The notes beneath the pieces are model-generated. The model was not told where the DNA came from and ran no database searches. It saw nothing but the letters and a program-made list of their open reading frames with translations. The position numbers and the translations under genes are program-made. Below are positions 1-64,000 of a stretch of DNA of 64,000 nt, one piece after another (positions within the stretch are counted from its first letter, which is position 1; every line of letters begins with the position of its first letter). This DNA comes from Coemansia sp. RSA 487 (taxonomy: Eukaryota; Kickxellomycota; Kickxellomycetes; Kickxellales; Kickxellaceae), in the NCBI GenBank assembly GCA_027577595.1, contig JANBRJ010000062.1, forward strand, positions 35,781 through 99,780, written 5' to 3'.

Positions 1-2544
1 ACGATCCCTGCAGGTTATTCTTTCCGAGCAACGCGCGTGCTGCAGATGGCGATAGCAGCACGCGGTACCGGTGGATGAACTCTGGGATCGGGAGACGCGA
101 CGGGTAGCCTGCGCAGCTGATTCGGATGGTCTCCAAGACTCCGCAGGCGCGTAGCTGCGAAAGCACCATAGGCGCGTCGAAGCGCCACGCAGCCTTGGCA
201 TCGTTGGGCTTGATGCAGCGGATGTAGTGCGACTCGGTGACCTCGATCGTCTCCATAAGGCTCGCCAGCGAGTGCTTGAACACAGTGCCCAGCGTCGGCT
301 TGCGCGGAGCGCGCACACTGAGCCGCGAGCCGCCGGCAGCAGCGCCCGATGACGACGGCTGGCCGCTAGAGGCAGACTCGGTCGACGCTGCCGACAACAC
401 GTCAGCCAGGAATGCATCGCCGGATGCGCGCAGCACGTTCTGGATCTCATCAGGCACAGTGTCTTTGTTCTTTTCGATGAAGCCAACCGCTTCGTACGAC
501 ACGTCGTGCGCGTAGTGGCGGATAGTGAACGAGTCGGCACCGAAGCGCGGACGCCGGAAGAACTCGGCGGGGGTCTTTGGTGCTGGGCGCGGCGTTGCAG
601 CAAACTGCTTGATCAGCTTCTCGGTGAATGTTGCGTCGGATCCTTGCTGCAGCCTGCTCTCCTCATCCAACAACGCAAGCACGCCAAGCCGGCCCTCGAT
701 CAAGTCAATGCAGGGCTGGTTGTCCTGGAAATCAACAAACGTCCAGTTCTGCAGCTGCTCGCGCTGGTACTCCTCTTGCTCCAGCTTGAACACGTGGCGG
801 TTAAAGTTCTGCTGCAGCTTCTCGTTTGCGTAGTTGATGCAGAACTGCTCAAACGAGTTGTGCTCAAAGTGCTCGAACCCGTAGATATCAAGCACGCCAA
901 TGAACGACGCCGGCGGGGTGCCGCCATTGCCGCCCGTAAGCGCCTCATTCAGCGTGCGCACAATCCAGTCAAACAGATGCGCATAGACGAACTTTGCCAC
1001 GCTGTCGCGCACAACCAGCGCTTGCGCACGCCCTATCGCGCTGACAATTTTTTCGCTACGCGTGACGATCTGCTTCTTGGTCAGCCATTTGCGGAACAGT
1101 GCGCCGTCAATCTGCAGCAGCTCAACCACGCGCGCGCACGCGTCGTCGGACTCGCCAATTGTTGCGCCGGAGCGCTCCGAGGCGCCGCCGATCTCGATGT
1201 TGCCGACATGCAGAAGCGCCGCAAGCAGCGAGTGGATGTGTGCCTGGCGCTGGCGGTCGACGCCAATGACGTCCAGCGCCGCCGCCGTGTTGGCAAACTC
1301 CACAGCATCGTCGACGCCTGCGATGATCCCGTTGCCGCCCTGCGACGTGTAGTGGAAGCTCTCCCACGAGCGCCCCGTCAAGCCGAGCCGCTCGCGGTCT
1401 GCGTCGGGAGCCGCCGCCAGGAGCTGGTAGAACACGTGGTAGTTGCGCTCGGTCGGTGGCTGGTACACGAGCCGCGACCGCTCCAGCAGGTACGTGCGGA
1501 TGAAGGCCGCCTCGATCGCGTGCCGCTCGTTGAATCTGATCTCGAGGAATTTTCCGAAGCGCGAAGAGTTGTCGTTGCGTGTGGTTTTGGCGTTACCAAA
1601 CGCCTCAAGCACCGGATTCGTGGCAAGGATCTGCTCCTCGACGTGGCTCATGCCGCTGTCATCCTTTGCGGCCGGCGCAGAGTCGTCGTGTGCCGCGGCA
1701 AAGTAGCGCATAATGTACTTTGCGCTCATCGTTTTGCCGGCACCAGACTCGCCGGACACAATGATCGTTTGGTTCTTCTTGTCGCGGACCATGCCCTGGA
1801 ACGCATCCTCGCTGATTGCAAACAGATGTGGCTCCAGCTCGCCACGCATACGTCCTGCGTACGCCTCCAGCGTGTCCTGCGAGTAGAGCGCCACTCTGTC
1901 GAACGGATTCAGCGCCACCAGAACTATCCCCGAGTACGTGTAGATGTTGTGCATCCCGTAGCGCACCTGCAAGTTGTGCAGCACTGCCGGCTCGTTCAGG
2001 TGGCTCAGGCTTGTCAGGTCGTCAATGCCCTCAAGCAGCGGTGGGTTGCACAGCGGCGGAAGCACCTTTTTCTTGGTCGCCAGATCGTCGAATGTGGCTT
2101 CGAACCTGTACTCCTGCGTGTCATTATCTCCGCTGGTGGACTCGCTGCTAGCTGCCTTGCGCTCAAACGTCATGTGCACCTTCTTTGCGGCTTCGTCAAC
2201 CGTCTTCTCGGTCAGTGTCGCTTGCACCCACGCGAGCTCATCATCGCTGAAAAACGCCTTTGTTCCCTAAAACCAAAAAGGTATAAAATGATCATTTTTT
2301 CTTTCGAAAACAGAGACGGTATCCTCCTTTTTTGTGTGTGCAGTTAGTATTGTTTTTTTGCTGTTGTTGTTGTTGTTGTTGTTAGGGATAGGTGGCTGTC
2401 GAGCACTATGTACAACGCTCTCACTATTTCAGACATATAAAAAAGGCAGACATTGTGTTGCTTTATCTTTTGTGCGTGCCATACCTTTGCGTATATTTTG
2501 AGCTCTGTGAGGACTGTCGAGTCACTGGTGGTTGCGCCCGCCAT
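1..2544 (-). CDS. Class V myosin heavy chain, motor domain (N-terminal part)
   Basis: Actin-based motor that in fungi carries vesicles and organelles along actin cables. Exon 1 (2544-2485) encodes about 20 residues ending IYAK. A 218-nt intron (2484-2267, GT..AG, branch-point-like TACTAAC read on the minus strand at 2349-2343) joins it in phase to exon 2 (2266 to the window edge), giving the class V start ...YAKGTKAFFSDDELAW. In frame are the P-loop GESGAGKT (near 1750), switch I NDNSSRFGKF (near 1560), the relay region FIGVLDIYGFEHFEHNSFEQ, and SHYIRCIKPN (near 229) with the converter start. I checked the frame at three of these sites. About 775 residues are visible; neck IQ motifs, coiled coil and cargo domain lie beyond the left edge. 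Class V rather than I or II is inferred from the N-terminus and the LSHLNEPAVLHNLQVRY segment. Confidence 0.93.
2267..2484 (-). other. Spliceosomal intron 1 of the myosin gene
   Basis: On the minus strand the donor is GTATGG after codon AAG and the acceptor is TTTTAG before GGA. A TACTAAC branch-point match lies about 76 nt before the acceptor. A (GTT)n microsatellite of about 8 units (2361-2385) sits inside. Removing it restores the class V N-terminus in frame. Confidence 0.85.
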
Positions 2545-3154
2545 TATAACCGTGTTCTCAGCTCTATCTAACTATGTAGAACAACGCAAGGTAAACAAAA
2601 CAAAACAAAACAAAAAAGTTAGTAATGATGCACCCATTCCGTTTCTTCATCTTTTTTGCTCATTTGTCCCGAGTAAGCTTTCTCCGTATGGTTCGAATTT
2701 AGCTGTACCTTTTAAATAAGAACGCCTTGGGCTAGTACCGTGTTATGTGAGTGTGTGTTTTTTCCACTCTCCTCTTCTGTCCTCGAATTCTATCGAGATG
2801 AAGAGAGTCAGATGCCGAGATTGTGTAAAAATGTATTGATGGAAGTTGAATAATGCGTTTATAGAAAATAAGAGTTCAATACAATCAATATAAATAGAAG
2901 AAAAAGGTATGCAGTGAACGATAGAAAGAAAGAAAGCTACAACGGAAGTATACCCAGAAGCCTTGCTCTCTGTGTAAATAGCAGCCACAGCTGGGGCACG
3001 ATGATGGCTTCTTTAGTCCCTAACAGTCCTCCCGCTTCATGCAATCTGACGCAAGTTTCCCACCAGCAATCAAAACACACGTGATTTGATTCCCGATCGT
3101 ATCAATCAATGGAGAGCTAAAAATGAACCTGTATTTACTGCTAAAGGCAAAACT
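2545..3154. other. Intergenic: myosin promoter and 3' region of the next gene
   Basis: About 610 bp without a credible gene. It holds the upstream region of the myosin and the region downstream of the coiled-coil gene, both on the minus strand. An open frame at 2743-2988 on the minus strand has no recognisable protein character. Confidence 0.5.
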
Positions 3155-4675
3155 CTAATACAGCAGGGGCGGGTCCAGCACCTTTCTAGGCGTATCGCCC
3201 TGACGCTTGATCTTCTCGAGCAGCCCGGCAACAAACCATACGACAACGGCCACCGGATGGCATGCGCTTGAATCGCCCGCAAACGCAGCCAGTTTGCTGA
3301 CAAGCGCCGCCTGCACAGTGGTTCGTCGCACCAAGAGAATGCCTTCCGCCGACACAAGCAGCCCTGCATTGCATGCCATCGTCTCCGTACTGATCAATTG
3401 CACAACGCGTTTGACTGCACTTTCCGCCACATATGGATTGCAGCTCGTCAAAAGACTTTTCCTCATTGTTTGCTGGTTTGCGTTCATTTGCGCACCGCGT
3501 GGCTTGTTGTACAAAGATGAAAACGTTGCCACAGTGCTGATAGGCAGCCGTAAAATCTCTTTATGTTCTTTGTTTTTGACGACCAAGTATGCGTCTGCGC
3601 CGAAGCCTTCCATCCCTTCGACGATATTCACGCTGTCGATGCTCGGGATGGCTATCTTTAGCGCTCCGCTTATACACGTGCGAAGCTGGCTAACCACAAA
3701 ATGTTTTACTTTGGAGTCCGAGCTGCCAGCCACAAGCAACGGTGCGTTTATGTTTTCAGGGAGGTATTCGCGAGGTATCCGTCGCTGTATCCGGAACTGC
3801 GTCTGTGGTGCTTCGCCAGAGCTGTCCATTGTTATTGTGAAAGGCAGTGGGCCAGCTGACGGTGGAGGAGGGGGTGGTGGAGGAAGAAGAGAGGGAGTAG
3901 AGCGGGATGATGCGGAGGCTGTTGGTGCTCGAGGAGCCCGCGGTGCTGTTGGAAGCTGCGGTGCTACTGGAATCTGTGGTGCTTGTGGCAATATTGGCAG
4001 CGACTTTGACGGCACAACGGGCAGTTTAATTCCAGAAGACAAGGCATTTGACACTCTAGAGTTTGGCACCCTGGAGTTTGGCACCCTGGAGTTTGGCACC
4101 CTGGAGTTTGGCACTCGAGCACTTGCAGCAGAAGATGCGCTATCCCTAGACGAGGCTGTGAATCTCCTTAGCACAGATTCACACGCAACAAAGGCCAAGC
4201 GAAACTCGACCTCGCGTCGCTTCAGCGCCTTTTCGAAGCGGGCATCCAAGGCCTTTAGGTCCTCCGAGGCCTGGATAACTTTAGTCTCTGCCCCTCTAAG
4301 CATCATCCTAGAAAAATCAGCCGACTGTTTAGCGTCCCTTACAGTTTTGCCTTTGACGGCGTTTATTAGCCTTCCGCTTCCATTGGGCTGGCTGGCTCGT
4401 TGTGTGTCGCGCTGTAGCGACTCAGTACTCCGCTGGTGTGAATCCCGGGCGCGTTGCCACTTGGTTTCCAGCGCTTCGCGTTCTTGCAAGTATTCGTATC
4501 GCTCCTCGGCCAAGTGCTTGCGCAGCTCAATGGCCAGCTGGATGTTGGCTTGCTCCTCCCTGCTCTCGGCGTATCGGAGCGCTTGGGTTAGTGCGGTTAG
4601 AACCGCTGCTTCTTCCTCTCCCTCCACGTCTCCATGCTGTATGCTGGTGGCGTCATTTTCAAACCGTTTTAGCAT
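3155..4675 (-). CDS. Hypothetical protein with coiled coil, VPNSR repeats and proline-rich linker
   Basis: Predicted 506 residues, function not recognised. I start at ATG 4675 (MLKRFENDATS). The open frame continues 33 codons upstream but only through a (TA)n tract and hydrophobic junk typical of a 5' leader. Residues about 15-170 are charged and helical, likely coiled coil. Next come four near-perfect RVPNS repeats from 15-nt DNA repeats at 4057-4114, then a Pro/Ala-rich linker with a run of eight prolines. The C-terminal 200 residues look folded (alternating alpha/beta, near AYLVVKNKEHKEILRLP, then helices with a hydrophobic segment AVVVWFVAGLLEKI). The layout suggests a scaffold or cytoskeletal adaptor, but that is only inference. 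Confidence 0.75.
   Translation of the reverse strand: MLKRFENDATSIQHGDVEGEEEAAVLTALTQALRYAESREEQANIQLAIELRKHLAEERYEYLQEREALETKWQRARDSHQRSTESLQRDTQRASQPNGSGRLINAVKGKTVRDAKQSADFSRMMLRGAETKVIQASEDLKALDARFEKALKRREVEFRLAFVACESVLRRFTASSRDSASSAASARVPNSRVPNSRVPNSRVPNSRVSNALSSGIKLPVVPSKSLPILPQAPQIPVAPQLPTAPRAPRAPTASASSRSTPSLLPPPPPPPPSAGPLPFTITMDSSGEAPQTQFRIQRRIPREYLPENINAPLLVAGSSDSKVKHFVVSQLRTCISGALKIAIPSIDSVNIVEGMEGFGADAYLVVKNKEHKEILRLPISTVATFSSLYNKPRGAQMNANQQTMRKSLLTSCNPYVAESAVKRVVQLISTETMACNAGLLVSAEGILLVRRTTVQAALVSKLAAFAGDSSACHPVAVVVWFVAGLLEKIKRQGDTPRKVLDPPLLY
4057..4114. repeat. 15-bp minisatellite inside the coding region
   Basis: About four tandem copies of a 15-nt unit (CTGGAGTTTGGCACC on the plus strand), encoding RVPNS repeats on the minus strand. 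The in-frame unit length means copy-number change would not shift the frame. Confidence 0.85.
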
Positions 4676-4701
4676 TTGGCATTTGAAAGAATAAGAAAAA
4701 A

Positions 4702-4722
4702 AATATATATATATATATATAA
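4702..4722. repeat. (TA)n microsatellite in a 5' leader
   Basis: About ten TA units just upstream of the chosen start of the coiled-coil gene. It argues that the longer upstream reading frame is not coding. Confidence 0.8.
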
Positions 4723-4853
4723 CAAGAAAGTACTGAGCTAAAAGAAAGAAATCAGACACTTTTCTTTTTGCCAAATAAGAGATCTTTCAGCTTGATTCGT
4801 TGTACAAAAAGTCTTTTAAATAAAGCAAAACCTTAAAAGTAAAAAAAAAAAAG

Positions 4854-5750
4854 TTAGAGCTTGCCAAACTCGTCAGCCAAAGAGACACAGCGCGCACGGC
4901 AAGCAAGGACACCGTTGGATACGCCTTCGGGGACTTTATCAGCAATCATTCGCTCGATGGCAGCATGCGTGGTGCCGTTAGGCGAGGTGACCTTTCTGCG
5001 CAGCGTCTCAACATCGTCGTCGCCAGTAAGCAGCATACGAGCCGCACCAAGCGCCGTCTGCGCCGCCAGCTTGCCGGCAACGGTGCGGTCAAGCCCCATT
5101 TCGACACCCGTCTTCTCCATGGCCTCGAGGATCAGGAAAAAGTACGCCGGTCCCGATCCGCTGATTGCAGTCACCGCGTCGATTCCGCTTTCCTTGTCGA
5201 CCCAAAAGTACTCCTTGGCAATGTTCTTGACCACATACTCTGTTTGCGCACGCTGTTCTTTGTTGACTGTGTCCTCGGCATACATGCCGGCGGCGCCCTC
5301 GCCAACCAGGGCCGGAGTGTTGGGCATCAGGCGGACGAATGGAACCGCATCGGACGGTCCAGCAGCTCCATCGGGGTGGATCCAGCGCGCAAAGTCCTTG
5401 ATCGCCACACCTGCCACGATGGAGATCACCAATGGCTTGTGTTTCAGTAGAGCAGGCGCCACGTCACGCACAACGGTGCCAACCACCTGCGGCTTAACTG
5501 CAAGCACAACAACGTCGACTGGGGACCCGGCTGATACCTTGGCTCCCTCGCCTGTTATTGCCGCCTTGTTATCTCCAAACACATCAACCCCGTACTTGCT
5601 GTTCAAGTACTCTCTCCTCTGGTCAAAGGGCTCGCTGACACGGATGTGTGACTGCGGATGCGACGTCTTCAGAAGGCCTGAAAGAATGGCCTCGCACATA
5701 TTGCCGCCGCCGATAAAAGTAATAGTGGGTACGCTTGAGGAAGAAGACAT
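4854..5750 (-). CDS. PRO3: Pyrroline-5-carboxylate reductase
   Basis: Last step of proline synthesis: reduces 1-pyrroline-5-carboxylate to proline with NAD(P)H, usually cytosolic in fungi. The 298-residue product is full length for the family and starts at ATG 5750. The N-terminal dinucleotide-binding motif TFIGGGNMCEAIL (residues about 10-22) is followed by the VVLAVKPQVVGTVV strand, the RLMPNTPALVGEGAAG signature (about residues 140-155), and the substrate/dimer region AISGSGPAYFFLILEAM then TSPNGTTHAAIERM. No intron is needed. Family members often read GGTT in the last motif; here it is NGTT. Confidence 0.96.
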   Translation of the reverse strand: MSSSSSVPTITFIGGGNMCEAILSGLLKTSHPQSHIRVSEPFDQRREYLNSKYGVDVFGDNKAAITGEGAKVSAGSPVDVVVLAVKPQVVGTVVRDVAPALLKHKPLVISIVAGVAIKDFARWIHPDGAAGPSDAVPFVRLMPNTPALVGEGAAGMYAEDTVNKEQRAQTEYVVKNIAKEYFWVDKESGIDAVTAISGSGPAYFFLILEAMEKTGVEMGLDRTVAGKLAAQTALGAARMLLTGDDDVETLRRKVTSPNGTTHAAIERMIADKVPEGVSNGVLACRARCVSLADEFGKL

Positions 5751-6073
5751 GGCTATATTCTACTTGGTCTAGAAAGGTGTTTATAGATAAGCTCTTGGCT
5801 GTAAAAGAAAAACAAAACAAGAAAGCAAATATAATGGAAATAAGAAGAGTAAAGAAAGAGTTCCAGATGGGGGAAAGGGAGAGGAGGAGAAAAAGGATTG
5901 CTTTTAGATAAGCCGCAGACGAGAAAAGCGTAAAGAAACGCTAGTCACAAAAAACTATTGCCTCATCAACCAGATCGCTATCAAAGAAGGAGGGCTTCAA
6001 CGTCATCGTGATGTAACAGAAGCCTTTTTGATTAACAAGCCTTTAGACTCCTCCCCTAGCCCTGCTCCCTGAT
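5751..6073. other. Intergenic, no gene seen
   Basis: About 320 bp: the promoter of the reductase gene and the 3' region of the next minus-strand gene. Purine-rich runs at 5800-5900 are the only notable texture. Confidence 0.5.
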
Positions 6074-7069
6074 TTAATCCGATCTACTGATCACCAGCAC
6101 AAGCGTATCATCCGAGCTTGATGCCCTTCGCTCTTCTCTCCGTTCATCGCGTTCCATGCGGCGGTTCATTCTATTTTCAAACCTCCTGCGAATACTATGG
6201 GTGCTGTGGTATTTAACCGGTGCTTTTTCATCAGTATCTAATACATCTAGCAGTACACGGATACCCCAAGACGCAAACTCTGCGCGATTATAGCATTCGA
6301 CCAATTCCATCGCTTTGCTTTGCACTTTGGATTTGATCATATCTCGAGCCATTCCTGCCACGCCTAGCGTGGCCAACGCGATGATCCAGTGGTCGGTGAT
6401 GCCTCGGGTTATAGATCCGGGTGACTTTTCCAGTTGCTCGTTCAGTTTGCGGATGAACTCCACCCACATGTCCTTGTTTATTGCGTTGGGCCGTCGTGCC
6501 AGCAAGTATAGGCCCTCGGGCATGGTGATGGTGAATCCGCTGGATATCGATCTGGGGTTGATTAGTGGGAGGCAGATGGATGAAGGCGGAGGTGCTGTTC
6601 CAGGTGGCGAGTATACTCCTTGATGTTGCTGTTGATGCTGATGCTGATGCTGATACTGATACTGATGCTGCTGCTGTGGTACTTCTGGCGATGAATACAC
6701 TCCATATTCTGGAGGCGCTCCTGAAGATGGTGGTGGGTATCCACCTCCTTGGTACTGCTGGAGCGGATAACTGGATGATGCTGGCAGGTATCCTCCTGAT
6801 GGCGGTGACGGATACTCTCCTCCGTGATGCGGCGGTGGTGGTCCCGAGGATGAGTACGAAGCAGGGGGGTGCAGCTGTTGCTGTTGTTCTGTGTAGCTGC
6901 CCCCTTGCAAGCCTCTTACGTCAATCGACTCGTGTCCATTGTTGATTCCTACGTGTTTAGAGGATCCGTTATGCATTGGTGCGATAGGATCTTCTTGCTG
7001 TGACGGTATGTCCGAGCCAGGGAGCGAGCCCTTTTTAGGAGAAGGAGGAGCATTACTGCGGTTGTCCAT
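6074..7069 (-). CDS. Hypothetical protein, Pro/Ser/Gln/His-rich N-half and a helical C-half
   Basis: 331 residues from ATG 7069. Residues 1-170 are low complexity with PPPSS, YSSSG and a YQ/HQ repeat that comes from trinucleotide repeats near 6625-6675. Residues about 175-290 look folded: FTITMPEGLYLLARRPNAIN, then helices around MWVEFIRKLNEQLEK and GITDHWIIALATLGVAGMARDMI. The C-terminus is very basic (RRRFENRMNRRMERDERREERR) and then acidic. Not recognised. The disordered, repeat-rich half and basic tail would suit a regulatory or RNA/membrane-binding protein, but nothing in the sequence decides this. Confidence 0.75.
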   Translation of the reverse strand: MDNRSNAPPSPKKGSLPGSDIPSQQEDPIAPMHNGSSKHVGINNGHESIDVRGLQGGSYTEQQQQLHPPASYSSSGPPPPHHGGEYPSPPSGGYLPASSSYPLQQYQGGGYPPPSSGAPPEYGVYSSPEVPQQQHQYQYQHQHQHQQQHQGVYSPPGTAPPPSSICLPLINPRSISSGFTITMPEGLYLLARRPNAINKDMWVEFIRKLNEQLEKSPGSITRGITDHWIIALATLGVAGMARDMIKSKVQSKAMELVECYNRAEFASWGIRVLLDVLDTDEKAPVKYHSTHSIRRRFENRMNRRMERDERREERRASSSDDTLVLVISRSD

Positions 7070-7391
7070 TATTACAAAAAAGAACTAGAAAAGGCGTATT
7101 TATATATGAAAATTAGAGGTATAGACAAAAAAAACTGGCAGCGTACAAAAGACGGAATGGAGAGAACGGAAAGAATGGAACAGGGATGGAACAAACAGAT
7201 AGGATGGAATGAAATGGAGGAGAGGGTGAGAAATGCACAGCTTGGTGATGGAAAGGGAATTTGTGGAACGCTTGGGCGTCTTTTATAAGGCAGGCATTTT
7301 GGAAAAATCAAGCACCAACTTTCGCTTTTTGAATTTTTTTTGCAAAGAAACCACATGCACTCTTCCTCCGCACCAATGGTCTAAAAGGGGT

Positions 7392-8579
7392 CTACTTTTC
7401 AACAGGCAAGCAGCCCACAGTCTCGCTTGCTTCTATTGTTGCCGGTCCTTGCAGAGTCTGCTGCTCCCCCGTATTGCGGCGCATTTTGAGCGCAGCAGCC
7501 CACCGCGGGTACGCCCTGTCTCGCCAGTAATGGAACAGAACCATGACAACCCAAATGATGGCGACGATGTCAACCACCAGAAGACAGACGATAGCGATGT
7601 AGCCGCCAAAGTAGCGTGCCTCAAAGAACGGATACACGTAGAAGCCATACACGGCCACCATAAAGTACGTCAGCCCCAGGTACAGCGTCATAAACGTCAG
7701 CAGAACCGACAGGTGCGTCAGTGCATAGGGGATCCGCGACAGCGCCAGCACCTCCACCGCCATCAGCACGCTGTTGACGGCATGCATGCTAACGCCCATC
7801 CACACATCCGCTAGCACAGCAAACCCGCCGCTTGTTGGATACAGCAGTGCCCAGTACACAATGGTCACCAACGGCGCAAAGCACGTAAACGACTCATACA
7901 GGATCCACTGTGCTGCCAGCGCCGCTTGGTGCGCCGTGCTTCTCTGCGCCACACCGGTCCTCCGCTCATACTCCATATGGTCCTCAGCCATGGTCTTGCT
8001 TCTCGAGGCGTCGACGTAGATGATGCTGCTAGCTCGGCTGCTTACTTCGACGATTTCGTTTGCGTTGTCAATGGCATCGATTTCCACTCCATCGATCTCT
8101 TCTCCAGCCATCGCATCAATCTCTTCTTCCATTTCATCAACCGCCTCCACTCGGCCTTTTTCGCCCTCCCTCACAGGCTCCGCTGCCACAGCAGCTGATG
8201 TAGCAACAAGCTCGGTTTCGCCTTCCTGCAGCCTATTCATCCGCAGCCGCTGCCGCCAAGACGCCGGTATCCTGGGCACCAGCAACGCAACCGCTGTGTT
8301 ATACGCCGCCACCCCGAAATACATAGTGATCCCAACATACGTCAGCGTTGTAAAGTACGCCGCCCAGTTCCACCCAGCTCCATGTACCACGTTGATCGCC
8401 AAGTTTGTCACAAGCACACCAAGACAGTAAGCAAAGATAACCGTCCGCGCTGCACATACCAATGGCTGTGGAACAAACCACGATGTCGTGAATAGACTGT
8501 CGTCTTGGAGAACCGGTGTATGGAACAGAAAGCAGTGTGTTTGTTGTTTTGCCCACCCGTATACTCGGCGGACAACCAT
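7392..8579 (-). CDS. Multi-pass membrane protein, possibly FAR-17a/AIG1- or rolling-stone-like
   Basis: 395 residues from ATG 8579. About seven to eight hydrophobic segments are visible: two before residue 100 (around VIFAYCLGVLVTNLAINVV and the following FTTLTYVGITMYFGVAAY), an acidic cytosolic loop at about 110-210, then segments around FAPLVTIVYWALLYP, MHAVNSVLMAVEVLAL, LLTFMTLYLGLTYFMVAVYG and the pair near the end. The histidine-containing segment MHAVNSVLMAVE, between two loops, is reminiscent of FAR-17a/AIG1 and rolling-stone families, where such histidines are conserved. The family call is tentative; that it is an integral membrane protein is clear. Short basic C-terminus. Confidence 0.8.
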   Translation of the reverse strand: MVVRRVYGWAKQQTHCFLFHTPVLQDDSLFTTSWFVPQPLVCAARTVIFAYCLGVLVTNLAINVVHGAGWNWAAYFTTLTYVGITMYFGVAAYNTAVALLVPRIPASWRQRLRMNRLQEGETELVATSAAVAAEPVREGEKGRVEAVDEMEEEIDAMAGEEIDGVEIDAIDNANEIVEVSSRASSIIYVDASRSKTMAEDHMEYERRTGVAQRSTAHQAALAAQWILYESFTCFAPLVTIVYWALLYPTSGGFAVLADVWMGVSMHAVNSVLMAVEVLALSRIPYALTHLSVLLTFMTLYLGLTYFMVAVYGFYVYPFFEARYFGGYIAIVCLLVVDIVAIIWVVMVLFHYWRDRAYPRWAAALKMRRNTGEQQTLQGPATIEASETVGCLPVEK

Positions 8580-9043
8580 TTTTTATTTTGAAAAAAGCAA
8601 AAGAATAGGGCCTTGAAATATATAAATAGTACAAAAGTATGAAAAAAGCGATAATACCGAGACCTTTTAAAGTAAAAGAAAAGAAGGAAATTAAAAAAGA
8701 TGCGGAAATACATTAATATGCTCCCATCAAGCACTATTTCAAAAAGACTCGGGGCCTTGTTTTACCTTTTAGGCTTTTGCTAAGCCGATCAATCCATATA
8801 CAATCGTAGATCAGTCTTTCTTAACTTGCCAAAAAAAAAGATCAAACATAGATACCCATACATCCATCACCTTGACTAAAGTTTCATTGGCAGATGCACT
8901 TTTCCCTCAAACAAAAAAAAAAACAAAAAGCCACTTGCCGTTTTTTAATATTATAAACGATCTTCTCTCTTCATACATAAAAAAGCGCCCCTTCTCCACC
9001 TTGTAGATAAAAAGGACTCGGCGACAGGTCACCCAAAGCAATA
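8580..9043. promoter_or_regulatory. Divergent intergenic region
   Basis: 464 bp between two genes transcribed away from each other, so both promoters must lie here. AT-rich with A-tracts (8833-8841, 8921-8932). No gene seen. Confidence 0.5.
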
Positions 9044-9811
9044 ATGGCAACAGTGATCCATGACAGCAAAGCACGGAAGCGTGTCCTGTGGGGAACAGTA
9101 GGGCTAGCCACAGTAGGCAGCGTAATCGGCCTCAATATGTCTATATTAAAGAACCTCCAGCCGATCCGCAGGCACACGCTAACTATGACCACCAACTGGG
9201 CAATATACGGCTTCTTCTTTTTCAGCGTACGTGAAGCGCTCCTGCACGAACAAAAGAAACGAAATGACTCAATGGATATCCGTTTCTCGCTCACTCGCGA
9301 TAGCGACGAGATGTTCAGCTCGTTGATAAGCGGTTCGTTGGCTGGCGGAACTATTTCGTTTATGTCGCGCAAAACCAAAAACGCCGCCCTTTCAGGCGCA
9401 CTGTTCTTTGGTTTGGCATCAGCCGCTGGCCAATACGTTTATACCAAGATCAACAGACGTCGTCAGGCTGTTATCTTGGAGAAAATGGCATTGCGGGAAG
9501 AAGGAAGAGAGGAAGGGGAAGGTAGACCAAAGCTCACTGATCTGCTTAGAGGCAAATTGAAAATCAAAGCTGAAGATCAGTCTGATTCGATGATTGCCAG
9601 ATTAAGACGCAAGATTGCGATTGATCCGATTTCGTTGCTTCCAGAATGGTTCCCAATGCGCCGTTTATCCTCTGATGAGTACCATCGCATGTTGCTTGAA
9701 CGCAAGCAGCTGGTTTTCGAAGAGCTCGAACAGCTGCGGTTGGCTATCGCTGACATGAAAAGGCGTGAGGAGTCTTTGCTTCAGCGGCTGAACGAAAAAA
9801 CAGCTCATTGA
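9044..9811 (+). CDS. Tim17/Tim22/Tim23-like mitochondrial membrane protein
   Basis: 255 residues from ATG 9044. Residues about 10-135 contain up to four hydrophobic, glycine-rich segments (GTVGLATVGSVIGLNMSIL; the WAIYGFFFF segment; LISGSLAGGTISFMS; ALSGALFFGLASAAGQYVY), the small-residue pattern of the Tim17 family. The third and fourth resemble the family core. The rest is soluble, charged and ends in a coiled coil (RKQLVFEELEQLRLAIADM). Probably inner mitochondrial membrane. It is not the canonical Tim17, Tim22 or Tim23, because the conserved start of those proteins is missing. Confidence 0.7.
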   Translation: MATVIHDSKARKRVLWGTVGLATVGSVIGLNMSILKNLQPIRRHTLTMTTNWAIYGFFFFSVREALLHEQKKRNDSMDIRFSLTRDSDEMFSSLISGSLAGGTISFMSRKTKNAALSGALFFGLASAAGQYVYTKINRRRQAVILEKMALREEGREEGEGRPKLTDLLRGKLKIKAEDQSDSMIARLRRKIAIDPISLLPEWFPMRRLSSDEYHRMLLERKQLVFEELEQLRLAIADMKRREESLLQRLNEKTAH

Positions 9812-10441
9812 GCTGCTTTTTCACAAGTAGAAAATAAAGGAAAATCGAATGACAAAAGGAACTTGTTTTCTATAATTAGATAATAGTTTCTCTCTGGTCA
9901 ATCCAATTATGTTACTCAAAAACACAAGGAAAGAGAGCGAGTTCAAAGATTTCACAAAGATCTTTTTGTATTTCTCGGACTAATTATTTTTAGACCCGTT
10001 GGTGGATCCAATTTGCGTACGTTAAATGTAATTGAGATACACAGAATCGAGCGGAAATTTCCCGATTTATGATGAGGATTTACCCAATTTATTTGTGAAC
10101 GACCCTTTTGTCCTTTTAAATGCCATTTCCATTTAGCCAATTGTATTGTTTGTTGAGTATTGGATTGAAATTTACAAACTGGTTTTTTCCGCTTCTTTTT
10201 AGAAACGAAAAAAAACGCTTGAAATTTTACTAGAAAGCACCGAAAGAGGGGAGGCGAAACACACGAAATGTTGTAAGAAATTCCAAATTATCTTTTATAA
10301 CAGCCGTCTGATGCCCGCCACTCTCGTACTTCTGAATTGTCCTTTCTGCTTATCCGTCACCAACAATTTCATACATTCCAAGACAAACATTTCCCAACTC
10401 CCCTCTCCTACTTCCTGCTGTTAGTTTTTATTTATAAAAAA
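9812..10441. other. Intergenic, no gene seen
   Basis: 630 bp: 3' region of the Tim17-like gene and promoter/leader of the secreted-protein gene. AT-rich. A minus-strand frame at 9952-10140 lacks protein-like features. Confidence 0.5.
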
Positions 10442-11131
10442 ATGAAGTTCTTCAATATCTCCATTCTCTCTCTCGCCACCCTTCTTACCTCGTCTCTAGT
10501 CAGTGCCACGGTTGACTGGACTTCGTCTAACGCCCAGGCCTGTGCGCTGGAGAACTGGTCGGCGATCAAAGCAGTCGTTGATCCCAAGATCCTGCAAAGC
10601 TGGGAATTTATGCCAGGCGTGATCAAGGCGCTGATGGCCCAGAGTGGAGCCCTCAACAGCGACCACACGCTTATTAACAACCCCACCGCCAACCAAATTG
10701 TTGCCATTTCCAGGGGCTTCCCCGCTGGCATCTTCAGCCCCTACGGCGACAACATTGTGCAGAAATGCCTGGATAATGGCGGTGCTGGCCATGAGACCAC
10801 CACATCTGAGACTACTTCTACCGAGCAGCCTGAGCCTACTTCTACCGAGCAGCCTGAGCCTACTATCTCCTCGACTTCGGAAAAACAAGAGACAACTAGC
10901 TCCGCCGAAGAAGGGTCTGAGACCAGCACCTCTGCGGAACAAGAATCCAAGTCTGGATCATCCTCTGCAGAGAAAGATTCTGAGTTTAGCACTACCGCCG
11001 AAGAAGGATCTGAAACTGACACTGCTTCTGAGTCTACTTCTGCTGAGGAAGGGCAAGAGACTGCTACATCATCTGCTCCGGTTCCAACATCCACCGATGC
11101 CCCCAAGTGCATTCCTAAACACGCCTATTAA
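10442..11131 (+). CDS. Small secreted Ser/Thr/Glu-rich protein
   Basis: 229 residues from ATG 10442; the upstream extension of the frame is leader sequence. A signal peptide is clear (MKFFNISILSLATLLTSSLVSA, cleavage near residue 22). Residues 23-115 form a small folded domain with two cysteines (ACALENW and the KCLDNG end) and a hydrophobic core. From about 118 on, the protein is a degenerate repeat of Ser/Thr/Glu (STEQPEPT, SAEE/SAEK units), likely O-glycosylated. A last cysteine is at PKCIPKH. No GPI-type hydrophobic end is present, so secretion or wall retention is inferred. Family not recognised. It lies near the surface-protein cluster to its right. Confidence 0.8.
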   Translation: MKFFNISILSLATLLTSSLVSATVDWTSSNAQACALENWSAIKAVVDPKILQSWEFMPGVIKALMAQSGALNSDHTLINNPTANQIVAISRGFPAGIFSPYGDNIVQKCLDNGGAGHETTTSETTSTEQPEPTSTEQPEPTISSTSEKQETTSSAEEGSETSTSAEQESKSGSSSAEKDSEFSTTAEEGSETDTASESTSAEEGQETATSSAPVPTSTDAPKCIPKHAY

Positions 11132-11260
11132 TTTCATACAGCCTATACACTTAGTTTTTTTTTCATCATCGAGCCTTTTCTTTTATTTGAATATATAGAT
11201 CAAATATCTCTCGGATGAAATATTCACCAAAAAGAATGAAAATATAAATAGTGCTTTTTT

Positions 11261-11695
11261 TTACTTTTTCTTTTCACCTTGCATAGTGATGATGACGCTT
11301 CTCCTGTGCTGATACGTTCTGTGCTCACACAGGTATATCCCTTGCCACGTACCAAGTGCCAGTTCTCCATTGGAAATCGGTATATCGAGAGAAACGCCCA
11401 TGACAGCGCTCTTCACATGACCAGGCATATCGTCTGGTCCCTCGTCAGTATGCTCGTAGCGGAGATTTTCTGGCGCCATATGGTCCAGTGCCATGGTTAG
11501 GTCCCTGCGCACTTCAGGGCATACGTTTTCATTGAGACACAGAGAAGCGCTGGTGTGCTGCAAAAACAGGTTGCACATCCCGATCTTGTATTGCTTTATC
11601 TCTTTCGATATCGCTTGCTCGATTTCTCTTGTCACTAGGTAGCTGCCCTTGGAGCGTGATGGGAAAGTGTGAGTTACTTGCGACCAGACTGTCAT
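11261..11695 (-). CDS. YjbQ/UPF0047 family protein
   Basis: 144 residues, the usual length for this widely conserved family, from ATG 11695. Family signatures are all present: NLFLQHTSASLCLNEN, YEHTDEGPDDMPGHVKSAVMG, and the closing GTWQGIYLCEHR. The family folds as a small beta-barrel trimer and bacterial members have weak secondary thiamine-phosphate synthase activity. The cellular role in fungi is not settled. Converges with the secreted-protein gene; their stop codons are 129 bp apart. Confidence 0.95.
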   Translation of the reverse strand: MTVWSQVTHTFPSRSKGSYLVTREIEQAISKEIKQYKIGMCNLFLQHTSASLCLNENVCPEVRRDLTMALDHMAPENLRYEHTDEGPDDMPGHVKSAVMGVSLDIPISNGELALGTWQGIYLCEHRTYQHRRSVIITMQGEKKK

Positions 11696-12020
11696 TTTCC
11701 TGATATACTTGTGTCGATTCTAACGGGCTATGATAAATGAGAATACTACAATTTAGACGTGACAATTGGAGCGGAGGTCCAATGTTGCAAAGAATAGTTT
11801 GGGTCCATGTGTTTGGTTCTGTAAAACGTTTATGGGGAAATATATGTAAAAGAGGAATGATTAACTAAAAAGGGCTTTGTAGCTTTTTGCTACATTCAAC
11901 AACCGTAAGTTCAAAAAGAAGCAAAATGTTGCTTTTTTCGGCTACCATCGACTTTATCCTCTTTACAGTCATATCTCTATTTTTTTCTAATTATATTTTT
12001 GCTACTTTTATTTTCTACCC
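11696..12020. promoter_or_regulatory. Divergent intergenic region
   Basis: 325 bp between the minus-strand YjbQ gene and the plus-strand F-box-like gene; both promoters must lie here. No gene seen. Confidence 0.5.
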
Positions 12021-13664
12021 ATGAGCATCAATACTTTTTTGCCTTCAGAGGTCATTGGCCGCATACTACACAGCGCACTGCAATTCCATCTGAACGAGCT
12101 TACAATCAACAAGCATGCACTGTCTCTAATTCAAGTATGTAGACTATGGCGAAGACTCGAGCTACCCGATATATACAGCTTCCTGATGTTTTTCATTTCT
12201 CCCAAGTGGATTGAGCAAAACAGAGAACATCAGAATGTATTCATGGATTCACGCTGCTCGACACTAAGCTATATAGCCGGGAATAACCTGTGCAAATTTA
12301 TCAAGCATATACGTATAGGGATAGATCTTGACACAAATTCCTTGGCTCAAGCTACAGCAGCCCTGCAATACATTGTGACCAGTGATAATCTAGATAAAAC
12401 GAGAATTAAAACGCTTGCCTTTTATATAGATGAGGACGAAATGGACGCAAATGACCCAGAACATGTTCAATCAGTGCTTCAGCTGGCATGCAGTATATGT
12501 AAGAACTTTCCAAATGTTAAATTCCTGAATTGTCATTCGACAGGCGATGGGTTGGCCAAACGCTTTATGCATTGTTTGGCTTACGAGTATATGGAGACTC
12601 TTAAAGGAATAAGCATTACTTCAGAAATGTATCAGCTGCATCCGTGCTTTTCAAAGAACTTGACATATTTATCTGCTAATATGGATTACATACCGTCTGC
12701 TGGCATTCCAAATGTTTTTCCCCAGACTCTTAAAGTACTTGAGCTATTTAATGTGCCGTTGGATTATACATGGAATTCATTTCAGCATGCACAGTCCTCC
12801 AAAACAATAGAGTTTCCTCATTTGTGGAAGCTTTTGGTTAGTTATAAATACTATTTTAATAGCCGTAGTGCTGTGGCTATAATGTTGCCCGATGTTGAGA
12901 GTTGGAATTTTAAACTCAGTTTTCCAAAGCTCTACGATTTAAACATTACAAATGCAACGCCCTGTTGTAGGATCATTTCCTCCTCCGGCATGCTTCCCAA
13001 TACGCTTAAACGTTTAAAGCTAAGCTGTGACTCGTTAGCATTTGCCAATTTTGCATCCAAGAAGCTAAGGCATGTGGCGCAATTAGATTTAAGAATAAAG
13101 TTAGTTCACGATGTAAGCGACACCAAGACTGATTCGCAGGTATATTCATCTATGGAATCGCTTTTAAGCTGGAATTCAGTATCTATTGCTTGGGGAACCC
13201 TTCTAATTTCATTGGATATGATTGAAAGTCATATATACGATATGAGATGGAAAAACATTCACAAACTTCACCTTACAAACATTGTAAACTCAAACTCTAT
13301 TGAAAGGCTCATTGAAAACAAATGCTTTCCCAGCCTTGAGGATTTTGAAATCATGTTCAACTATGAAGAGCCATTGGTTTTTAGCTGCCCTGAGCTTGAT
13401 TTAATTAAAGAGAATGATCTTGGGTTTGAAGGTTCAAGCTACATCATTCAGCCATACGAGGCGAATATTACTCGTTTACATATTCACGTATCCACTGAAG
13501 ATAATCATAATCCTCGGTATATCCTGTGGTTGCAGTATATGGTGCTGAAACTACGCAGTCTCGAGAATTTAAGTTTAAACATTAACGTAATTCAAGCTTT
13601 ATATCCGCGTTTGGATATTTTAGCAAGTCAATATCCGCACCTGAAAAATATCCGTATACAATAG
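12021..13664 (+). CDS. F-box/LRR-like protein
   Basis: 547 residues from ATG 12021. The first 60 residues fit an F-box: LPSEVIGRILHSAL, then SLIQVCRLWRRLELPDIYS. The rest is a long array of leucine-rich units with NLTYLS, LKVLELFNVPL, LKRLKLS and LENLSLNINV-type strands. F-box proteins choose substrates for SCF ubiquitin ligases; LRR-type repeats would bind the substrate. Codon use is AT-rich, unlike the F-box-like genes at 43.7, 51.6 and 57.4 kb. The F-box is divergent, so SCF membership is inference. Confidence 0.75.
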   Translation: MSINTFLPSEVIGRILHSALQFHLNELTINKHALSLIQVCRLWRRLELPDIYSFLMFFISPKWIEQNREHQNVFMDSRCSTLSYIAGNNLCKFIKHIRIGIDLDTNSLAQATAALQYIVTSDNLDKTRIKTLAFYIDEDEMDANDPEHVQSVLQLACSICKNFPNVKFLNCHSTGDGLAKRFMHCLAYEYMETLKGISITSEMYQLHPCFSKNLTYLSANMDYIPSAGIPNVFPQTLKVLELFNVPLDYTWNSFQHAQSSKTIEFPHLWKLLVSYKYYFNSRSAVAIMLPDVESWNFKLSFPKLYDLNITNATPCCRIISSSGMLPNTLKRLKLSCDSLAFANFASKKLRHVAQLDLRIKLVHDVSDTKTDSQVYSSMESLLSWNSVSIAWGTLLISLDMIESHIYDMRWKNIHKLHLTNIVNSNSIERLIENKCFPSLEDFEIMFNYEEPLVFSCPELDLIKENDLGFEGSSYIIQPYEANITRLHIHVSTEDNHNPRYILWLQYMVLKLRSLENLSLNINVIQALYPRLDILASQYPHLKNIRIQ

Positions 13665-13817
13665 ACACATGACAGACACATAAATATAAATAGCCAAGTA
13701 TATAGGTTCTTAAATTTATTTTTGGAATCGAAAAGCCGCGGCAGAAAGGGATTTTTATAATACTACGTTCTCTCTTCTATTTTCTGTTTTTTTTTTGCAA
13801 ATCAAATAGTAGTGACA

Positions 13818-14351
13818 ATGTCAGCAGCTACGGTTCGTGTTGGTGTTGGATGCTTTGTCACCATGCGCAAGGAAGGAGAGACGTACTTTCTAATCGGCCA
13901 AAGGAAAGGCAGTCACGGGAGTGGAACGTGGGGACTGCCTGGCGGCCATCTGGAGGTGGGCGAATCATGGTCGGTCTGTGCACAACGCGAGGTGCTCGAG
14001 GAATGCGGTGTTGAGCTCCTATCTGAGCTTGTCCACGTAGGAACAACAAACAGCATATTCAGCGACAACGTTCCCACGAAGCACTATATTACATTGTATA
14101 TGGCTCCCAAAGCGCCCGCATTCAAGGGATCCGTGCGACTGATGGAGCCAGATAAGTGCTCACAGTGGATCTGGGTCTCCTGGAAGGAGTTGGTCGATGG
14201 AAAAGCTGCCCTATACCGCGATGCATGCAACGATGGAGCCAGCAAATCGTGGGAGCCGCTGGTGCTTGAGCCATTGTTTTTGCCACTGAAAAATCTCATC
14301 AATCAGTTTGGCTCAAAGAGCCCTTTTGATACCTCACACGCTGACAGTTAG
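13818..14351 (+). CDS. NUDIX hydrolase (NUDT15/MutT-like)
   Basis: 177 residues; start chosen at ATG 13818, because the frame upstream begins with GTG. The Nudix box is complete: GGHLEVGESWSVCAQREVLEECGVEL (given as GX5EX7REVXEEXG, residues about 41-63), preceded by GSHGSGTWGLPGG. Such enzymes cleave nucleoside diphosphates linked to another group, including damaged dNTPs. The LPGGHLE start and the following YITLYMAP strand are typical of the NUDT15-like branch. Substrate cannot be told from sequence. No targeting signal seen. Confidence 0.9.
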   Translation: MSAATVRVGVGCFVTMRKEGETYFLIGQRKGSHGSGTWGLPGGHLEVGESWSVCAQREVLEECGVELLSELVHVGTTNSIFSDNVPTKHYITLYMAPKAPAFKGSVRLMEPDKCSQWIWVSWKELVDGKAALYRDACNDGASKSWEPLVLEPLFLPLKNLINQFGSKSPFDTSHADS

Positions 14352-14658
14352 AAACAGAACAATGTCCTCCCCTGATGCCACTATTTCCCCTCCCTCCTTT
14401 TTGGGAAATGTAAGTGCGCATTATTTGGGGGTTTCTATTTTTTTTAGCAAAAGCCTCCTTGGGCGTTGTTTTCTTGATGGCGAAGAAAACGAAAACCATG
14501 TTTTGAAAGGGAAAGCACAAGCCTCATATTATTCTGCACTATATATATAGTGCAGAATGCTTTGGCATCACAGATACTCATATTCCTACTTTTCTCTTAC
14601 ATTTCTCCAAAGGTGCTTCTTTTCCATCAATACAGAATATCAGGTTTTTAGATTCGAA
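14352..14658. other. Intergenic, no gene seen
   Basis: 307 bp with a perfect inverted repeat GCACTATATATATAGTGC near 14537-14554, possibly a stem-loop at the end of the NUDIX transcript or part of the CBM14 gene promoter. Confidence 0.45.
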
Positions 14659-14958
14659 ATGAAATTTACTTTTACTTCTCTGTCCACCATCATTGTTGCG
14701 CTGCTAAGCAGCTCTGCAATCCTTGCTGCTCCGGCTGATACTGGCAAAGATGCTGCTGACACCACGTGCAAAGGTCATACGTCAAAGGACAAGGTTGGCC
14801 AGCCGTTTGAACACCCGTCCATATGCAACCAGTTCTATACTTGCTCAGAAGATGGTAAGGCATATGTGGGTAACTGTCCAGCCGGAACTTACTACGACAT
14901 TGCACTTACCACATGCACTGCCGCTGCAAAGTCTTCATGTGGGAAGCGCAAGGCATAA
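14659..14958 (+). CDS. Small secreted chitin-binding protein (CBM14, peritrophin-A type)
   Basis: 99 residues from ATG 14659. Signal peptide in residues 1-23 (MKFTFTSLSTIIVALLSSSA, then AILAAP). The mature part is one peritrophin-A/CBM14 domain with six cysteines in the family spacing: TCKGH, ICNQFYTC, GNCPAGTYYD, TTCTAA and SSCGK. NQFYTC followed by NCPxGTxYD is the family core. CBM14 binds chitin; in fungi it is known from the effector Avr4, which shields hyphal chitin from chitinases. Here the role may be wall protection or binding host/insect chitin, which is inference. It lies just before the surface-protein cluster. Confidence 0.9.
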   Translation: MKFTFTSLSTIIVALLSSSAILAAPADTGKDAADTTCKGHTSKDKVGQPFEHPSICNQFYTCSEDGKAYVGNCPAGTYYDIALTTCTAAAKSSCGKRKA

Positions 14959-15054
14959 ATGGATACCATAATTTTTTATATTTTTAATGGCTTGAGCATT
15001 TTAAATGCATTTATAAAACTTGTGAATCGAAATCAACTAAAAATGCTATGTTGG

Positions 15055-16317
15055 TTAATGATGATTCGTGCAATTGGGCAACGTATCTGTCCTGCTCAGC
15101 GGTCTGCCCCAAACCTTTTCGTTGAACCAGTTAATAGCACGATGATTTCGCGGAAGCTGCATTGGCGCACCAAACGCAAGCATTTCTTCTTGTTCCTTTT
15201 CGCGTTGCATTCTCCTTCTGTGGAGTATGAACCGTACAAGGAGAGCAAATAATATGAGTCCTAAAATGGTAAGCATAACAATTACCCATGTAGGAATGCG
15301 TGTCCTTCCTTTCTCTGTATAAATGTAGTCTCCAATGCTCTCAAGACTAATGGTCTCGCTTGATATGCCTGTCCTTGATGAATTTGATATTGTTGTTGCC
15401 GTTGTCATTGGTGTTCCAATGAATTCTGTTGATACTACAGTCATAGTTGACATTGACGTGTCAGTTGTATAGACTGTGATAAAGTCATAGTCGGTAAGCG
15501 TTGCTGTTGACACAAAAGTGACAACTGACGCCGGCTCTGTAACAACACTCGTCACATATACAGTGTTTGTAGCTGCTGTCACGATTTCGGTAACAGTCAT
15601 AGCTTCGCCGCTTACAGTTTGTACAATTGTTTGTACTATTGTCTGTACAGGAGCTGCAGCACTGTTATTGATCGTTTCAGTCACCGTTGCAATATCACTA
15701 TTTCCACCAACAGTCAAGATAGACACATCGGTGACATAGACAATAACAGGCGATATAATGCTGTTTGTTGCACCAAATACTGTTGGTATAACCTCGGTTG
15801 CCGTTACAGTCACTACAGATATGTCAATAATTGTAGATGTGGCCAGCACAGTTGACGTAGTCAGTATTGTCGATGTCTGTAAAGTGACGTCGGTTGTATC
15901 GACTGTGGTTGTTTCTGGAATTGTTGTAGTCGCAGAATTAGTTGCAGTTATAGACGTAATATACATTGAACTAAAGATTTCAGTTGTATCGGATGTAGTA
16001 ATATCAGTGCTTGTAATGGTAACATAATTCGTCGTAGGATATTCAAGTGATGATCCTTCATTTACGCGTAAAATATATCCTGCTGTAGACTCTCGAAATA
16101 AATACTCTGGCGATGAGTATATAGAAATATCTGCAGGATTTTCCGATGAAAAACCAATACGCAAAGGCAAAAGATATTTAATTGAAGAGCCTTCGAGATT
16201 GGGATCAACAGCAAGGGGATTACGGGCATGCAAATCATGCTTGTGGTCGTTGTCATCCAGCGCACTAACCACAGCAATAAATACCAGAAAACAGGCAAGA
16301 AAAATTAGCAGTCGCAT
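15055..16317 (-). CDS. Stalk-only member of the pseudo-trypsin surface family
   Basis: 420 residues from ATG 16317 (MRLLIFLACFLVFIAVVSA signal peptide); the frame upstream starts only at TTG. After about 90 residues of unique sequence with an LAVDPN motif shared with its paralogues, it goes straight into the Thr/Ser/Val-rich stalk. The cysteine-containing trypsin-like domain of its neighbours is absent. The stalk end (TVYVTSVVTEPASVV, TDYDFITVYTTDTS), the transmembrane helix (WVIVMLTILGLILFALLVRFIL) and the tail (FGAPMQLPRNHRAINWFNEKVWGRPLS) are clearly homologous to the 19.9 and 22.2 kb genes. The C-terminal PPxY is lost (ends TLPNCTNHH). Could be a deletion derivative that still makes a protein, or a decoy. 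Confidence 0.8.
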   Translation of the reverse strand: MRLLIFLACFLVFIAVVSALDDNDHKHDLHARNPLAVDPNLEGSSIKYLLPLRIGFSSENPADISIYSSPEYLFRESTAGYILRVNEGSSLEYPTTNYVTITSTDITTSDTTEIFSSMYITSITATNSATTTIPETTTVDTTDVTLQTSTILTTSTVLATSTIIDISVVTVTATEVIPTVFGATNSIISPVIVYVTDVSILTVGGNSDIATVTETINNSAAAPVQTIVQTIVQTVSGEAMTVTEIVTAATNTVYVTSVVTEPASVVTFVSTATLTDYDFITVYTTDTSMSTMTVVSTEFIGTPMTTATTISNSSRTGISSETISLESIGDYIYTEKGRTRIPTWVIVMLTILGLILFALLVRFILHRRRMQREKEQEEMLAFGAPMQLPRNHRAINWFNEKVWGRPLSRTDTLPNCTNHH

Positions 16318-16864
16318 CGTTATATAGTAATTATAAGCCCAGAAAATGAATAATGAGGAGACGTGTGAAAAGAAAAATGCTAGTCGCAAAAAGTTTGCCT
16401 TTCTTGATGAACTGTAGCAATTACTATATATCCAAATAGTATAGATGGAAATTCTGCATTAAGGGTGATTTTAAACCATTTGAATAAGCACATGCCCACC
16501 ATTTATTCATTGTAGCTAATTGTGGTCATTGTATTTAATAAAATCAACTGCTCTTTTGGTGCACCGCTTTTGAAATGGACAATACAAAAGAGTAAAGGAC
16601 AAGTCATATGGTTTTTTTAGAAAGACCATCCAATTGTTTGGCAATTTAATTTGTCGAACGAATGGGATATGTGGTAAGTTCAAATTCGCTGACCGTGCAA
16701 TCTCTTTGCTCTCCTTTGTTGATGGCTTTTCAGTCACTGCATTGACCTCGTTTTGAAGCTCATCAGATATGAAGAAGTTTGGCGTTAAATAGCATTCTCT
16801 CTTTACCTCCCGAAATAGCTCTGTTATAATAAATAAATAAAATCATAGAAAAAGGCATCAGTAA
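16318..16864. other. Intergenic between two cluster members
   Basis: 547 bp, AT-rich. It holds the promoter of the stalk-only gene and the 3' region of the 16.9-18.9 kb gene. A minus-strand frame at 16516-16737 is not supported by any protein-like feature. Confidence 0.45.
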
Positions 16865-18865
16865 CTAACCCAAACGAGATGCATAGTCTGGGGGTGTTTT
16901 CTTTGATCCGACAGCCCGATCCCAAAGCTTTCCAAAGTACCAGTTGTCAACGCGGTGCTCTGTAGCGATTCGTGGTTGTGCTATATATGCTAACGCTTCC
17001 TGGCGCTCCTCTTCGCGCTTCTTCCTTTGCCTGTAAATACAGAACCAAACTATAGCAACCAAAATGGCAAGAGACAATATAACAATTGCGACTATCATCC
17101 ATGTTGAAATCCCGCTTCTATTGTTGTCTGAGTCATTAGCTGCTTCGCTCGAACTTTCAATTTCGCTGGACTCGTCAGTTGGATATGCGCTGGACGTTTG
17201 ACTAGATGCACTTTCAAGTGTTGTTGAAGAAGCTTGCGATACAATAGTTGTGGTGACAAGGGATTCTCTGGTTGTTGTAAGCGTATAAAAGTCGTAGTCA
17301 GTGAAGGTAACCGTAGTCACTAAGGACTCTACTGATGGAGCTAGCGTAACTGTTTCATTCACGGTAATGCTTACCGGAGCTTCCGTATAGGTAACAGTTT
17401 CTGTGACAGTCGTTGCACCCATGCTCTGGACTAAAGTACTTGCAGGCTCCGTCACAGTAGCTTGAACTGTTACAGTTTCAGTCTCAACACGACCATTGCC
17501 AACCGTAATTACAGAAACTTCATTGACTGTGATTATTATGGCCGTTTCAATGCTATTAACAGCGCCAACGACAGTTGGAATTATCTGCTGTGTGGTGACG
17601 GTGACGGATTTCAGCTCTACACTTGTCAATGTTTCAATTACCGTCGATGTTTCTTCCAAAGTCGACGTGGCCAACTGAATACTTGTACTGTCTATAGTAC
17701 TTGTTTCTGATATAACAGATGTCACTGATAGTGTTGTTGTTGTGGACACAATTTCGGTGGAGCTTATTATTTCTGTAGATGATTCAGTGACATGCTTGGT
17801 GCTAGTTACTTCTTCCGGCTCAGTATCACGTAGTGGAGGTAAAGCAGGCTCTGCAAAAACGTCTGACAAAACAGGATTCAAGGGTTCCGCTGAGCTTAGT
17901 TGCTGAGTAAGCGTATAGTTTCCAAGCACTAGTACACCCTTGACAGCGCCTGTTGCCGGCTTCATTTGATAGTTAACGTCGCTAGCTGCGGTATAGCCTT
18001 GGGCAAATACTTTGTTGTACACCAGTACATCCTGGCCAGAAGCCTGCTTTATCCACGGGATGTAGTTACGAAGGATAACATAGTAGTTGTATATCGGAGC
18101 ATTACCACAGTATCCGTCATCGCTATATATAGCACTGTGGCTAAAAATTGCTGCCAGAGCAGATGAGCCTGGATCTACAACGCCATACATTGAGCCATAC
18201 GGTGCAACACAGGCGCTGTCAACATACGAGGTAACTGTGAGCGTGCTACAAATAAAATCAGTCGGGTTCTGCGAGAAGATATCCGATGCTCTTGAGCATG
18301 CATCTGTGTCTGTTGAAACCTCACTCACTTTTACATCAGGTGGGTCGTTGTACGTAAATGGCTCTATGTTTGTCAAACTACGGTGGACAAAGTAGTATTG
18401 CGACCAATCTGCTGGCCAATCTGCAATCTGCTTTGTAAAGTCATCGACCTGTGGAGGATTAAGCTTGAGGACCGCCAAGTTGTTTGCAAATGTATCATGA
18501 TTGTACATTGGATGTGGAATAACATCTGCCACAGTATAAACTCCAAATGAATTACCACGCGAGTTCTCGGATACAATTACAGTATATTGCACACTAGGGT
18601 CTCTGCTGTTGCCAACATAATCGATACAACTGGCTGCAACAACCCCAGCGTTCTTGTTGATCATAGCAACCTCGCAGTATGTCTGAGCATTGTTTCTGTA
18701 AAATATCCCTGTCTGCGTTCCGCGTATCTGATTAACTGGATCCACAAGCATCATATCCCCTTGAAATTGTGGTTGGCGAACATTTAATGATGCTTGGAAT
18801 GTGGTAGCATTTACAAGTGATAGCAGCCCGGCTGCCACCACCATCTGCCAATGTAGATGTTTCAT
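16865..18865 (-). CDS. Membrane-anchored trypsin-like pseudoprotease, paralogue 1
   Basis: 666 residues from ATG 18865; signal peptide MKHLHWQMVVAAGLLSLVNA. Residues about 45-275 follow the chymotrypsin fold order: a cysteine pair C64...C80 as around the catalytic His loop, NNLAVLKL in place of the catalytic-Asp strand, a CVAPYGSMYGVV segment where CxGDSGGP should be, and IYNYYVILRNYIPWI matching the last beta strand and helix. The three catalytic positions are S79, N129 and Y223, so it should not cleave. Then a conserved GNYT, a Thr/Ser-rich stalk (about 360-575), a transmembrane helix (WMIVAIVILSLAILVAIVWFC) and a basic tail with HRVDNWYFGKLW and PPDY at 658-661. Type I surface protein; ligand unknown. 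Confidence 0.85.
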   Translation of the reverse strand: MKHLHWQMVVAAGLLSLVNATTFQASLNVRQPQFQGDMMLVDPVNQIRGTQTGIFYRNNAQTYCEVAMINKNAGVVAASCIDYVGNSRDPSVQYTVIVSENSRGNSFGVYTVADVIPHPMYNHDTFANNLAVLKLNPPQVDDFTKQIADWPADWSQYYFVHRSLTNIEPFTYNDPPDVKVSEVSTDTDACSRASDIFSQNPTDFICSTLTVTSYVDSACVAPYGSMYGVVDPGSSALAAIFSHSAIYSDDGYCGNAPIYNYYVILRNYIPWIKQASGQDVLVYNKVFAQGYTAASDVNYQMKPATGAVKGVLVLGNYTLTQQLSSAEPLNPVLSDVFAEPALPPLRDTEPEEVTSTKHVTESSTEIISSTEIVSTTTTLSVTSVISETSTIDSTSIQLATSTLEETSTVIETLTSVELKSVTVTTQQIIPTVVGAVNSIETAIIITVNEVSVITVGNGRVETETVTVQATVTEPASTLVQSMGATTVTETVTYTEAPVSITVNETVTLAPSVESLVTTVTFTDYDFYTLTTTRESLVTTTIVSQASSTTLESASSQTSSAYPTDESSEIESSSEAANDSDNNRSGISTWMIVAIVILSLAILVAIVWFCIYRQRKKREEERQEALAYIAQPRIATEHRVDNWYFGKLWDRAVGSKKTPPDYASRLG

Positions 18866-19926
18866 GCTGGTAATAAATAATATAAATGGTTAAGCTATAG
18901 TTATAATAGGCAATTGAATATTGTTTATTAAGGAAAGAAAGCGTATCACAACCAATATAGGAAAATTTCAGTAATATGTCAATTCTAGGATGTGATTGCT
19001 TGCATGAAATTGTATTCTCTCGTAGAAATTCGATGCTACTTTACAAGAAAGACAAGTGTAGCCCTTTGTAAAATAGCCTGACATATCACATGTGATGAAT
19101 AGGAGAATTTCTATTAAACTAAACCACAAAGAATGCAAAGATTATTAATTTCACTCTTTCGGATTAACATCAAATTACTGACGACGCTACGCAGAGAAAC
19201 CCAGCAATTTTACATGATAAACTAAAAGAATAACCAAGAAAAATTTGCCAATACGCATTAATAAAGTAGCTTATTCGCTAGTTGATGCTTTTTTTTAAAT
19301 AATTCTGTTCTATTTTGTAAGTTGTTTCTGCATTTGGATACAGCGAATGTGGCATTAGTAATGTGGAAATTTATTTTGCTCAAACAGCTTCCCTACAAGA
19401 ACGAATGCGCTTCCTAATAATTTTATCTATCAATGATGTTGCAATAAAGCACTTTTTCACAACTGTAAATTGCCTTTTCAGTTTTTTCTGTCTAGTTGAA
19501 GAATCTTCGTGTAAAGCAGTGTACAAAATATAATTGCTCCTATGTGTGAAAAGTGCAAATGTTTTTGTTCTTTTTTTACCTTTCACCTAAATAAAAATAA
19601 TTTGCACTGTTTTGCTTTGCACCTTTTTAAATTGTTGTTCAAAGACTAATTCGCAAAATAAAAACGGTCTCCTTAGTACATAGTAAAAAAGTCACTTTGT
19701 AATATAATGTAGAAAGTCGTGCCATGTGTACAGCCTACTTGTATAAGAACAATTTCCTTTGTGCAAGTCATACACATAGTATCTACGTTATCCTCCAAAC
19801 TCTACACAAGAGTGCTTATTCTTTTTTCTTTTCCATCTATGTAAATCCATTCCTGTAATGTATTATTGAACGGTTCTTCGCATTATTATTATTATTGCAC
19901 TGGCTAAACATATAGCATTGCCAATT
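18866..19926. promoter_or_regulatory. Divergent intergenic region between two pseudoprotease genes
   Basis: About 1.06 kb separating paralogue 1 (leftward) from paralogue 2 (rightward), so both promoters are here. Strongly AT-rich. No gene seen; a minus-strand frame at 19380-19586 is unconvincing. Confidence 0.5.
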
Positions 19927-21987
19927 ATGAAACTGTTTTCGATTTTTTCAGTGTCGACAGCGTATCTACTCACTGTCATTCAAGCACAGTCAAATGTAAC
20001 TCCCAGACTTATTGGAAGTGGACACTTGGACCATCACTCCTTTCATGCCCGTGCACCACTTGGAAACACATTTTCTGGTACCAATCTAATTATTGACCCC
20101 AATGGAGAATTGGCAAACCAAGTTACTGGAATATTGTACAAAAATGGCTTCCAGACATACTGCGAGGTGGCTGTGAGCAACCAAAACACAGGTATTATGG
20201 CTGCCAGTTGTCTTGACTATACCAATGGTAAAGTTGATGAGAGTGTTTCATATGGAGTTGCTGTATCGACAACTACTCCTTCACAGCCTGGACAAGTACT
20301 AACGGTTGGAACACCAATAATCCATCCATCGTACAATCCCAGTACATATGCCAACAACATTGCAGTTCTTCCACTATCAGCGACAAATCAGGTTGACATT
20401 GCAAAGAATATTGATGACTGGCCACATGGTTGGGCATATTATCTTCTAAATCATCGCAGCGTTAACAATAACTACTTGGATAGTATTACATTCCAACGAC
20501 CAATCTCCACAGCAGGCAAAGAAAGTGATCAGGATACTCAAGCATGTACCAGTGCATCAGCGATATTTAGTGACAATCAGTCAGATTTTGTCTGCAATTC
20601 GGCTACAATAGCTTCATATCTCAATGCCAACTGCTCTGCCCCTTATGGCTCTATATATGGTGTTACCGGTGAAAGGGGGCTTAATATTGGAGGAATATTC
20701 AGTCACAGTGCAATATATAGCGACCAAGGATATTGTGGCCAAGGTAAAATTTACAACTACTATCTTCTTTTCCGTAACTACATGCCATGGATTCAGAGTG
20801 TTGCAAAGGGCACTATTGGTACTTACCACTCACAAAGTGCAACTGGGTATACTGTGCCGAATAATGCAAGCTACACAATGAATGATTCTGGTGAAAATGT
20901 CACTGGTGTTGCTCTTGTTGGCAACTACACTACAGGCCAGGCACCTGCAGCAGCTGAAAGCCACGCTCAAAGTAGAGCTCAGTTGCCTGAAGGCTCATCG
21001 TCTGAAGAGCAATCACAGATTAATGACATTACCAGTGTAGAAGATACTACAGAAGCTACAACTGATATTGTCAGCTCGACATATATTGCATCTTCAACTG
21101 AAATTGACTCGACTACTGCAACTATTTCAGAAACAACAACAATTGACACAACAAAAATTGTTTCACAGACATCAATTGCACAGGCTACATCAACAGTGCT
21201 TGTTACATCAACATCTGTCCAAATTGAAATGACAACAGTCACAGATACAGAGGTGGTACCAACAGTGATTGGAGCAACAAACAGTATTATATCGGCTGTT
21301 ATTGTGTCTGTTACTGATGTATCCATATTGACAGTAGGTAGTGGCCAGGTTGCAACACAGACTGTCACTTCCACTGATACTGTTACAGTTTCGGCAGGCA
21401 ATGCTGGAGTGGTAACTGTAGGCGGTGAAACCATGACTGTTACTGAAACCGTGACAGCAGCTACAAACACTGTATATGTGACGAGTGTTGTTACAGAGTC
21501 GGCATCGGCTGTTACCTCAGTGTCAACAGCAACGTTTACCGACTATGACTTTATCACAGTCTATACAACTGACACGTCAGTGTCAACTGTGACTGTAGTA
21601 TCGACAGGATCCATTGGAACACCAACGTCAGTAACAAGCCCATCAAGCATACAGCCATCATCAGCTGCTAGCGAGCCCAGCAGTGCTGAAAGTAGTGGTA
21701 GTGATGCAGATTCCCAGAAAGACGATAAAGGTGTACCAATGTGGATGATTGCAATGATTGCAATTTTAGGAATTTTATTCCTGATTCTTCTTGTGTGGTT
21801 TATTCTCTACAGAAGAAGAAGGCAGCGTGAAAAGGAACAAGAGGATATGCTTGCATTTGGTGCGCCAAGACAACTTCCGCAGGAGCACCGTGTTATTAAC
21901 TGGTTCAATGACAAGATTTGGGGAAGGCCACTAAGCGGAAAAGGATTACCGCCTGATTATTCAAGCACGATCAACCAACACTTATGA
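19927..21987 (+). CDS. Membrane-anchored trypsin-like pseudoprotease, paralogue 2
   Basis: 686 residues from ATG 19927; three codons upstream begin with TTG and were left out. Signal peptide MKLFSIFSVSTAYLLTVIQA. The ectodomain (about 50-292) has C79...C95 with MAASC, YANNIAVLPL, C236-SAPYGSIYGV and IYNYYLLFRNYMPWI. Catalytic positions are S94, N144 and Y240. A Thr/Ser/Val stalk with ITV, VSV and TVT repeats follows (about 355-600), then a transmembrane helix (about 606-628) and a 58-residue tail containing FGAPRQLPQEHRVINWFNDKIWGRP and PPDY at 675-678. The last part of the stalk, the helix and the start of the tail are almost identical in DNA to paralogue 3 (492 bp), a sign of gene conversion. 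Confidence 0.85.
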   Translation: MKLFSIFSVSTAYLLTVIQAQSNVTPRLIGSGHLDHHSFHARAPLGNTFSGTNLIIDPNGELANQVTGILYKNGFQTYCEVAVSNQNTGIMAASCLDYTNGKVDESVSYGVAVSTTTPSQPGQVLTVGTPIIHPSYNPSTYANNIAVLPLSATNQVDIAKNIDDWPHGWAYYLLNHRSVNNNYLDSITFQRPISTAGKESDQDTQACTSASAIFSDNQSDFVCNSATIASYLNANCSAPYGSIYGVTGERGLNIGGIFSHSAIYSDQGYCGQGKIYNYYLLFRNYMPWIQSVAKGTIGTYHSQSATGYTVPNNASYTMNDSGENVTGVALVGNYTTGQAPAAAESHAQSRAQLPEGSSSEEQSQINDITSVEDTTEATTDIVSSTYIASSTEIDSTTATISETTTIDTTKIVSQTSIAQATSTVLVTSTSVQIEMTTVTDTEVVPTVIGATNSIISAVIVSVTDVSILTVGSGQVATQTVTSTDTVTVSAGNAGVVTVGGETMTVTETVTAATNTVYVTSVVTESASAVTSVSTATFTDYDFITVYTTDTSVSTVTVVSTGSIGTPTSVTSPSSIQPSSAASEPSSAESSGSDADSQKDDKGVPMWMIAMIAILGILFLILLVWFILYRRRRQREKEQEDMLAFGAPRQLPQEHRVINWFNDKIWGRPLSGKGLPPDYSSTINQHL
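21350..21841. repeat. Inverted near-identical tract, left arm
   Basis: 492 bp encoding stalk end, transmembrane helix and start of the tail of paralogue 2. It matches 22296-22787 in reverse complement with one mismatch found by eye; identity stops sharply at both ends. Homology outside is much lower. Confidence 0.9.
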
Positions 21988-22158
21988 TTACGTTTACTTT
22001 ACTAACTTTTTCATTTTCATTTTCATTTTATTGCGTATAAAGCGCTGGTTTCGCAATCTACAAATAATTAGTGAATTGAATAAAGCCCGGCAATTCTCAT
22101 CATGTTACCTTCTTAGGAAGTATGCTGTATTAGTAAATGAAACTATATAAAATAAATC

Positions 22159-24225
22159 CTAGTAACCCTGTGTCATATACTCTGGCGGTGGTTCTACCCT
22201 GCTTGGTGGCCTGCCCCAAACCTTCTCGTTCAACCAGTTAATAACACGATACTTCCGCGGAAGCTGCATTGGCGCACCAAAGGAAATCATCTCTGCTTGT
22301 TCCTTTTCACGCTGCCTTCTTCTTCTGTAGAGAATAAACCACACAAGAAGAATCAGGAATAAAATTCCTAAAATTGCAATCATTGCAATCATCCACATTG
22401 GTACACCTTTATCGTCTTTCTGGGAATCTGCATCACTACCACTACTTTCAGCACTGCTGGGCTCGCTAGCAGCTGATGATGGCTGTATGCTTGATGGGCT
22501 TGTTACTGACGTTGGTGTTCCAATGGATCCTGTCGATACTACAGTCACAGTTGACACTGACGTGTCAGTTGTATAGACTGTGATAAAGTCATAGTCGGTA
22601 AACGTTGCTGTTGACACTGAGGTAACAGCCGATGCCGACTCTGTAACAACACTCGTCACATATACAGTGTTTGTAGCTGCTGTCACGGTTTCAGTAACAG
22701 TCATGGTTTCACCGCCTACAGTTACTACTCCAGCATTGCCTGCCGAAACTGTAACAGTATCAGTGGAAGTGACAGTCTGTGTTGCAATATCGCCGTTTCC
22801 AACTGTCAAGATAGACACATCAGTAACATAAACAATAACAGGTGATATAATGCTGTTTGTAGCCCCAATCGCTGTTGGTACTACCTCGGTTGCTGTCAGA
22901 GTCATAACAGATAGCTCCACAGTCGTACTTGTTATCAAAATAGTTGATGTAGTTTCAACTACTGATGTCTGTGAAATAATATCTGTGGTTTCCAAGGTTG
23001 TGGTCTTTGAAATAGTTGCAGTAGTCGAGTCAATTTCAGTTGAAGATGCAATATATGTCGAGCTGACAATATCAGTTGTAACATCTGTAGTAATTTCAGT
23101 GATAATAACCTTTTCACTTGCCTCTGACATAAGAACACCACTATCTGCTGAAATACGGCTTTGTACAGGCTCTAATTTAACTGCTGGTACAATAGCATTA
23201 GTCGTATAATTTCCAACCACAGCCACCCCAGTTTTTTCTGCTGCCGGGGTTTTCATCACATAGCTTGCATCATTTGCAGCTGTATATGAAGACGAGCTAT
23301 CAATATGGTAAGTGGAAATATCGGTTTGTGCAATACTATGGATCCATGGAATGTAATTACGAAGAATAAGGTAGTAGTTGTAAATTGGTCCCTTTCCACA
23401 ATAGCCATCTGTTCCATATATAGCACTGTGGCTGAATAATGCCCCAAGCTCAGCAGGATTGGGGTTTGCTACACCATAAACCGAGCCATATGGCGCGACA
23501 CAGTTTGAATTAATATATGACTGGACTGTAAGCATGCTGCAAACATAGTCACCCGTATTTGCTTTATATATTGCAGAAGCATCGGTGCATCCACTGTTAT
23601 CACCACCGACATCAACAGCGCTAACCTGGGGATTATTGAATACAAAGGGCATGACATTTGTCAGGCTTCGGTGCACAAAATAGTACTGTGTCCACTCATC
23701 TGGCCAGTCGGCTATTTGCTTTGTAAATTCAAAGCCCGCCACTGCTGTAAACTGCATAACAGCAATATTATTTGCATATGTTTCCGGATCATAGTTGGGA
23801 TGGGGTGTCACTTTGGTGGCTTTATATACCCCGCCCGTAGCACTACTAGTAGTTCCAACAGATACAGCGACAGTATACGAGACATTTGGATCAACTTCAT
23901 TATTTACATAGTCAAAGCAGCTAGCTGCAGCTATACCGATAGTCTGGCTACTCATCATTACTTCGCAGTATGTTTGGTCATCACCCTTGTAGAGGATAGC
24001 AGTCTTGGCTACCGTGATTTCATCAACTGGAGTACCAGTCTTACCAATCCCACCACTAGTGACAGGCGCTTGGCGGGTAATTAGTGGTCTTGTCGAGTTG
24101 TTTGGTGGTCGAGCTTGACCGCTACCCACAAGCCTGACATTCATGCTAGAGGCGGCAGATGTACCAGCAGCCGCTGCCGCTGCTTGACCAACAAGAAAAG
24201 CTAGTGAAAGTTTAAAAAGTCGCAT
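22159..24225 (-). CDS. Membrane-anchored trypsin-like pseudoprotease, paralogue 3
   Basis: 688 residues from ATG 24225 (MRLFKLSLAFLVGQAAAAAAG signal peptide). The frame runs 65 codons further upstream, but that part is leader. Ectodomain about 70-300: C87...C103 with AAASC, YANNIAVMQF, C242-VAPYGSVYGV, IYNYYLILRNYIPWI. Catalytic positions are S102, N153 and Y246. Stalk, helix and juxtamembrane RRRRQREKEQ are shared almost exactly with paralogue 2. The tail reads FGAPMQLPRKYRVINWLNEKVWGRP and ends with PPEY at 680-683. Convergent with paralogue 2; stop codons are 172 bp apart. Confidence 0.85.
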   Translation of the reverse strand: MRLFKLSLAFLVGQAAAAAAGTSAASSMNVRLVGSGQARPPNNSTRPLITRQAPVTSGGIGKTGTPVDEITVAKTAILYKGDDQTYCEVMMSSQTIGIAAASCFDYVNNEVDPNVSYTVAVSVGTTSSATGGVYKATKVTPHPNYDPETYANNIAVMQFTAVAGFEFTKQIADWPDEWTQYYFVHRSLTNVMPFVFNNPQVSAVDVGGDNSGCTDASAIYKANTGDYVCSMLTVQSYINSNCVAPYGSVYGVANPNPAELGALFSHSAIYGTDGYCGKGPIYNYYLILRNYIPWIHSIAQTDISTYHIDSSSSYTAANDASYVMKTPAAEKTGVAVVGNYTTNAIVPAVKLEPVQSRISADSGVLMSEASEKVIITEITTDVTTDIVSSTYIASSTEIDSTTATISKTTTLETTDIISQTSVVETTSTILITSTTVELSVMTLTATEVVPTAIGATNSIISPVIVYVTDVSILTVGNGDIATQTVTSTDTVTVSAGNAGVVTVGGETMTVTETVTAATNTVYVTSVVTESASAVTSVSTATFTDYDFITVYTTDTSVSTVTVVSTGSIGTPTSVTSPSSIQPSSAASEPSSAESSGSDADSQKDDKGVPMWMIAMIAILGILFLILLVWFILYRRRRQREKEQAEMISFGAPMQLPRKYRVINWLNEKVWGRPPSRVEPPPEYMTQGY
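22296..22787. repeat. Inverted near-identical tract, right arm
   Basis: Reverse-complement partner of 21350-21841, inside the paralogue 3 coding region. The arms are separated by 454 bp, so a large cruciform or hairpin could form, and inversion or conversion between the two genes is easy to imagine. Confidence 0.9.
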
Positions 24226-25454
24226 CTTTATATAAATATATAAAATAAGCACAAAAACGTATGAAAAGTTAAAGAAAAAAGAGGGAAAATATGAACTTTG
24301 GGTTAGTTGGTTATATTTTACTATAAAACATGAACTGGCACACGAGGAAGTGGGTAATTTTTCCTTTATTTTGCTTTGCTTTTGAAGAAAAGTGGTCCTC
24401 TTTGACAAAAAGACCAACAAATTGAGCTTTCATACAAAGAACAATGAGCTAGCCCGGTGATCTTGCGCTTGCCAGTTTACTGAACGTTGATTAAATTAGC
24501 TTGACTTGTTAATTACACAAGTATAGCAAATGAGGTTTCGAAACCAGTCAAGAAACATTGCGAAGAACAAAGTCCTGCTTGATAGTTCTTTTTAACGAAG
24601 TTCTACATTCCAAGACTGCAAGCCAGAAATGTGTGTTTTTTTGATTCAACAAGTATGGTGCAATGATAGGAAATTTCTATTTAGTGGATTTAGAAAATAT
24701 AAAAAACAATAATTTCTATAGCAGCCGTTGGGTAATGGCTAGTAATTATGGACGCTAGGATACCCAAAGAAACCTAGAAAGTGAGACATCCCTCCTATGC
24801 CAATAACAAACAATTGAACTTTTTGCTGCTTCTGGCAACTAATATGTACTTGGCACATCGAATTTAGTGCATGAGAACAACATATCACCGAACCAACTAT
24901 AAAAGTTGCAGCTACTAATGTTTTCAATTGCTTTATTCGACACGGGCTGAAGCTATCAAAAGTGCTGGCATAATCCACAAAAAGTGCAAACCCTGTCACC
25001 TGCTTAAAGCAAGGAAGCAAAAGATAGAAAGGCTGGCCATGTGTTACGTTGTGATAAAGGAGTATTTAAACCCCAGCAATGCAAAGGTTTATTTAATGCA
25101 AGAGATAGTTGGCGAAAAAGAAAAAACTCATTTGATTCTTTACGCCTAGTGAAAATTTTACATGCGTCTGTAGCTGTAAAGCAAAATACAACGATAAAAG
25201 TGTGGATGTCGGCTTTCTTTTCTCTTTTTGCTTTCTACAAAACATTTTCTTGTTTTTTTTGTTCATATGGTCATGTAAATGAAAAATAAAGAAAATTTCG
25301 ACATGTTGAATGATGGTATACTTGTTCGTTATTACATATCTCTGGAGGATTGTTATTCTCGTACTGTTTTATCTCTGGTATTTTTCTAATACAAAAACAC
25401 CACCACCAACTGCTTACTATTATGATACTTTGTATCTAATTGTATTTAAAGATT
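24226..25454. promoter_or_regulatory. Divergent intergenic region, 1.2 kb, no gene seen
   Basis: Lies between paralogue 3 (leftward) and paralogue 4 (rightward). It has a TATA-rich leader next to 24225. Frames at 24739-25020 (minus) and 24928-25149 (plus) show no family resemblance and fall in AT-rich sequence. Confidence 0.5.
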
Positions 25455-27194
25455 ATGTATTTAAAGTATTCACTACTATTTGCTGGTTTATACGTGGGTT
25501 CGCATTATACACAGGTGGATGGCCATTTGTTTGACCATGACAAGGTGCTAACCCCACAACGGCCTCAACAGATGCAAAGGCGGGATGGTGCATCTTTCAA
25601 TGCATTTGCAGCAGCAGTCCACGACGGAATTTTGATGAACAACGGCGAGCAGACATTTTGCGGGGTCGTCCCGTTTGACCAAGAGCATGTGTTTGTTGCA
25701 GCCAGTTGCTTTGATGTCGGCTCCAGTGAACAAGATATTATATCCGACTATCAGGTCATGCTATCAGGTCCCGGGTACGAGACACCTGCAGCAATTGGCA
25801 TCGTAGGAGCAGTGCTAAACGACAACTACAATAATGTAACATTCGCCAACAATATTGCAATCCTGACACTCGACAACGCCGATGGCCAGAAGTTCCAGAA
25901 CAAAATAGGCGACTGGCCAGCAGAATGGCCATATTATTATTTCGTTCAGCACAGCCTTACAGAAGTATTGGACAAGTGGAACAGTATTGGGACTGCTGGC
26001 GCCAGCCCAACCGTAGACTTTGCGCCATGCACAGGAGCGTCTACTTTGTTTAGCGAAAACATGGGGGCACTTATCTGTAGCTCCTTGTCGCGCAAGTCGT
26101 TTATTCACTTGGAATGCAATACACCGTACAAGTACGTTGTTGGATCCAGTAATACAGACAGTGCGATTATTTCGTTGTACAGTTACAGCACAATTCCCAG
26201 CACAGCTGTCAACGGGTTTTGTAGTAACGATGGTGGGATCCAAAACTATTACACGAATTTGTTCAACTATATTCCGTGGGCGGAAAATGTCACGCAATCG
26301 ACAATCCAGCGGTTCCATACGGTTACTACTGGATACGAGAAGACTAGCGACGCAGGATATTCGATGGCCATACCTGGTTCCGATGCTGGGAACGATGGCT
26401 CCCAGATATACGGGTTTTATGGAATCGACCAGAGCATTCTTGGGTCAAACACTGTGAACGGCGCGGGGTCCAACAATCATGGCCCACCGAGAGATGTTAA
26501 CGAGAAGAGCGATAATACTCAGTGCAGCAGTGTAAGCACTGTGACAGAGACGGAGTATCAAACCACGACTGTCATCGATAGCAGCCAAGATTGTCCTGTA
26601 GGCAGTGGCCAAGGGACGCTTATTGGTGACTCGCTGTATGTGACAGCAACAACGGATCCGCTTGGCAACATCGAAACTTACACGTTTGTTCGAGAATCGA
26701 CATCGGGCAATGTGTCTGCAGAAAACGGCACTGCTGCAGGCGATTCACCAGCCAAAACAGTGTATGTGACGGTCACAGAGTCACCGGTCACTGTTACCGT
26801 AGGAGCAGACGGTGCTAGCACGGCAAACACTAACCCTGATTCCTCACACTCGGCGTCCGACAGCTTTTCCAGCGCAAAGGGCACAGCTACCGAGACCAAT
26901 ACAAAGAGCACTGATACTGAATCGCCATCTACTTCGGACGCAGCCAGTGAGTCAGATGAGGGTAAAAGCACTGGCGCCCTTCCGCAAGGAGCAATCATTG
27001 GTATCATTGCTGCTGTAGTATGTGTTATTTTGGCAGGCCTCGGATACTACGCTTACAGAAAACGCAAGAAGCAGAAGGCGGAACAGGAGCTGGAGCAAGC
27101 AAACATTGGACCTGCTCCAGGGGTGCAGCAGACGTACCGCACGCGTTACAATTTCACAAGCTACAGCGGTGGGCCAATGGTTTCCCCCTTTTAA
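25455..27194 (+). CDS. Membrane-anchored trypsin-like pseudoprotease, paralogue 4 (divergent)
   Basis: 579 residues from ATG 25455; five codons upstream begin with TTG. Signal peptide MYLKYSLLFAGLYVGSHYTQVDG. The ectodomain keeps C69...C85 with VAASC, FANNIAILTL and a last-strand region YYTNLFNYIPWAENV. The active-site serine segment is ECNTPYKYVVGSS, again with Tyr at the serine position. The stalk is shorter and differs from the others, with TVTETEYQTTTV, a CPVGSG segment and KTVYVTVTESPVTVTVGADG, then Ser/Thr/Asp-rich spacer. Transmembrane helix IIGIIAAVVCVILAGLGYYAY followed by RKRKKQK. The tail ends SGGPMVSPF and has no PPxY. More GC-rich codons than paralogues 1-3. Confidence 0.82.
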   Translation: MYLKYSLLFAGLYVGSHYTQVDGHLFDHDKVLTPQRPQQMQRRDGASFNAFAAAVHDGILMNNGEQTFCGVVPFDQEHVFVAASCFDVGSSEQDIISDYQVMLSGPGYETPAAIGIVGAVLNDNYNNVTFANNIAILTLDNADGQKFQNKIGDWPAEWPYYYFVQHSLTEVLDKWNSIGTAGASPTVDFAPCTGASTLFSENMGALICSSLSRKSFIHLECNTPYKYVVGSSNTDSAIISLYSYSTIPSTAVNGFCSNDGGIQNYYTNLFNYIPWAENVTQSTIQRFHTVTTGYEKTSDAGYSMAIPGSDAGNDGSQIYGFYGIDQSILGSNTVNGAGSNNHGPPRDVNEKSDNTQCSSVSTVTETEYQTTTVIDSSQDCPVGSGQGTLIGDSLYVTATTDPLGNIETYTFVRESTSGNVSAENGTAAGDSPAKTVYVTVTESPVTVTVGADGASTANTNPDSSHSASDSFSSAKGTATETNTKSTDTESPSTSDAASESDEGKSTGALPQGAIIGIIAAVVCVILAGLGYYAYRKRKKQKAEQELEQANIGPAPGVQQTYRTRYNFTSYSGGPMVSPF

Positions 27195-28713
27195 TTCAGG
27201 GTAAGCAAATGCTTTTCCCGCGTGTAATAGTATATCAAGTGTTCGAGCCCGCAACACAAAGGCCAGAGCAAACAATCTGGCAGCATCTACACAGAAAACC
27301 CACACAAACACCACAACTTTAGTTGTTGAAAAGCGCGATAAAGAAAGCAACATCTGCAGAACACAGCTATTGAGCTAGCATCCGGTGGTAGATAGCGTGC
27401 TGGCTAGAAAAACTGGTGTGATTCCATATGAGCGATAGTGCAGCGGTGAGCCAATACTTATTCTGTTTAACCTTTAAATACTAGCCCACTCTCTCTAGTT
27501 TCTTTTATTTTATATAACAAAAGACAACAACCCATACTTGCTGTTTCTACAAACGTTACAAGCTTATCATATCTTTGCCATGCCACAGGCAAAATAAATA
27601 AATATATTGAAAGTAAAAAATATTGGCTTACTACTGTATTGGACAGAAAAAAAACATATATTGATCACAAGCTATATTTTTATGAGCTATTGATTTTATT
27701 TTCGATTTCTCCAAATGCAAGCAAACAACGACCTTTTTTAACCATTTATGTAATTTCAAGTTTTCATTAGTTATTTTCCATTGGTGTTTTCTAGTTATTG
27801 TACTTTGGGACATTGGGCAAGAGCTGTACATCCACGTCCATATAAAACATGCATTTGCTTATTGAACCACATACAACTTACGTTTAGCTAATGCTTGGCT
27901 TTAATCTTTATTTTTCGTGCTAGCTTATTCCACATAGCATATTTTTATATTTGTTTTTATTGCAAACTCGCTTTTGGCGCAGTTTAACTGGTTTTATTGC
28001 AATTTGACAAACCCGTGGCACTAATGAAGGAAAGAAAAAGTAAAGGCATGAGTACAACGGGATCACATTTGCATAAAGAAAAAGATGCTAAAAGGCGGCT
28101 CCCTTATCGTCCGTGCTGTGCGCGAGAGCCATCAATAAAGATATAAAGGTTAAAAGCTACACTGCTCGCTTTTCTTTAATCATGAAAAGTTGTAAAGACA
28201 AGACAAAACATGGGGTTTCATTTAAATGTCTAATAGACCGTTTAGCTTTACGTACACACACAACACCTTGTCTTTATTTTTTTTTTTGCTTAAAGGCAAA
28301 AAGGAAAAATTACCCTTTCTGCCTTTTATTTTTTCCTACAATAAGCTTTTTAGTTTTGGTCCATTTCTTTTTCTTAATGAGAAATTGGTCTTTATGTCAA
28401 CGTAAACCTGCCTTTTAGACATAAAGGAAGCAAGACTTTTTATCCTTACATGTCAGCTTTCTCAACGTAAAGCATGCTTTTCTTTGTCAATAGACAGAAT
28501 TTACGTGTGGTCTTGGTCGGGAAATAAATGTTTAAAGAGAAATCCTACCCCATCTTCTGCTCCTTTTATCCTCATTTCAATAATTTTTGCATTTATTACT
28601 GTAACACTATAGGCTATATTATTTATTTTGCATCATCATTTATAATACCAAGTAGCTTTTAAAGGGAGTAGACAAAACACAGGTAAACAGAGTTTTATAA
28701 CAAAAATAGAACA
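27195..28713. other. Intergenic, 1.5 kb, no gene; begins with a dispersed repeat
   Basis: Just after the stop codon lies a repeat copy (27200-27297, described separately). The rest is AT-rich. I see no supported gene on either strand. Confidence 0.5.
27200..27297 (-). repeat. Dispersed repeat, copy 1
   Basis: On the minus strand this reads CTGTGTAGATGCTGCCAGAT... then TGTGTTGCGGGCTCGAAC and ...ACGCGGGAAAAGCATTTGCT. Matching pieces in the same order and orientation occur at 46286-46360 and 46501-46535. The GGGCTCGAAC core resembles a Pol III B box, but no tRNA fold is possible. Confidence 0.6.
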
Positions 28714-30183
28714 ATGTTTATTGGTAGAACCGTACTAGTATTGGCAGCTGGACTGTCAGCAGTGCTGGCATCGCCTATTGCCAAAGAACAAGAGGTGACA
28801 ACCCAGTTTTTCCGCCGCAACAGTACCAGTGACTTGGATGCATTCAAGGGAGCGCTTCTGCTGAAGAACGGCAAGCAAACATCGTGCGAGGTGGCGCTTA
28901 TGGATGGCACCTATGGATTTGTCGCAGCCAACTGTTTGGACTATTCCAGTAGCAGTAGCAGCGGTAAGGGTAGCAGCAGCGAAAGTAGCAGCGCCATTGG
29001 CAATGCTGATAGTACTGGCTACGACACTGGGAGTAGCAGCAGCGGTGTTCCATTGCAGATGAACCAAACAACCCAGTACACGGTGATGGTTTCTGACGGA
29101 TTTGTCAATTCTTTTGCCACGCTCCGTGTCAGTAAGGTGACACCCAACCCGCAATACGATCCGGTTTCGTTTGCCAACAACGTGGCGCTGGTCGAGTTCG
29201 ACAGCAGCTCCTCGGAGTTTGTCAACTACATTGCGTCATGGAGACCCGAGTGGACCAGCACGTACTATGTGCGCAGGACACTCAACCCGGCAACAAATGG
29301 GAGCTGGAGCCAGCCGGTGATGTCGGCGTACGGCGCCAACTCCGACGACACGGGATGCGCCGCCGCCAACCCGCTGTACTCGCTCAACACACAGGACCTT
29401 ATGTGCAACACAATGGTAACGACCAACATCTTCAACAACACATGCTCGATCCCCTACGGTTCCGTTTATGGAGTCGTTGGCACCAACACCGCCATTGCTG
29501 CGCTGTACAGCCACAGCGCTGTGGGCATTGACTCTGCCAAGCCGGGTCCGTTCTGCCACGGCTACACCACGTACAACTACTACATTGTGCTGCAGCACTA
29601 CGTGCACTGGGCCATGAGCATCATGGGTCGGAAGGCGCCTGTGTTCCATTCGCACTTGGCCGAGTACAGCGAGGTTCTGGATCCCAACTACTCAATGATC
29701 ATTCCCAGCCCCAAGAACGTCAAGGGATACACTGTCTACGGAGGCGACCTGTACAATCTGAAGGACCCTGCGGCTTCCGAGGAGGCGCACAAGAAGCTTT
29801 CGGGTGGCGCCATTGCTGGAATTGTGCTTGCGCTTCTTGCTCTCTTGGGTCTTCTTGCGGCATACTTCATCAGAAGGAGGATGAAGAAGGCTGAAAGCAA
29901 CAGAGTGCGCAGATGGTGGTTCTTTGGCCGCTTTGTCAACGAGGACGAGGCAAACGAGCACAGGCCGCCCAGGGAGTTCATGGACGAAATGGAGTATGCG
30001 CCCCACCACGGAAATGAAGACCTGATGGACCACAGCACCGTGCTTGAGCCAAACAGCCCACGCAACGCTGACAATACTCCCGCGCACCCACTGAAGCTCA
30101 AGTCGGAGGAAGCTGAGGAGGACAGGGAGAACAACGGAAGGTCCAACAAGAGCAACCCGCCTTCGTACGCCATTGAGTTCTAA
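28714..30183 (+). CDS. Membrane-anchored trypsin-like pseudoprotease, paralogue 5 (no stalk)
   Basis: 489 residues from ATG 28714; signal peptide MFIGRTVLVLAAGLSAVLAS. The ectodomain has C58...C74 with VAANC (Asn at the His position), a Ser/Gly-rich insert at about 78-115, FANNVALVEF (Asn at the Asp position), TCSIPYGSVYGVV (Tyr at the Ser position) and TYNYYIVLQHYVHWA. It lacks the Thr-rich stalk: the domain is followed almost at once by the helix GGAIAGIVLALLALLGLLAAYFI. The cytoplasmic tail is long (about 110 residues), acidic in part, and ends with PPSY at 482-485. Codons are GC-rich, so it may be the oldest or most constrained member. Confidence 0.83.
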   Translation: MFIGRTVLVLAAGLSAVLASPIAKEQEVTTQFFRRNSTSDLDAFKGALLLKNGKQTSCEVALMDGTYGFVAANCLDYSSSSSSGKGSSSESSSAIGNADSTGYDTGSSSSGVPLQMNQTTQYTVMVSDGFVNSFATLRVSKVTPNPQYDPVSFANNVALVEFDSSSSEFVNYIASWRPEWTSTYYVRRTLNPATNGSWSQPVMSAYGANSDDTGCAAANPLYSLNTQDLMCNTMVTTNIFNNTCSIPYGSVYGVVGTNTAIAALYSHSAVGIDSAKPGPFCHGYTTYNYYIVLQHYVHWAMSIMGRKAPVFHSHLAEYSEVLDPNYSMIIPSPKNVKGYTVYGGDLYNLKDPAASEEAHKKLSGGAIAGIVLALLALLGLLAAYFIRRRMKKAESNRVRRWWFFGRFVNEDEANEHRPPREFMDEMEYAPHHGNEDLMDHSTVLEPNSPRNADNTPAHPLKLKSEEAEEDRENNGRSNKSNPPSYAIEF

Positions 30184-30478
30184 CTCGCTTCAGGAGACAA
30201 CCCATTCTTATTCAACATTTTTCTACTTTTCCACAACATTTTCTGTCCCCATCTGGACTATATTTCTCTCAAAGGGGCGTCATTTTGAAACAAGTCTACT
30301 ATTACTTTACGTTACTCTCAACCAAGCTACATGGCAACACACTTGCCACCATAAATTATTGCCACGATGAATACCAATATACACCAAAAAAATTTACGAG
30401 CAAAGTATATCATCAATATGCAAGTATCCAAAAAAAAAAAGCTGCTAAGCTGTTAGGCTGCCAAACTGTAAATCTATT

Positions 30479-32107
30479 CTAGTTGCACATGGCGTTCATC
30501 AGGATCTGGTTCTCGATATTGATGACTTCTGAGCGCGCATGATTGGCCGGGCAAAAGTTGACCTCCGCATCGCGTGCCTTGTATGGTCTGCGCTCTGTCA
30601 ACGAAGCAACATCCCAGACGCTTATTTTCCGCGTGTCGCCCAGCTGTTCTCTAAACTGCTGCACAATGTAGTGGTCGTAATGGCGGTTGCGCAGCCGCGA
30701 GTATCGCCGCTTCCAGAATGCATCCATATCTGATGCACAGCAGTAGTACTGACCTGTGCGGATAATGATATCCATTGACACCGGATAGCTTGTGCGCACC
30801 TTCTGCACCAGTCTATGCACTTCGTTGGCAAAGAATGCGCGGGAAGAGAAAGCAGTGTCCCAGTTGATGACGCCAAAGATGGCAGTTGTCGGAGACTGGA
30901 GAGCATTGCCGACTCCATCTGGGCGGTCGAATGGGTCAGACCACGGAGGCCGATTGCGGTCCGTCAGTCCGTCCCACTTGAATGCAACAATTCGCGACTT
31001 GTTACCAGGTACTTGGTGTCCCAGGTACTCATTGTCCATCGCTGCAGCAACGCCGCCTGAAACAGGGTCCATATCGATGGGCATGACCCGGGCATTGCTG
31101 TTGTACCGGTCATTCGGCTCTGAGTTATCGTTACATATGCACACATGCGACGCAATGTCTTTCGGTGTGGAGCACCACTGGCCAAGCGACGTTATTTTCT
31201 TTAGCGCCCGCCTGGTGTTGGAGTCCCCGAACCAGTGGATCACTGGATACCTGTCAACCAGGCACTGTGCATACTCAGGGTAGCTTACCGTGCGCATCCG
31301 GCAGTCGTATGGCATCCATACACGGTTCTGGTTGTCTGGTGGCAACAGCATGTTTGTGATGTTGAATGGAATGTCGGCAACAGCCACCCAGCGACCCTCA
31401 GCGTCTGCGCTAGTGCACAGAGGCAGATCCATGTATTCTGCCAGGCTGTTCTTACCATTGGTGACTTGGATACGGAGGTCCTCTGGTATCGCAAGTCGCT
31501 CCGGAGTGAATGGCTGCGGATCCAGGCCAGGGCCGTCAGGGTTCCACCGTGCATCTCTGAACTCAATGTATCCCTCGGGACGGTACACATCAGAGTCTCT
31601 CAGCATCACATCAGCCTCGTATACGTGGGCTCCCGTTCTTCCGTTGTCCCTTGGCTCCTTCAGAGCCACGGGGATGCTTATCCCCGTTGCGTTTCCAACC
31701 AAGTCTAGCAGCACGCTGTCCCAGGGTGCGCCAGGTAGCGGCGTAAAGCTCACTGAAGTATTAGACTGCTTGGAAGGCACCACGACGCGCACACACACAG
31801 TGCCGCCCACTACAATGGCACGAGTGTCGGGGATATCCACAAATGCTGCGATTTCTGAAGCCTTTAGGCTCCAATACCCAGGAGGGATTGGGATATCGCT
31901 GCACTTTACTCCCTCGGTTGTGTGCACTGATAGCACAGAACCGTTGGGTGGTAGTAACAATCCCCGAAGACAAACAACAGTCACAATAGCTAGAAAAATT
32001 GCCACATATATGGTGAGCTTCCGCGAACGACGCAGCAGATAGTGGAAGGAGTGGAAGAATTTGTCAGCGACTGACATATCTGCCTTCAATTCCTCACGCT
32101 CTTCCAT
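30479..32107 (-). CDS. NXPE-like SGNH/PC-esterase-type II membrane protein, copy A
   Basis: 542 residues from ATG 32107; six codons upstream start with TTG. Type II topology: a basic cytoplasmic start, then a signal anchor (LTIYVAIFLAIVTVVCLRGLL, about 35-55). The lumenal part begins with an Ig-like region (VCVRVVVPSKQ ... HVYEADVMLRDSDVYRPEGYIEF) and continues with an SGNH/PC-esterase-like region: HWFGDSNTRRALKK (about residue 290) carries the GDS nucleophile motif, and the end is NFCPANHARSEVINIENQ. The usual DxxH block is not clean here, so catalysis is uncertain. Family relatives (NXPE, PMR5/TBL) act in the Golgi on glycans, mostly by O-acetylation. Ten to twelve cysteines suggest disulfides. 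Confidence 0.75.
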   Translation of the reverse strand: MEEREELKADMSVADKFFHSFHYLLRRSRKLTIYVAIFLAIVTVVCLRGLLLPPNGSVLSVHTTEGVKCSDIPIPPGYWSLKASEIAAFVDIPDTRAIVVGGTVCVRVVVPSKQSNTSVSFTPLPGAPWDSVLLDLVGNATGISIPVALKEPRDNGRTGAHVYEADVMLRDSDVYRPEGYIEFRDARWNPDGPGLDPQPFTPERLAIPEDLRIQVTNGKNSLAEYMDLPLCTSADAEGRWVAVADIPFNITNMLLPPDNQNRVWMPYDCRMRTVSYPEYAQCLVDRYPVIHWFGDSNTRRALKKITSLGQWCSTPKDIASHVCICNDNSEPNDRYNSNARVMPIDMDPVSGGVAAAMDNEYLGHQVPGNKSRIVAFKWDGLTDRNRPPWSDPFDRPDGVGNALQSPTTAIFGVINWDTAFSSRAFFANEVHRLVQKVRTSYPVSMDIIIRTGQYYCCASDMDAFWKRRYSRLRNRHYDHYIVQQFREQLGDTRKISVWDVASLTERRPYKARDAEVNFCPANHARSEVINIENQILMNAMCN

Positions 32108-34085
32108 ATTATCAACAAAATACAATTAAGATAAATAGTTTAATTATGCCTATAGCCAGAGAAAAGAATTAAGCACAGACGACAGAACTGTAGTTGTCTT
32201 CCCTTTTTGAAATAATATTTTTTCGACAACGGCTGTCTATTATCGTTTGAGCTTTATTTACACTCTAATACCGGCATTCCAGCCCGCGCTTATACTTTAA
32301 AAAACCTGTGTCGCAAATCCATGATTTTTGCGCAAAAAGGCCAAAGCAGCTTTTTCTGGGTTGGTTACACACGGGTGCAAATTCGAATCAATGTCACGCA
32401 TGAAATAGGGGATTTGAGAAGAGCTGTCTTTCATTATTTGGTCTTTCTGACTCAAACTGGTTTATTAGAAATCACGAATGATAGCTATTATCGCCACCAC
32501 TGGTCCAGTTTGCTCGTTCACATTCAAGATTTGCGACAAAAAATTTACAGGCTCTGAAAACACAGAAATAAGCACACCTTTACTCATGCAGGAGTGAAAA
32601 TCCAAGTTACACTATGCATGGAATGAGGAAGAATTGGGGACATTCGAAGTTTCCATTATTTTAGTTTTGGTGATTTTTGATTTGTTCTCGGCTGAAAAAT
32701 TTCAAAATAGAAAACATATTTCACGTGTGGTTTTGGTAATCCACTAATTTTCTCGCCTGCCCAATTGCGCCATCAGCTGTGCCTGTAGTAACTAGTGTGG
32801 CTCACACCAATTGCTCGTTTACTTGGTTACTTGTAGTTCAGGCGTGGTGAAAACGATGCTTGTTCGTTTGTGCTTCTGTAGATTTATTCATGGCCCCCAT
32901 ATATAGCAAAAGGTTAGTGTTTTTCCAATTGGCGTTAATAATATTACTTGACATTACAAAAGAAACATTGCCACCACTGAGCATGCTATTTATTTAGTAA
33001 CTTGTATTAAACGCAAACGACAAGAACAACTAGAGTGCAACAATAAAATAGATGTTCTCGTGAAAGCAACGTCAATACTTTTTTCAAAAGCAATAAAGAT
33101 TGAATAGTGGCTATAAATCGTATATCGTGCAGTGTAGCGTTCTCTAAAGATGGTATTTGAACAACTTTCATACTCGGTAGAATGTATCCGCTTGTCTGCT
33201 ATTTGATGTGTAATATGTTTTAAGCAGGTAATAAACTAACGCTACCAATGTTACTTCAGCTTTATAGTAGATGCAGCATTATTTAATTTAACATTGCAAT
33301 ATTGTGTTGATTGTTGTTGATTGCCGATTGGGCAGACCTGATATTTTTTATTGCGCTATTGTATCAGGCACAGCTGTGCTATATACTATTGATAGCATGT
33401 GGTTCTTCTGATATAAAGATTGAGTAGCAATACATATAGCAAGTGTCAAACTCTACCACAATCTTATTTAAATAATAGCACAGACAAAAATCGTCCGTTA
33501 TTGCACCATTTGCGCAATTTCTCACTAAGAGTAATAACTTTGGAGCCCATGGTTCTTGGATTTATTTTGGTTGTCATAGCATTAGCTGATATCCCTTGGT
33601 AATCCTTCTACTGAACATGTGCATATTCCTGGTTGTGCACCAATATCTGTTGCAAATGTCGTCGACGATTTTGCAATGTCACGATTAATGTTGAAATGCT
33701 GTGCGTGATGGCTGCTCTTGGGTCATCCATGCTGAACACTCAGATGTTGGGCATTTACGCACATTTTTACAGAGAATACTTGCGGATATCATGCTTGCTG
33801 TGACACGGGTTAAGTGATCTAATCTGCATCTCGGTGGATAATGGCACACGTAGCTCGTGGAAATATAGAATTAGCTCCACTGTTAGCCGAGTACGTTTTG
33901 ACCTTGAGTCATACGCATATATACACGTTCATTTTTTGATGGTTTTACGGATATAAATACACTGGGTTTAATTGCAAAAAGCGCACGAACTTTAGCTCTT
34001 TATACTCGTCGTATTATAAATTAAGTTTTAGACCATACATTACTCAGGTCACCTTCTAAAAACACTTCTAAACTGTAAATCTATT
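32108..34085. other. Intergenic, 2 kb, no gene seen
   Basis: AT-rich spacer between two near-identical copies. The flanks of the copies are not alike apart from about 20 bp beside the stop codons, so this spacer was not duplicated with the genes. A plus-strand frame at 33420-33602 is not supported. Confidence 0.5.
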
Positions 34086-35717
34086 CTAGTTGCACATGGC
34101 GTTCATCAGGATCTGGTTCTCGATATTGATGACTTCTGAGCGCACATGGTTAGCCGGGCAAAAGTTGACCTCCGCATCGCGTGCCTTGTATGGTCTGCGC
34201 TCTGTCAACGAAGCAACATCCCAGACGCTTATTTTCCGCGTGTCGCCCAGCTGTTCTCTAAACTGCTGCACAATGTAGTGGTCGTAATGGCGGTTGCGCA
34301 GCCGCGAGTACCGCCGCTTCCAGAATGCATCCATATCTGATGCACAGCAGTAGTACTGACCTGTGCGGATAATGATATCCATTGACGCCGGATAGCTTGT
34401 GCGCACCTTCTGCACCAGTCTATGCACTTCGTTGGCAAAGAATGCGCGGGAAGAGAAAGCAGTGTCCCAGTTGATGACACCAAAGATGGCAGTTGTCGGA
34501 GACTGGAGAGCATTGCCGACTCCATCTGGGCGGTCGAATGGGTCAGACCACGGAGGCCGGTTGCGGTCCGTCAGTCCGTCCCACTTGAATGCAACAATTC
34601 GCGACTTGTTACCAGGTACTTGGTGTCCCAGGTACTCATTGTCCATCGCTGCAGCAACGCCGCCTGAAACAGGGTCCATATCGATGGGCATGACCCGGGC
34701 ATTGCTGTTGTACCGGTCATTCGGCTCTAAGTTATCGTTGCATATGCACACATGCGACGCAATGTCTTTCGGTGTGGAGCACCACTGGCCAAGCGACGTT
34801 ATTTTCTTTAGCGCCCGCCTGGTGTTGGAGTCCCCGAACCAGTGGATCACTGGATACCTGTCAACCAGGCACTGTGCATACTCAGGGTAGCTTACCGTGC
34901 GCATCCGGCAGTCGTATGGCATCCATACACGGTTCTGGTTGTCTGGTGGCAACAGCATGTTTGTGATGTTGAATGGAATGTCGGCAACAGCCACCCAGCG
35001 ACCCTCAGCGTCTGCGCTAGTGCACAGAGGCAGATCCATGTATTCTGCCAGGCTGTTCTTACCATTGGTGACTTGGATACGGAGGTCCTCTGGTATCGCA
35101 AGTCGCTCCGGAGTGAATGGCTGCGGATCCAGGCCAGGGCCGTCAGGGTTCCACCGTGCATCTCTGAACTCAATGTATCCCTCGGGACGGTACACATCAG
35201 AGTCTCTCAGCATCACATCAGCCTCGTATACGTGGGCTCCCGTTCTTCCGTTGTCCCTTGGCTCCTTCAGAGCCACGGGGATGCTTATCCCCGTTGCGTT
35301 TCCAACCAAGTCTAGCAGCACGCTGTCCCAGGGTGCGCCAGGTAGCGGCGTAAAGCTCATTGGAGTATTAGGCTGCTTGGAAGGCACCACGACGCGCACA
35401 CACACAGTGCCGCCCACTGCAATGGCACGAGTGTCGGGGATATCCACAAATGCTGCGATTTCTGAAGCCTTTAGGCTCCAATACCCAGGAGGGATTGGGA
35501 TATTACTGCACTTTGTTCCCTCTGTTGGATACACCAAACCCCCTTCAGTATCGTTTGATGCTAGTAACAATCTCCGAAGACAAACAACAGTCACAATGGC
35601 TAGAAAAATTGCCACACATATGGTGAGCTTCCGCGGACGACGCAGCAGATAGCGGAAGGGGCGCAATAATTTGCCAATGACTGACGTATCTGCCTTCAAT
35701 TCCTCATACTCGTCCAT
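34086..35717 (-). CDS. NXPE-like SGNH/PC-esterase-type II membrane protein, copy B
   Basis: 543 residues from ATG 35717. Same layout as copy A. From about residue 120 to the end the two proteins differ at only about three positions (S/L, V/A, A/V), whereas the first 70 residues, with the cytoplasmic part and the start of the lumenal stem, match at roughly two thirds of positions. The GDS motif and C-terminal NFCPANHVRSE are unchanged. This mosaic pattern points to gene conversion of the catalytic part, or to selection for different N-termini (localisation) after a recent duplication. Confidence 0.75.
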   Translation of the reverse strand: MDEYEELKADTSVIGKLLRPFRYLLRRPRKLTICVAIFLAIVTVVCLRRLLLASNDTEGGLVYPTEGTKCSNIPIPPGYWSLKASEIAAFVDIPDTRAIAVGGTVCVRVVVPSKQPNTPMSFTPLPGAPWDSVLLDLVGNATGISIPVALKEPRDNGRTGAHVYEADVMLRDSDVYRPEGYIEFRDARWNPDGPGLDPQPFTPERLAIPEDLRIQVTNGKNSLAEYMDLPLCTSADAEGRWVAVADIPFNITNMLLPPDNQNRVWMPYDCRMRTVSYPEYAQCLVDRYPVIHWFGDSNTRRALKKITSLGQWCSTPKDIASHVCICNDNLEPNDRYNSNARVMPIDMDPVSGGVAAAMDNEYLGHQVPGNKSRIVAFKWDGLTDRNRPPWSDPFDRPDGVGNALQSPTTAIFGVINWDTAFSSRAFFANEVHRLVQKVRTSYPASMDIIIRTGQYYCCASDMDAFWKRRYSRLRNRHYDHYIVQQFREQLGDTRKISVWDVASLTERRPYKARDAEVNFCPANHVRSEVINIENQILMNAMCN

Positions 35718-36156
35718 ATTACCAAAGAAACACGGTCAAGTAAAACTAACAATATAAATTATCAATAGAGAAGGTAAATAAATTATCCGAGCGAATAAAG
35801 GATACATATTTTTTGCTAACAAGGAAAACGCACTTTTTAAACATTAGAGATGTGGTTTCAATATGTGCTTCGTTCTTGCTTTCTTTTGCAAAACCTTCTT
35901 TTCAACAACAGAAAGCTATGTGTGTGTGGTCTTTTACTATTGTATAAATAGGAAGAGTTTAAAAGACTGAACGAAAAAATGTGACCTCTTTATAAACTGT
36001 GTACTTGTATTACAAGCATCAAATGGGTGTGGAAAAAGACCAATATGGAATAAAAGACAAGATTAAAAGAGAGAGCACACAGCATTTCACCAGATAATCC
36101 AAAAAAAATAAACAAATGTAAACAGAAGAGAAAAGAAAGAGTAATCAGAAATTACA
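35718..36156. other. Intergenic, no gene seen
   Basis: 439 bp: promoter of copy B and 3' region of the Cys/His-rich gene. AT-rich, no protein-like frame. Confidence 0.5.
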
Positions 36157-37713
36157 TCAGGATTCAAGAACAGGCACAACGATCTTGAGGTTACCGTTGG
36201 GCTTGATGAAGGCCTGGGCACGGTCGCGGTCATACGTATCGCGGGGGACAAAGAAGTTTTTCGCAAAGACCTTTGAAACGCCGAGCATGTGGGTCTGGTC
36301 GTGGCCTGGTACAAAGTGTTTCAAATGAGCTGTTTCTTTGGATCCAAGCGATGACCGAGTGGATGAGCGCGTCAGATGAGCAGCCGTGTGCGGGTGGTTT
36401 GCGCCTGGAATGGGTTTGCCGTGTTCTCCAATGACGACCATTTGGTCGCCAATAAAGTCGACATAGATACGCTGTGCTATTTGGTTTGCCTTGGGCACAG
36501 TCACCTTGAACTGCGACCGCGACGCGACATGCGTATGCTGCGGGAAGTAGTCTGTTGGCTTGGGGACTTCCACGTCATCTGGGAGGAACTCGTACTCGGG
36601 GTACAGCCGGAAGTTGGCCTTCTTGAATCGCGCATTAGGGTTGGTCGGGTGTGGGCACGATAGGCACGGGAGGAACTTGCACCATGTGCAGCATGGCTCT
36701 GCAGGCCTGACTGGGATATCGGGTTTGGTGCCGATAGGGATGACAGTGCCTCCTTGGTGGTGGTGGTGGTGGTGGCTATGCTCTTCGTGATGGTGATGGT
36801 GCGCTGGCGGAGGATGTGGTGGCGAAGGCGGTCTGACTGTATGGCACGGAGTCTCGTCGCTCTTGCACTGCTTCATGGTTCTGGTGGTTGTGGTGGTTGT
36901 GGTTGTTATCTTGACCTTTTCGCTCTCTTCCTCGCACGAAGCCCCATAGTTTGCAGAGAACAGAGGCATCGGGCGGTTGTAGCCCGCAAAGTGCGCCGCT
37001 GCATCGCTCCGCATCTCCGCCTGCTTGCACCCATGCATCTGTCCATGGGCCTCAAACGCATGCGCAACGTTACCTTCACGCAGCTGAACGTGTCCCTGAG
37101 GCGGTGCAGCCGGCGCACAGTGGTTGAACGGTTTAGCATAGAAGCTGTCGTTCGAGTTACTTGACCTCCACCGGTTATCCGAGGCAACACGCAGCATCTC
37201 GGCATCCATGTTGGCAAACCCAAAAGACGCTCCGTCGCCAACCATCGTGGTAGCAGAGCGCGTGCGCACACGGCTGTCGCCAAACTTGGAATCGGTCACA
37301 GCCTCCTCAGTCCGCGTCGCTGCCGAAGAGGACTGTTGGCGAGACGACGCAGAGCTATTGCACACCGTCACTTCGCGCCGTTCGCAGCAGTGATGGCAGC
37401 AACACCCATGGCTGATTCCTCTGCACACGATGCGGTGCTCGTGGTGGCAGATATCTTTGCCACACCGGATATAGTCTTCGCAGATTTCGCATCCTGCTAC
37501 ATATGCAAAGTGCTTATGCGGCGCACTGTACGATGAGCTCCGGTGATGCTGTTGCTGACTTCTCATGGGTGGTGCCCCGTACCCGTTGTCGCTGAACATT
37601 GGTTTGGGCATCACAGGCGCTGCAAACATCCCGCTTCGGTTGTCTTGCCGGAAATCAGATAGAAACGCGCTGCTTGCACGGCGGTTGAATATATCGTTTT
37701 GAAACGCGCTCAT
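36157..37713 (-). CDS. Cys/His-rich protein with alpha-crystallin-like C-terminal domain
   Basis: 518 residues from ATG 37713 (MSAFQNDIFNRR); 47 extra upstream codons are leader and include a hydrophobic stretch. Residues about 65-115 are packed with Cys and His (CEICEDYIRCGKDICHHE, then RGISHGCCCHHCCERRE), more than any one zinc finger needs. A middle disordered part has TTTTTTTT and a His-rich block (HHHHHEEHSHHHHHH, from CAC/CAT repeats near 36755-36810). A second cysteine patch is CCTWCKFLPCLSCPH. The last 150 residues resemble a small heat-shock (alpha-crystallin) fold: FKVTVPKANQ, VDFIGDQMVVIGEHG, VFAKNFFVPRDTYDRDRAQ, then NLKIVVPVLE. Possibly a metal-linked chaperone; function is inference. 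Confidence 0.7.
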   Translation of the reverse strand: MSAFQNDIFNRRASSAFLSDFRQDNRSGMFAAPVMPKPMFSDNGYGAPPMRSQQQHHRSSSYSAPHKHFAYVAGCEICEDYIRCGKDICHHEHRIVCRGISHGCCCHHCCERREVTVCNSSASSRQQSSSAATRTEEAVTDSKFGDSRVRTRSATTMVGDGASFGFANMDAEMLRVASDNRWRSSNSNDSFYAKPFNHCAPAAPPQGHVQLREGNVAHAFEAHGQMHGCKQAEMRSDAAAHFAGYNRPMPLFSANYGASCEEESEKVKITTTTTTTTRTMKQCKSDETPCHTVRPPSPPHPPPAHHHHHEEHSHHHHHHQGGTVIPIGTKPDIPVRPAEPCCTWCKFLPCLSCPHPTNPNARFKKANFRLYPEYEFLPDDVEVPKPTDYFPQHTHVASRSQFKVTVPKANQIAQRIYVDFIGDQMVVIGEHGKPIPGANHPHTAAHLTRSSTRSSLGSKETAHLKHFVPGHDQTHMLGVSKVFAKNFFVPRDTYDRDRAQAFIKPNGNLKIVVPVLES

Positions 37714-38887
37714 ATTATACCCAAGAGATAAATAAATAAATAAATAAGTCAATAAAAATGATGATAATGTGGACGAAGAAGAACAAGAAGAAGCAATTCT
37801 TGGAATACCAATAAAAGGTACTCCGTTGTTGACGTTTACTTTTCGCAGTAACAAGTGAAAAATACAGGGTTGGGATCACAAGTAACACTATTTCTCTGCG
37901 CGCGCGGAGAGTGAATGCCTGTGAGAAAGCAAGGGACCCACACTTGTCTCATTTCCAAGTGTGGAAAAATGGCAAAGCGCAGTCTTCTGAGGTATAGTGC
38001 ATTTACAGAAAACAAAAAGTGTAAATAAATGCAGATCACGGCTGATCAAGACAAACGTTGATCAGCAAATCGCGATTAGCTAGCTGCTGCATTTTTGAAA
38101 GTTCATGGCACAATCTGCATTTGCTAAAGTGCAGGACAGTCAAAAATAGACTCGATAGAAGAAAGCTAGAAGGAAATAATCTAGAAATCCATATTGAACA
38201 CAAAGATACAATGGAGAAATGTTAAAAGAGCGTATCTAGAAGATAAAAAAGGTACACGACGTGTATTGCTGTAAAAAAAGTACATCATTTCACTACTTGT
38301 TTGGAGGCGCACAGAAAATCTCATCTGATGACTGTGCATTTGACGCTTACTGTACTCGCAAGACAAACTAAACATGGATGATAGATAGAGGGCCTGGATT
38401 ACCCGGTATGTTTGGATATTGTGCTACATCCAAAAGTAAAAGCTATTCATGATGTGGTGGGTTTTTAGGAAAGAAAAAAAAGCCCGACACTCCAACGGCT
38501 CCTCGGAGAATATGAGGGTTTTGGAATGATGATGGTGCCTTGGCATCATAGATCTCCCCATGCCGCGTGACATCGTTAGAATGACATTGTCGGTGCCAAG
38601 GAGTTGGGAATAGGCTTTGTGGAACGGGGAGAGGGGGAAATGGCATTCACGGAAGATGAGGCGCTTGTTTCCTTTTTTCTTTTTGGTGGAAAATAAAAAG
38701 CAGAAAAATTCACCGCAAAAGCGTCAGTGGATTCCGCATCTCCTCCTTTCTCCTCTTCCTTGTATTTCGTAGCTGCGGCTTTTTTTATTTAAATAATCTC
38801 TTTATTCAACACACTTCTCTCTTTTTTTTTCTCTCCCACATATCTGTACATTACAATAACGGCAACAAAAAACCAGACAACAAGCAA
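37714..38887. promoter_or_regulatory. Divergent intergenic region, 1.2 kb
   Basis: Promoters of the Cys/His-rich gene and the CSC1 gene. An (AAAT)n-like run at 37725-37746 lies in the leader of the former, and pyrimidine-rich runs at 38740-38835 in the leader of the latter. No gene seen. Confidence 0.5.
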
Positions 38888-41800
38888 ATGGCACAGACCG
38901 GCGGTGTTGCTCTGTTCGCCACTAAGATAGCCAAGGCAGCAGCAACAGCAGCGCTAGACACAATGACATCGGCAACGCCAGCAGTGACCGACACTGCTGA
39001 GGAAACGTCGTCAATAGAGGAGATCAATATCGATGCGTCGTTTCTGTTCGACTGGGGCAACGCACCGGGCACGGGGCCGTACTTTTCAGCAAACAACATT
39101 GATGCAGCGACACAAATCACAACAGCAGCGCTAATGGGCGGCGCATGCCTCCTGGTGTTCTCGATGCTTCGGATGCAGTGGCCTGAGCTGTACTCGCACC
39201 GGCTGCGGCTGCGGTACATGCGGCCCAGCAACATCCCGCGCACGCTGTTCGGCTGGGTATATCCAATAGTGACAATGTCCGACAGGCACGTGCTGGAGAC
39301 CATTGGGCTGGACGCGGTGCTGTTTTTCAGAGCATACCGAATGTTCATCTACATGTTCTTCACCCTGGCGGTCTTTGGCATGGTCATTCTGTACCCGGTC
39401 AACCTGTTCTGGAGCAAAGAGTACCAGGGCGACGGCGAGTCGCATACGGTGTTTGATTCGCCGCTATCGTACGTAACAGAGATGGGCGGCCGATATTCGG
39501 TGGCGCACGTGTTCATGGCGTATGGGTTTGCAGCAATTCTGTTCTTCTACATCGACCGGTTCGCGCTGCATGCGATTACGATGCGGTGGCACTACCTGCT
39601 TCTAACCAGGCGATCGGGCAACTCACGCACGCTGATGGTGACACGGCTGCCGCCCGAGCTGCGCACGCCGCGGAAGCTGGCGCGCTTTGTGCAGGGAATG
39701 GGTGTCGGTGCCGTCGAGTCTGTGCACATTCCGCCGGCAGACGGCGAGCTCAACAAGGCGCTGGCGGCGCGTGCAAGCGCGCTACAGGGACTCGAAACCA
39801 CATACACTGCGTATCTGGGCAATCCGTGCCGTGCGCGCTCGTACGATCCGGTACTGCTGAAGCGTGTGGTGCTGGCAGAGGGCGCAGACGCACGGGACAT
39901 TGAGCGGCGGCTGCTGTACCGGTGGGCCAAGCAGAGGAAGGGCGCATGCAAGCAGCCTATCGATCGGCCGCGCACGCTGGTCCCGCATACGGAGACTCTG
40001 CCCGAAGATCTCATCGCCACATCGCATGCGTGGCTGCCGCGCGCGGTGTGGCCGTTTGTGCGGGTCGATGGCATTGACTACTGGCGCTACCGGCTGACGG
40101 AGGCCGATCGGAGGCTGCAGGCGGCGCGCGATGCGTTTGTGAGGGCGCCGGCGGGAGCAGTGGCATTCGTGACGATGCAGCGGCCGGTGGATGCCTACAT
40201 CATCAGCCAGCTCAGCGTTCACGCTCGGCCCAGCGCATGCCGCATCCACATGGCGCCCGAGGCGCGGGCCGTTGCGTGGCGCAACGTGGCGCGCCCGCAT
40301 GCGCGCAGGCTGGTGCGGTTCATGGCTGGCGTGGTGATGACTGTTGCCCTGCTGCTGCTGTGGTGCGTGCCGGTGATTTTGATCTCGACGCTGATCTCGC
40401 TGCGCTTCCTGGTGACGCGCGTGCCGGGGCTTGTGGATGTTGTCAAGAACAACAAGTTTGTGCGGTCGCTGCTGAGCTACACACTGCCGTCGCTGATTCT
40501 GACAATCTTCATGACGATCCTGCCGCGGCTGCTGTGGTCGTTTGTGCTGGTCGGCGGCGACCGCTCCTTCGCCGAAGCCGACAAGGACATGCTGATCCGG
40601 CACCTGTACTTCCTGGTTATCTACATCGTCATCATCTTCGGGATGTCCGGATCCGTGTGGTCGTCGATCTACGACCTGTTCACCGATTTTGGCGGGTTCT
40701 GGAGCCAGCTGGTGCAGGTGCTGCCGCAGATGGCGTCGTGGTACTGTGTGTACGTCATGCTGTATGGTGCCGGCTACCAGGTCATGAAGCTGCTGCACCT
40801 AAAGTCCGTGTGCCGCTTCCTGTTTATCCAGGCGCGTGCGCGCACGCCGCGCGACTACATGCGCGCAATCTCGCCGGTCTTTATCGACTGGGGTACGTTC
40901 CAGCCATACACGGTGCTGTTCTTCTTTATCGGGATCCTGTACTCGCACCTGCAGCCGCTACTGCTGCCGATGACGGTGCTGTACTTTCTGGTCGGGCTCA
41001 TTGTGATGAAGTACATGTGCGTGTACGCCTGGTACTTCCGCCACCAGTCTGCTGGCGCCATCTGGCCGATTCTGGTGCGCCGCATGGTTGTGTGCGTGAT
41101 TCTCTACCAGGCCCTGACCACCGCTGTGTTTGCAAGCAACGACAACCACTGGTTTGTCGCGCCCATGATTGTGCTGCTGCTCTTCTCGTGGTACTACTTC
41201 TGGGTCCGCTGCAAGTACCTGCGCCGCCTGAGCGATGCCGTTCCGCTGCAGCTGCTCAGGGAGGCCGAGCGCCGCAGAGCATCGGTGCTTGCCAGCGAGC
41301 GCGCTGAACTTGCAGCCAGGCTGCAATGCCGCCAGCAACAGGACCCTGCGGTTGCCTGGGCCGCCGACCACGCGAACCAGGAGGCTTCGGCTATCGACAT
41401 CCCCAAGTGCGGCGACTCAGCTACGCCGGCGGTGGCTGCTGCTGCTGCTGCTACTGCTACGGCAAAGCGTGGCGGCCGTGCTGTTTTCGGGTTTATCGAG
41501 CGCGCTGCTTCGCGCGTTTTGGATACGCTGGTCGGCGATCCTGCCGCCCCGCTGTGGGAACATATCGACGACTACGCATTCCCGGAGCGTGTCGACCGCG
41601 CCATCAACCCTGCGGGCCGGTCCCACCAGGACCCGCACATGTCCAAGACACAGCCTGGATCGCTGCTGGACATCATGTGGTCTGTCATCCGTGGAATTCC
41701 ACGTGGGCTGCGTGCAATCGGGTCAGAGTTCTTCCTCGGCTTCAGCGTGCCGCGCGCGTACTTGGATACATCGGTTGCCGAGTACCCGAGGGTACGAAAC

Positions 41801-43297
41801 ACAGAGGATGCGTTCAAATCAGGCCGCGCGCTGCGGCGGCACAAGCAGCGCCAAGCGGGAGGCGACAGCGCTGCTGAATTGTCGGCATCCGAGGCATCCG
41901 ACGACAACGAGGGCGCTGGCGACCGCGAAGCGCTTCTACTGCGTGCTCGCCTGCAGAGGGTTGCCAACGGTGCTGCCGACGATTCATTGTCGTCCAGCAC
42001 ATCGCTGGCAAACTTTTGTCTCGCGCCCGAGCAAACAGCAGCGACGCGCGGAGACCATCTCCTCGAGACATCTGCTATCCCGCCACCCATTGGCATTGGG
42101 CTGCATCGCGCCACCACATTCGTGTCGCTGTATGATTCACGGACAGGAAAGCCTACGGCGATGCAGTACCAGGCCCAGAGCACTGAGCTTCCGCACGGCA
42201 CGCACACGAACCGCCAAAAGACTGACTTCTCGCAGGCAAACACCTCACGGCTGGCAGGGGTCCTTGACTCGACGCAGTTCTCGTACTTGCATCCGGGGAT
42301 GTACGGCGACCTGCCGTCGTTGTGGCTGCCGGTGGCCAGTCTGAAAAACAGGAAGCAGGCGCGTAAGTCGGGCCGCCAGATGCTGCGCGATGCAGTGGGT
42401 GCGGTGGAGGATGCAATTGGGGACAACTTCATTGGGCAGCAGAACATGACCAAGCTTCAGGGAAAGAGGCGCGAGTTGCGGTCGAACGCACTGAGGCGAT
42501 TGTCCAGCATCAGCAGCGGACTTTTGTTTGCAGGCGTACCGAGGTCGAGATCAGCATCGCTAAGTACTGCCCCATCCAATGTCGAGAAGCCTTCGATCGA
42601 GGAGGAGAAGGGAGACGAGGAGGAGCAACGTTTGTCATTAGGCGAGGAACAACCGGTGCTTGCTCCAGAAGATGTCGCTTCGATGACGCCGGCTGAGCTG
42701 CAGTCCAAGGTGGAGGATATACATGTCGAGTCGCAGTGCAGGGCCTTGGGGATCGACCCTGCCGTTGTGCGCAAGTGGGATCCAACCGGTCTGCACCGCT
42801 GTATTAGCGCACACGATATGCAGCAGGCCGTAGGTGACGACGCGTCGCGGATTGGGCCTGCAGGAGCCATGCTCGATCCAGCCACGCTGTTCTCTGCAGC
42901 CAACGGCACCCAGCTTACGACACGCCAGAAATACGGGGATGTTGCTGCTTCGGACAAAACATCGCCCGACGGCGATACAGACACTGCGCCGCCATCCGAT
43001 GTGGAAAGCGCATCCGACAACGATATTGACGACTACGAAGCATACAACGACACGCAGAACGCCATAGGATTTGGCGAAAAGCCTGCTGCTTCGCCGCAGT
43101 CACGTCACCGCCGGCTACCGACACTGGTGTCTATCATCTCGGCACCACTCCAGAGACGCACTGCCACTGAACAGTCGTCTACTAACAGCCAGAAGCCATT
43201 AGATTCTCAGGTTGAGGGCTCTGGCTCTGGCTCTGGCTCTGGCAATGGCGAGGCTTATCCTGATTTAGATAGTCGAGTTGAGGAGGGTCGTAGGTGA
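38888..43297 (+). CDS. CSC1: CSC1/OSCA/TMEM63 family cation channel (DUF221), with long C-terminal extension
   Basis: 1469 residues from ATG 38888. Order of parts fits the family. An N-terminal three-helix RSN1_TM region runs from ITTAALMGGACLLVFSMLRMQWP to the PSNIPRTLFGWVYPIV and FFRAYRMFIYMFFTLAVFGM segments. A cytosolic PHM7-type loop (about 230-460) contains SRTLMVTRLPPELR and the charged middle. The 7TM DUF221 core (about 475-790) includes YTLPSLILTIFMTILPRLLW. Members form mechanosensitive or osmo-gated cation channels in plasma or vacuolar membranes. After about residue 860 there are some 600 residues of mostly disordered, acidic and Ser-rich sequence ending in a (GS)n run, making it longer than most fungal relatives. 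Confidence 0.93.
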   Translation: MAQTGGVALFATKIAKAAATAALDTMTSATPAVTDTAEETSSIEEINIDASFLFDWGNAPGTGPYFSANNIDAATQITTAALMGGACLLVFSMLRMQWPELYSHRLRLRYMRPSNIPRTLFGWVYPIVTMSDRHVLETIGLDAVLFFRAYRMFIYMFFTLAVFGMVILYPVNLFWSKEYQGDGESHTVFDSPLSYVTEMGGRYSVAHVFMAYGFAAILFFYIDRFALHAITMRWHYLLLTRRSGNSRTLMVTRLPPELRTPRKLARFVQGMGVGAVESVHIPPADGELNKALAARASALQGLETTYTAYLGNPCRARSYDPVLLKRVVLAEGADARDIERRLLYRWAKQRKGACKQPIDRPRTLVPHTETLPEDLIATSHAWLPRAVWPFVRVDGIDYWRYRLTEADRRLQAARDAFVRAPAGAVAFVTMQRPVDAYIISQLSVHARPSACRIHMAPEARAVAWRNVARPHARRLVRFMAGVVMTVALLLLWCVPVILISTLISLRFLVTRVPGLVDVVKNNKFVRSLLSYTLPSLILTIFMTILPRLLWSFVLVGGDRSFAEADKDMLIRHLYFLVIYIVIIFGMSGSVWSSIYDLFTDFGGFWSQLVQVLPQMASWYCVYVMLYGAGYQVMKLLHLKSVCRFLFIQARARTPRDYMRAISPVFIDWGTFQPYTVLFFFIGILYSHLQPLLLPMTVLYFLVGLIVMKYMCVYAWYFRHQSAGAIWPILVRRMVVCVILYQALTTAVFASNDNHWFVAPMIVLLLFSWYYFWVRCKYLRRLSDAVPLQLLREAERRRASVLASERAELAARLQCRQQQDPAVAWAADHANQEASAIDIPKCGDSATPAVAAAAAATATAKRGGRAVFGFIERAASRVLDTLVGDPAAPLWEHIDDYAFPERVDRAINPAGRSHQDPHMSKTQPGSLLDIMWSVIRGIPRGLRAIGSEFFLGFSVPRAYLDTSVAEYPRVRNTEDAFKSGRALRRHKQRQAGGDSAAELSASEASDDNEGAGDREALLLRARLQRVANGAADDSLSSSTSLANFCLAPEQTAATRGDHLLETSAIPPPIGIGLHRATTFVSLYDSRTGKPTAMQYQAQSTELPHGTHTNRQKTDFSQANTSRLAGVLDSTQFSYLHPGMYGDLPSLWLPVASLKNRKQARKSGRQMLRDAVGAVEDAIGDNFIGQQNMTKLQGKRRELRSNALRRLSSISSGLLFAGVPRSRSASLSTAPSNVEKPSIEEEKGDEEEQRLSLGEEQPVLAPEDVASMTPAELQSKVEDIHVESQCRALGIDPAVVRKWDPTGLHRCISAHDMQQAVGDDASRIGPAGAMLDPATLFSAANGTQLTTRQKYGDVAASDKTSPDGDTDTAPPSDVESASDNDIDDYEAYNDTQNAIGFGEKPAASPQSRHRRLPTLVSIISAPLQRRTATEQSSTNSQKPLDSQVEGSGSGSGSGNGEAYPDLDSRVEEGRR

Positions 43298-43711
43298 TTC
43301 TGGAGACAATATGGATTTCAATTCGAGCCCTTTGTGCCTTTTGTGCAGAAGGGGGCGGGGCGATTCCGTGTTTCTATTTCTTAATCACCTTTCTCTGCAA
43401 CCACTGTGTGTAAAAATAAATGTACTATTTTTCTTTATGCAGCTATGTACAAAAGATTTTGCAAAGGAAAAATGCTACTTTTTGTTCAGCAAAAGTATGT
43501 AGCAAAAAAAAGTCGGGAATCTTTTTGCTATAAAGGTCGTTGCAAAAACAAAAAGATGTTTTATACACTACAACACACATTTCTAGCTGTAGAAGGCGGC
43601 GGATATTACTAACCAATATATAGCTAGAGGGGCGGGTTTATTCGTACTTGCCTTTGTTATTTGATGAAAATTTAAAATCTTTTTGTATTTATTATTATTC
43701 ATCTGCAGAAA
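43298..43711. other. Intergenic, no gene seen
   Basis: 414 bp: 3' region of the CSC1 gene and promoter of the F-box-like gene. Confidence 0.5.
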
Positions 43712-45607
43712 ATGTTGGTGCATGTAGCAGCAACACCAGCCAGCTGGCCAGCACACATTATCCGCAACATCCATGCATATGTAATAGGCAAGGGTGCACA
43801 AAACCACATACGATGCTGCCTGCTGCCACAAAAGAAAAGGAGCTTCGCATCGCCACCACCCGACACCAACATACCGTGCGCGTGCTGCTTTTGCACATCG
43901 AGTCTTAAAAGCATTGCGCCTCTGCTAGGCGTATGCCGCGCGTGGACACATATTGCAAGCACTGTGTTGGCCAAACATATGTGTGTTGATTTGGGTAACC
44001 CGTGGATCAGCACCGTGCCTACGATGCATAGCGTGTCCCCGAGATGTTTTATTCGCAAGTACTGTAGCATTGAGGCCGTTACGCAAAGCTGTTTGCACCG
44101 GGCCGTGCAAGGCGTCGTGATCCGTGTGCCGTTGGAAAGCATTGGGGAAGGCGGATTTGTTGACCAGTGGAACAGCTGCAAGGGAAGCGATAGAATGGAT
44201 GTATTTCCTGCCGTGCGTGCCCTTAGCGTGTGCGTGTACTGGCCGCAAAATATCGCTAACAGCGAGCCCAGCACGCCAGTTGACGACGATAAAATATACG
44301 AGATCAATGGTACTAGCGTAGCAGCACGTAGGAACAGAGAAATGATTAACAGGGCTGTGGTGCATTTAGCCAGGGCGTTTCCTAACGTGCGGGAGGTTGA
44401 GCTGCAGACCGGCAAAGTGCGGTCGCTTGTCGGGAATACAATGATTAGTGCGCTGTACCAGGGGATTATTGCACAGACCGTCAACAAGTCAAAGCGGGCC
44501 GAGTGGTACCCATCCATTGGGTACTGCGCGTGGAACCGGCTGATCCATGTCGACCGGCTGCCCGTAGTGCATGGGCTGACTAGCCTGACCATCAACCAGC
44601 TGGTGCACGGCGGAAACTCGTCCATCCGGTTGGCTGTGCGTAATGCGCGGACGCTGGAGAAAATGGACCTATCCATTGGCATGTCATTCCTTTGCTCCAG
44701 CCTAATATTCGATGACCAGCAGATGCCTGTGCAGTATCCGCAGCTCAAGTGGTTGCGGCTGGGCGTGTATGGTGGCGTACCCTTTATCCACCGCCATGCA
44801 TGCTCCGCCAAAACGTTCCCCCAGCTACGGCATCTCTTTCTCCCGGGAGTTTTTCCCTTCTCCAACAGCTGCATCCTAGATGACTGCGCCAGTACGCTGG
44901 AAACGCTGTGCCTGGGCATCAGCGACCATATGTATGATCCGTTCGCTGAGCAATTTGGCTTGCTTGCGCCTGCCAAATATCCAAGGCTCAAGCTTCTGGA
45001 ACTGCGCACACTGGTTGCTGATGACCCTTATTTGCTGCCAGGGATACTCAATAACCAGATGACTGAGCCGTTCCCCGACGCATACTATGCAATGGCCTTT
45101 GCGTTGGGCACCCATGCCAAGCACATTAGACTGGCGTTTGGCAGCCACTGCCAGAGCCTAAAGACGAGTGCGCTGTTTGCTGCTCTCGACGACTATGCTC
45201 CGAACCTCACGTGTCTTTCGGTTCTTGACCTAATGGACGGCTGCAGCACCCTCGATGTTGCCGAAATCAGAGCACTTGCTTCCCAGCTGCCAGCACTTTT
45301 GCATCTTTTGTGCAAAGCAAATGTATCCCATGTTTCTGACAAAGATGTTAGCTATAAGCTTTGCAATGGTGTCTCGAAACTAAAGGAATTAAGCGTTCTA
45401 CTAAACTCCCAAGATCCTGAAGAGGTGTATCGATTCATCAATCGTCTGGCATTGACTCTACCGGTTTTGCAGCGAGTGAATGTCCGTGGTCATAGCGGAT
45501 TTGTCCAAGATGCCAAATATATAAACCACCTTCCAGTCGCCATACGATTCCGCAATGACGCTGACTCATGCTTGCCTATAGATTGCACTAAATGGTGGTC
45601 TGCATAG
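43712..45607 (+). CDS. F-box/LRR-like protein
   Basis: 631 residues from ATG 43712. The N-terminus has WPAHIIRNIHAYVIG, then a Cys-containing insert (CACCFC), then SLKSIAPLLGVCRAWTHIASTV, a split F-box-like pattern. A long LRR-type body follows, with FPNVREVELQTG, LTSLTINQLVHG, LKWLRLGVYG, LRHLFLPGVF and LKLLELRTL strands. Same general plan as the other F-box-like genes here, but with little direct similarity. Adaptor role in SCF ubiquitin ligase is inferred only. Confidence 0.68.
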   Translation: MLVHVAATPASWPAHIIRNIHAYVIGKGAQNHIRCCLLPQKKRSFASPPPDTNIPCACCFCTSSLKSIAPLLGVCRAWTHIASTVLAKHMCVDLGNPWISTVPTMHSVSPRCFIRKYCSIEAVTQSCLHRAVQGVVIRVPLESIGEGGFVDQWNSCKGSDRMDVFPAVRALSVCVYWPQNIANSEPSTPVDDDKIYEINGTSVAARRNREMINRAVVHLARAFPNVREVELQTGKVRSLVGNTMISALYQGIIAQTVNKSKRAEWYPSIGYCAWNRLIHVDRLPVVHGLTSLTINQLVHGGNSSIRLAVRNARTLEKMDLSIGMSFLCSSLIFDDQQMPVQYPQLKWLRLGVYGGVPFIHRHACSAKTFPQLRHLFLPGVFPFSNSCILDDCASTLETLCLGISDHMYDPFAEQFGLLAPAKYPRLKLLELRTLVADDPYLLPGILNNQMTEPFPDAYYAMAFALGTHAKHIRLAFGSHCQSLKTSALFAALDDYAPNLTCLSVLDLMDGCSTLDVAEIRALASQLPALLHLLCKANVSHVSDKDVSYKLCNGVSKLKELSVLLNSQDPEEVYRFINRLALTLPVLQRVNVRGHSGFVQDAKYINHLPVAIRFRNDADSCLPIDCTKWWSA

Positions 45608-46285
45608 AAATACAATCCTTTATTAAGGGGGTTTGTATAAACACAACTTCCTGTGCTGTATCTGTTTGTTAACGAATTTTGGATCAGGAAATGAGTCTAA
45701 AAATCCATACAATAAAATCGTGAAAAATATCCTTTAAATCAGCTATCAAGCGCCAGTGTACCTGATACCTATATGAATGGGTGCGAATTCCGGCTTAGCT
45801 ATTTCTTCATCGATATGTGCTATAGGGAACGTTATTCCCGACTCTATGTATCTTGTCTGTCCGGTACACTGTCATTAGGTAGTGGTAAGGCGATGACATC
45901 TAAAAAAAACTTGGGCCCTATATTGTAAGTGCTCTGCTGATCTTTTTGCATATATTGGGCTTGCTACCAAATGATGTTTGGCGTTGTTTCTTTGTGTGTT
46001 TCTGATTGACTGTTTTTTCACTAACTTTCATCATGGTCTCTTTCCCCCTGCTTTTCCCACATTTTGTATGGGCGGCTGCAAACGATGCTTTCTCTCGCAA
46101 ACAACGGAAAACACTCGACTTTCGCACATAGCCGAAACCCTTGCTTTTTCAACGCTTGTCTTTTACAAACATCCCTTTCTCCCAAATAGCGTAGGACTAT
46201 CCGTACTTTTTGGATTCAAAGTTTAAATATTTTTCTTATGTTCTTTAAAAGCTAGCATTATTTACCAGCATTCTCGTACTACCAT

Positions 46286-46535
46286 GGTGAGCCAATGTTT
46301 TTCCGCATATAATATATAATATATCAGCCGCGTTTGAACCCGCAACACAGTGGCTAAAGCAGTCGATTGGCGTATAAACATTGCAGATGTTGTTTTGATC
46401 ATGGTTCAACGAAAAAATAGCAAGCAGCGTAGTTTTAAACGATGGGAAACAGCGCAAACGTTATTACATGAATCCAAAGTCCAAGAAAAACAATAGAAAA
46501 TCCAAAGTAAACGATCTGGCAGCGTCTACACAGGA
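46286..46535 (-). repeat. Dispersed repeat, copy 2 (split by about 140 bp)
   Basis: Minus-strand pieces CTGTGTAGACGCTGCCAGAT (46501-46535) and TGTGTTGCGGGTTCAAAC...GCGGAAAAACATTGGCT (46286-46360) match copy 1 at 27200-27297 in order. In copy 1 the pieces are adjacent; here about 140 bp lie between them, so one copy has gained or lost an internal segment. Confidence 0.55.
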
Positions 46536-46745
46536 CAGGTCTTGCGTCTCGCTGCTCCGGGCAGTGTCGGCAAGTCACGAAGAGTCGTGTAGAGGATCGC
46601 TAGAGCCACAGCGCCGACCAGTATATTGTAGTACCCAGCCCAGCTCCATGTTGATTTTTTAATATGTTACAGCTGACAATAGTCACAGAAAGCGTTTGAT
46701 GTGTATATGAGCATTGTCTTTTACGTGTTGTGATTTTGTTCTTTG

Positions 46746-47096
46746 TCATAGCCACCAGTTTAGGCGTATATGTCTCCTCCTTGCTACCCTAGCTACGATG
46801 CCTTTGTATTTCATAAGCTTTCCAACATACTGGCGACAAATGTCGAGCTCTAAATCTTGTATGATCTGTTTGTTTGCTATTCTCGGATCCCTCTTCGCTG
46901 TATTCACAGTGTGTTGTCGTGTACATCTGTTGACCTTTGGTTTCCTGCTGCTCTTTGGTTTAGGCTCCATTGTCTCGCACTCATTAAAATGCTTGAGCAA
47001 GGCTCACGTAGTCCGCACAAGCAAACCTAAATGTTCAGCTATTACACGAAGAGGGAGACCTTGATCCCTCTTGATAATCTGCTTTGTAGTAGATAA
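46746..47096 (-). pseudogene. Tc1/mariner-type transposase remnant (DNA-binding half)
   Basis: Minus-strand translation from 47096 reads LSTTKQIIKRDQGLPLRVIAE, then a TGA at 47006-47004, then LLKHFNE...RKPKVNRCTRQ and RDPRIANKQIIQDLELDI, then GIVARVARRRHIRL. This is the two-part helix-turn-helix and GRPRK-like linker of Tc1-family transposases, ending as in the family with a VARRRP-like motif. The internal stop and the lack of a DDE catalytic region downstream mark it as dead. Terminal inverted repeats were not found. Confidence 0.65.
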
Positions 47097-47557
47097 GGAA
47101 TAAGTCGTGATTTATATAGTTTACAGCAATCTAAACAAACGATAAGGGAAGAAAGTTGCAAAAGTCGTTTTAGGAGAATTCCAAAGAAAATACTAATCAA
47201 GGCTGTACACAGCAAAAAAAAACATTTGCTCCACACTGCCTAAAAGGGGAAAAAAAAACTTTGGCTCGCCCTTGTATTATAATCGCTTTGCAAAAGCTTC
47301 CACCCCTTCTTTTTACCTTTGAGTCAATGTAGCAAGAATAGTAGTTGTATTTTCTTTTACATAAGGAGTAATCTTTTTGCCCCATTTGAGAATGTTGTAA
47401 AGCGCTGGCATCTTTACAGAAACTCCAACGCATGTATAACTTTTTTACAGGGAATAAATGTTGCCCAAAAAATAAAATCCAAGCCCGCCAATTTCTTCTT
47501 TTGTACTTTTTCATCTCAATCCTATTTTTGGCCTAATTTTCAATCTTTTTATTTATC

Positions 47558-48246
47558 ATGGTATTCAAGGTTCCACGTATTCCTATGCCGTCAGTGTCGT
47601 CTAGCTTTTCGGGGGTCGGCAAACGTTTGAAAGTACTGTTCACGTTTTGCACCAAACGTTCCAATGTTGATAGCGGCACTGTCGATGCTACAGAGGATCC
47701 AAATGAAGAAAACAAGGCTAAAGTAAGTTTGTTTGGTTAATATGTGATTACCACCAACCATCTGTTGGCCTAATACTAATAAAATTTAAACTACTTAACC
47801 TTGTGTAGTTGTATGCTTACATGTTCACTGACACTGCCAACGAGAAAACCGCAAGTATGTTCAAGGACAAAACTACAAACATAGCAATATACAGCGTAAA
47901 CGCCGAAGATAAGCGCATTGAGGTTACTGAGCAACTGTCCAAGGATATTAGCATTACAGAGATAAGCACACATGTCACCAACGAAGCGTGTCGTCTTGTG
48001 GTACTCAGTGTGCCAGTAACCAAGGGGCTTGCACACAAGTCGGTCTATGCTGTCATTGTGTGGACGCCCAAGAGTTGCTCAAGGGAGGATGAAGTCATGT
48101 ACAAGGCGGCTATGACCGACTTTTGCGCCCAGCTGCCTCGCTACCACTGCATTTTCGAGCTCACCGAATGGGATGCGTTTGGCAAACAGACGGTCATTTC
48201 CAAAATGGCTGAAATCTCCAGTGGAATGAAAAGCAAGTGGAGATAA
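47558..48246 (+). CDS. Divergent ADF/cofilin-like protein with N-terminal extension
   Basis: Two exons, 47558-47722 and 47809-48246, give 200 residues. The 86-nt intron has GTAAGT, a perfect TACTAAT branch point (47774-47780) and a TAG acceptor; phase is 0 (AAA | TTG). The second exon has the ADF-homology order: TNIAIYSVNAEDKRIEV, CRLVVLSVPVTKG, SVYAVIVWTPKS, then EDEVMYKAAMTDFCAQLP and ELTEWDAFGKQTVISKM. The first 55 residues form an unusual basic extension. ADF proteins bind and sever actin; the actin-binding residues are too diverged to promise this. It shares a TEW..F closing motif with the gene at 50.6 kb. Confidence 0.72.
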
Positions 48247-50595
48247 GTTTTATATTTAATTTAGCATGAATAAAAGTATATTCTTAAAAACTGAAGAAGG
48301 AACCCAGAGAAGAAAAGGTCTGTCTACCTGCAATGACATGGCATGCTGTTAAGTAGTGGTAAACATACATCTGGTAATTAGATTTTGGATCACATTTAAC
48401 ATGTACAACCCGTTATGGAATTTGGTTTTATGCAGCCAGGAATATGTATAAATGCACATTTATTTTGTTTAATCAAGCAGCTTAATACCAGTGTAGGGGA
48501 GAATGCTGTCACTGGCATTAAATTTTCGTCAATTTTCTTATTTGTTTGTTAGTTTCGCCATGTCTTTTCAAATCAAATGTTGTACATATATTCCAAAAGT
48601 TGCAACAAGGAGAGAAAGCATCCACTAGACTTATAATGTAGGCGGAACTTGCTTGGAAATATGATCAGGTTTAATTTCAGTCAAAACAGAATACTATTAT
48701 AAACAGCTAGAAAATGAGCATGCTGAAAACAATAGCGAAGAAACGAATGGTGGTTACTAAAAAAAGCCTAATAAACCAATCGTTGACCTATTATCATTGC
48801 CTTTCGAAAAATGCAATTATTTGCTGGCTGGAGTTAGTTTTTCTTATTATTTCCTGAATCTCCTGACTGATTGCCACTTGCACTTGCTTCTTCAGCTAAT
48901 CTTGCTGCTCTAGCGCGCTGTTTTATTTCCTCTAGTTCGCTCATCTGCTTCTCATAAGCCAACCTACGTTCTTTTTGTGCGAGTGTTTCAGGCATTTTCT
49001 CTTATGCTATGTAATTGATACACCTAGTTTTGTCAAAGTACTAAATGTTGTATGGAATAGCTGTTTAGGGAGTAAACCTGTGTAGGGAATTGCTGCTGAG
49101 TATTTGGTTAGCACATTAACAACCAAATTCTCAATCGGTGCTTTTATAGCCACGATTTGAATTGTATGCAGAGTTTCTTTATTTAGTGAAAATATTTAAA
49201 TACATTTTGTTAGAACATTATTCACCCCCAACATAAACTAGCTGCTATACTTAGTTGTTTTACTTTTAGAATGTGGAGTTGTGGCAGAGGTGGAACCTTG
49301 CAGTGTATTTAGACTGTAGTCATGTCGATTTTCATAATATGTGCATTTGTTTCAATAGATGTGTCATCTTGGGAAACCAAAAACCAAAAACCAAACAGCG
49401 TAGCGGAAATAGTGGCATTATGCTCTAATTTCTGATATCTGAAATCTCAACATTGAAATATAAAGCTTTTAGTTGAGTAAAGCATAAAAATACATATAAA
49501 CCCGATTATTATGAACAGAGTAAAGTTGCTATTTATAAAAATATGATTATGTGTAAAAGCCGTAAATAGTACAATAATTTATCAATTCAAAGGAAAGGAG
49601 ATGGTACGTAATATGATGATGTAATTTGCTGTAATTTGAATAGATCCACTGGAGCAACACAATTACATTGACGGACAGTTTTATCGATATCGAAGCTATG
49701 TAATATCTCCCAAAAGCTGCTGCAACAATCTTTTCTTTTCCAAAGCGGATCACAATATTTTCATAAATACTATTTATGTTTTTCTTTTTTTTTTTTGAAT
49801 GTGAATGATTGTATTTCGCATTCAGCTTTTCAAACAAGCAAAACATATAATCGGCTTAAAAACTTTGCATCCTCAGCCAACGACAATGGTATTCATGGCT
49901 GATAGGGCGGATATTATGTCTTTTGCGATGTCTGAGAATCCCTCATTTTGCACATGTGGATTACAGTCGCAAACTCTGTGGCTCCTGTTTTTGTTTGAAA
50001 ATCAGGTACATTATATGTTGCATTGCATGGAACTGTGCATTACTCTACCCCAAATACATGTTTGCCAAGAAGAAGAGAACAGTGCTCTGAAGAGCTCCTG
50101 CACGATTTGCAAGATGGCGCAAATCAGACACCCATATGGCAACAATAGGAAAAAGGACAAAAAAATTACAAATAGCTCAGAGCTCACGCACATTTATTAT
50201 TACGTAACATATGATCTGAAGATCCTAACAATACATCAAAAGTAGTGACGAAAGTGACTTTCTTCATTCAGCTTATGTTTGGGTTTCATACGAGGACACG
50301 CTGTTTCAAATCTGGAAAGAGATTAGCCAAACAACTCGAGTCTCGTTTGAATGCAAAGAAGTATTAAATGATCGCTCTTTCGACGTGCTTTCAATTTTGC
50401 ATTTCGCTTTGTTTTGGCACCCATGCCAAGTTTTCGCAATAAAATTGTCTCAAAGGTATAAAAACCCACGCTATATTCCTCTCTCTCGCCCCTTTTTCTC
50501 ATCCTATATTTCCCTCCACTCCCTCACGTTCTCGGCTTTTCTCTTTATTTTTCTCTGACTTTTTAGTATTTCCACTGATCCGTTATTTTAAAACA
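48247..50595. other. Gene-poor 2.3-kb stretch
   Basis: AT-rich spacer between two ADF-like genes. It contains one possible micro-gene (48834-48995, minus). A plus-strand frame at 49805-50245 was considered and not accepted. Confidence 0.5.
48834..48995 (-). CDS. Possible 53-residue helical micro-protein
   Basis: ATG 48995 to TAA 48836-48834. Strongly charged and helical: MPETLAQKERRLAYEKQMSE, then LEEIKQRARAARLAEEAS, then a Ser/Gly/Asn-rich end finishing KKN. The codon pattern gives an amphipathic helix over some 38 residues, which random AT-rich sequence seldom does. It could also be the last exon of a spliced gene. No family recognised. Confidence 0.35.
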   Translation of the reverse strand: MPETLAQKERRLAYEKQMSELEEIKQRARAARLAEEASASGNQSGDSGNNKKN

Positions 50596-51154
50596 ATGCT
50601 TACGACCCAGCAGATGAACCCAATCCTTCCACAGGTAAGTGGCCTCTGACATGAGGCATACTCACAACAATACAAGAAAGCAGCATTCAAAGTTAAAAGA
50701 CCATCTCAATAGCAAAAAAAATATGTTGCATGAGTAGGTATCGGTTCCATCACTTGAAACCAGCCTAATAACGCCTAGCGCAGCCGCCTGCGACACGTCC
50801 AACTACAAGTACGCGATAATCAGTTCAGACCCAGCTTTCAACAAGACATTCAAGTCCAAAAACAGATACAGTGACGATTTCATATCATTCAGGTCATCTC
50901 TACCCGTATACCAGTGCTGCTACGCAGTGTATACGCTTGTGTTTGTGCACCAAATGAAGCGCAAAACAGTAGTGATCTTTTACACGTGGCTGCCTACAGA
51001 TGCTCCTGCCGATGAAAGGCAAGAGTATTTGACAAATGGACCCAATATGGCCAAGCGGCTGTCGCATTACGATTTTCATTTTGTGTGCACAGAGTGGAGA
51101 GAGTTTCAGCAGTCGGTAGCCATCCCCAAGATATGCAAGCTTTTAGGTCCCTGA
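50596..51154 (+). CDS. ADF/cofilin-like protein
   Basis: Two exons, 50596-50634 and 50738-51154, encode 151 residues, the normal ADF length. Exon 1 gives only 13 residues (MLTTQQMNPILPQ); the 103-nt intron (GTAAGT..TAG) is placed early, as in many cofilin genes. Exon 2 starts VSVPSLETSLITPSAAAC, which lines up with the GVSVSDE.. start of cofilin. It continues with NYKYAIISSD, QCCYAVYTLVFVHQMKRKTV, VIFYTWLPTDAPADERQEY and CTEWREFQQSVAIPK, in the right order for an ADF-homology domain. Actin-depolymerising role is likely but sequence is divergent. Confidence 0.72.
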
Positions 51155-51641
51155 ACTGTTTTGTTTTCGTTTCGTTTCGTTTCTTTGGTTGTTGCTACGT
51201 TATATGTGAATACTATTCTTTTTTATCTCAGCTACAACAGATACTAATTATCTCTCCCCTTCCTTTTTTGTATGGTGTTTAGTTTGGAGAAAGCAAGCAA
51301 ATGCTATTATCCACAAAACAATGCTAAATTAAAACGCGACCATTGTTAAGCAGAAACACGCGTTGCATTGATCTGATCCGGGGTTTACATATAAATTACA
51401 GCAATTGGGTGTTGACTGGGAGGAGGGAATTGAAGATACACATTTGTGTTTCCGAATTACGCTACAACAAGCATTTGTCTTCTCTTGCACTTCTCTCTTT
51501 CACTCCCCTCCCCAAAAAAGGCTCTTTCATTTTGTATTTTTCCACAACGTTTGGTTTTCTTTTTCTTTTTTTTTTTCTTTCTCCAAGCTTATTAACCTAT
51601 TTTTTCGTTTGGTGCTTTATGAACATTTACTATCCACTCCT
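51155..51641. other. Intergenic and leader, no gene seen
   Basis: 487 bp with a pyrimidine-rich leader (51475-51640) ahead of the next gene. The open frame that runs through it is hydrophobic leader, not protein. Confidence 0.5.
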
Positions 51642-53576
51642 ATGGTATACGTTAATGATCTCGATGACCGAATACTCGAGCGTATCTTGCACCTAGCTTG
51701 TCATGCCGTCCATGTCCCAACGACCCGGCTCCACGCGTATAAAAGGCTACTTCCGCTAGCAGCTGTGTGCCAGTCATGGCGGCGACACGCTTGCCGCCAT
51801 TTGTACTCGACGCTGATAGCAGAGTTCCAGATGGTGCTGCCGCTGCCCATACGATCCGTGGAAGAGGAGCCGAAAAAGAAAAGACCCAGCGTCCAGTACG
51901 CTCCAAGAAAGAAAAGCCTATGGAGTGGGATGACAATGTTCTCTAGCAATGCAAACAAAGCGCAGAATGATAAAGCAGCAAGCGAAGTACCATTAACATC
52001 CTCGGCACCAAGCCGATGGAAAACAAACATGGCGCTAATTCAGGGGGCGCGGAAGAACGGCGGAACCACCAAACTGCGCATCCAGATGTTTGGCGGATTG
52101 TATCCAGATTATGTAGAGTTTGCATCGGCCATTGATTTCGGCGGAGCGAGCCACATGTGGGACCAACTCGAGTGCATTGAGTTTGCCGATTACTCTGACC
52201 CGCAAGGAGCCACGGCATGGCGGTACCTTCAGCAACCATCCGCAGCAACAAGCCGTCAGGAAAGGCAGGCATTGAATAAGCTAGTAGCACATATGGGCGT
52301 GCACTTGCCCAACGTCAACGCCATTGTTTCGAGCAGTAGTACGTCATGGGACATATGCAGCGCATCAACCAAACTGCTTGCCACGCTTCTGCTCGTCCAT
52401 TATATGCCTCAGGTTTCTGCATGGAACGTTCCGGTAATCATCGACAAGGGTCTGCTGCAGCAATCGAACACCCTTGCTGAATCCCTGACAGTATTGCAAG
52501 TGGAAACACAGGTGCTTTTGCAGCTAGGCAGCGCAAGGATCCGTGCTGAACGCTTAAAGCATCTGCATCTATGCCAGGCCGAGCCCTTTTTCTCTTGGGC
52601 CGCCTTCACCAATGGAGCAGACGACACTGGTTGCGTTGTTTTCGAACAGCTGCACACGCTAATAATCGACTTTGAAAAGGACAACGTAGCCAACGACACC
52701 CACAGGTTTGACGCGCTCCGTGGGACCAATGGATCAGGCAGCAAAAACAGCTCCCGCGTGACAATGGGGACAAACCGCTATCCGCTGCTGCTTCCTTCGC
52801 TCCACATACTTACTGTGCGCAAGGTCCCGTACACGTACACAGAGGCATGGAGCATGTTCCTGGATTCGCCAATAAAACAGCTGTCGGTGGCTGGCAAGTA
52901 CGGTCATCTTCGGTACATCAGCAGCGCGCTGCTAATGCAGTTGGATTTCTTGGACTTCCATTTGTACGGTATATCGGGCATTGGATCGCATGGAAGGTTC
53001 ACGTCGTTTATCAAACAGATTTTGGCATACCCATCTGGGGCACAGAGTGCATGGCTACGGCATGCAGACGAAGTGTTTCCTATGTCTGTTCCGTCCGAAT
53101 CTCTTGGCTGGACACAGCTGCGTGAACTCAATGTGGTAGGATATTTGCCGCCATTCGGCCTGCTGACGTTGGTTGGTCAGCTTCCGTGTCTCTTCAGGCT
53201 AGTGGTGCAGCGTGTTGTCCTAGACATTAATGAGCCGCTTCTGGAGCAAGATAGCTCAGACGACACCGACGACCCTGACGACGAGGGGGATAATTTTGGG
53301 CTAGAGAATGTCAGGTCGCATATCGTTGCCAGCACATCTGTTCGCGAGCTGCAAATGCATATGGGCGGAAGCCAAATCAGAACGTCGACGCTGCAGGTTC
53401 TGTGCTACTTGCTGACCGCAATGCCTTGCGTAAGGAAGCTGGCTATCAAGCATGGGTATCGGTCGCACGTGCGTCGCTTTGTGGCCAAGCATGCGCAGGA
53501 GTTTCCAGAGCTACAGAGCATCCAAATGGTCCAGCACGTGTACATGCAGCATGTCCCGGCGCATTTTGCACGGTGA
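51642..53576 (+). CDS. F-box/LRR-like protein
   Basis: 644 residues from ATG 51642, chosen because MVYVNDLDDRILERILHLAC begins a canonical F-box, followed by LLPLAAVCQSWRRHACRHLYSTL. A basic disordered insert (about 65-110) comes next, then an LRR-type body (LESLTVLQVETQVLLQL-like strands, LKHLHLCQAEPF, LHILTVRKVPYTY, LFRLVVQRVVLD) interrupted by an acidic run DSSDDTDDPDDEGDN at about residue 545. F-box proteins recruit substrates to SCF ligases; that this one does is inferred from the N-terminus. Confidence 0.75.
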   Translation: MVYVNDLDDRILERILHLACHAVHVPTTRLHAYKRLLPLAAVCQSWRRHACRHLYSTLIAEFQMVLPLPIRSVEEEPKKKRPSVQYAPRKKSLWSGMTMFSSNANKAQNDKAASEVPLTSSAPSRWKTNMALIQGARKNGGTTKLRIQMFGGLYPDYVEFASAIDFGGASHMWDQLECIEFADYSDPQGATAWRYLQQPSAATSRQERQALNKLVAHMGVHLPNVNAIVSSSSTSWDICSASTKLLATLLLVHYMPQVSAWNVPVIIDKGLLQQSNTLAESLTVLQVETQVLLQLGSARIRAERLKHLHLCQAEPFFSWAAFTNGADDTGCVVFEQLHTLIIDFEKDNVANDTHRFDALRGTNGSGSKNSSRVTMGTNRYPLLLPSLHILTVRKVPYTYTEAWSMFLDSPIKQLSVAGKYGHLRYISSALLMQLDFLDFHLYGISGIGSHGRFTSFIKQILAYPSGAQSAWLRHADEVFPMSVPSESLGWTQLRELNVVGYLPPFGLLTLVGQLPCLFRLVVQRVVLDINEPLLEQDSSDDTDDPDDEGDNFGLENVRSHIVASTSVRELQMHMGGSQIRTSTLQVLCYLLTAMPCVRKLAIKHGYRSHVRRFVAKHAQEFPELQSIQMVQHVYMQHVPAHFAR

Positions 53577-53698
53577 CATTTCTATAAATGATAATCCCCT
53601 CCCCGAATGTTTGATATGGTATTTACATTAACTGAACAATATAATTTGATAGACAAATAGGGGAATGTCACTGGATTTATAATTAGTTGGCGTTTCAT

Positions 53699-55612
53699 TT
53701 ACTTGAACACACTGTCTATTGTCACAGGTGTTGTTATGGCTTGTCTTGGCTGCGCATCAGAGCCATCTTGGTCTTTTCTGGGCTCTGGCGGCATGTTATT
53801 GTTGTTGTTGTTGTTGTTGTTGTTGCTGGTATTGGGAGGCGGTCTTGAAAGGAGAGGCGGCAGCGATGACGATGTATTGATTCTTGCCGGCCGGTGATGT
53901 TGGTGGTGGTGGTGCTGGAGAGTCGGTGAATAGACCATCGGTTGTGACTGCCTTGGGTATTGTGCGTGCTCGCGATAGCCATAGGCGCCGCTCTGGTACC
54001 GAGGCTGCTCAGATGTGGGAGCAGCAGCAGAGGCAGACGCAGTATGTCCGTGATGGTGATATGGCTTATAGCGCTGGGGCTGGAGCTGGAGCTGGGGCTG
54101 GGGCTGATATGCTGGATGCTGTTGATGCTGTGGTGGGTTTCTGTGGTGGCTATAAGGCGCTTGGCGGCTATTGCCTGTAGTCATGGGAGGAAGTGCTACA
54201 GACCGGTTAGGACGTGGGTTGTACACCAGAGAGGATGGCGGCGGCAGTCTTTGCCATTCTGGCTGCGGCATCTGGCGCTGCTCCTGTTGGTAACGCTGCA
54301 ACGGTGTTGTTTCCGCCTGATGGATGCTGGGAGTGGAAGGCCGAAGTTGGCTCTGGTGGTGACCACCCTCGACTGGCCGTGACTGCATATAGTTGCTGCT
54401 ATTAGCTGCAGTCGCCGCACTTGCATAAACGTTGCGCGTTACTGGTGCCTGTGACGTTGCCGAAACATCGCTATTTGGCACTGTGGATTGAGCCGGGGGA
54501 TAGCTTGGGTACGGGCGGCTAGCTGGACCTTGCTGCTGCTGCTGCTCTGGAGTGCCCCTGCCGCTGTTGCTAGCGGAGCTGAATGTCAGCGTCGTGCCAG
54601 GCGGCCCTTGCGAAGCCGAAGCAACAGGTGAATACATACCCATGTTACTGGTGCTCGACACGCTCGGTGCCATTGCAGGTGGTGCTTGATACGGCACTGT
54701 CGGTCTGTTTGAAAGCGGATCCATGGCCATGCTCGGTGCCGGTGCTCCCATGGGCATCCCAGGGCCCATGGTGCCAACAAAGGGCACAACCATAGAATCC
54801 AAACTCTCGTACTCTGTGATCTTGGCCAAATACTCCTTGAGCGATCCCAAAAGCACCTTTCCATCGGGCTGATCCTCGTTCAGTATAAAAATATCGTCGG
54901 GTGTGCGCTTCTCCGCGGGCTTTGTATCGATAAATGTCCTGGCAAGCTTGGCCGCGCAGGTAAACATGAAGCTCAGCATGTTGTTGGAGTGGATTTCAAA
55001 CATGGCGTTAAGCCACTGCTCAAGCAGCTTGCTCCCTTGTCCGGGCTTCTTGCCAAAAATGGATGACAGCGTGGCCATTGAGCCGCGGTATACAGCAAAG
55101 GACAGTACCTCCATGATGACTTTGACGAAGCGTTTGCAATCTTTATGGAAAATCGTCTTGCCCTTGAAAAGCGACCCCGATTCATGCAAATGGCGGAAGG
55201 GGACGATGCTTCGTGTCCACATGTTGATATGCTTGTGGTTCAGTTGCTGGTGCGAATACGATGGCGTGGTGCTTTTTAGCTCGACAAGAAGCTGCAGCGC
55301 CTCGAGCGACCTGTGCTCCTTCTTCTTGTTCGGGTACCGGACGGAAAGGTCCATTTCGAGGTCGTGCAAATCGATGTTGGTTTTGAGTGCGGACTCGACG
55401 TACCGGATGATGGCAGGGTCGATATACTTGTTCTTGAGAACAAGTCCGTCAACGCTATTGCAGATTGTGTATTGCGCAAGCGTGTGTACAAAGCAGTAGT
55501 CCAGCTCCATTGTCCACTGTGCGCGCGGCACGCGGGAAAAGAGGCTTCCCGGATGTGTCTTGCCACTTTCCGCGGTCTGTTTATATGTGCTGTCGTTGAA
55601 TGTGGAATACAT
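53699..55612 (-). CDS. Hypothetical protein, folded N-half and Gln/Pro/His/Asn-rich C-half
   Basis: 637 residues from ATG 55612 (MYSTFNDSTYKQ); 17 codons upstream start at TTG. Residues 1-260 look globular and helical, with WTMELDYCFVHTLAQYTICN, VRYPNKKKEHRSLEALQLLVELK and LLEQWLNAMFEIHSNNMLSFMFTCAAKL. From about 285 on the chain is low complexity: Pro/Met/Ala, then Gln/His runs, then about ten Asn from a GTT microsatellite. A transcription- or RNA-related scaffold would fit such a tail, but I recognise no family. Confidence 0.72.
   Translation of the reverse strand: MYSTFNDSTYKQTAESGKTHPGSLFSRVPRAQWTMELDYCFVHTLAQYTICNSVDGLVLKNKYIDPAIIRYVESALKTNIDLHDLEMDLSVRYPNKKKEHRSLEALQLLVELKSTTPSYSHQQLNHKHINMWTRSIVPFRHLHESGSLFKGKTIFHKDCKRFVKVIMEVLSFAVYRGSMATLSSIFGKKPGQGSKLLEQWLNAMFEIHSNNMLSFMFTCAAKLARTFIDTKPAEKRTPDDIFILNEDQPDGKVLLGSLKEYLAKITEYESLDSMVVPFVGTMGPGMPMGAPAPSMAMDPLSNRPTVPYQAPPAMAPSVSSTSNMGMYSPVASASQGPPGTTLTFSSASNSGRGTPEQQQQQGPASRPYPSYPPAQSTVPNSDVSATSQAPVTRNVYASAATAANSSNYMQSRPVEGGHHQSQLRPSTPSIHQAETTPLQRYQQEQRQMPQPEWQRLPPPSSLVYNPRPNRSVALPPMTTGNSRQAPYSHHRNPPQHQQHPAYQPQPQLQLQPQRYKPYHHHGHTASASAAAPTSEQPRYQSGAYGYREHAQYPRQSQPMVYSPTLQHHHHQHHRPARINTSSSLPPLLSRPPPNTSNNNNNNNNNNMPPEPRKDQDGSDAQPRQAITTPVTIDSVFK
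53795..53825. repeat. (GTT)n microsatellite encoding poly-Asn
   Basis: About ten trinucleotide units inside the coding region, read as Asn codons on the minus strand. Confidence 0.85.
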
Positions 55613-57355
55613 GTCTGTTGTTGTGTAATGCAATGTGTCGCTTCTGATATGCTGCGACGGCAAATGTTATTATATATTGAGTCGGGTGGGGTTATGCGGG
55701 GATAAAAGGAAACAGAAATAGCCAGAAATGCAAGAAAAATGGAAATGATATGTGAACGTAAGAATGGAAAAGTGCAAATGAATTAGAAAAAGGAAATAAG
55801 AATATAAACTTCATTTCAAAATAAATCCCAATGCCGCAACTAGCGTTTAAATATTGTCTAGCATAGAATTCTCCTTAAAGAACTTCAGTCAATCTGCGCT
55901 ATTGCAAAACCTCCCACTGCCAAAAAAGCTTCTACGCTTTACAAATCAACCGTCTTCCTGCTCCCGTCCAACAAATATTTTAAAATTTTCTTCTTTGGAT
56001 CCTCTCCTTTTAATCGCTTGAACAGGCCCCACTGCTCTTTCTAGAATAGCCACACGTTTTTCGGCTTGTACACGTAAAGTCAACTTAATTTACAATGTGT
56101 ATGCCTTTTGCGTTCTTGGCTGTCGTAGCAAAGGTGTATTTCAAATGCCAATGTGTCCCAAACCCCATTGTATCCCCTATTTTTACAGGGAAACATTCTT
56201 TGTCTAAAAGAAAAATAAATGAGTTTTACACTACTTACAGGGTTGCACGGCTTTCTCTAACCTTCCCTCTCCTTTCCTCATTTCTTTTTGGCTTTTCGCC
56301 AAGAGCTAGAGCTCACCATGTACAGTTTTTTTTGCAATATGCTACAAAGGCTCTGGAATTCAGACATTCTTTTCTTTGTAAATTATTGCCCACCCCTCAG
56401 ATTTACAAAGACAAGCACAAACGATAATTATCGACTTCGGGCTATTACTATGATTAAGCTCCCAAATGTAAATGAGCGTTCATGAGATTTGTGCTTCTTT
56501 ATGGATTTCTTGGCATATGATCCATTGGACACGTTATTAAAAAGGACAGCCAAGCCTTATGATGTCTGCTTTACCTTACGCATGTCTTGGCCATTATCTT
56601 TGTACTCTCTTTATACGCGATAATCGGCTATATGGCTACTTCTTTCTCTTCTTTACATGATCGGTCGTGCAAATGATTATAGGTTTGCTGCAGATTCAGG
56701 GTCTCCGATTTGGACTATAGATCTTATCTGCGATTTTTTTTGGAGATCTGAAGTCTTTTTTAGAGTGCATGTGTCAACTCAAATTTCTCTTGCATATGCT
56801 CCAAAAAAGGTCCTAAAACCAACTCCGACTACTCAATAGATTGCGTAGTTGGTTTTCTTGGCATAAAATTTGAAACCACTAAATAAAACAAACCGTTGTC
56901 ATTTAGGCTTTTTTTTAGGAAGAGGAAGCGTCAAAGAAACGCCAGTGTGACGGACCGGGAGCTTTTCGAATTCCTTGCACCTTGACCCTTGCATGGTAAT
57001 GTCTTGGCATGGGCCACTTTCTAAAAAACATTGTTTACGTTTGGCTGAACTTTGAATCCAAAAATCGTAAATAAGAAAAGGGATTTACATGCTCAAAACT
57101 CACTATTTCAAAGAAATATCCTGGTAGAAAGGGCATTACCGAAAAGCACATACACTTCCTTGAAACTCACATTCACAAAATTCTTGGCAAAAAAAAAGCC
57201 TCGATTCAAAAGCACTAAAAAGAAAAATGCCAAGAAATAAAGATTCTGCTTCCCCTGCTTAGTTTTCCTTTTTTGTCAATTTCCGAAACCCGATGGCTGA
57301 TTAAAAAAAACAAGCTCTAAATCAATTTCAGTCAAAAAATTAATCAGATTTAGTT
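55613..57355. other. Intergenic, 1.7 kb, no gene seen
   Basis: Upstream region of the low-complexity gene and downstream region of the next minus-strand gene. Plus-strand frames at 56095-56427 and 57052-57240 lie in AT-rich sequence and resemble no protein I know. Confidence 0.5.
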
Positions 57356-59308
57356 TTATTCAGTACAGTCAAGAGCCGCCAAATGTCGAATATAAGGAAG
57401 CACTTTTTGAATTTTAAAGAGCGGCAGCAGTTCTCTGAAAAACTGGGTCGAATAGAAGCTAAACATCTTTAGCTCGCGCAGCGATGGCACTCGGGCTATT
57501 ACCATTAGTATGTTGTAGAACACCACATCGTCGGTAGCGTTCCGCAGCAGCACATCGGGCACGAATTTTATAAGGCTAGTGCTTATCGGCCGCATGTCTG
57601 ACGATAGTATATGTGCAGCCATGCCTTCGGCCGTGCGCACTGTAGCCGGAGGCTTGACAAAAAGCGCCCGCTGCAAGTCCAGGCATTCCAGCTCTGGCAG
57701 CCGCCGCAGCAGCTCAGGCACATCCGCATACGACAGCTGCCCTGTTAAGCTGAGCCTCCGGATTCCGGTGCATGTTATCTTTTCTGCTGGCGGCAGTCTG
57801 AGCCGATATTCTGTGCTGGCCGATATCGTCATTCTGCGGATATAGCTGTTTTGCGACAACGCCTTTGCGAGAAACCTGTTCCCGTGTGCCGATTCGCGGT
57901 GCCGGGATTCTGAGTAGCACGACAGGCTGCTGTAGTGCAGGCTGTTCATATCTTTGAGCTTTATGCCCTTGAATGCAACCAGGTCGCCCGAAATACTCAT
58001 GCTGTGGAGCTGCCCGACAGGAATATCCTTTAGGATCTCGCTAATACGCCCCGGATACAGGTTGAGCTGCAAGTGTCTAAGCTTTGGAAAGTGCGGTCGG
58101 CGTCCAGTTGTTTTCAGCTGTGTGAACTTGGGCGTGCGCTCCTTGATGGATATTGTCTTTAGTCGCGGGTTCCCCTTGTAGCTCGTGTCTGGTTCGTTGA
58201 CTATCTCGCTTCCGTTTTCCTTCCGATACCGCTCCCACATCAAGTCATCTTCTGTTTTTCCCGATGGCACACTCCGGTACGGCACATGGAACGTCATCTC
58301 AAGTTTCCGCAGCTCGCTAAAAACAACCGTGTTTGCATTTGTTGTCAAAGAAGGTGTGCCATTTGTACTTTTATTTGTCGCACCTCCAGAACCAGCAGGA
58401 ACGTTGCAAAAGCGGTCCCACAAGTAGTTGAGCGGGATAGATATCAACGTCAGCGACACTAGCGTCGGCGCTACAATGCGTGGGATATCAACATAGTCGT
58501 ACGCGCTATGCACAGACAGTGTCAGCCGCGTGATTTGCGCAGGTAGAACCTTTACGCCAAACGTGGGCATGTACGCAAAACGCAGGTCAAGGGCTTTGAA
58601 CCTGTCAATATGGTCCATTATATAGCTACTCATAGCGTTCCGCGGACCGACCCGACGACAGCGATTTTCGTCCATCCACAGCGACTCGACATTCGGCATC
58701 GTTATACCCAGGTAATTCCCCAACGCAGTAAAGGATTCGTCGGGGATCCATTCGTTTGTCAACGCAGCAGCCGCATCGGACTTTGACAGCGCACTGCCAC
58801 CGCTTTCTTCGTCAAGAGAAATATCCTTATCGTCCAGCTCGTAGTCGGATTTGAAATTGATGTACAGCGAAGTGACGTTTGTCCAGGTGTGCTTGTCAAA
58901 CCCAAACTCCTGAAGAACCGCAAGTACATCATCGGGAAGCGGATACCGGTCAAATGTACTAACCACCACTTCAGTTACTTTGTCAACGGACTGCGACTCA
59001 ACAACTGTTCTAAGGTTTGTCAGCCACTTGATCTGCGGTGGTAGTTTCTTTGCTGTCTTTAGCTCCTCGTGACTCAGCCCAAGCTTATCCACTCCCTCGA
59101 CTGCCTGGTTGTACCGCTCGAACACCAGCCGTTTTTGCAAGTACGGTAACGCGGATACTCGAAGGCTGTGACATAAATGCGCATACTCCCGGAAATCCCG
59201 GTGCAGCTTGTAGAACTTTGGGTGGTACGATTGCGATGCTTTGCTGTGACAGATTTCAAGTATCTTGTCAATTATTTGTTTAGGCAGCGTTTGTAACGAA
59301 GCCACCAT
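57356..59308 (-). CDS. F-box/LRR-like protein
   Basis: 650 residues from ATG 59308; the 15 upstream codons are leader. F-box-like start: LQTLPKQIIDKILEICHSKA, a short insert, then AHLCHSLRVSALPYLQKRLV. The LRR-type body includes VESLWMDENRCR, ALDLRFAYMPTF, LRKLEMTFHV, LRHLQLNLYPGRI, IRRLSLTGQLSY and LECLDLQRALFV. The C-terminus is a last LRR-like strand and LAALDCTE. Role as SCF substrate adaptor is inferred. Confidence 0.72.
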   Translation of the reverse strand: MVASLQTLPKQIIDKILEICHSKASQSYHPKFYKLHRDFREYAHLCHSLRVSALPYLQKRLVFERYNQAVEGVDKLGLSHEELKTAKKLPPQIKWLTNLRTVVESQSVDKVTEVVVSTFDRYPLPDDVLAVLQEFGFDKHTWTNVTSLYINFKSDYELDDKDISLDEESGGSALSKSDAAAALTNEWIPDESFTALGNYLGITMPNVESLWMDENRCRRVGPRNAMSSYIMDHIDRFKALDLRFAYMPTFGVKVLPAQITRLTLSVHSAYDYVDIPRIVAPTLVSLTLISIPLNYLWDRFCNVPAGSGGATNKSTNGTPSLTTNANTVVFSELRKLEMTFHVPYRSVPSGKTEDDLMWERYRKENGSEIVNEPDTSYKGNPRLKTISIKERTPKFTQLKTTGRRPHFPKLRHLQLNLYPGRISEILKDIPVGQLHSMSISGDLVAFKGIKLKDMNSLHYSSLSCYSESRHRESAHGNRFLAKALSQNSYIRRMTISASTEYRLRLPPAEKITCTGIRRLSLTGQLSYADVPELLRRLPELECLDLQRALFVKPPATVRTAEGMAAHILSSDMRPISTSLIKFVPDVLLRNATDDVVFYNILMVIARVPSLRELKMFSFYSTQFFRELLPLFKIQKVLPYIRHLAALDCTE

Positions 59309-60870
59309 AGTGTTTAGAAAGAGAAAAGGTGGGAGGTATTGATTTGTGAGCAATGACGCTCGAATGTAAGAATATTAAAATTAAAAAAAAAAAAAAAGAA
59401 GACGACAAAAGGAAATCAGACCTTTCTAGAAAACGAGAAATTGGAAACAGGCTAATGACAGAATAAAAAGAATGCAAGAGCAAGACTGCGAGAAATCCCC
59501 AAAGAGAGGTTTCAGCGTGTTTGTCTGGGAGGTTAGAACCACAGCCACTATGGGTGCTGTCCGGGTAGGAACGCCGTTACAAGTCCAGAGTTTTGTTTAA
59601 TTCACTTGGCGATTAGATGATAGCTTTCGGCGGTTAGCTTGGGTAATGAAAGCAGTAGGTCTGCACAGCACCCTCAACCGACATTACGCCACAATTCATA
59701 GAGATGCTGAAGAACGCCTCTTATAAAAGAGACGGTAGCACGTTCTTACCATATAAGCACTAGTCGATTGACTTCAGCTACTGTCTCTTTAGCTAAAAAC
59801 GAGCCCCTAGCCAAAAAGCCAGCGATCAGGCAAACATCAGATAAGCATTTTCGATTAACCATGTCCACCACCAATAAAATATTCTGGCTGTTGGAGGCAA
59901 GGTGGGTCTATATGGACGATGGTGTCCCTCTATCCGTTCATTGCCAGCTGCCCAAGCTATAACATACAAAAAACACAAAAAACATGGAAACTTTTCAGTA
60001 ACAGTTTATAAAAAATAACAACAATAGCACAAGCAACCACAGACATACAGCGGATGCTTTCCAATATGATTAACTCCATGAGTTAACCATGTTGTGAGTT
60101 TGGTTTGCAATTGTAGCTAGCGTTTGCTCTTTGACAGGAAGAGAGGCCCGAGTCCTCCCAGCTTTGTTTTTTTTGATTCAGTGACTACATTCCATGCCAG
60201 TTGGTTGCAGTTGGGATTCCACACGAATTGGCGTGGTTGCTCTGTAGCTCTTTGGTAAAAGAGGGGATCAATAAAGGACACGATATGTGCAGCGTACCAC
60301 ACCTTCCCATTTGAGATATACGGCGGTCGCCTCAGAGCTCGATCGTTGCCTGGGTACCATTATGAATTTTGCCTTCCATCTGATCCACTGCTACACCGCT
60401 TCCATTACACAGCATGCCAAGGTAACCGAGTGGGTCTTGTTTTCTTGTGGCGAATCATACAGGATCGTAAGTGTTGGGTTGACAATGCGCAAGACCTCAG
60501 CCTTGTCATTGTTGAGCCTGACATTCGATGTGCGGCTATGGAGATCAGCTGCTGCCCTCCCGAAAGCTGCCATGTCAGACTCGGAGGACGCAGCTAGCGC
60601 ATACGTGCTTTTTGAGTTACTTTTGCGACTGCGTAATTGGATCAGTTGTGATTTTTGCGATCAAACCGAGTGACAGCTTGCTACGTCAACCCTACCAAAT
60701 GCCCAATATCATTTGACCAATATCATTTGTGCTCTGTGGCTGTAGCACAGGCAATAGCGCCTAATGCACATATAAATAACAACTCAAGATCGATGAGAAG
60801 CAAAAAGAAAAACATCATCTTTTCCTACATCATCCAGGGATTTTTCCACTACTACCTTATAACTCAAACT
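59309..60870. other. Intergenic, 1.56 kb, no accepted gene
   Basis: Divergent region between the F-box-like gene and the mitochondrial-like gene. A more GC-balanced stretch at 59500-59700 and frames at 60287-60673 stand out from the AT-rich rest, but I cannot assign a protein or a known RNA. Confidence 0.45.
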
Positions 60871-61311
60871 ATGCCACTGCTCTCCCGTGTTCTTTCTTCA
60901 TCATTATTTTCTCAGAAGCCCCCTCGTGCTGGCAAGGTGCTGATTGCAGCAGCGCAAACAAGGAGACTGCTGGTTACAAACAAAGCAGACAAGCACAAGC
61001 AAGATGCGCCCTGCATATCATCTATCGGAGGACACAGGATCAGTGTCCACGAGCACGAAACCATAGTCAACGACGAAACTGAGCAGATCGAGTTCAGTAG
61101 CAGCGAAGAAAAGGTAGATAAGCAGGTCAGAGAGCACGAGCGAGCCGTTGCACAAGAGGCAGCGAAGGCGGCTTCGGACTCATCGAAAGATACAGTCAAT
61201 CTCATGTCGTCACCCAAATACAGCCGTATCAACGTCATGTCGCAGGACCAGCGAGACCAGCATGAACAGAATCAAAGTGACCATCATGGTCGTCAGAATC
61301 ACAACCGTTAA
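60871..61311 (+). CDS. Hypothetical protein with mitochondrial-type presequence
   Basis: 146 residues from ATG 60871; the frame upstream is leader. Residues 1-35 (MPLLSRVLSSSLFSQKPPRA and on to RRLLVT) are rich in Arg/Lys, Ser and Leu and lack acidic residues, the pattern of a mitochondrial targeting sequence. The rest is charged and probably helical/disordered (QIEFSSSEEKVDKQVREHER, AVAQEAAKAASDSSKD), ending in a His/Gln/Asn-rich tail. Family not recognised. It sits next to NDUFB7 and an acyl-CoA dehydrogenase, both mitochondrial. Confidence 0.6.
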   Translation: MPLLSRVLSSSLFSQKPPRAGKVLIAAAQTRRLLVTNKADKHKQDAPCISSIGGHRISVHEHETIVNDETEQIEFSSSEEKVDKQVREHERAVAQEAAKAASDSSKDTVNLMSSPKYSRINVMSQDQRDQHEQNQSDHHGRQNHNR

Positions 61312-61591
61312 ATCTATATCCACAACATTTGGCTAGCGTTTCTTGAAAGCTGTGGTTATCCTTTTTTCTTACAACTCCTGTTGATCCAGCTGTGATCAAT
61401 TGATTGGATCGCGTGCTTTTATCTCTCCCCCCTTTCCAGCTGTGAGATATGTGGGAGTTTTGCGAATTTGCGAAAGCTTCTTTTCTTCCACTCTTTTTTC
61501 TTCATTTCGGATTTGTATGCCCTGAAACAAACGATTATCTTTATCTTTATTATATATTGGCTATCACATTTCACCAAAGGAAAGAAAGAAA

Positions 61592-61849
61592 ATGGTCGAG
61601 GTACAAGAGCCCGAGATGAAGATTACAGCGCAAGAAATGGCAGAAGCTGCAATTCCGTTGCGTTACCGCGACTATTGCGCGCACCTACTGGTACCGTTGA
61701 ACAAATGCCGTCACCGTTCAATGTATTTGCCATGGAAATGCGAAGACGAAAGACACACGTATGAGAAATGCCAATACGAGGACTTTATGCGCCGCTCCAA
61801 GCTTGTTGCTCAAATTAGGGAAGAGAAGGCTAACGCTGCTTCTAAATAG
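61592..61849 (+). CDS. NDUFB7: NADH:ubiquinone oxidoreductase subunit NDUFB7 (B18)
   Basis: 85 residues from ATG 61592. Accessory subunit of respiratory complex I on the intermembrane-space side. The twin CX9C motif is present: C-AHLLVPLNK-C and C-EDERHTYEK-C, flanked by IPLRYRDYCAHLLVPLNKCR and LPWKCEDERHTYEKCQYEDF, which are the family signatures. The two pairs are expected to form disulfides through the Mia40 pathway. Length is at the short end for the family. Shows that the organism keeps complex I. Confidence 0.95.
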   Translation: MVEVQEPEMKITAQEMAEAAIPLRYRDYCAHLLVPLNKCRHRSMYLPWKCEDERHTYEKCQYEDFMRRSKLVAQIREEKANAASK

Positions 61850-62301
61850 ATTTTTTTTCTCTGTATCTACCTCATGCTTTTTAGAGCCATGTAAAAGCTC
61901 GCATTCATTTCCTTTTTAAAAACTATTTTCTGATGTTGTAATCACAAAGTGAAAAAACACTCCTTTTGCTATGGCTGATCTGGATACCGTGTTCCGTTTA
62001 CGGGTGGCAGCTCAAGGGCATTGATCCAAAAGGATTGTTCACGTGAACGAGATTGAATTTTCTGGCGTTTTTTTTCACGTGCCATTTGTATATGCTGGAA
62101 AACCATTAAATTCGTATCTTTTGAGCGTGAGAAAGAAATCCACAGGGGCCGCACATATGCTTCTCCTTCCCCGTCTTTTCCGGCGTATGTGCAACGCAAA
62201 ACCCACATAAAGGCTCTATCATTCGGCCATGTCTGCTTTCTTTTCCTCTTCATTATATTATTTCCTATATTTACCCCCACATTTTTACAAGTACTACAAA
62301 A
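61850..62301. other. Intergenic, no gene seen
   Basis: 452 bp: 3' region of NDUFB7 and promoter of the acyl-CoA dehydrogenase gene. Confidence 0.5.
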
Positions 62302-63618
62302 ATGCTGTTCCGTTCAACGCTATCGCTTACGACACGCCGTCACCTACTGACTGCGCTCCGCAGCAGCACGCACCAGCCCCGGCACCAGCCTTTGGCGCTC
62401 GGCATCAAGAAACTAGTGTCGTCACGCAACTTTGGCACCACTGCAATCGCCTGCGATAGCACCGTGAAGGAATCGCTGCATACGCTGACTGAAGACGAGG
62501 AAATGATGCGCGAGGTGGTCTCGCGATTTGCGCGGGACGTGGTGCTGCCCAAAGTGTCCGAAATGGACGAGGCTGAGAAAATGGACGCATCGGTGATCCG
62601 GGGGCTTTTCGAAACCGGGCTAATGGGCGTCGAGACACCCGCAGACTTGGGCGGCGCCGAGGCGTCATTTATGTCAGCCATCCTTGTGGTCGAGGAGCTG
62701 GCCAAGATCGACCCCTCCATCAGCGTCCTCTGCGACGTCCACAATACGCTGGTCAACACTGTGTTCAGGCAGTACGGAAGCGACCACCTCAAGCAAAAGT
62801 ACCTGCCGCTGCTGGCCACCGAGAAGCTTGGCTGCTTCTGCCTCAGCGAGGCTGTCTCGGGATCAGACGCCTTTGCGCTGCAGACGCGCGCAGAGCTTAA
62901 GGGCGACCACTACGTGCTCAACGGCTCCAAGATGTGGATCACGAACTCGGATGAAGCAGACATCTTTCTTGTGTTTGCCACCATCGACCCGTCCAAAGGC
63001 TATAAGGGCATCACGTGCTTTGTCGTTGAGCGGGAAATGGGCATCACCATCGCCAAGAAGGAGAAGAAGCTGGGCATCCGCGCGTCGTCGACCTGCCAGC
63101 TCTCGTTTGACAATGTCCGCGTGCCGGTTGAGAACGTGCTGGGCGACGTCGGCAAGGGCTACAAGATCGCCATCGAGATCCTGAACGAGGGCCGCATTGG
63201 CATTGCTGCACAGATGCTTGGCTTGGCTCAGGGCGCCTTTGACGCAGTGCTGCCATACCTCTTCCAGCGTAAGCAGTTTGGCTCCTTCATCGGCGACTTC
63301 CAGGGAATGCAGCACCAGTACGCCCAGATCGCTGTTGACATTGAGGCTGCGCGCCTGCTGACCTACAACGCTGCCCGTCTCAAGGAGGAAGGCAAGCCGT
63401 TTGTCAAAGAGGCTGCCATGGCGAAGCTGTACGCATCGCAGGTTGCCGAACGTGCATCGTCGCGGGCTGTCGAGTGGATGGGCGGCGTTGGCTTCACCCG
63501 CGAGCTCCCAGTTGAAAAGTTCTATCGCGACTGCAAGATCGGCGCCATCTACGAGGGAACCAGCAACATCCAGCTCCAGACCATCGCCAAGCTCCTGGCC
63601 AAGGAATACAAGGAATAA
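62302..63618 (+). CDS. ACADSB: Short/branched-chain acyl-CoA dehydrogenase
   Basis: 438 residues from ATG 62302 with a mitochondrial presequence ([20 protein letters not shown]...). FAD-dependent matrix enzyme that oxidises 2-methylbutyryl- and related acyl-CoAs in isoleucine/fatty-acid breakdown. Visible are [20 protein letters not shown] (acyl-CoA dehydrogenase signature 1), the FAD-binding [35 protein letters not shown], the signature-2 region [20 protein letters not shown] and [20 protein letters not shown]. The catalytic glutamate lies in [11 protein letters not shown]. The [17 protein letters not shown] and [10 protein letters not shown] text fits the ACADSB branch best. GC-rich codons and no intron. 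Confidence 0.95.
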
Positions 63619-63706
63619 GCTTTACTTCTTGGGTTCAGTGTTTATGAATATATTCTTTAACTACGCAATTCTAAAATTAAGCCAGCCTTGCCTCCCCTGT
63701 CTGGTG

Positions 63707-64000
63707 TTAGACGAGGCTTGGGATTGCCATTGGTGCTGGCGCAGACGATTGAGGTTGGGCAGCTGCCACATCCTCAGCTCGGCCATCCTGTTGCTCAATG
63801 TTGGCATCGCGTTTGGCCGCTGAGCCAGATCCAAATGCAAGCGCAACGCTGACAAGCTCGTTGTTGTAGTCCATGTTCTCCGACCAGATCATAGTACCAG
63901 CAAGGCCCTTGGACGCAGCGTAGTCGACCTTGATCTTGAGGCTCGCCGGGTCGTCGTAGGAGATGAACTGCTTGGTGCTCGGGTTGAAGAGCCAAGGCGT
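63707..64000 (-). CDS. GH18 chitinase, C-terminal end (partial)
   Basis: 98 codons, open at the right edge of the window, stop TAA at 63709-63707. The visible part reads TPWLFNPSTKQFISYDDPAS, LKIKVDYAASKGLAGTMIWS and ENMDYNNELVSVALAFGSGS, which is the last beta-strand/helix of a GH18 barrel, with the YDDP motif and the conserved Trp in the MIW segment. GH18 chitinases hydrolyse chitin in wall remodelling or nutrition. The catalytic DxxDxDxE lies outside the window. After the barrel there is a short Ala/Gln/Pro-rich end with no chitin-binding domain or anchor. Confidence 0.9.
   Translation of the reverse strand, partial: TPWLFNPSTKQFISYDDPASLKIKVDYAASKGLAGTMIWSENMDYNNELVSVALAFGSGSAAKRDANIEQQDGRAEDVAAAQPQSSAPAPMAIPSLV

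Follow-up and report, generated by a model that had tools for sequence, protein, structure and literature searches.

Gene cluster in Coemansia sp. RSA 487

The window that we analysed, a 64,000-nt stretch of the Coemansia sp. RSA 487 genome (contig C62), contains five putative pseudoprotease genes: gene 1 (P0005, 666 aa; 16865–18865, minus strand), gene 2 (P0001, 686 aa; 19927–21987, plus strand), gene 3 (P0002, 688 aa; 22159–24225, minus strand), gene 4 (P0003, 579 aa; 25455–27194, plus strand) and gene 5 (P0004, 489 aa; 28714–30183, plus strand). All five open reading frames (ORFs) are complete, with ATG starts recorded for genes 2–4, and lie where an earlier sequence-only reading had placed them (16.9, 19.9, 22.2, 25.5 and 28.7 kb). 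Each encodes a hydrophobic leader, a domain of about 240 residues (in gene 1, residues 44–279; 18029–18736, minus strand), a stalk that differs in length between the genes, a single hydrophobic helix and a basic tail, in that order; leaders and transmembrane (TM) helices were assigned by hydropathy only. The stalk is rich in serine and threonine (S/T) in genes 1–4 and short in gene 5. The motifs that the same reading had reported at the former catalytic sites were reproduced exactly: AASC in four of the five proteins and AANC in the fifth, ANN[LIV]A in each of them, and CxxPYGSxYGV in four, with gene 4 as the divergent member carrying CNTPYKYVVG.

Our analysis went beyond that reading in finding a headless copy, an inverted repeat, [PL]PxY tails, the disappearance of Asp194 and IVGG, and a genome-wide total of 33 family places, of which the cluster makes up five. 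The headless paralogue (P0006, 420 aa; 15055–16317, minus strand) has a leader, stalk, TM helix and tail and lacks the trypsin domain; by eye, its tail ends in LPNC at the place where its relatives carry PPxY. The inverted repeat joins the 3′ halves of genes 2 and 3, its 720-nt left arm (21241–21960, plus strand) being 93% complementary to the right arm (22177–22896, minus strand). An Rfam search of the 64,000-nt window returned no RNA family.

A predicted chymotrypsin-like head

The Pfam trypsin profile (PF00089) agreed with the proposed trypsin-like domain for gene 1 (29.1 bits; cut-off 20.6) and failed to do so for genes 2–5, which gave zero PF00089 matches up to an E-value of 10. It exceeded its gathering score in 1 of the 5 window genes and 8 of the 33 genomic family places, and reached an E-value of 0.01 or better in 6 of the 42 rows of alignment A4. 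Because PF00089 matches gene 1 only, the homology of genes 2–5 leans on a family profile and on structure prediction. A profile of the five domains found an intact trypsin encoded in the same genome, with a match spanning profile positions 5–297 (47.0 bits, given in bits because the E-value refers to a small set). Searching PDB sequences with gene 1 alone yielded weak S1 matches only (best E-value 0.088), and searching with the A2 profile yielded S1 chains down to an E-value of 2e-5. An NCBIfam search gave below-cut-off matches only.

Structure prediction pointed to a chymotrypsin two-barrel fold, both for gene 1 (AF2 model m7148b9c3f103) and for gene 5, and comparison of the models by Foldseek upheld the trypsin-fold claim. 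Residues 20–255 of the gene 1 model, corresponding to residues 44–279 of the protein, align to most of the S1 structures listed. TM-scores were moderate among the matches listed, at 0.40–0.50 on the query and at most 0.66 on the target, with an r.m.s.d. of at least 5.0 Å. A predicted fold unrelated to chymotrypsin, which would have contradicted the claim, was looked for and not found. The tied-first match of gene 1, and the second of gene 5, was truncated zymogen E (1fon; subunit III of bovine procarboxypeptidase A-S6), a secreted pancreatic protein with no membrane anchor; the title of the 1fon entry itself names a truncated zymogen.

A rewritten active site

S1 proteases require His57, Asp102 and Ser195. 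We aligned 111 family rows, 31 from this genome and 80 retrieved (among them P0061 and P0072 of the same assembly), and set gaps aside; nine same-genome trypsins served as anchors (from the 17 S1 proteins of the tree described below), all nine with His57, Asp102, Asp194 and Ser195. In every filled cell of the family, all three catalytic residues were gone, as the sequence-only reading had argued from the window genes. Position 57 was His in 0 of 107 cells (Ser 57, Asn 31, Ala 10, Asp 7, Pro 2), position 102 was Asp in 0 of 108 (Asn 102, Pro 6) and position 195 was Ser in 0 of 108 (Tyr 84, Phe 19, Leu 4, His 1). An intact triad in relatives under another alignment was also looked for, and none occurred among the aligned family rows. 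With every catalytic column lost across the 111 rows, we rejected the peptidase annotation; on S1 enzymology, the heads should not act as serine proteases.

The changes reach beyond the triad. Position 194, Asp in active trypsins, was Pro in 107 of 108 filled cells; the oxyanion-hole Gly193 was retained in 0 of 108, replaced mostly by Ile, Val, Ala, Met or Leu; and Asp189 persisted in just 3 of 108 rows. The IVGG activation segment was lost (Gly19 in 0 of 111 rows, position 16 a gap in 102 of 111), in an N-terminal region where the alignment is loose. The loss of Asp194 goes with that of IVGG, and the zymogen switch would be gone from these proteins. By contrast with the triad and this segment, the family has in common with S1A peptidases (PF00089) the fold, profile similarity, Ser214 in most members and the canonical disulphides 42–58, 168–182 and 191–220, whose six positions were Cys in all filled cells, or in 80 of 81, of the non-redundant rows; in total, six columns there have at least 90% Cys. 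Unlike those peptidases, most members are also TM-anchored and end in a PY tail.

We scored conservation over 354 columns in the 81 rows below 70% identity (median pairwise identity 27.5%). Several site columns ranked near the top: 194 was fifth, 101 eleventh, 102 fifteenth, 214 nineteenth, 216 twenty-fourth, 195 twenty-seventh and 215 thirty-third, and position 57 was just moderately conserved (rank 74 of 354). Therefore, most of the site has been rewritten and fixed rather than eroded. The replacement motif, said earlier to be conserved across diverged copies, indeed held at this low identity and in four named genera. Of the 81 non-redundant rows, 61 have His and 18 have Tyr at position 215. 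A family-wide His-based site was rejected, as no scored column reached 90% His; this rejection covers the family as a whole, not subsets of it.

Dead S1 domains elsewhere raise the idea that these heads serve proteolysis as decoys or cofactors, binding protease inhibitors or regulating the fungus's own trypsins in the manner of insect clip-domain homologues. Protein Z (3h5c), a pseudoprotease cofactor, was among our structural matches. The genome also has 30 PF00089 rows that do not belong to the family, some of these rows being pieces of a single gene, and on contig C14 a trypsin match and a family match are about 1.2 kb apart. However, loss of Asp194, Gly193 and IVGG, with Asp189 in 3 of 108 rows, should leave a malformed pocket to which canonical inhibitors would bind poorly, which weakens this explanation; it also leaves the PY tails without a role, and we regard it as rather improbable. 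Clip-domain serine protease homologues (SPHs) and protein Z, secreted animal proteins that have kept much of their triad and activation site, resemble the fungal family in putting a dead S1 fold to non-catalytic use, whereas the fungal family has lost the activation machinery too.

Family expansion and selection

Gene 1 had 37 matches in the 17.8-Mb assembly, itself included. Four of these were excluded, namely a canonical trypsin on C37, the headless paralogue and two matches confined to the stalk, which left 33 family places, 30 of them on five contigs: 12 on C42, 8 on C36, 5 in the window contig C62, 3 on C111 and 2 on C79, with one each on C14, C23 and C121. Two places are disrupted, one on C42 by two internal stops and the other, a fragment on C111, by a stop; with these set aside, 31 were used in later analyses. 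In an IQ-TREE phylogeny, midpoint-rooted and with comparison S1 proteins from this genome only, the 31 members and six relatives were split from the 17 other S1 proteins by a 100/100 branch. The catalytic machinery was apparently replaced once, in the family's ancestor, and then kept. L023 and L037, among the 17 non-family proteins, have also lost catalytic residues, so inactivation seems to have occurred more than once in this genome.

All named relatives came from Coemansia, Dipsacomyces, Martensiomyces and Kickxella, genera of the Kickxellales (order checked for one species per genus). Protein searches returned no named relatives outside this order; two of the three scored only 7,997 and 7,993 candidates, and the range is therefore a minimum. 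Close relatives of gene 5 occur in many Coemansia species, and part of the cluster seems to be old, judging from locus tags that are neighbours in two species (LPJ59_000196 and _000198; GGI25_003526 and _003531).

Ectodomain dN/dS (Nei–Gojobori) was 0.10–0.29 in the 16 of 35 paralogue pairs with dS below 1.5, the other 19 pairs being unusable because their silent sites are too diverged. Family ectodomains are thus under purifying selection. This contradicts the view that the genes are functionless, decaying trypsin relics, and on low dN/dS we rejected a pseudogene reading. Decay does touch the headless copy and the two stop-bearing places, but 31 long open frames, six retained cysteines and replacement residues conserved across genera speak against it as an account of the family, and we give it next to no credence.

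Genes 2 and 3 share all of their TM residues, 78% of the stalk and 47% of the ectodomain, a pattern in keeping with the inverted repeat (720 nt, 93%) that links the 3′ halves of the two genes. Two genes on C36 are identical at 98% of ectodomain residues versus 39% of tail residues. Partial gene conversion is the likely source of both patterns. Tandem duplication with partial gene conversion would then shuffle heads against stalks and tails. Such shuffling, together with the concentration of places on five contigs, is what one would expect of a diversifying recognition family, directed at self and non-self, predators or microbes, in which clusters and conversion generate variants. Against this, every one of the 16 usable pairs has a whole-ectodomain dN/dS far below 1 and gene 5 has its close relatives across Coemansia, and we judge this reading very unlikely.

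Stalks, membrane helices and PY tails

A TM helix was detectable in 29 of the 31 members; the two without it are both on C111. The stretch before the helix was 24–44% S/T in 28 of 31 members, and 12% in gene 5. After the helix, a [PL]PxY motif occurs in 22 of 31 tails; when each tail was shuffled, the count was 1.3 on average and at most 6 (2,000 shuffles), and in retrieved relatives it was found in 45 of 67 TM-bearing tails (43 of 65 without P0061 and P0072) against a shuffle mean of 2.2 and maximum of 7 (1,000 shuffles), figures that overstate significance because paralogues are not independent. Before the helix the motif was found once in 12,212 residues, compared with 22 times in 2,146 residues after it. 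The variable position can be D, E, S, T, L, V, I, P or R, and tails differ widely among clades; [PL]PxY itself thus seems to be kept.

The helix-then-[PL]PxY arrangement holds for 22 of the 29 TM-bearing members and four of the five window genes: PPDY in gene 1 (residues 658–661; 16883–16894, minus strand) and gene 2 (21949–21960, plus strand), PPEY in gene 3 (22177–22188, minus strand) and PPSY in gene 5 (30157–30168, plus strand). The seven TM-bearing members without it are gene 4, L048, L045, L040_2659, L042_7373, L040_506 and L049, the last with a 10-residue tail. Given these seven and the two C111 members without a helix, some members may be secreted. PPxY tails are perhaps common in fungal single-pass proteins.

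Motifs of the [PL]PxY type bind the WW domains of Nedd4-family ligases (PMC5578492, PMC11399591, PMC2171029). A candidate partner is encoded on one strand of contig C51, with three WW domains at 96479–97009 and a HECT domain at 95049–95951; the order of this WW and HECT coding sequence is that expected of an Rsp5. The tail motif should recruit this Rsp5/Nedd4-type ligase.

Known PY adaptors have the same layout. Yeast Rcr1/Rcr2, Drosophila Comm and vertebrate PRRG, CYYR and Shisa proteins are single-pass with [PL]PxY-type tails as here, and Comm, PRRG4, CYYR1 and Rcr1 are described as binders of Nedd4-family ligases; their outer domains are Gla (extracellular in PRRG proteins), Cys-rich or minimal, in contrast to the S1 fold of the present family (PMC5578492, PMC11399591). 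The yeast membrane protein Sna3p is likewise described as binding Rsp5p WW domains through a PPXY motif that directs it to the endosomal pathway (PMC2171029). By analogy, Rcr1/2, Comm, PRRG and CYYR would be the nearest working counterparts of the family. Sna3p is not known to have a pseudoprotease head. Membership in RCR (PF12273) was rejected, gene 3 scoring 10.1 bits against a cut-off of 27.8; a genome search for RCR gave three weak matches, none at a family place. A Pfam match of gene 5 to CYYR1 was also below cut-off (17 versus 31 bits).

The main rival explanation is a wall-stress sensor or adhesin of the Wsc/Mid2 kind, whose head binds a wall polymer or a neighbouring surface, whose S/T stalk acts as a glycosylated spring and whose PY motif only controls turnover. 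Wsc/Mid2 sensors have a head, an S/T-rich stalk, a TM helix and a short tail, and a PY motif is not known as a defining feature of them; the layout of our family, S/T-rich in 28 of 31 members and with a short basic tail, fits, with an unrelated head. A genome search for WSC domains found none, but its control genomes were likewise blank, so the search had no positive control; the one match to the Mid2 profile (E-value 0.08; 16.2 bits, cut-off 23.2) falls within a C42 member of the family. Against a wall sensor, the stalk of gene 5 is short, at 12% S/T, and the five window genes have no WSC or Mid2 match in Pfam. Membership of these families was rejected, and we hold the wall-sensor function itself to be unlikely.

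Discussion

We favour, as the probable function, a surface receptor or cargo adaptor in which a dead S1 head, a stalk, a TM helix and a PY tail couple the protein to ubiquitin. On this proposal, a Kickxellales family of single-pass membrane proteins would present at the cell surface an outer head of S1 fold with its catalytic machinery replaced, carried in most members, judging from sequence and hydropathy, on a single TM helix and an S/T-rich stalk that varies in length. The head would bind an extracellular or membrane partner; the short tail, taken as cytosolic, would recruit an Rsp5/Nedd4-type ligase through [PL]PxY and so couple the protein to ubiquitin-dependent endocytosis or signalling.

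More tentatively, these may be lineage-specific Kickxellales receptors or transmembrane ubiquitin-ligase adaptors with an inactivated, non-activatable trypsin-fold recognition head, forming a combinatorial repertoire of about 30 heads with Rsp5-recruiting tails; they could possibly fill the role of Wsc/Mid2 sensors or arrestin-type adaptors of the Dikarya.

The best-known dead S1 proteases are cofactors secreted by animals. In the open-licence literature we found no paper whose title or abstract describes the family and none joining Coemansia with a pseudoprotease, and the passages searched on early-diverging fungi made no mention of its proteins. Here, four or more genera of a single fungal order share an S1 site that has been rewritten and has lost its activation switch as well, and 33 copies occur in one genome, mostly membrane-anchored heads with putative ubiquitin-ligase docking tails. 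Together, this suggests surface receptors or cargo adaptors of a class not characterised before. If true, it would be an independent case of conversion from protease to receptor, would show that some Coemansia entries annotated as 'Peptidase S1 domain-containing' are not peptidases, and would offer a first way into the study of surface sensing in these fungi, about which little work exists.

Relatives within the pseudoprotease family

Locus L047 of the same genome (contig C111 of the assembly, G000:C111:14500-24000) holds two relatives of gene 4, the divergent CNTPYKYVVG pseudoprotease of the window (25455..27194, + strand), together with one fragment. Both C111 proteins fall into one clade with gene 4 in the tree (support 100/99), and no TM helix was detected in either; they are possibly secreted forms, or the helix is possibly encoded by an unfound exon. 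Among relatives retrieved from other Coemansia, gene models P0008 and P0009 (Coemansia spp. RSA 1804 and RSA 1285) each carry two pseudoprotease heads per protein, with AASC, ANNIA and PYGS all occurring twice, and are either genuine double-headed members or annotation fusions.

Neighbouring genes in the window

The pseudoprotease cluster is adjoined by a tandem duplication, the products of which (30479-32125 and 34086-35717, both on the − strand) are 94.1% identical over 543 residues, appear to have an N-terminal membrane anchor and gave no Pfam match. Four other ORFs (12021-13664, 43712-45607, 51405-53576 and 57356-59353) resemble F-box/LRR proteins when judged by eye; the sole Pfam match of the first, a long ORF on the + strand, was a weak FNIP repeat below the cut-off.

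S1 proteins outside the family

Catalytic residues are also lost in two more S1 proteins that do not belong to the family. L023 (G000:C73:19626-20348) has the motifs SAYC and GDWGG and a TM helix followed by a 149-residue tail, for which no PY motif is listed. L037 (G000:C130:25366-26070) retains IVGG, carries PASC and DNIA, lacks the DSGG serine and ends in a hydrophobic C-terminal stretch.

Six canonical S1 genes (L010, L011, L016, L017, L021 and L051) retain the whole triad and encode a hydrophobic C-terminal stretch, without a tail. This end looks like a GPI-anchor signal, and the six proteins may be surface-tethered fungal trypsins.
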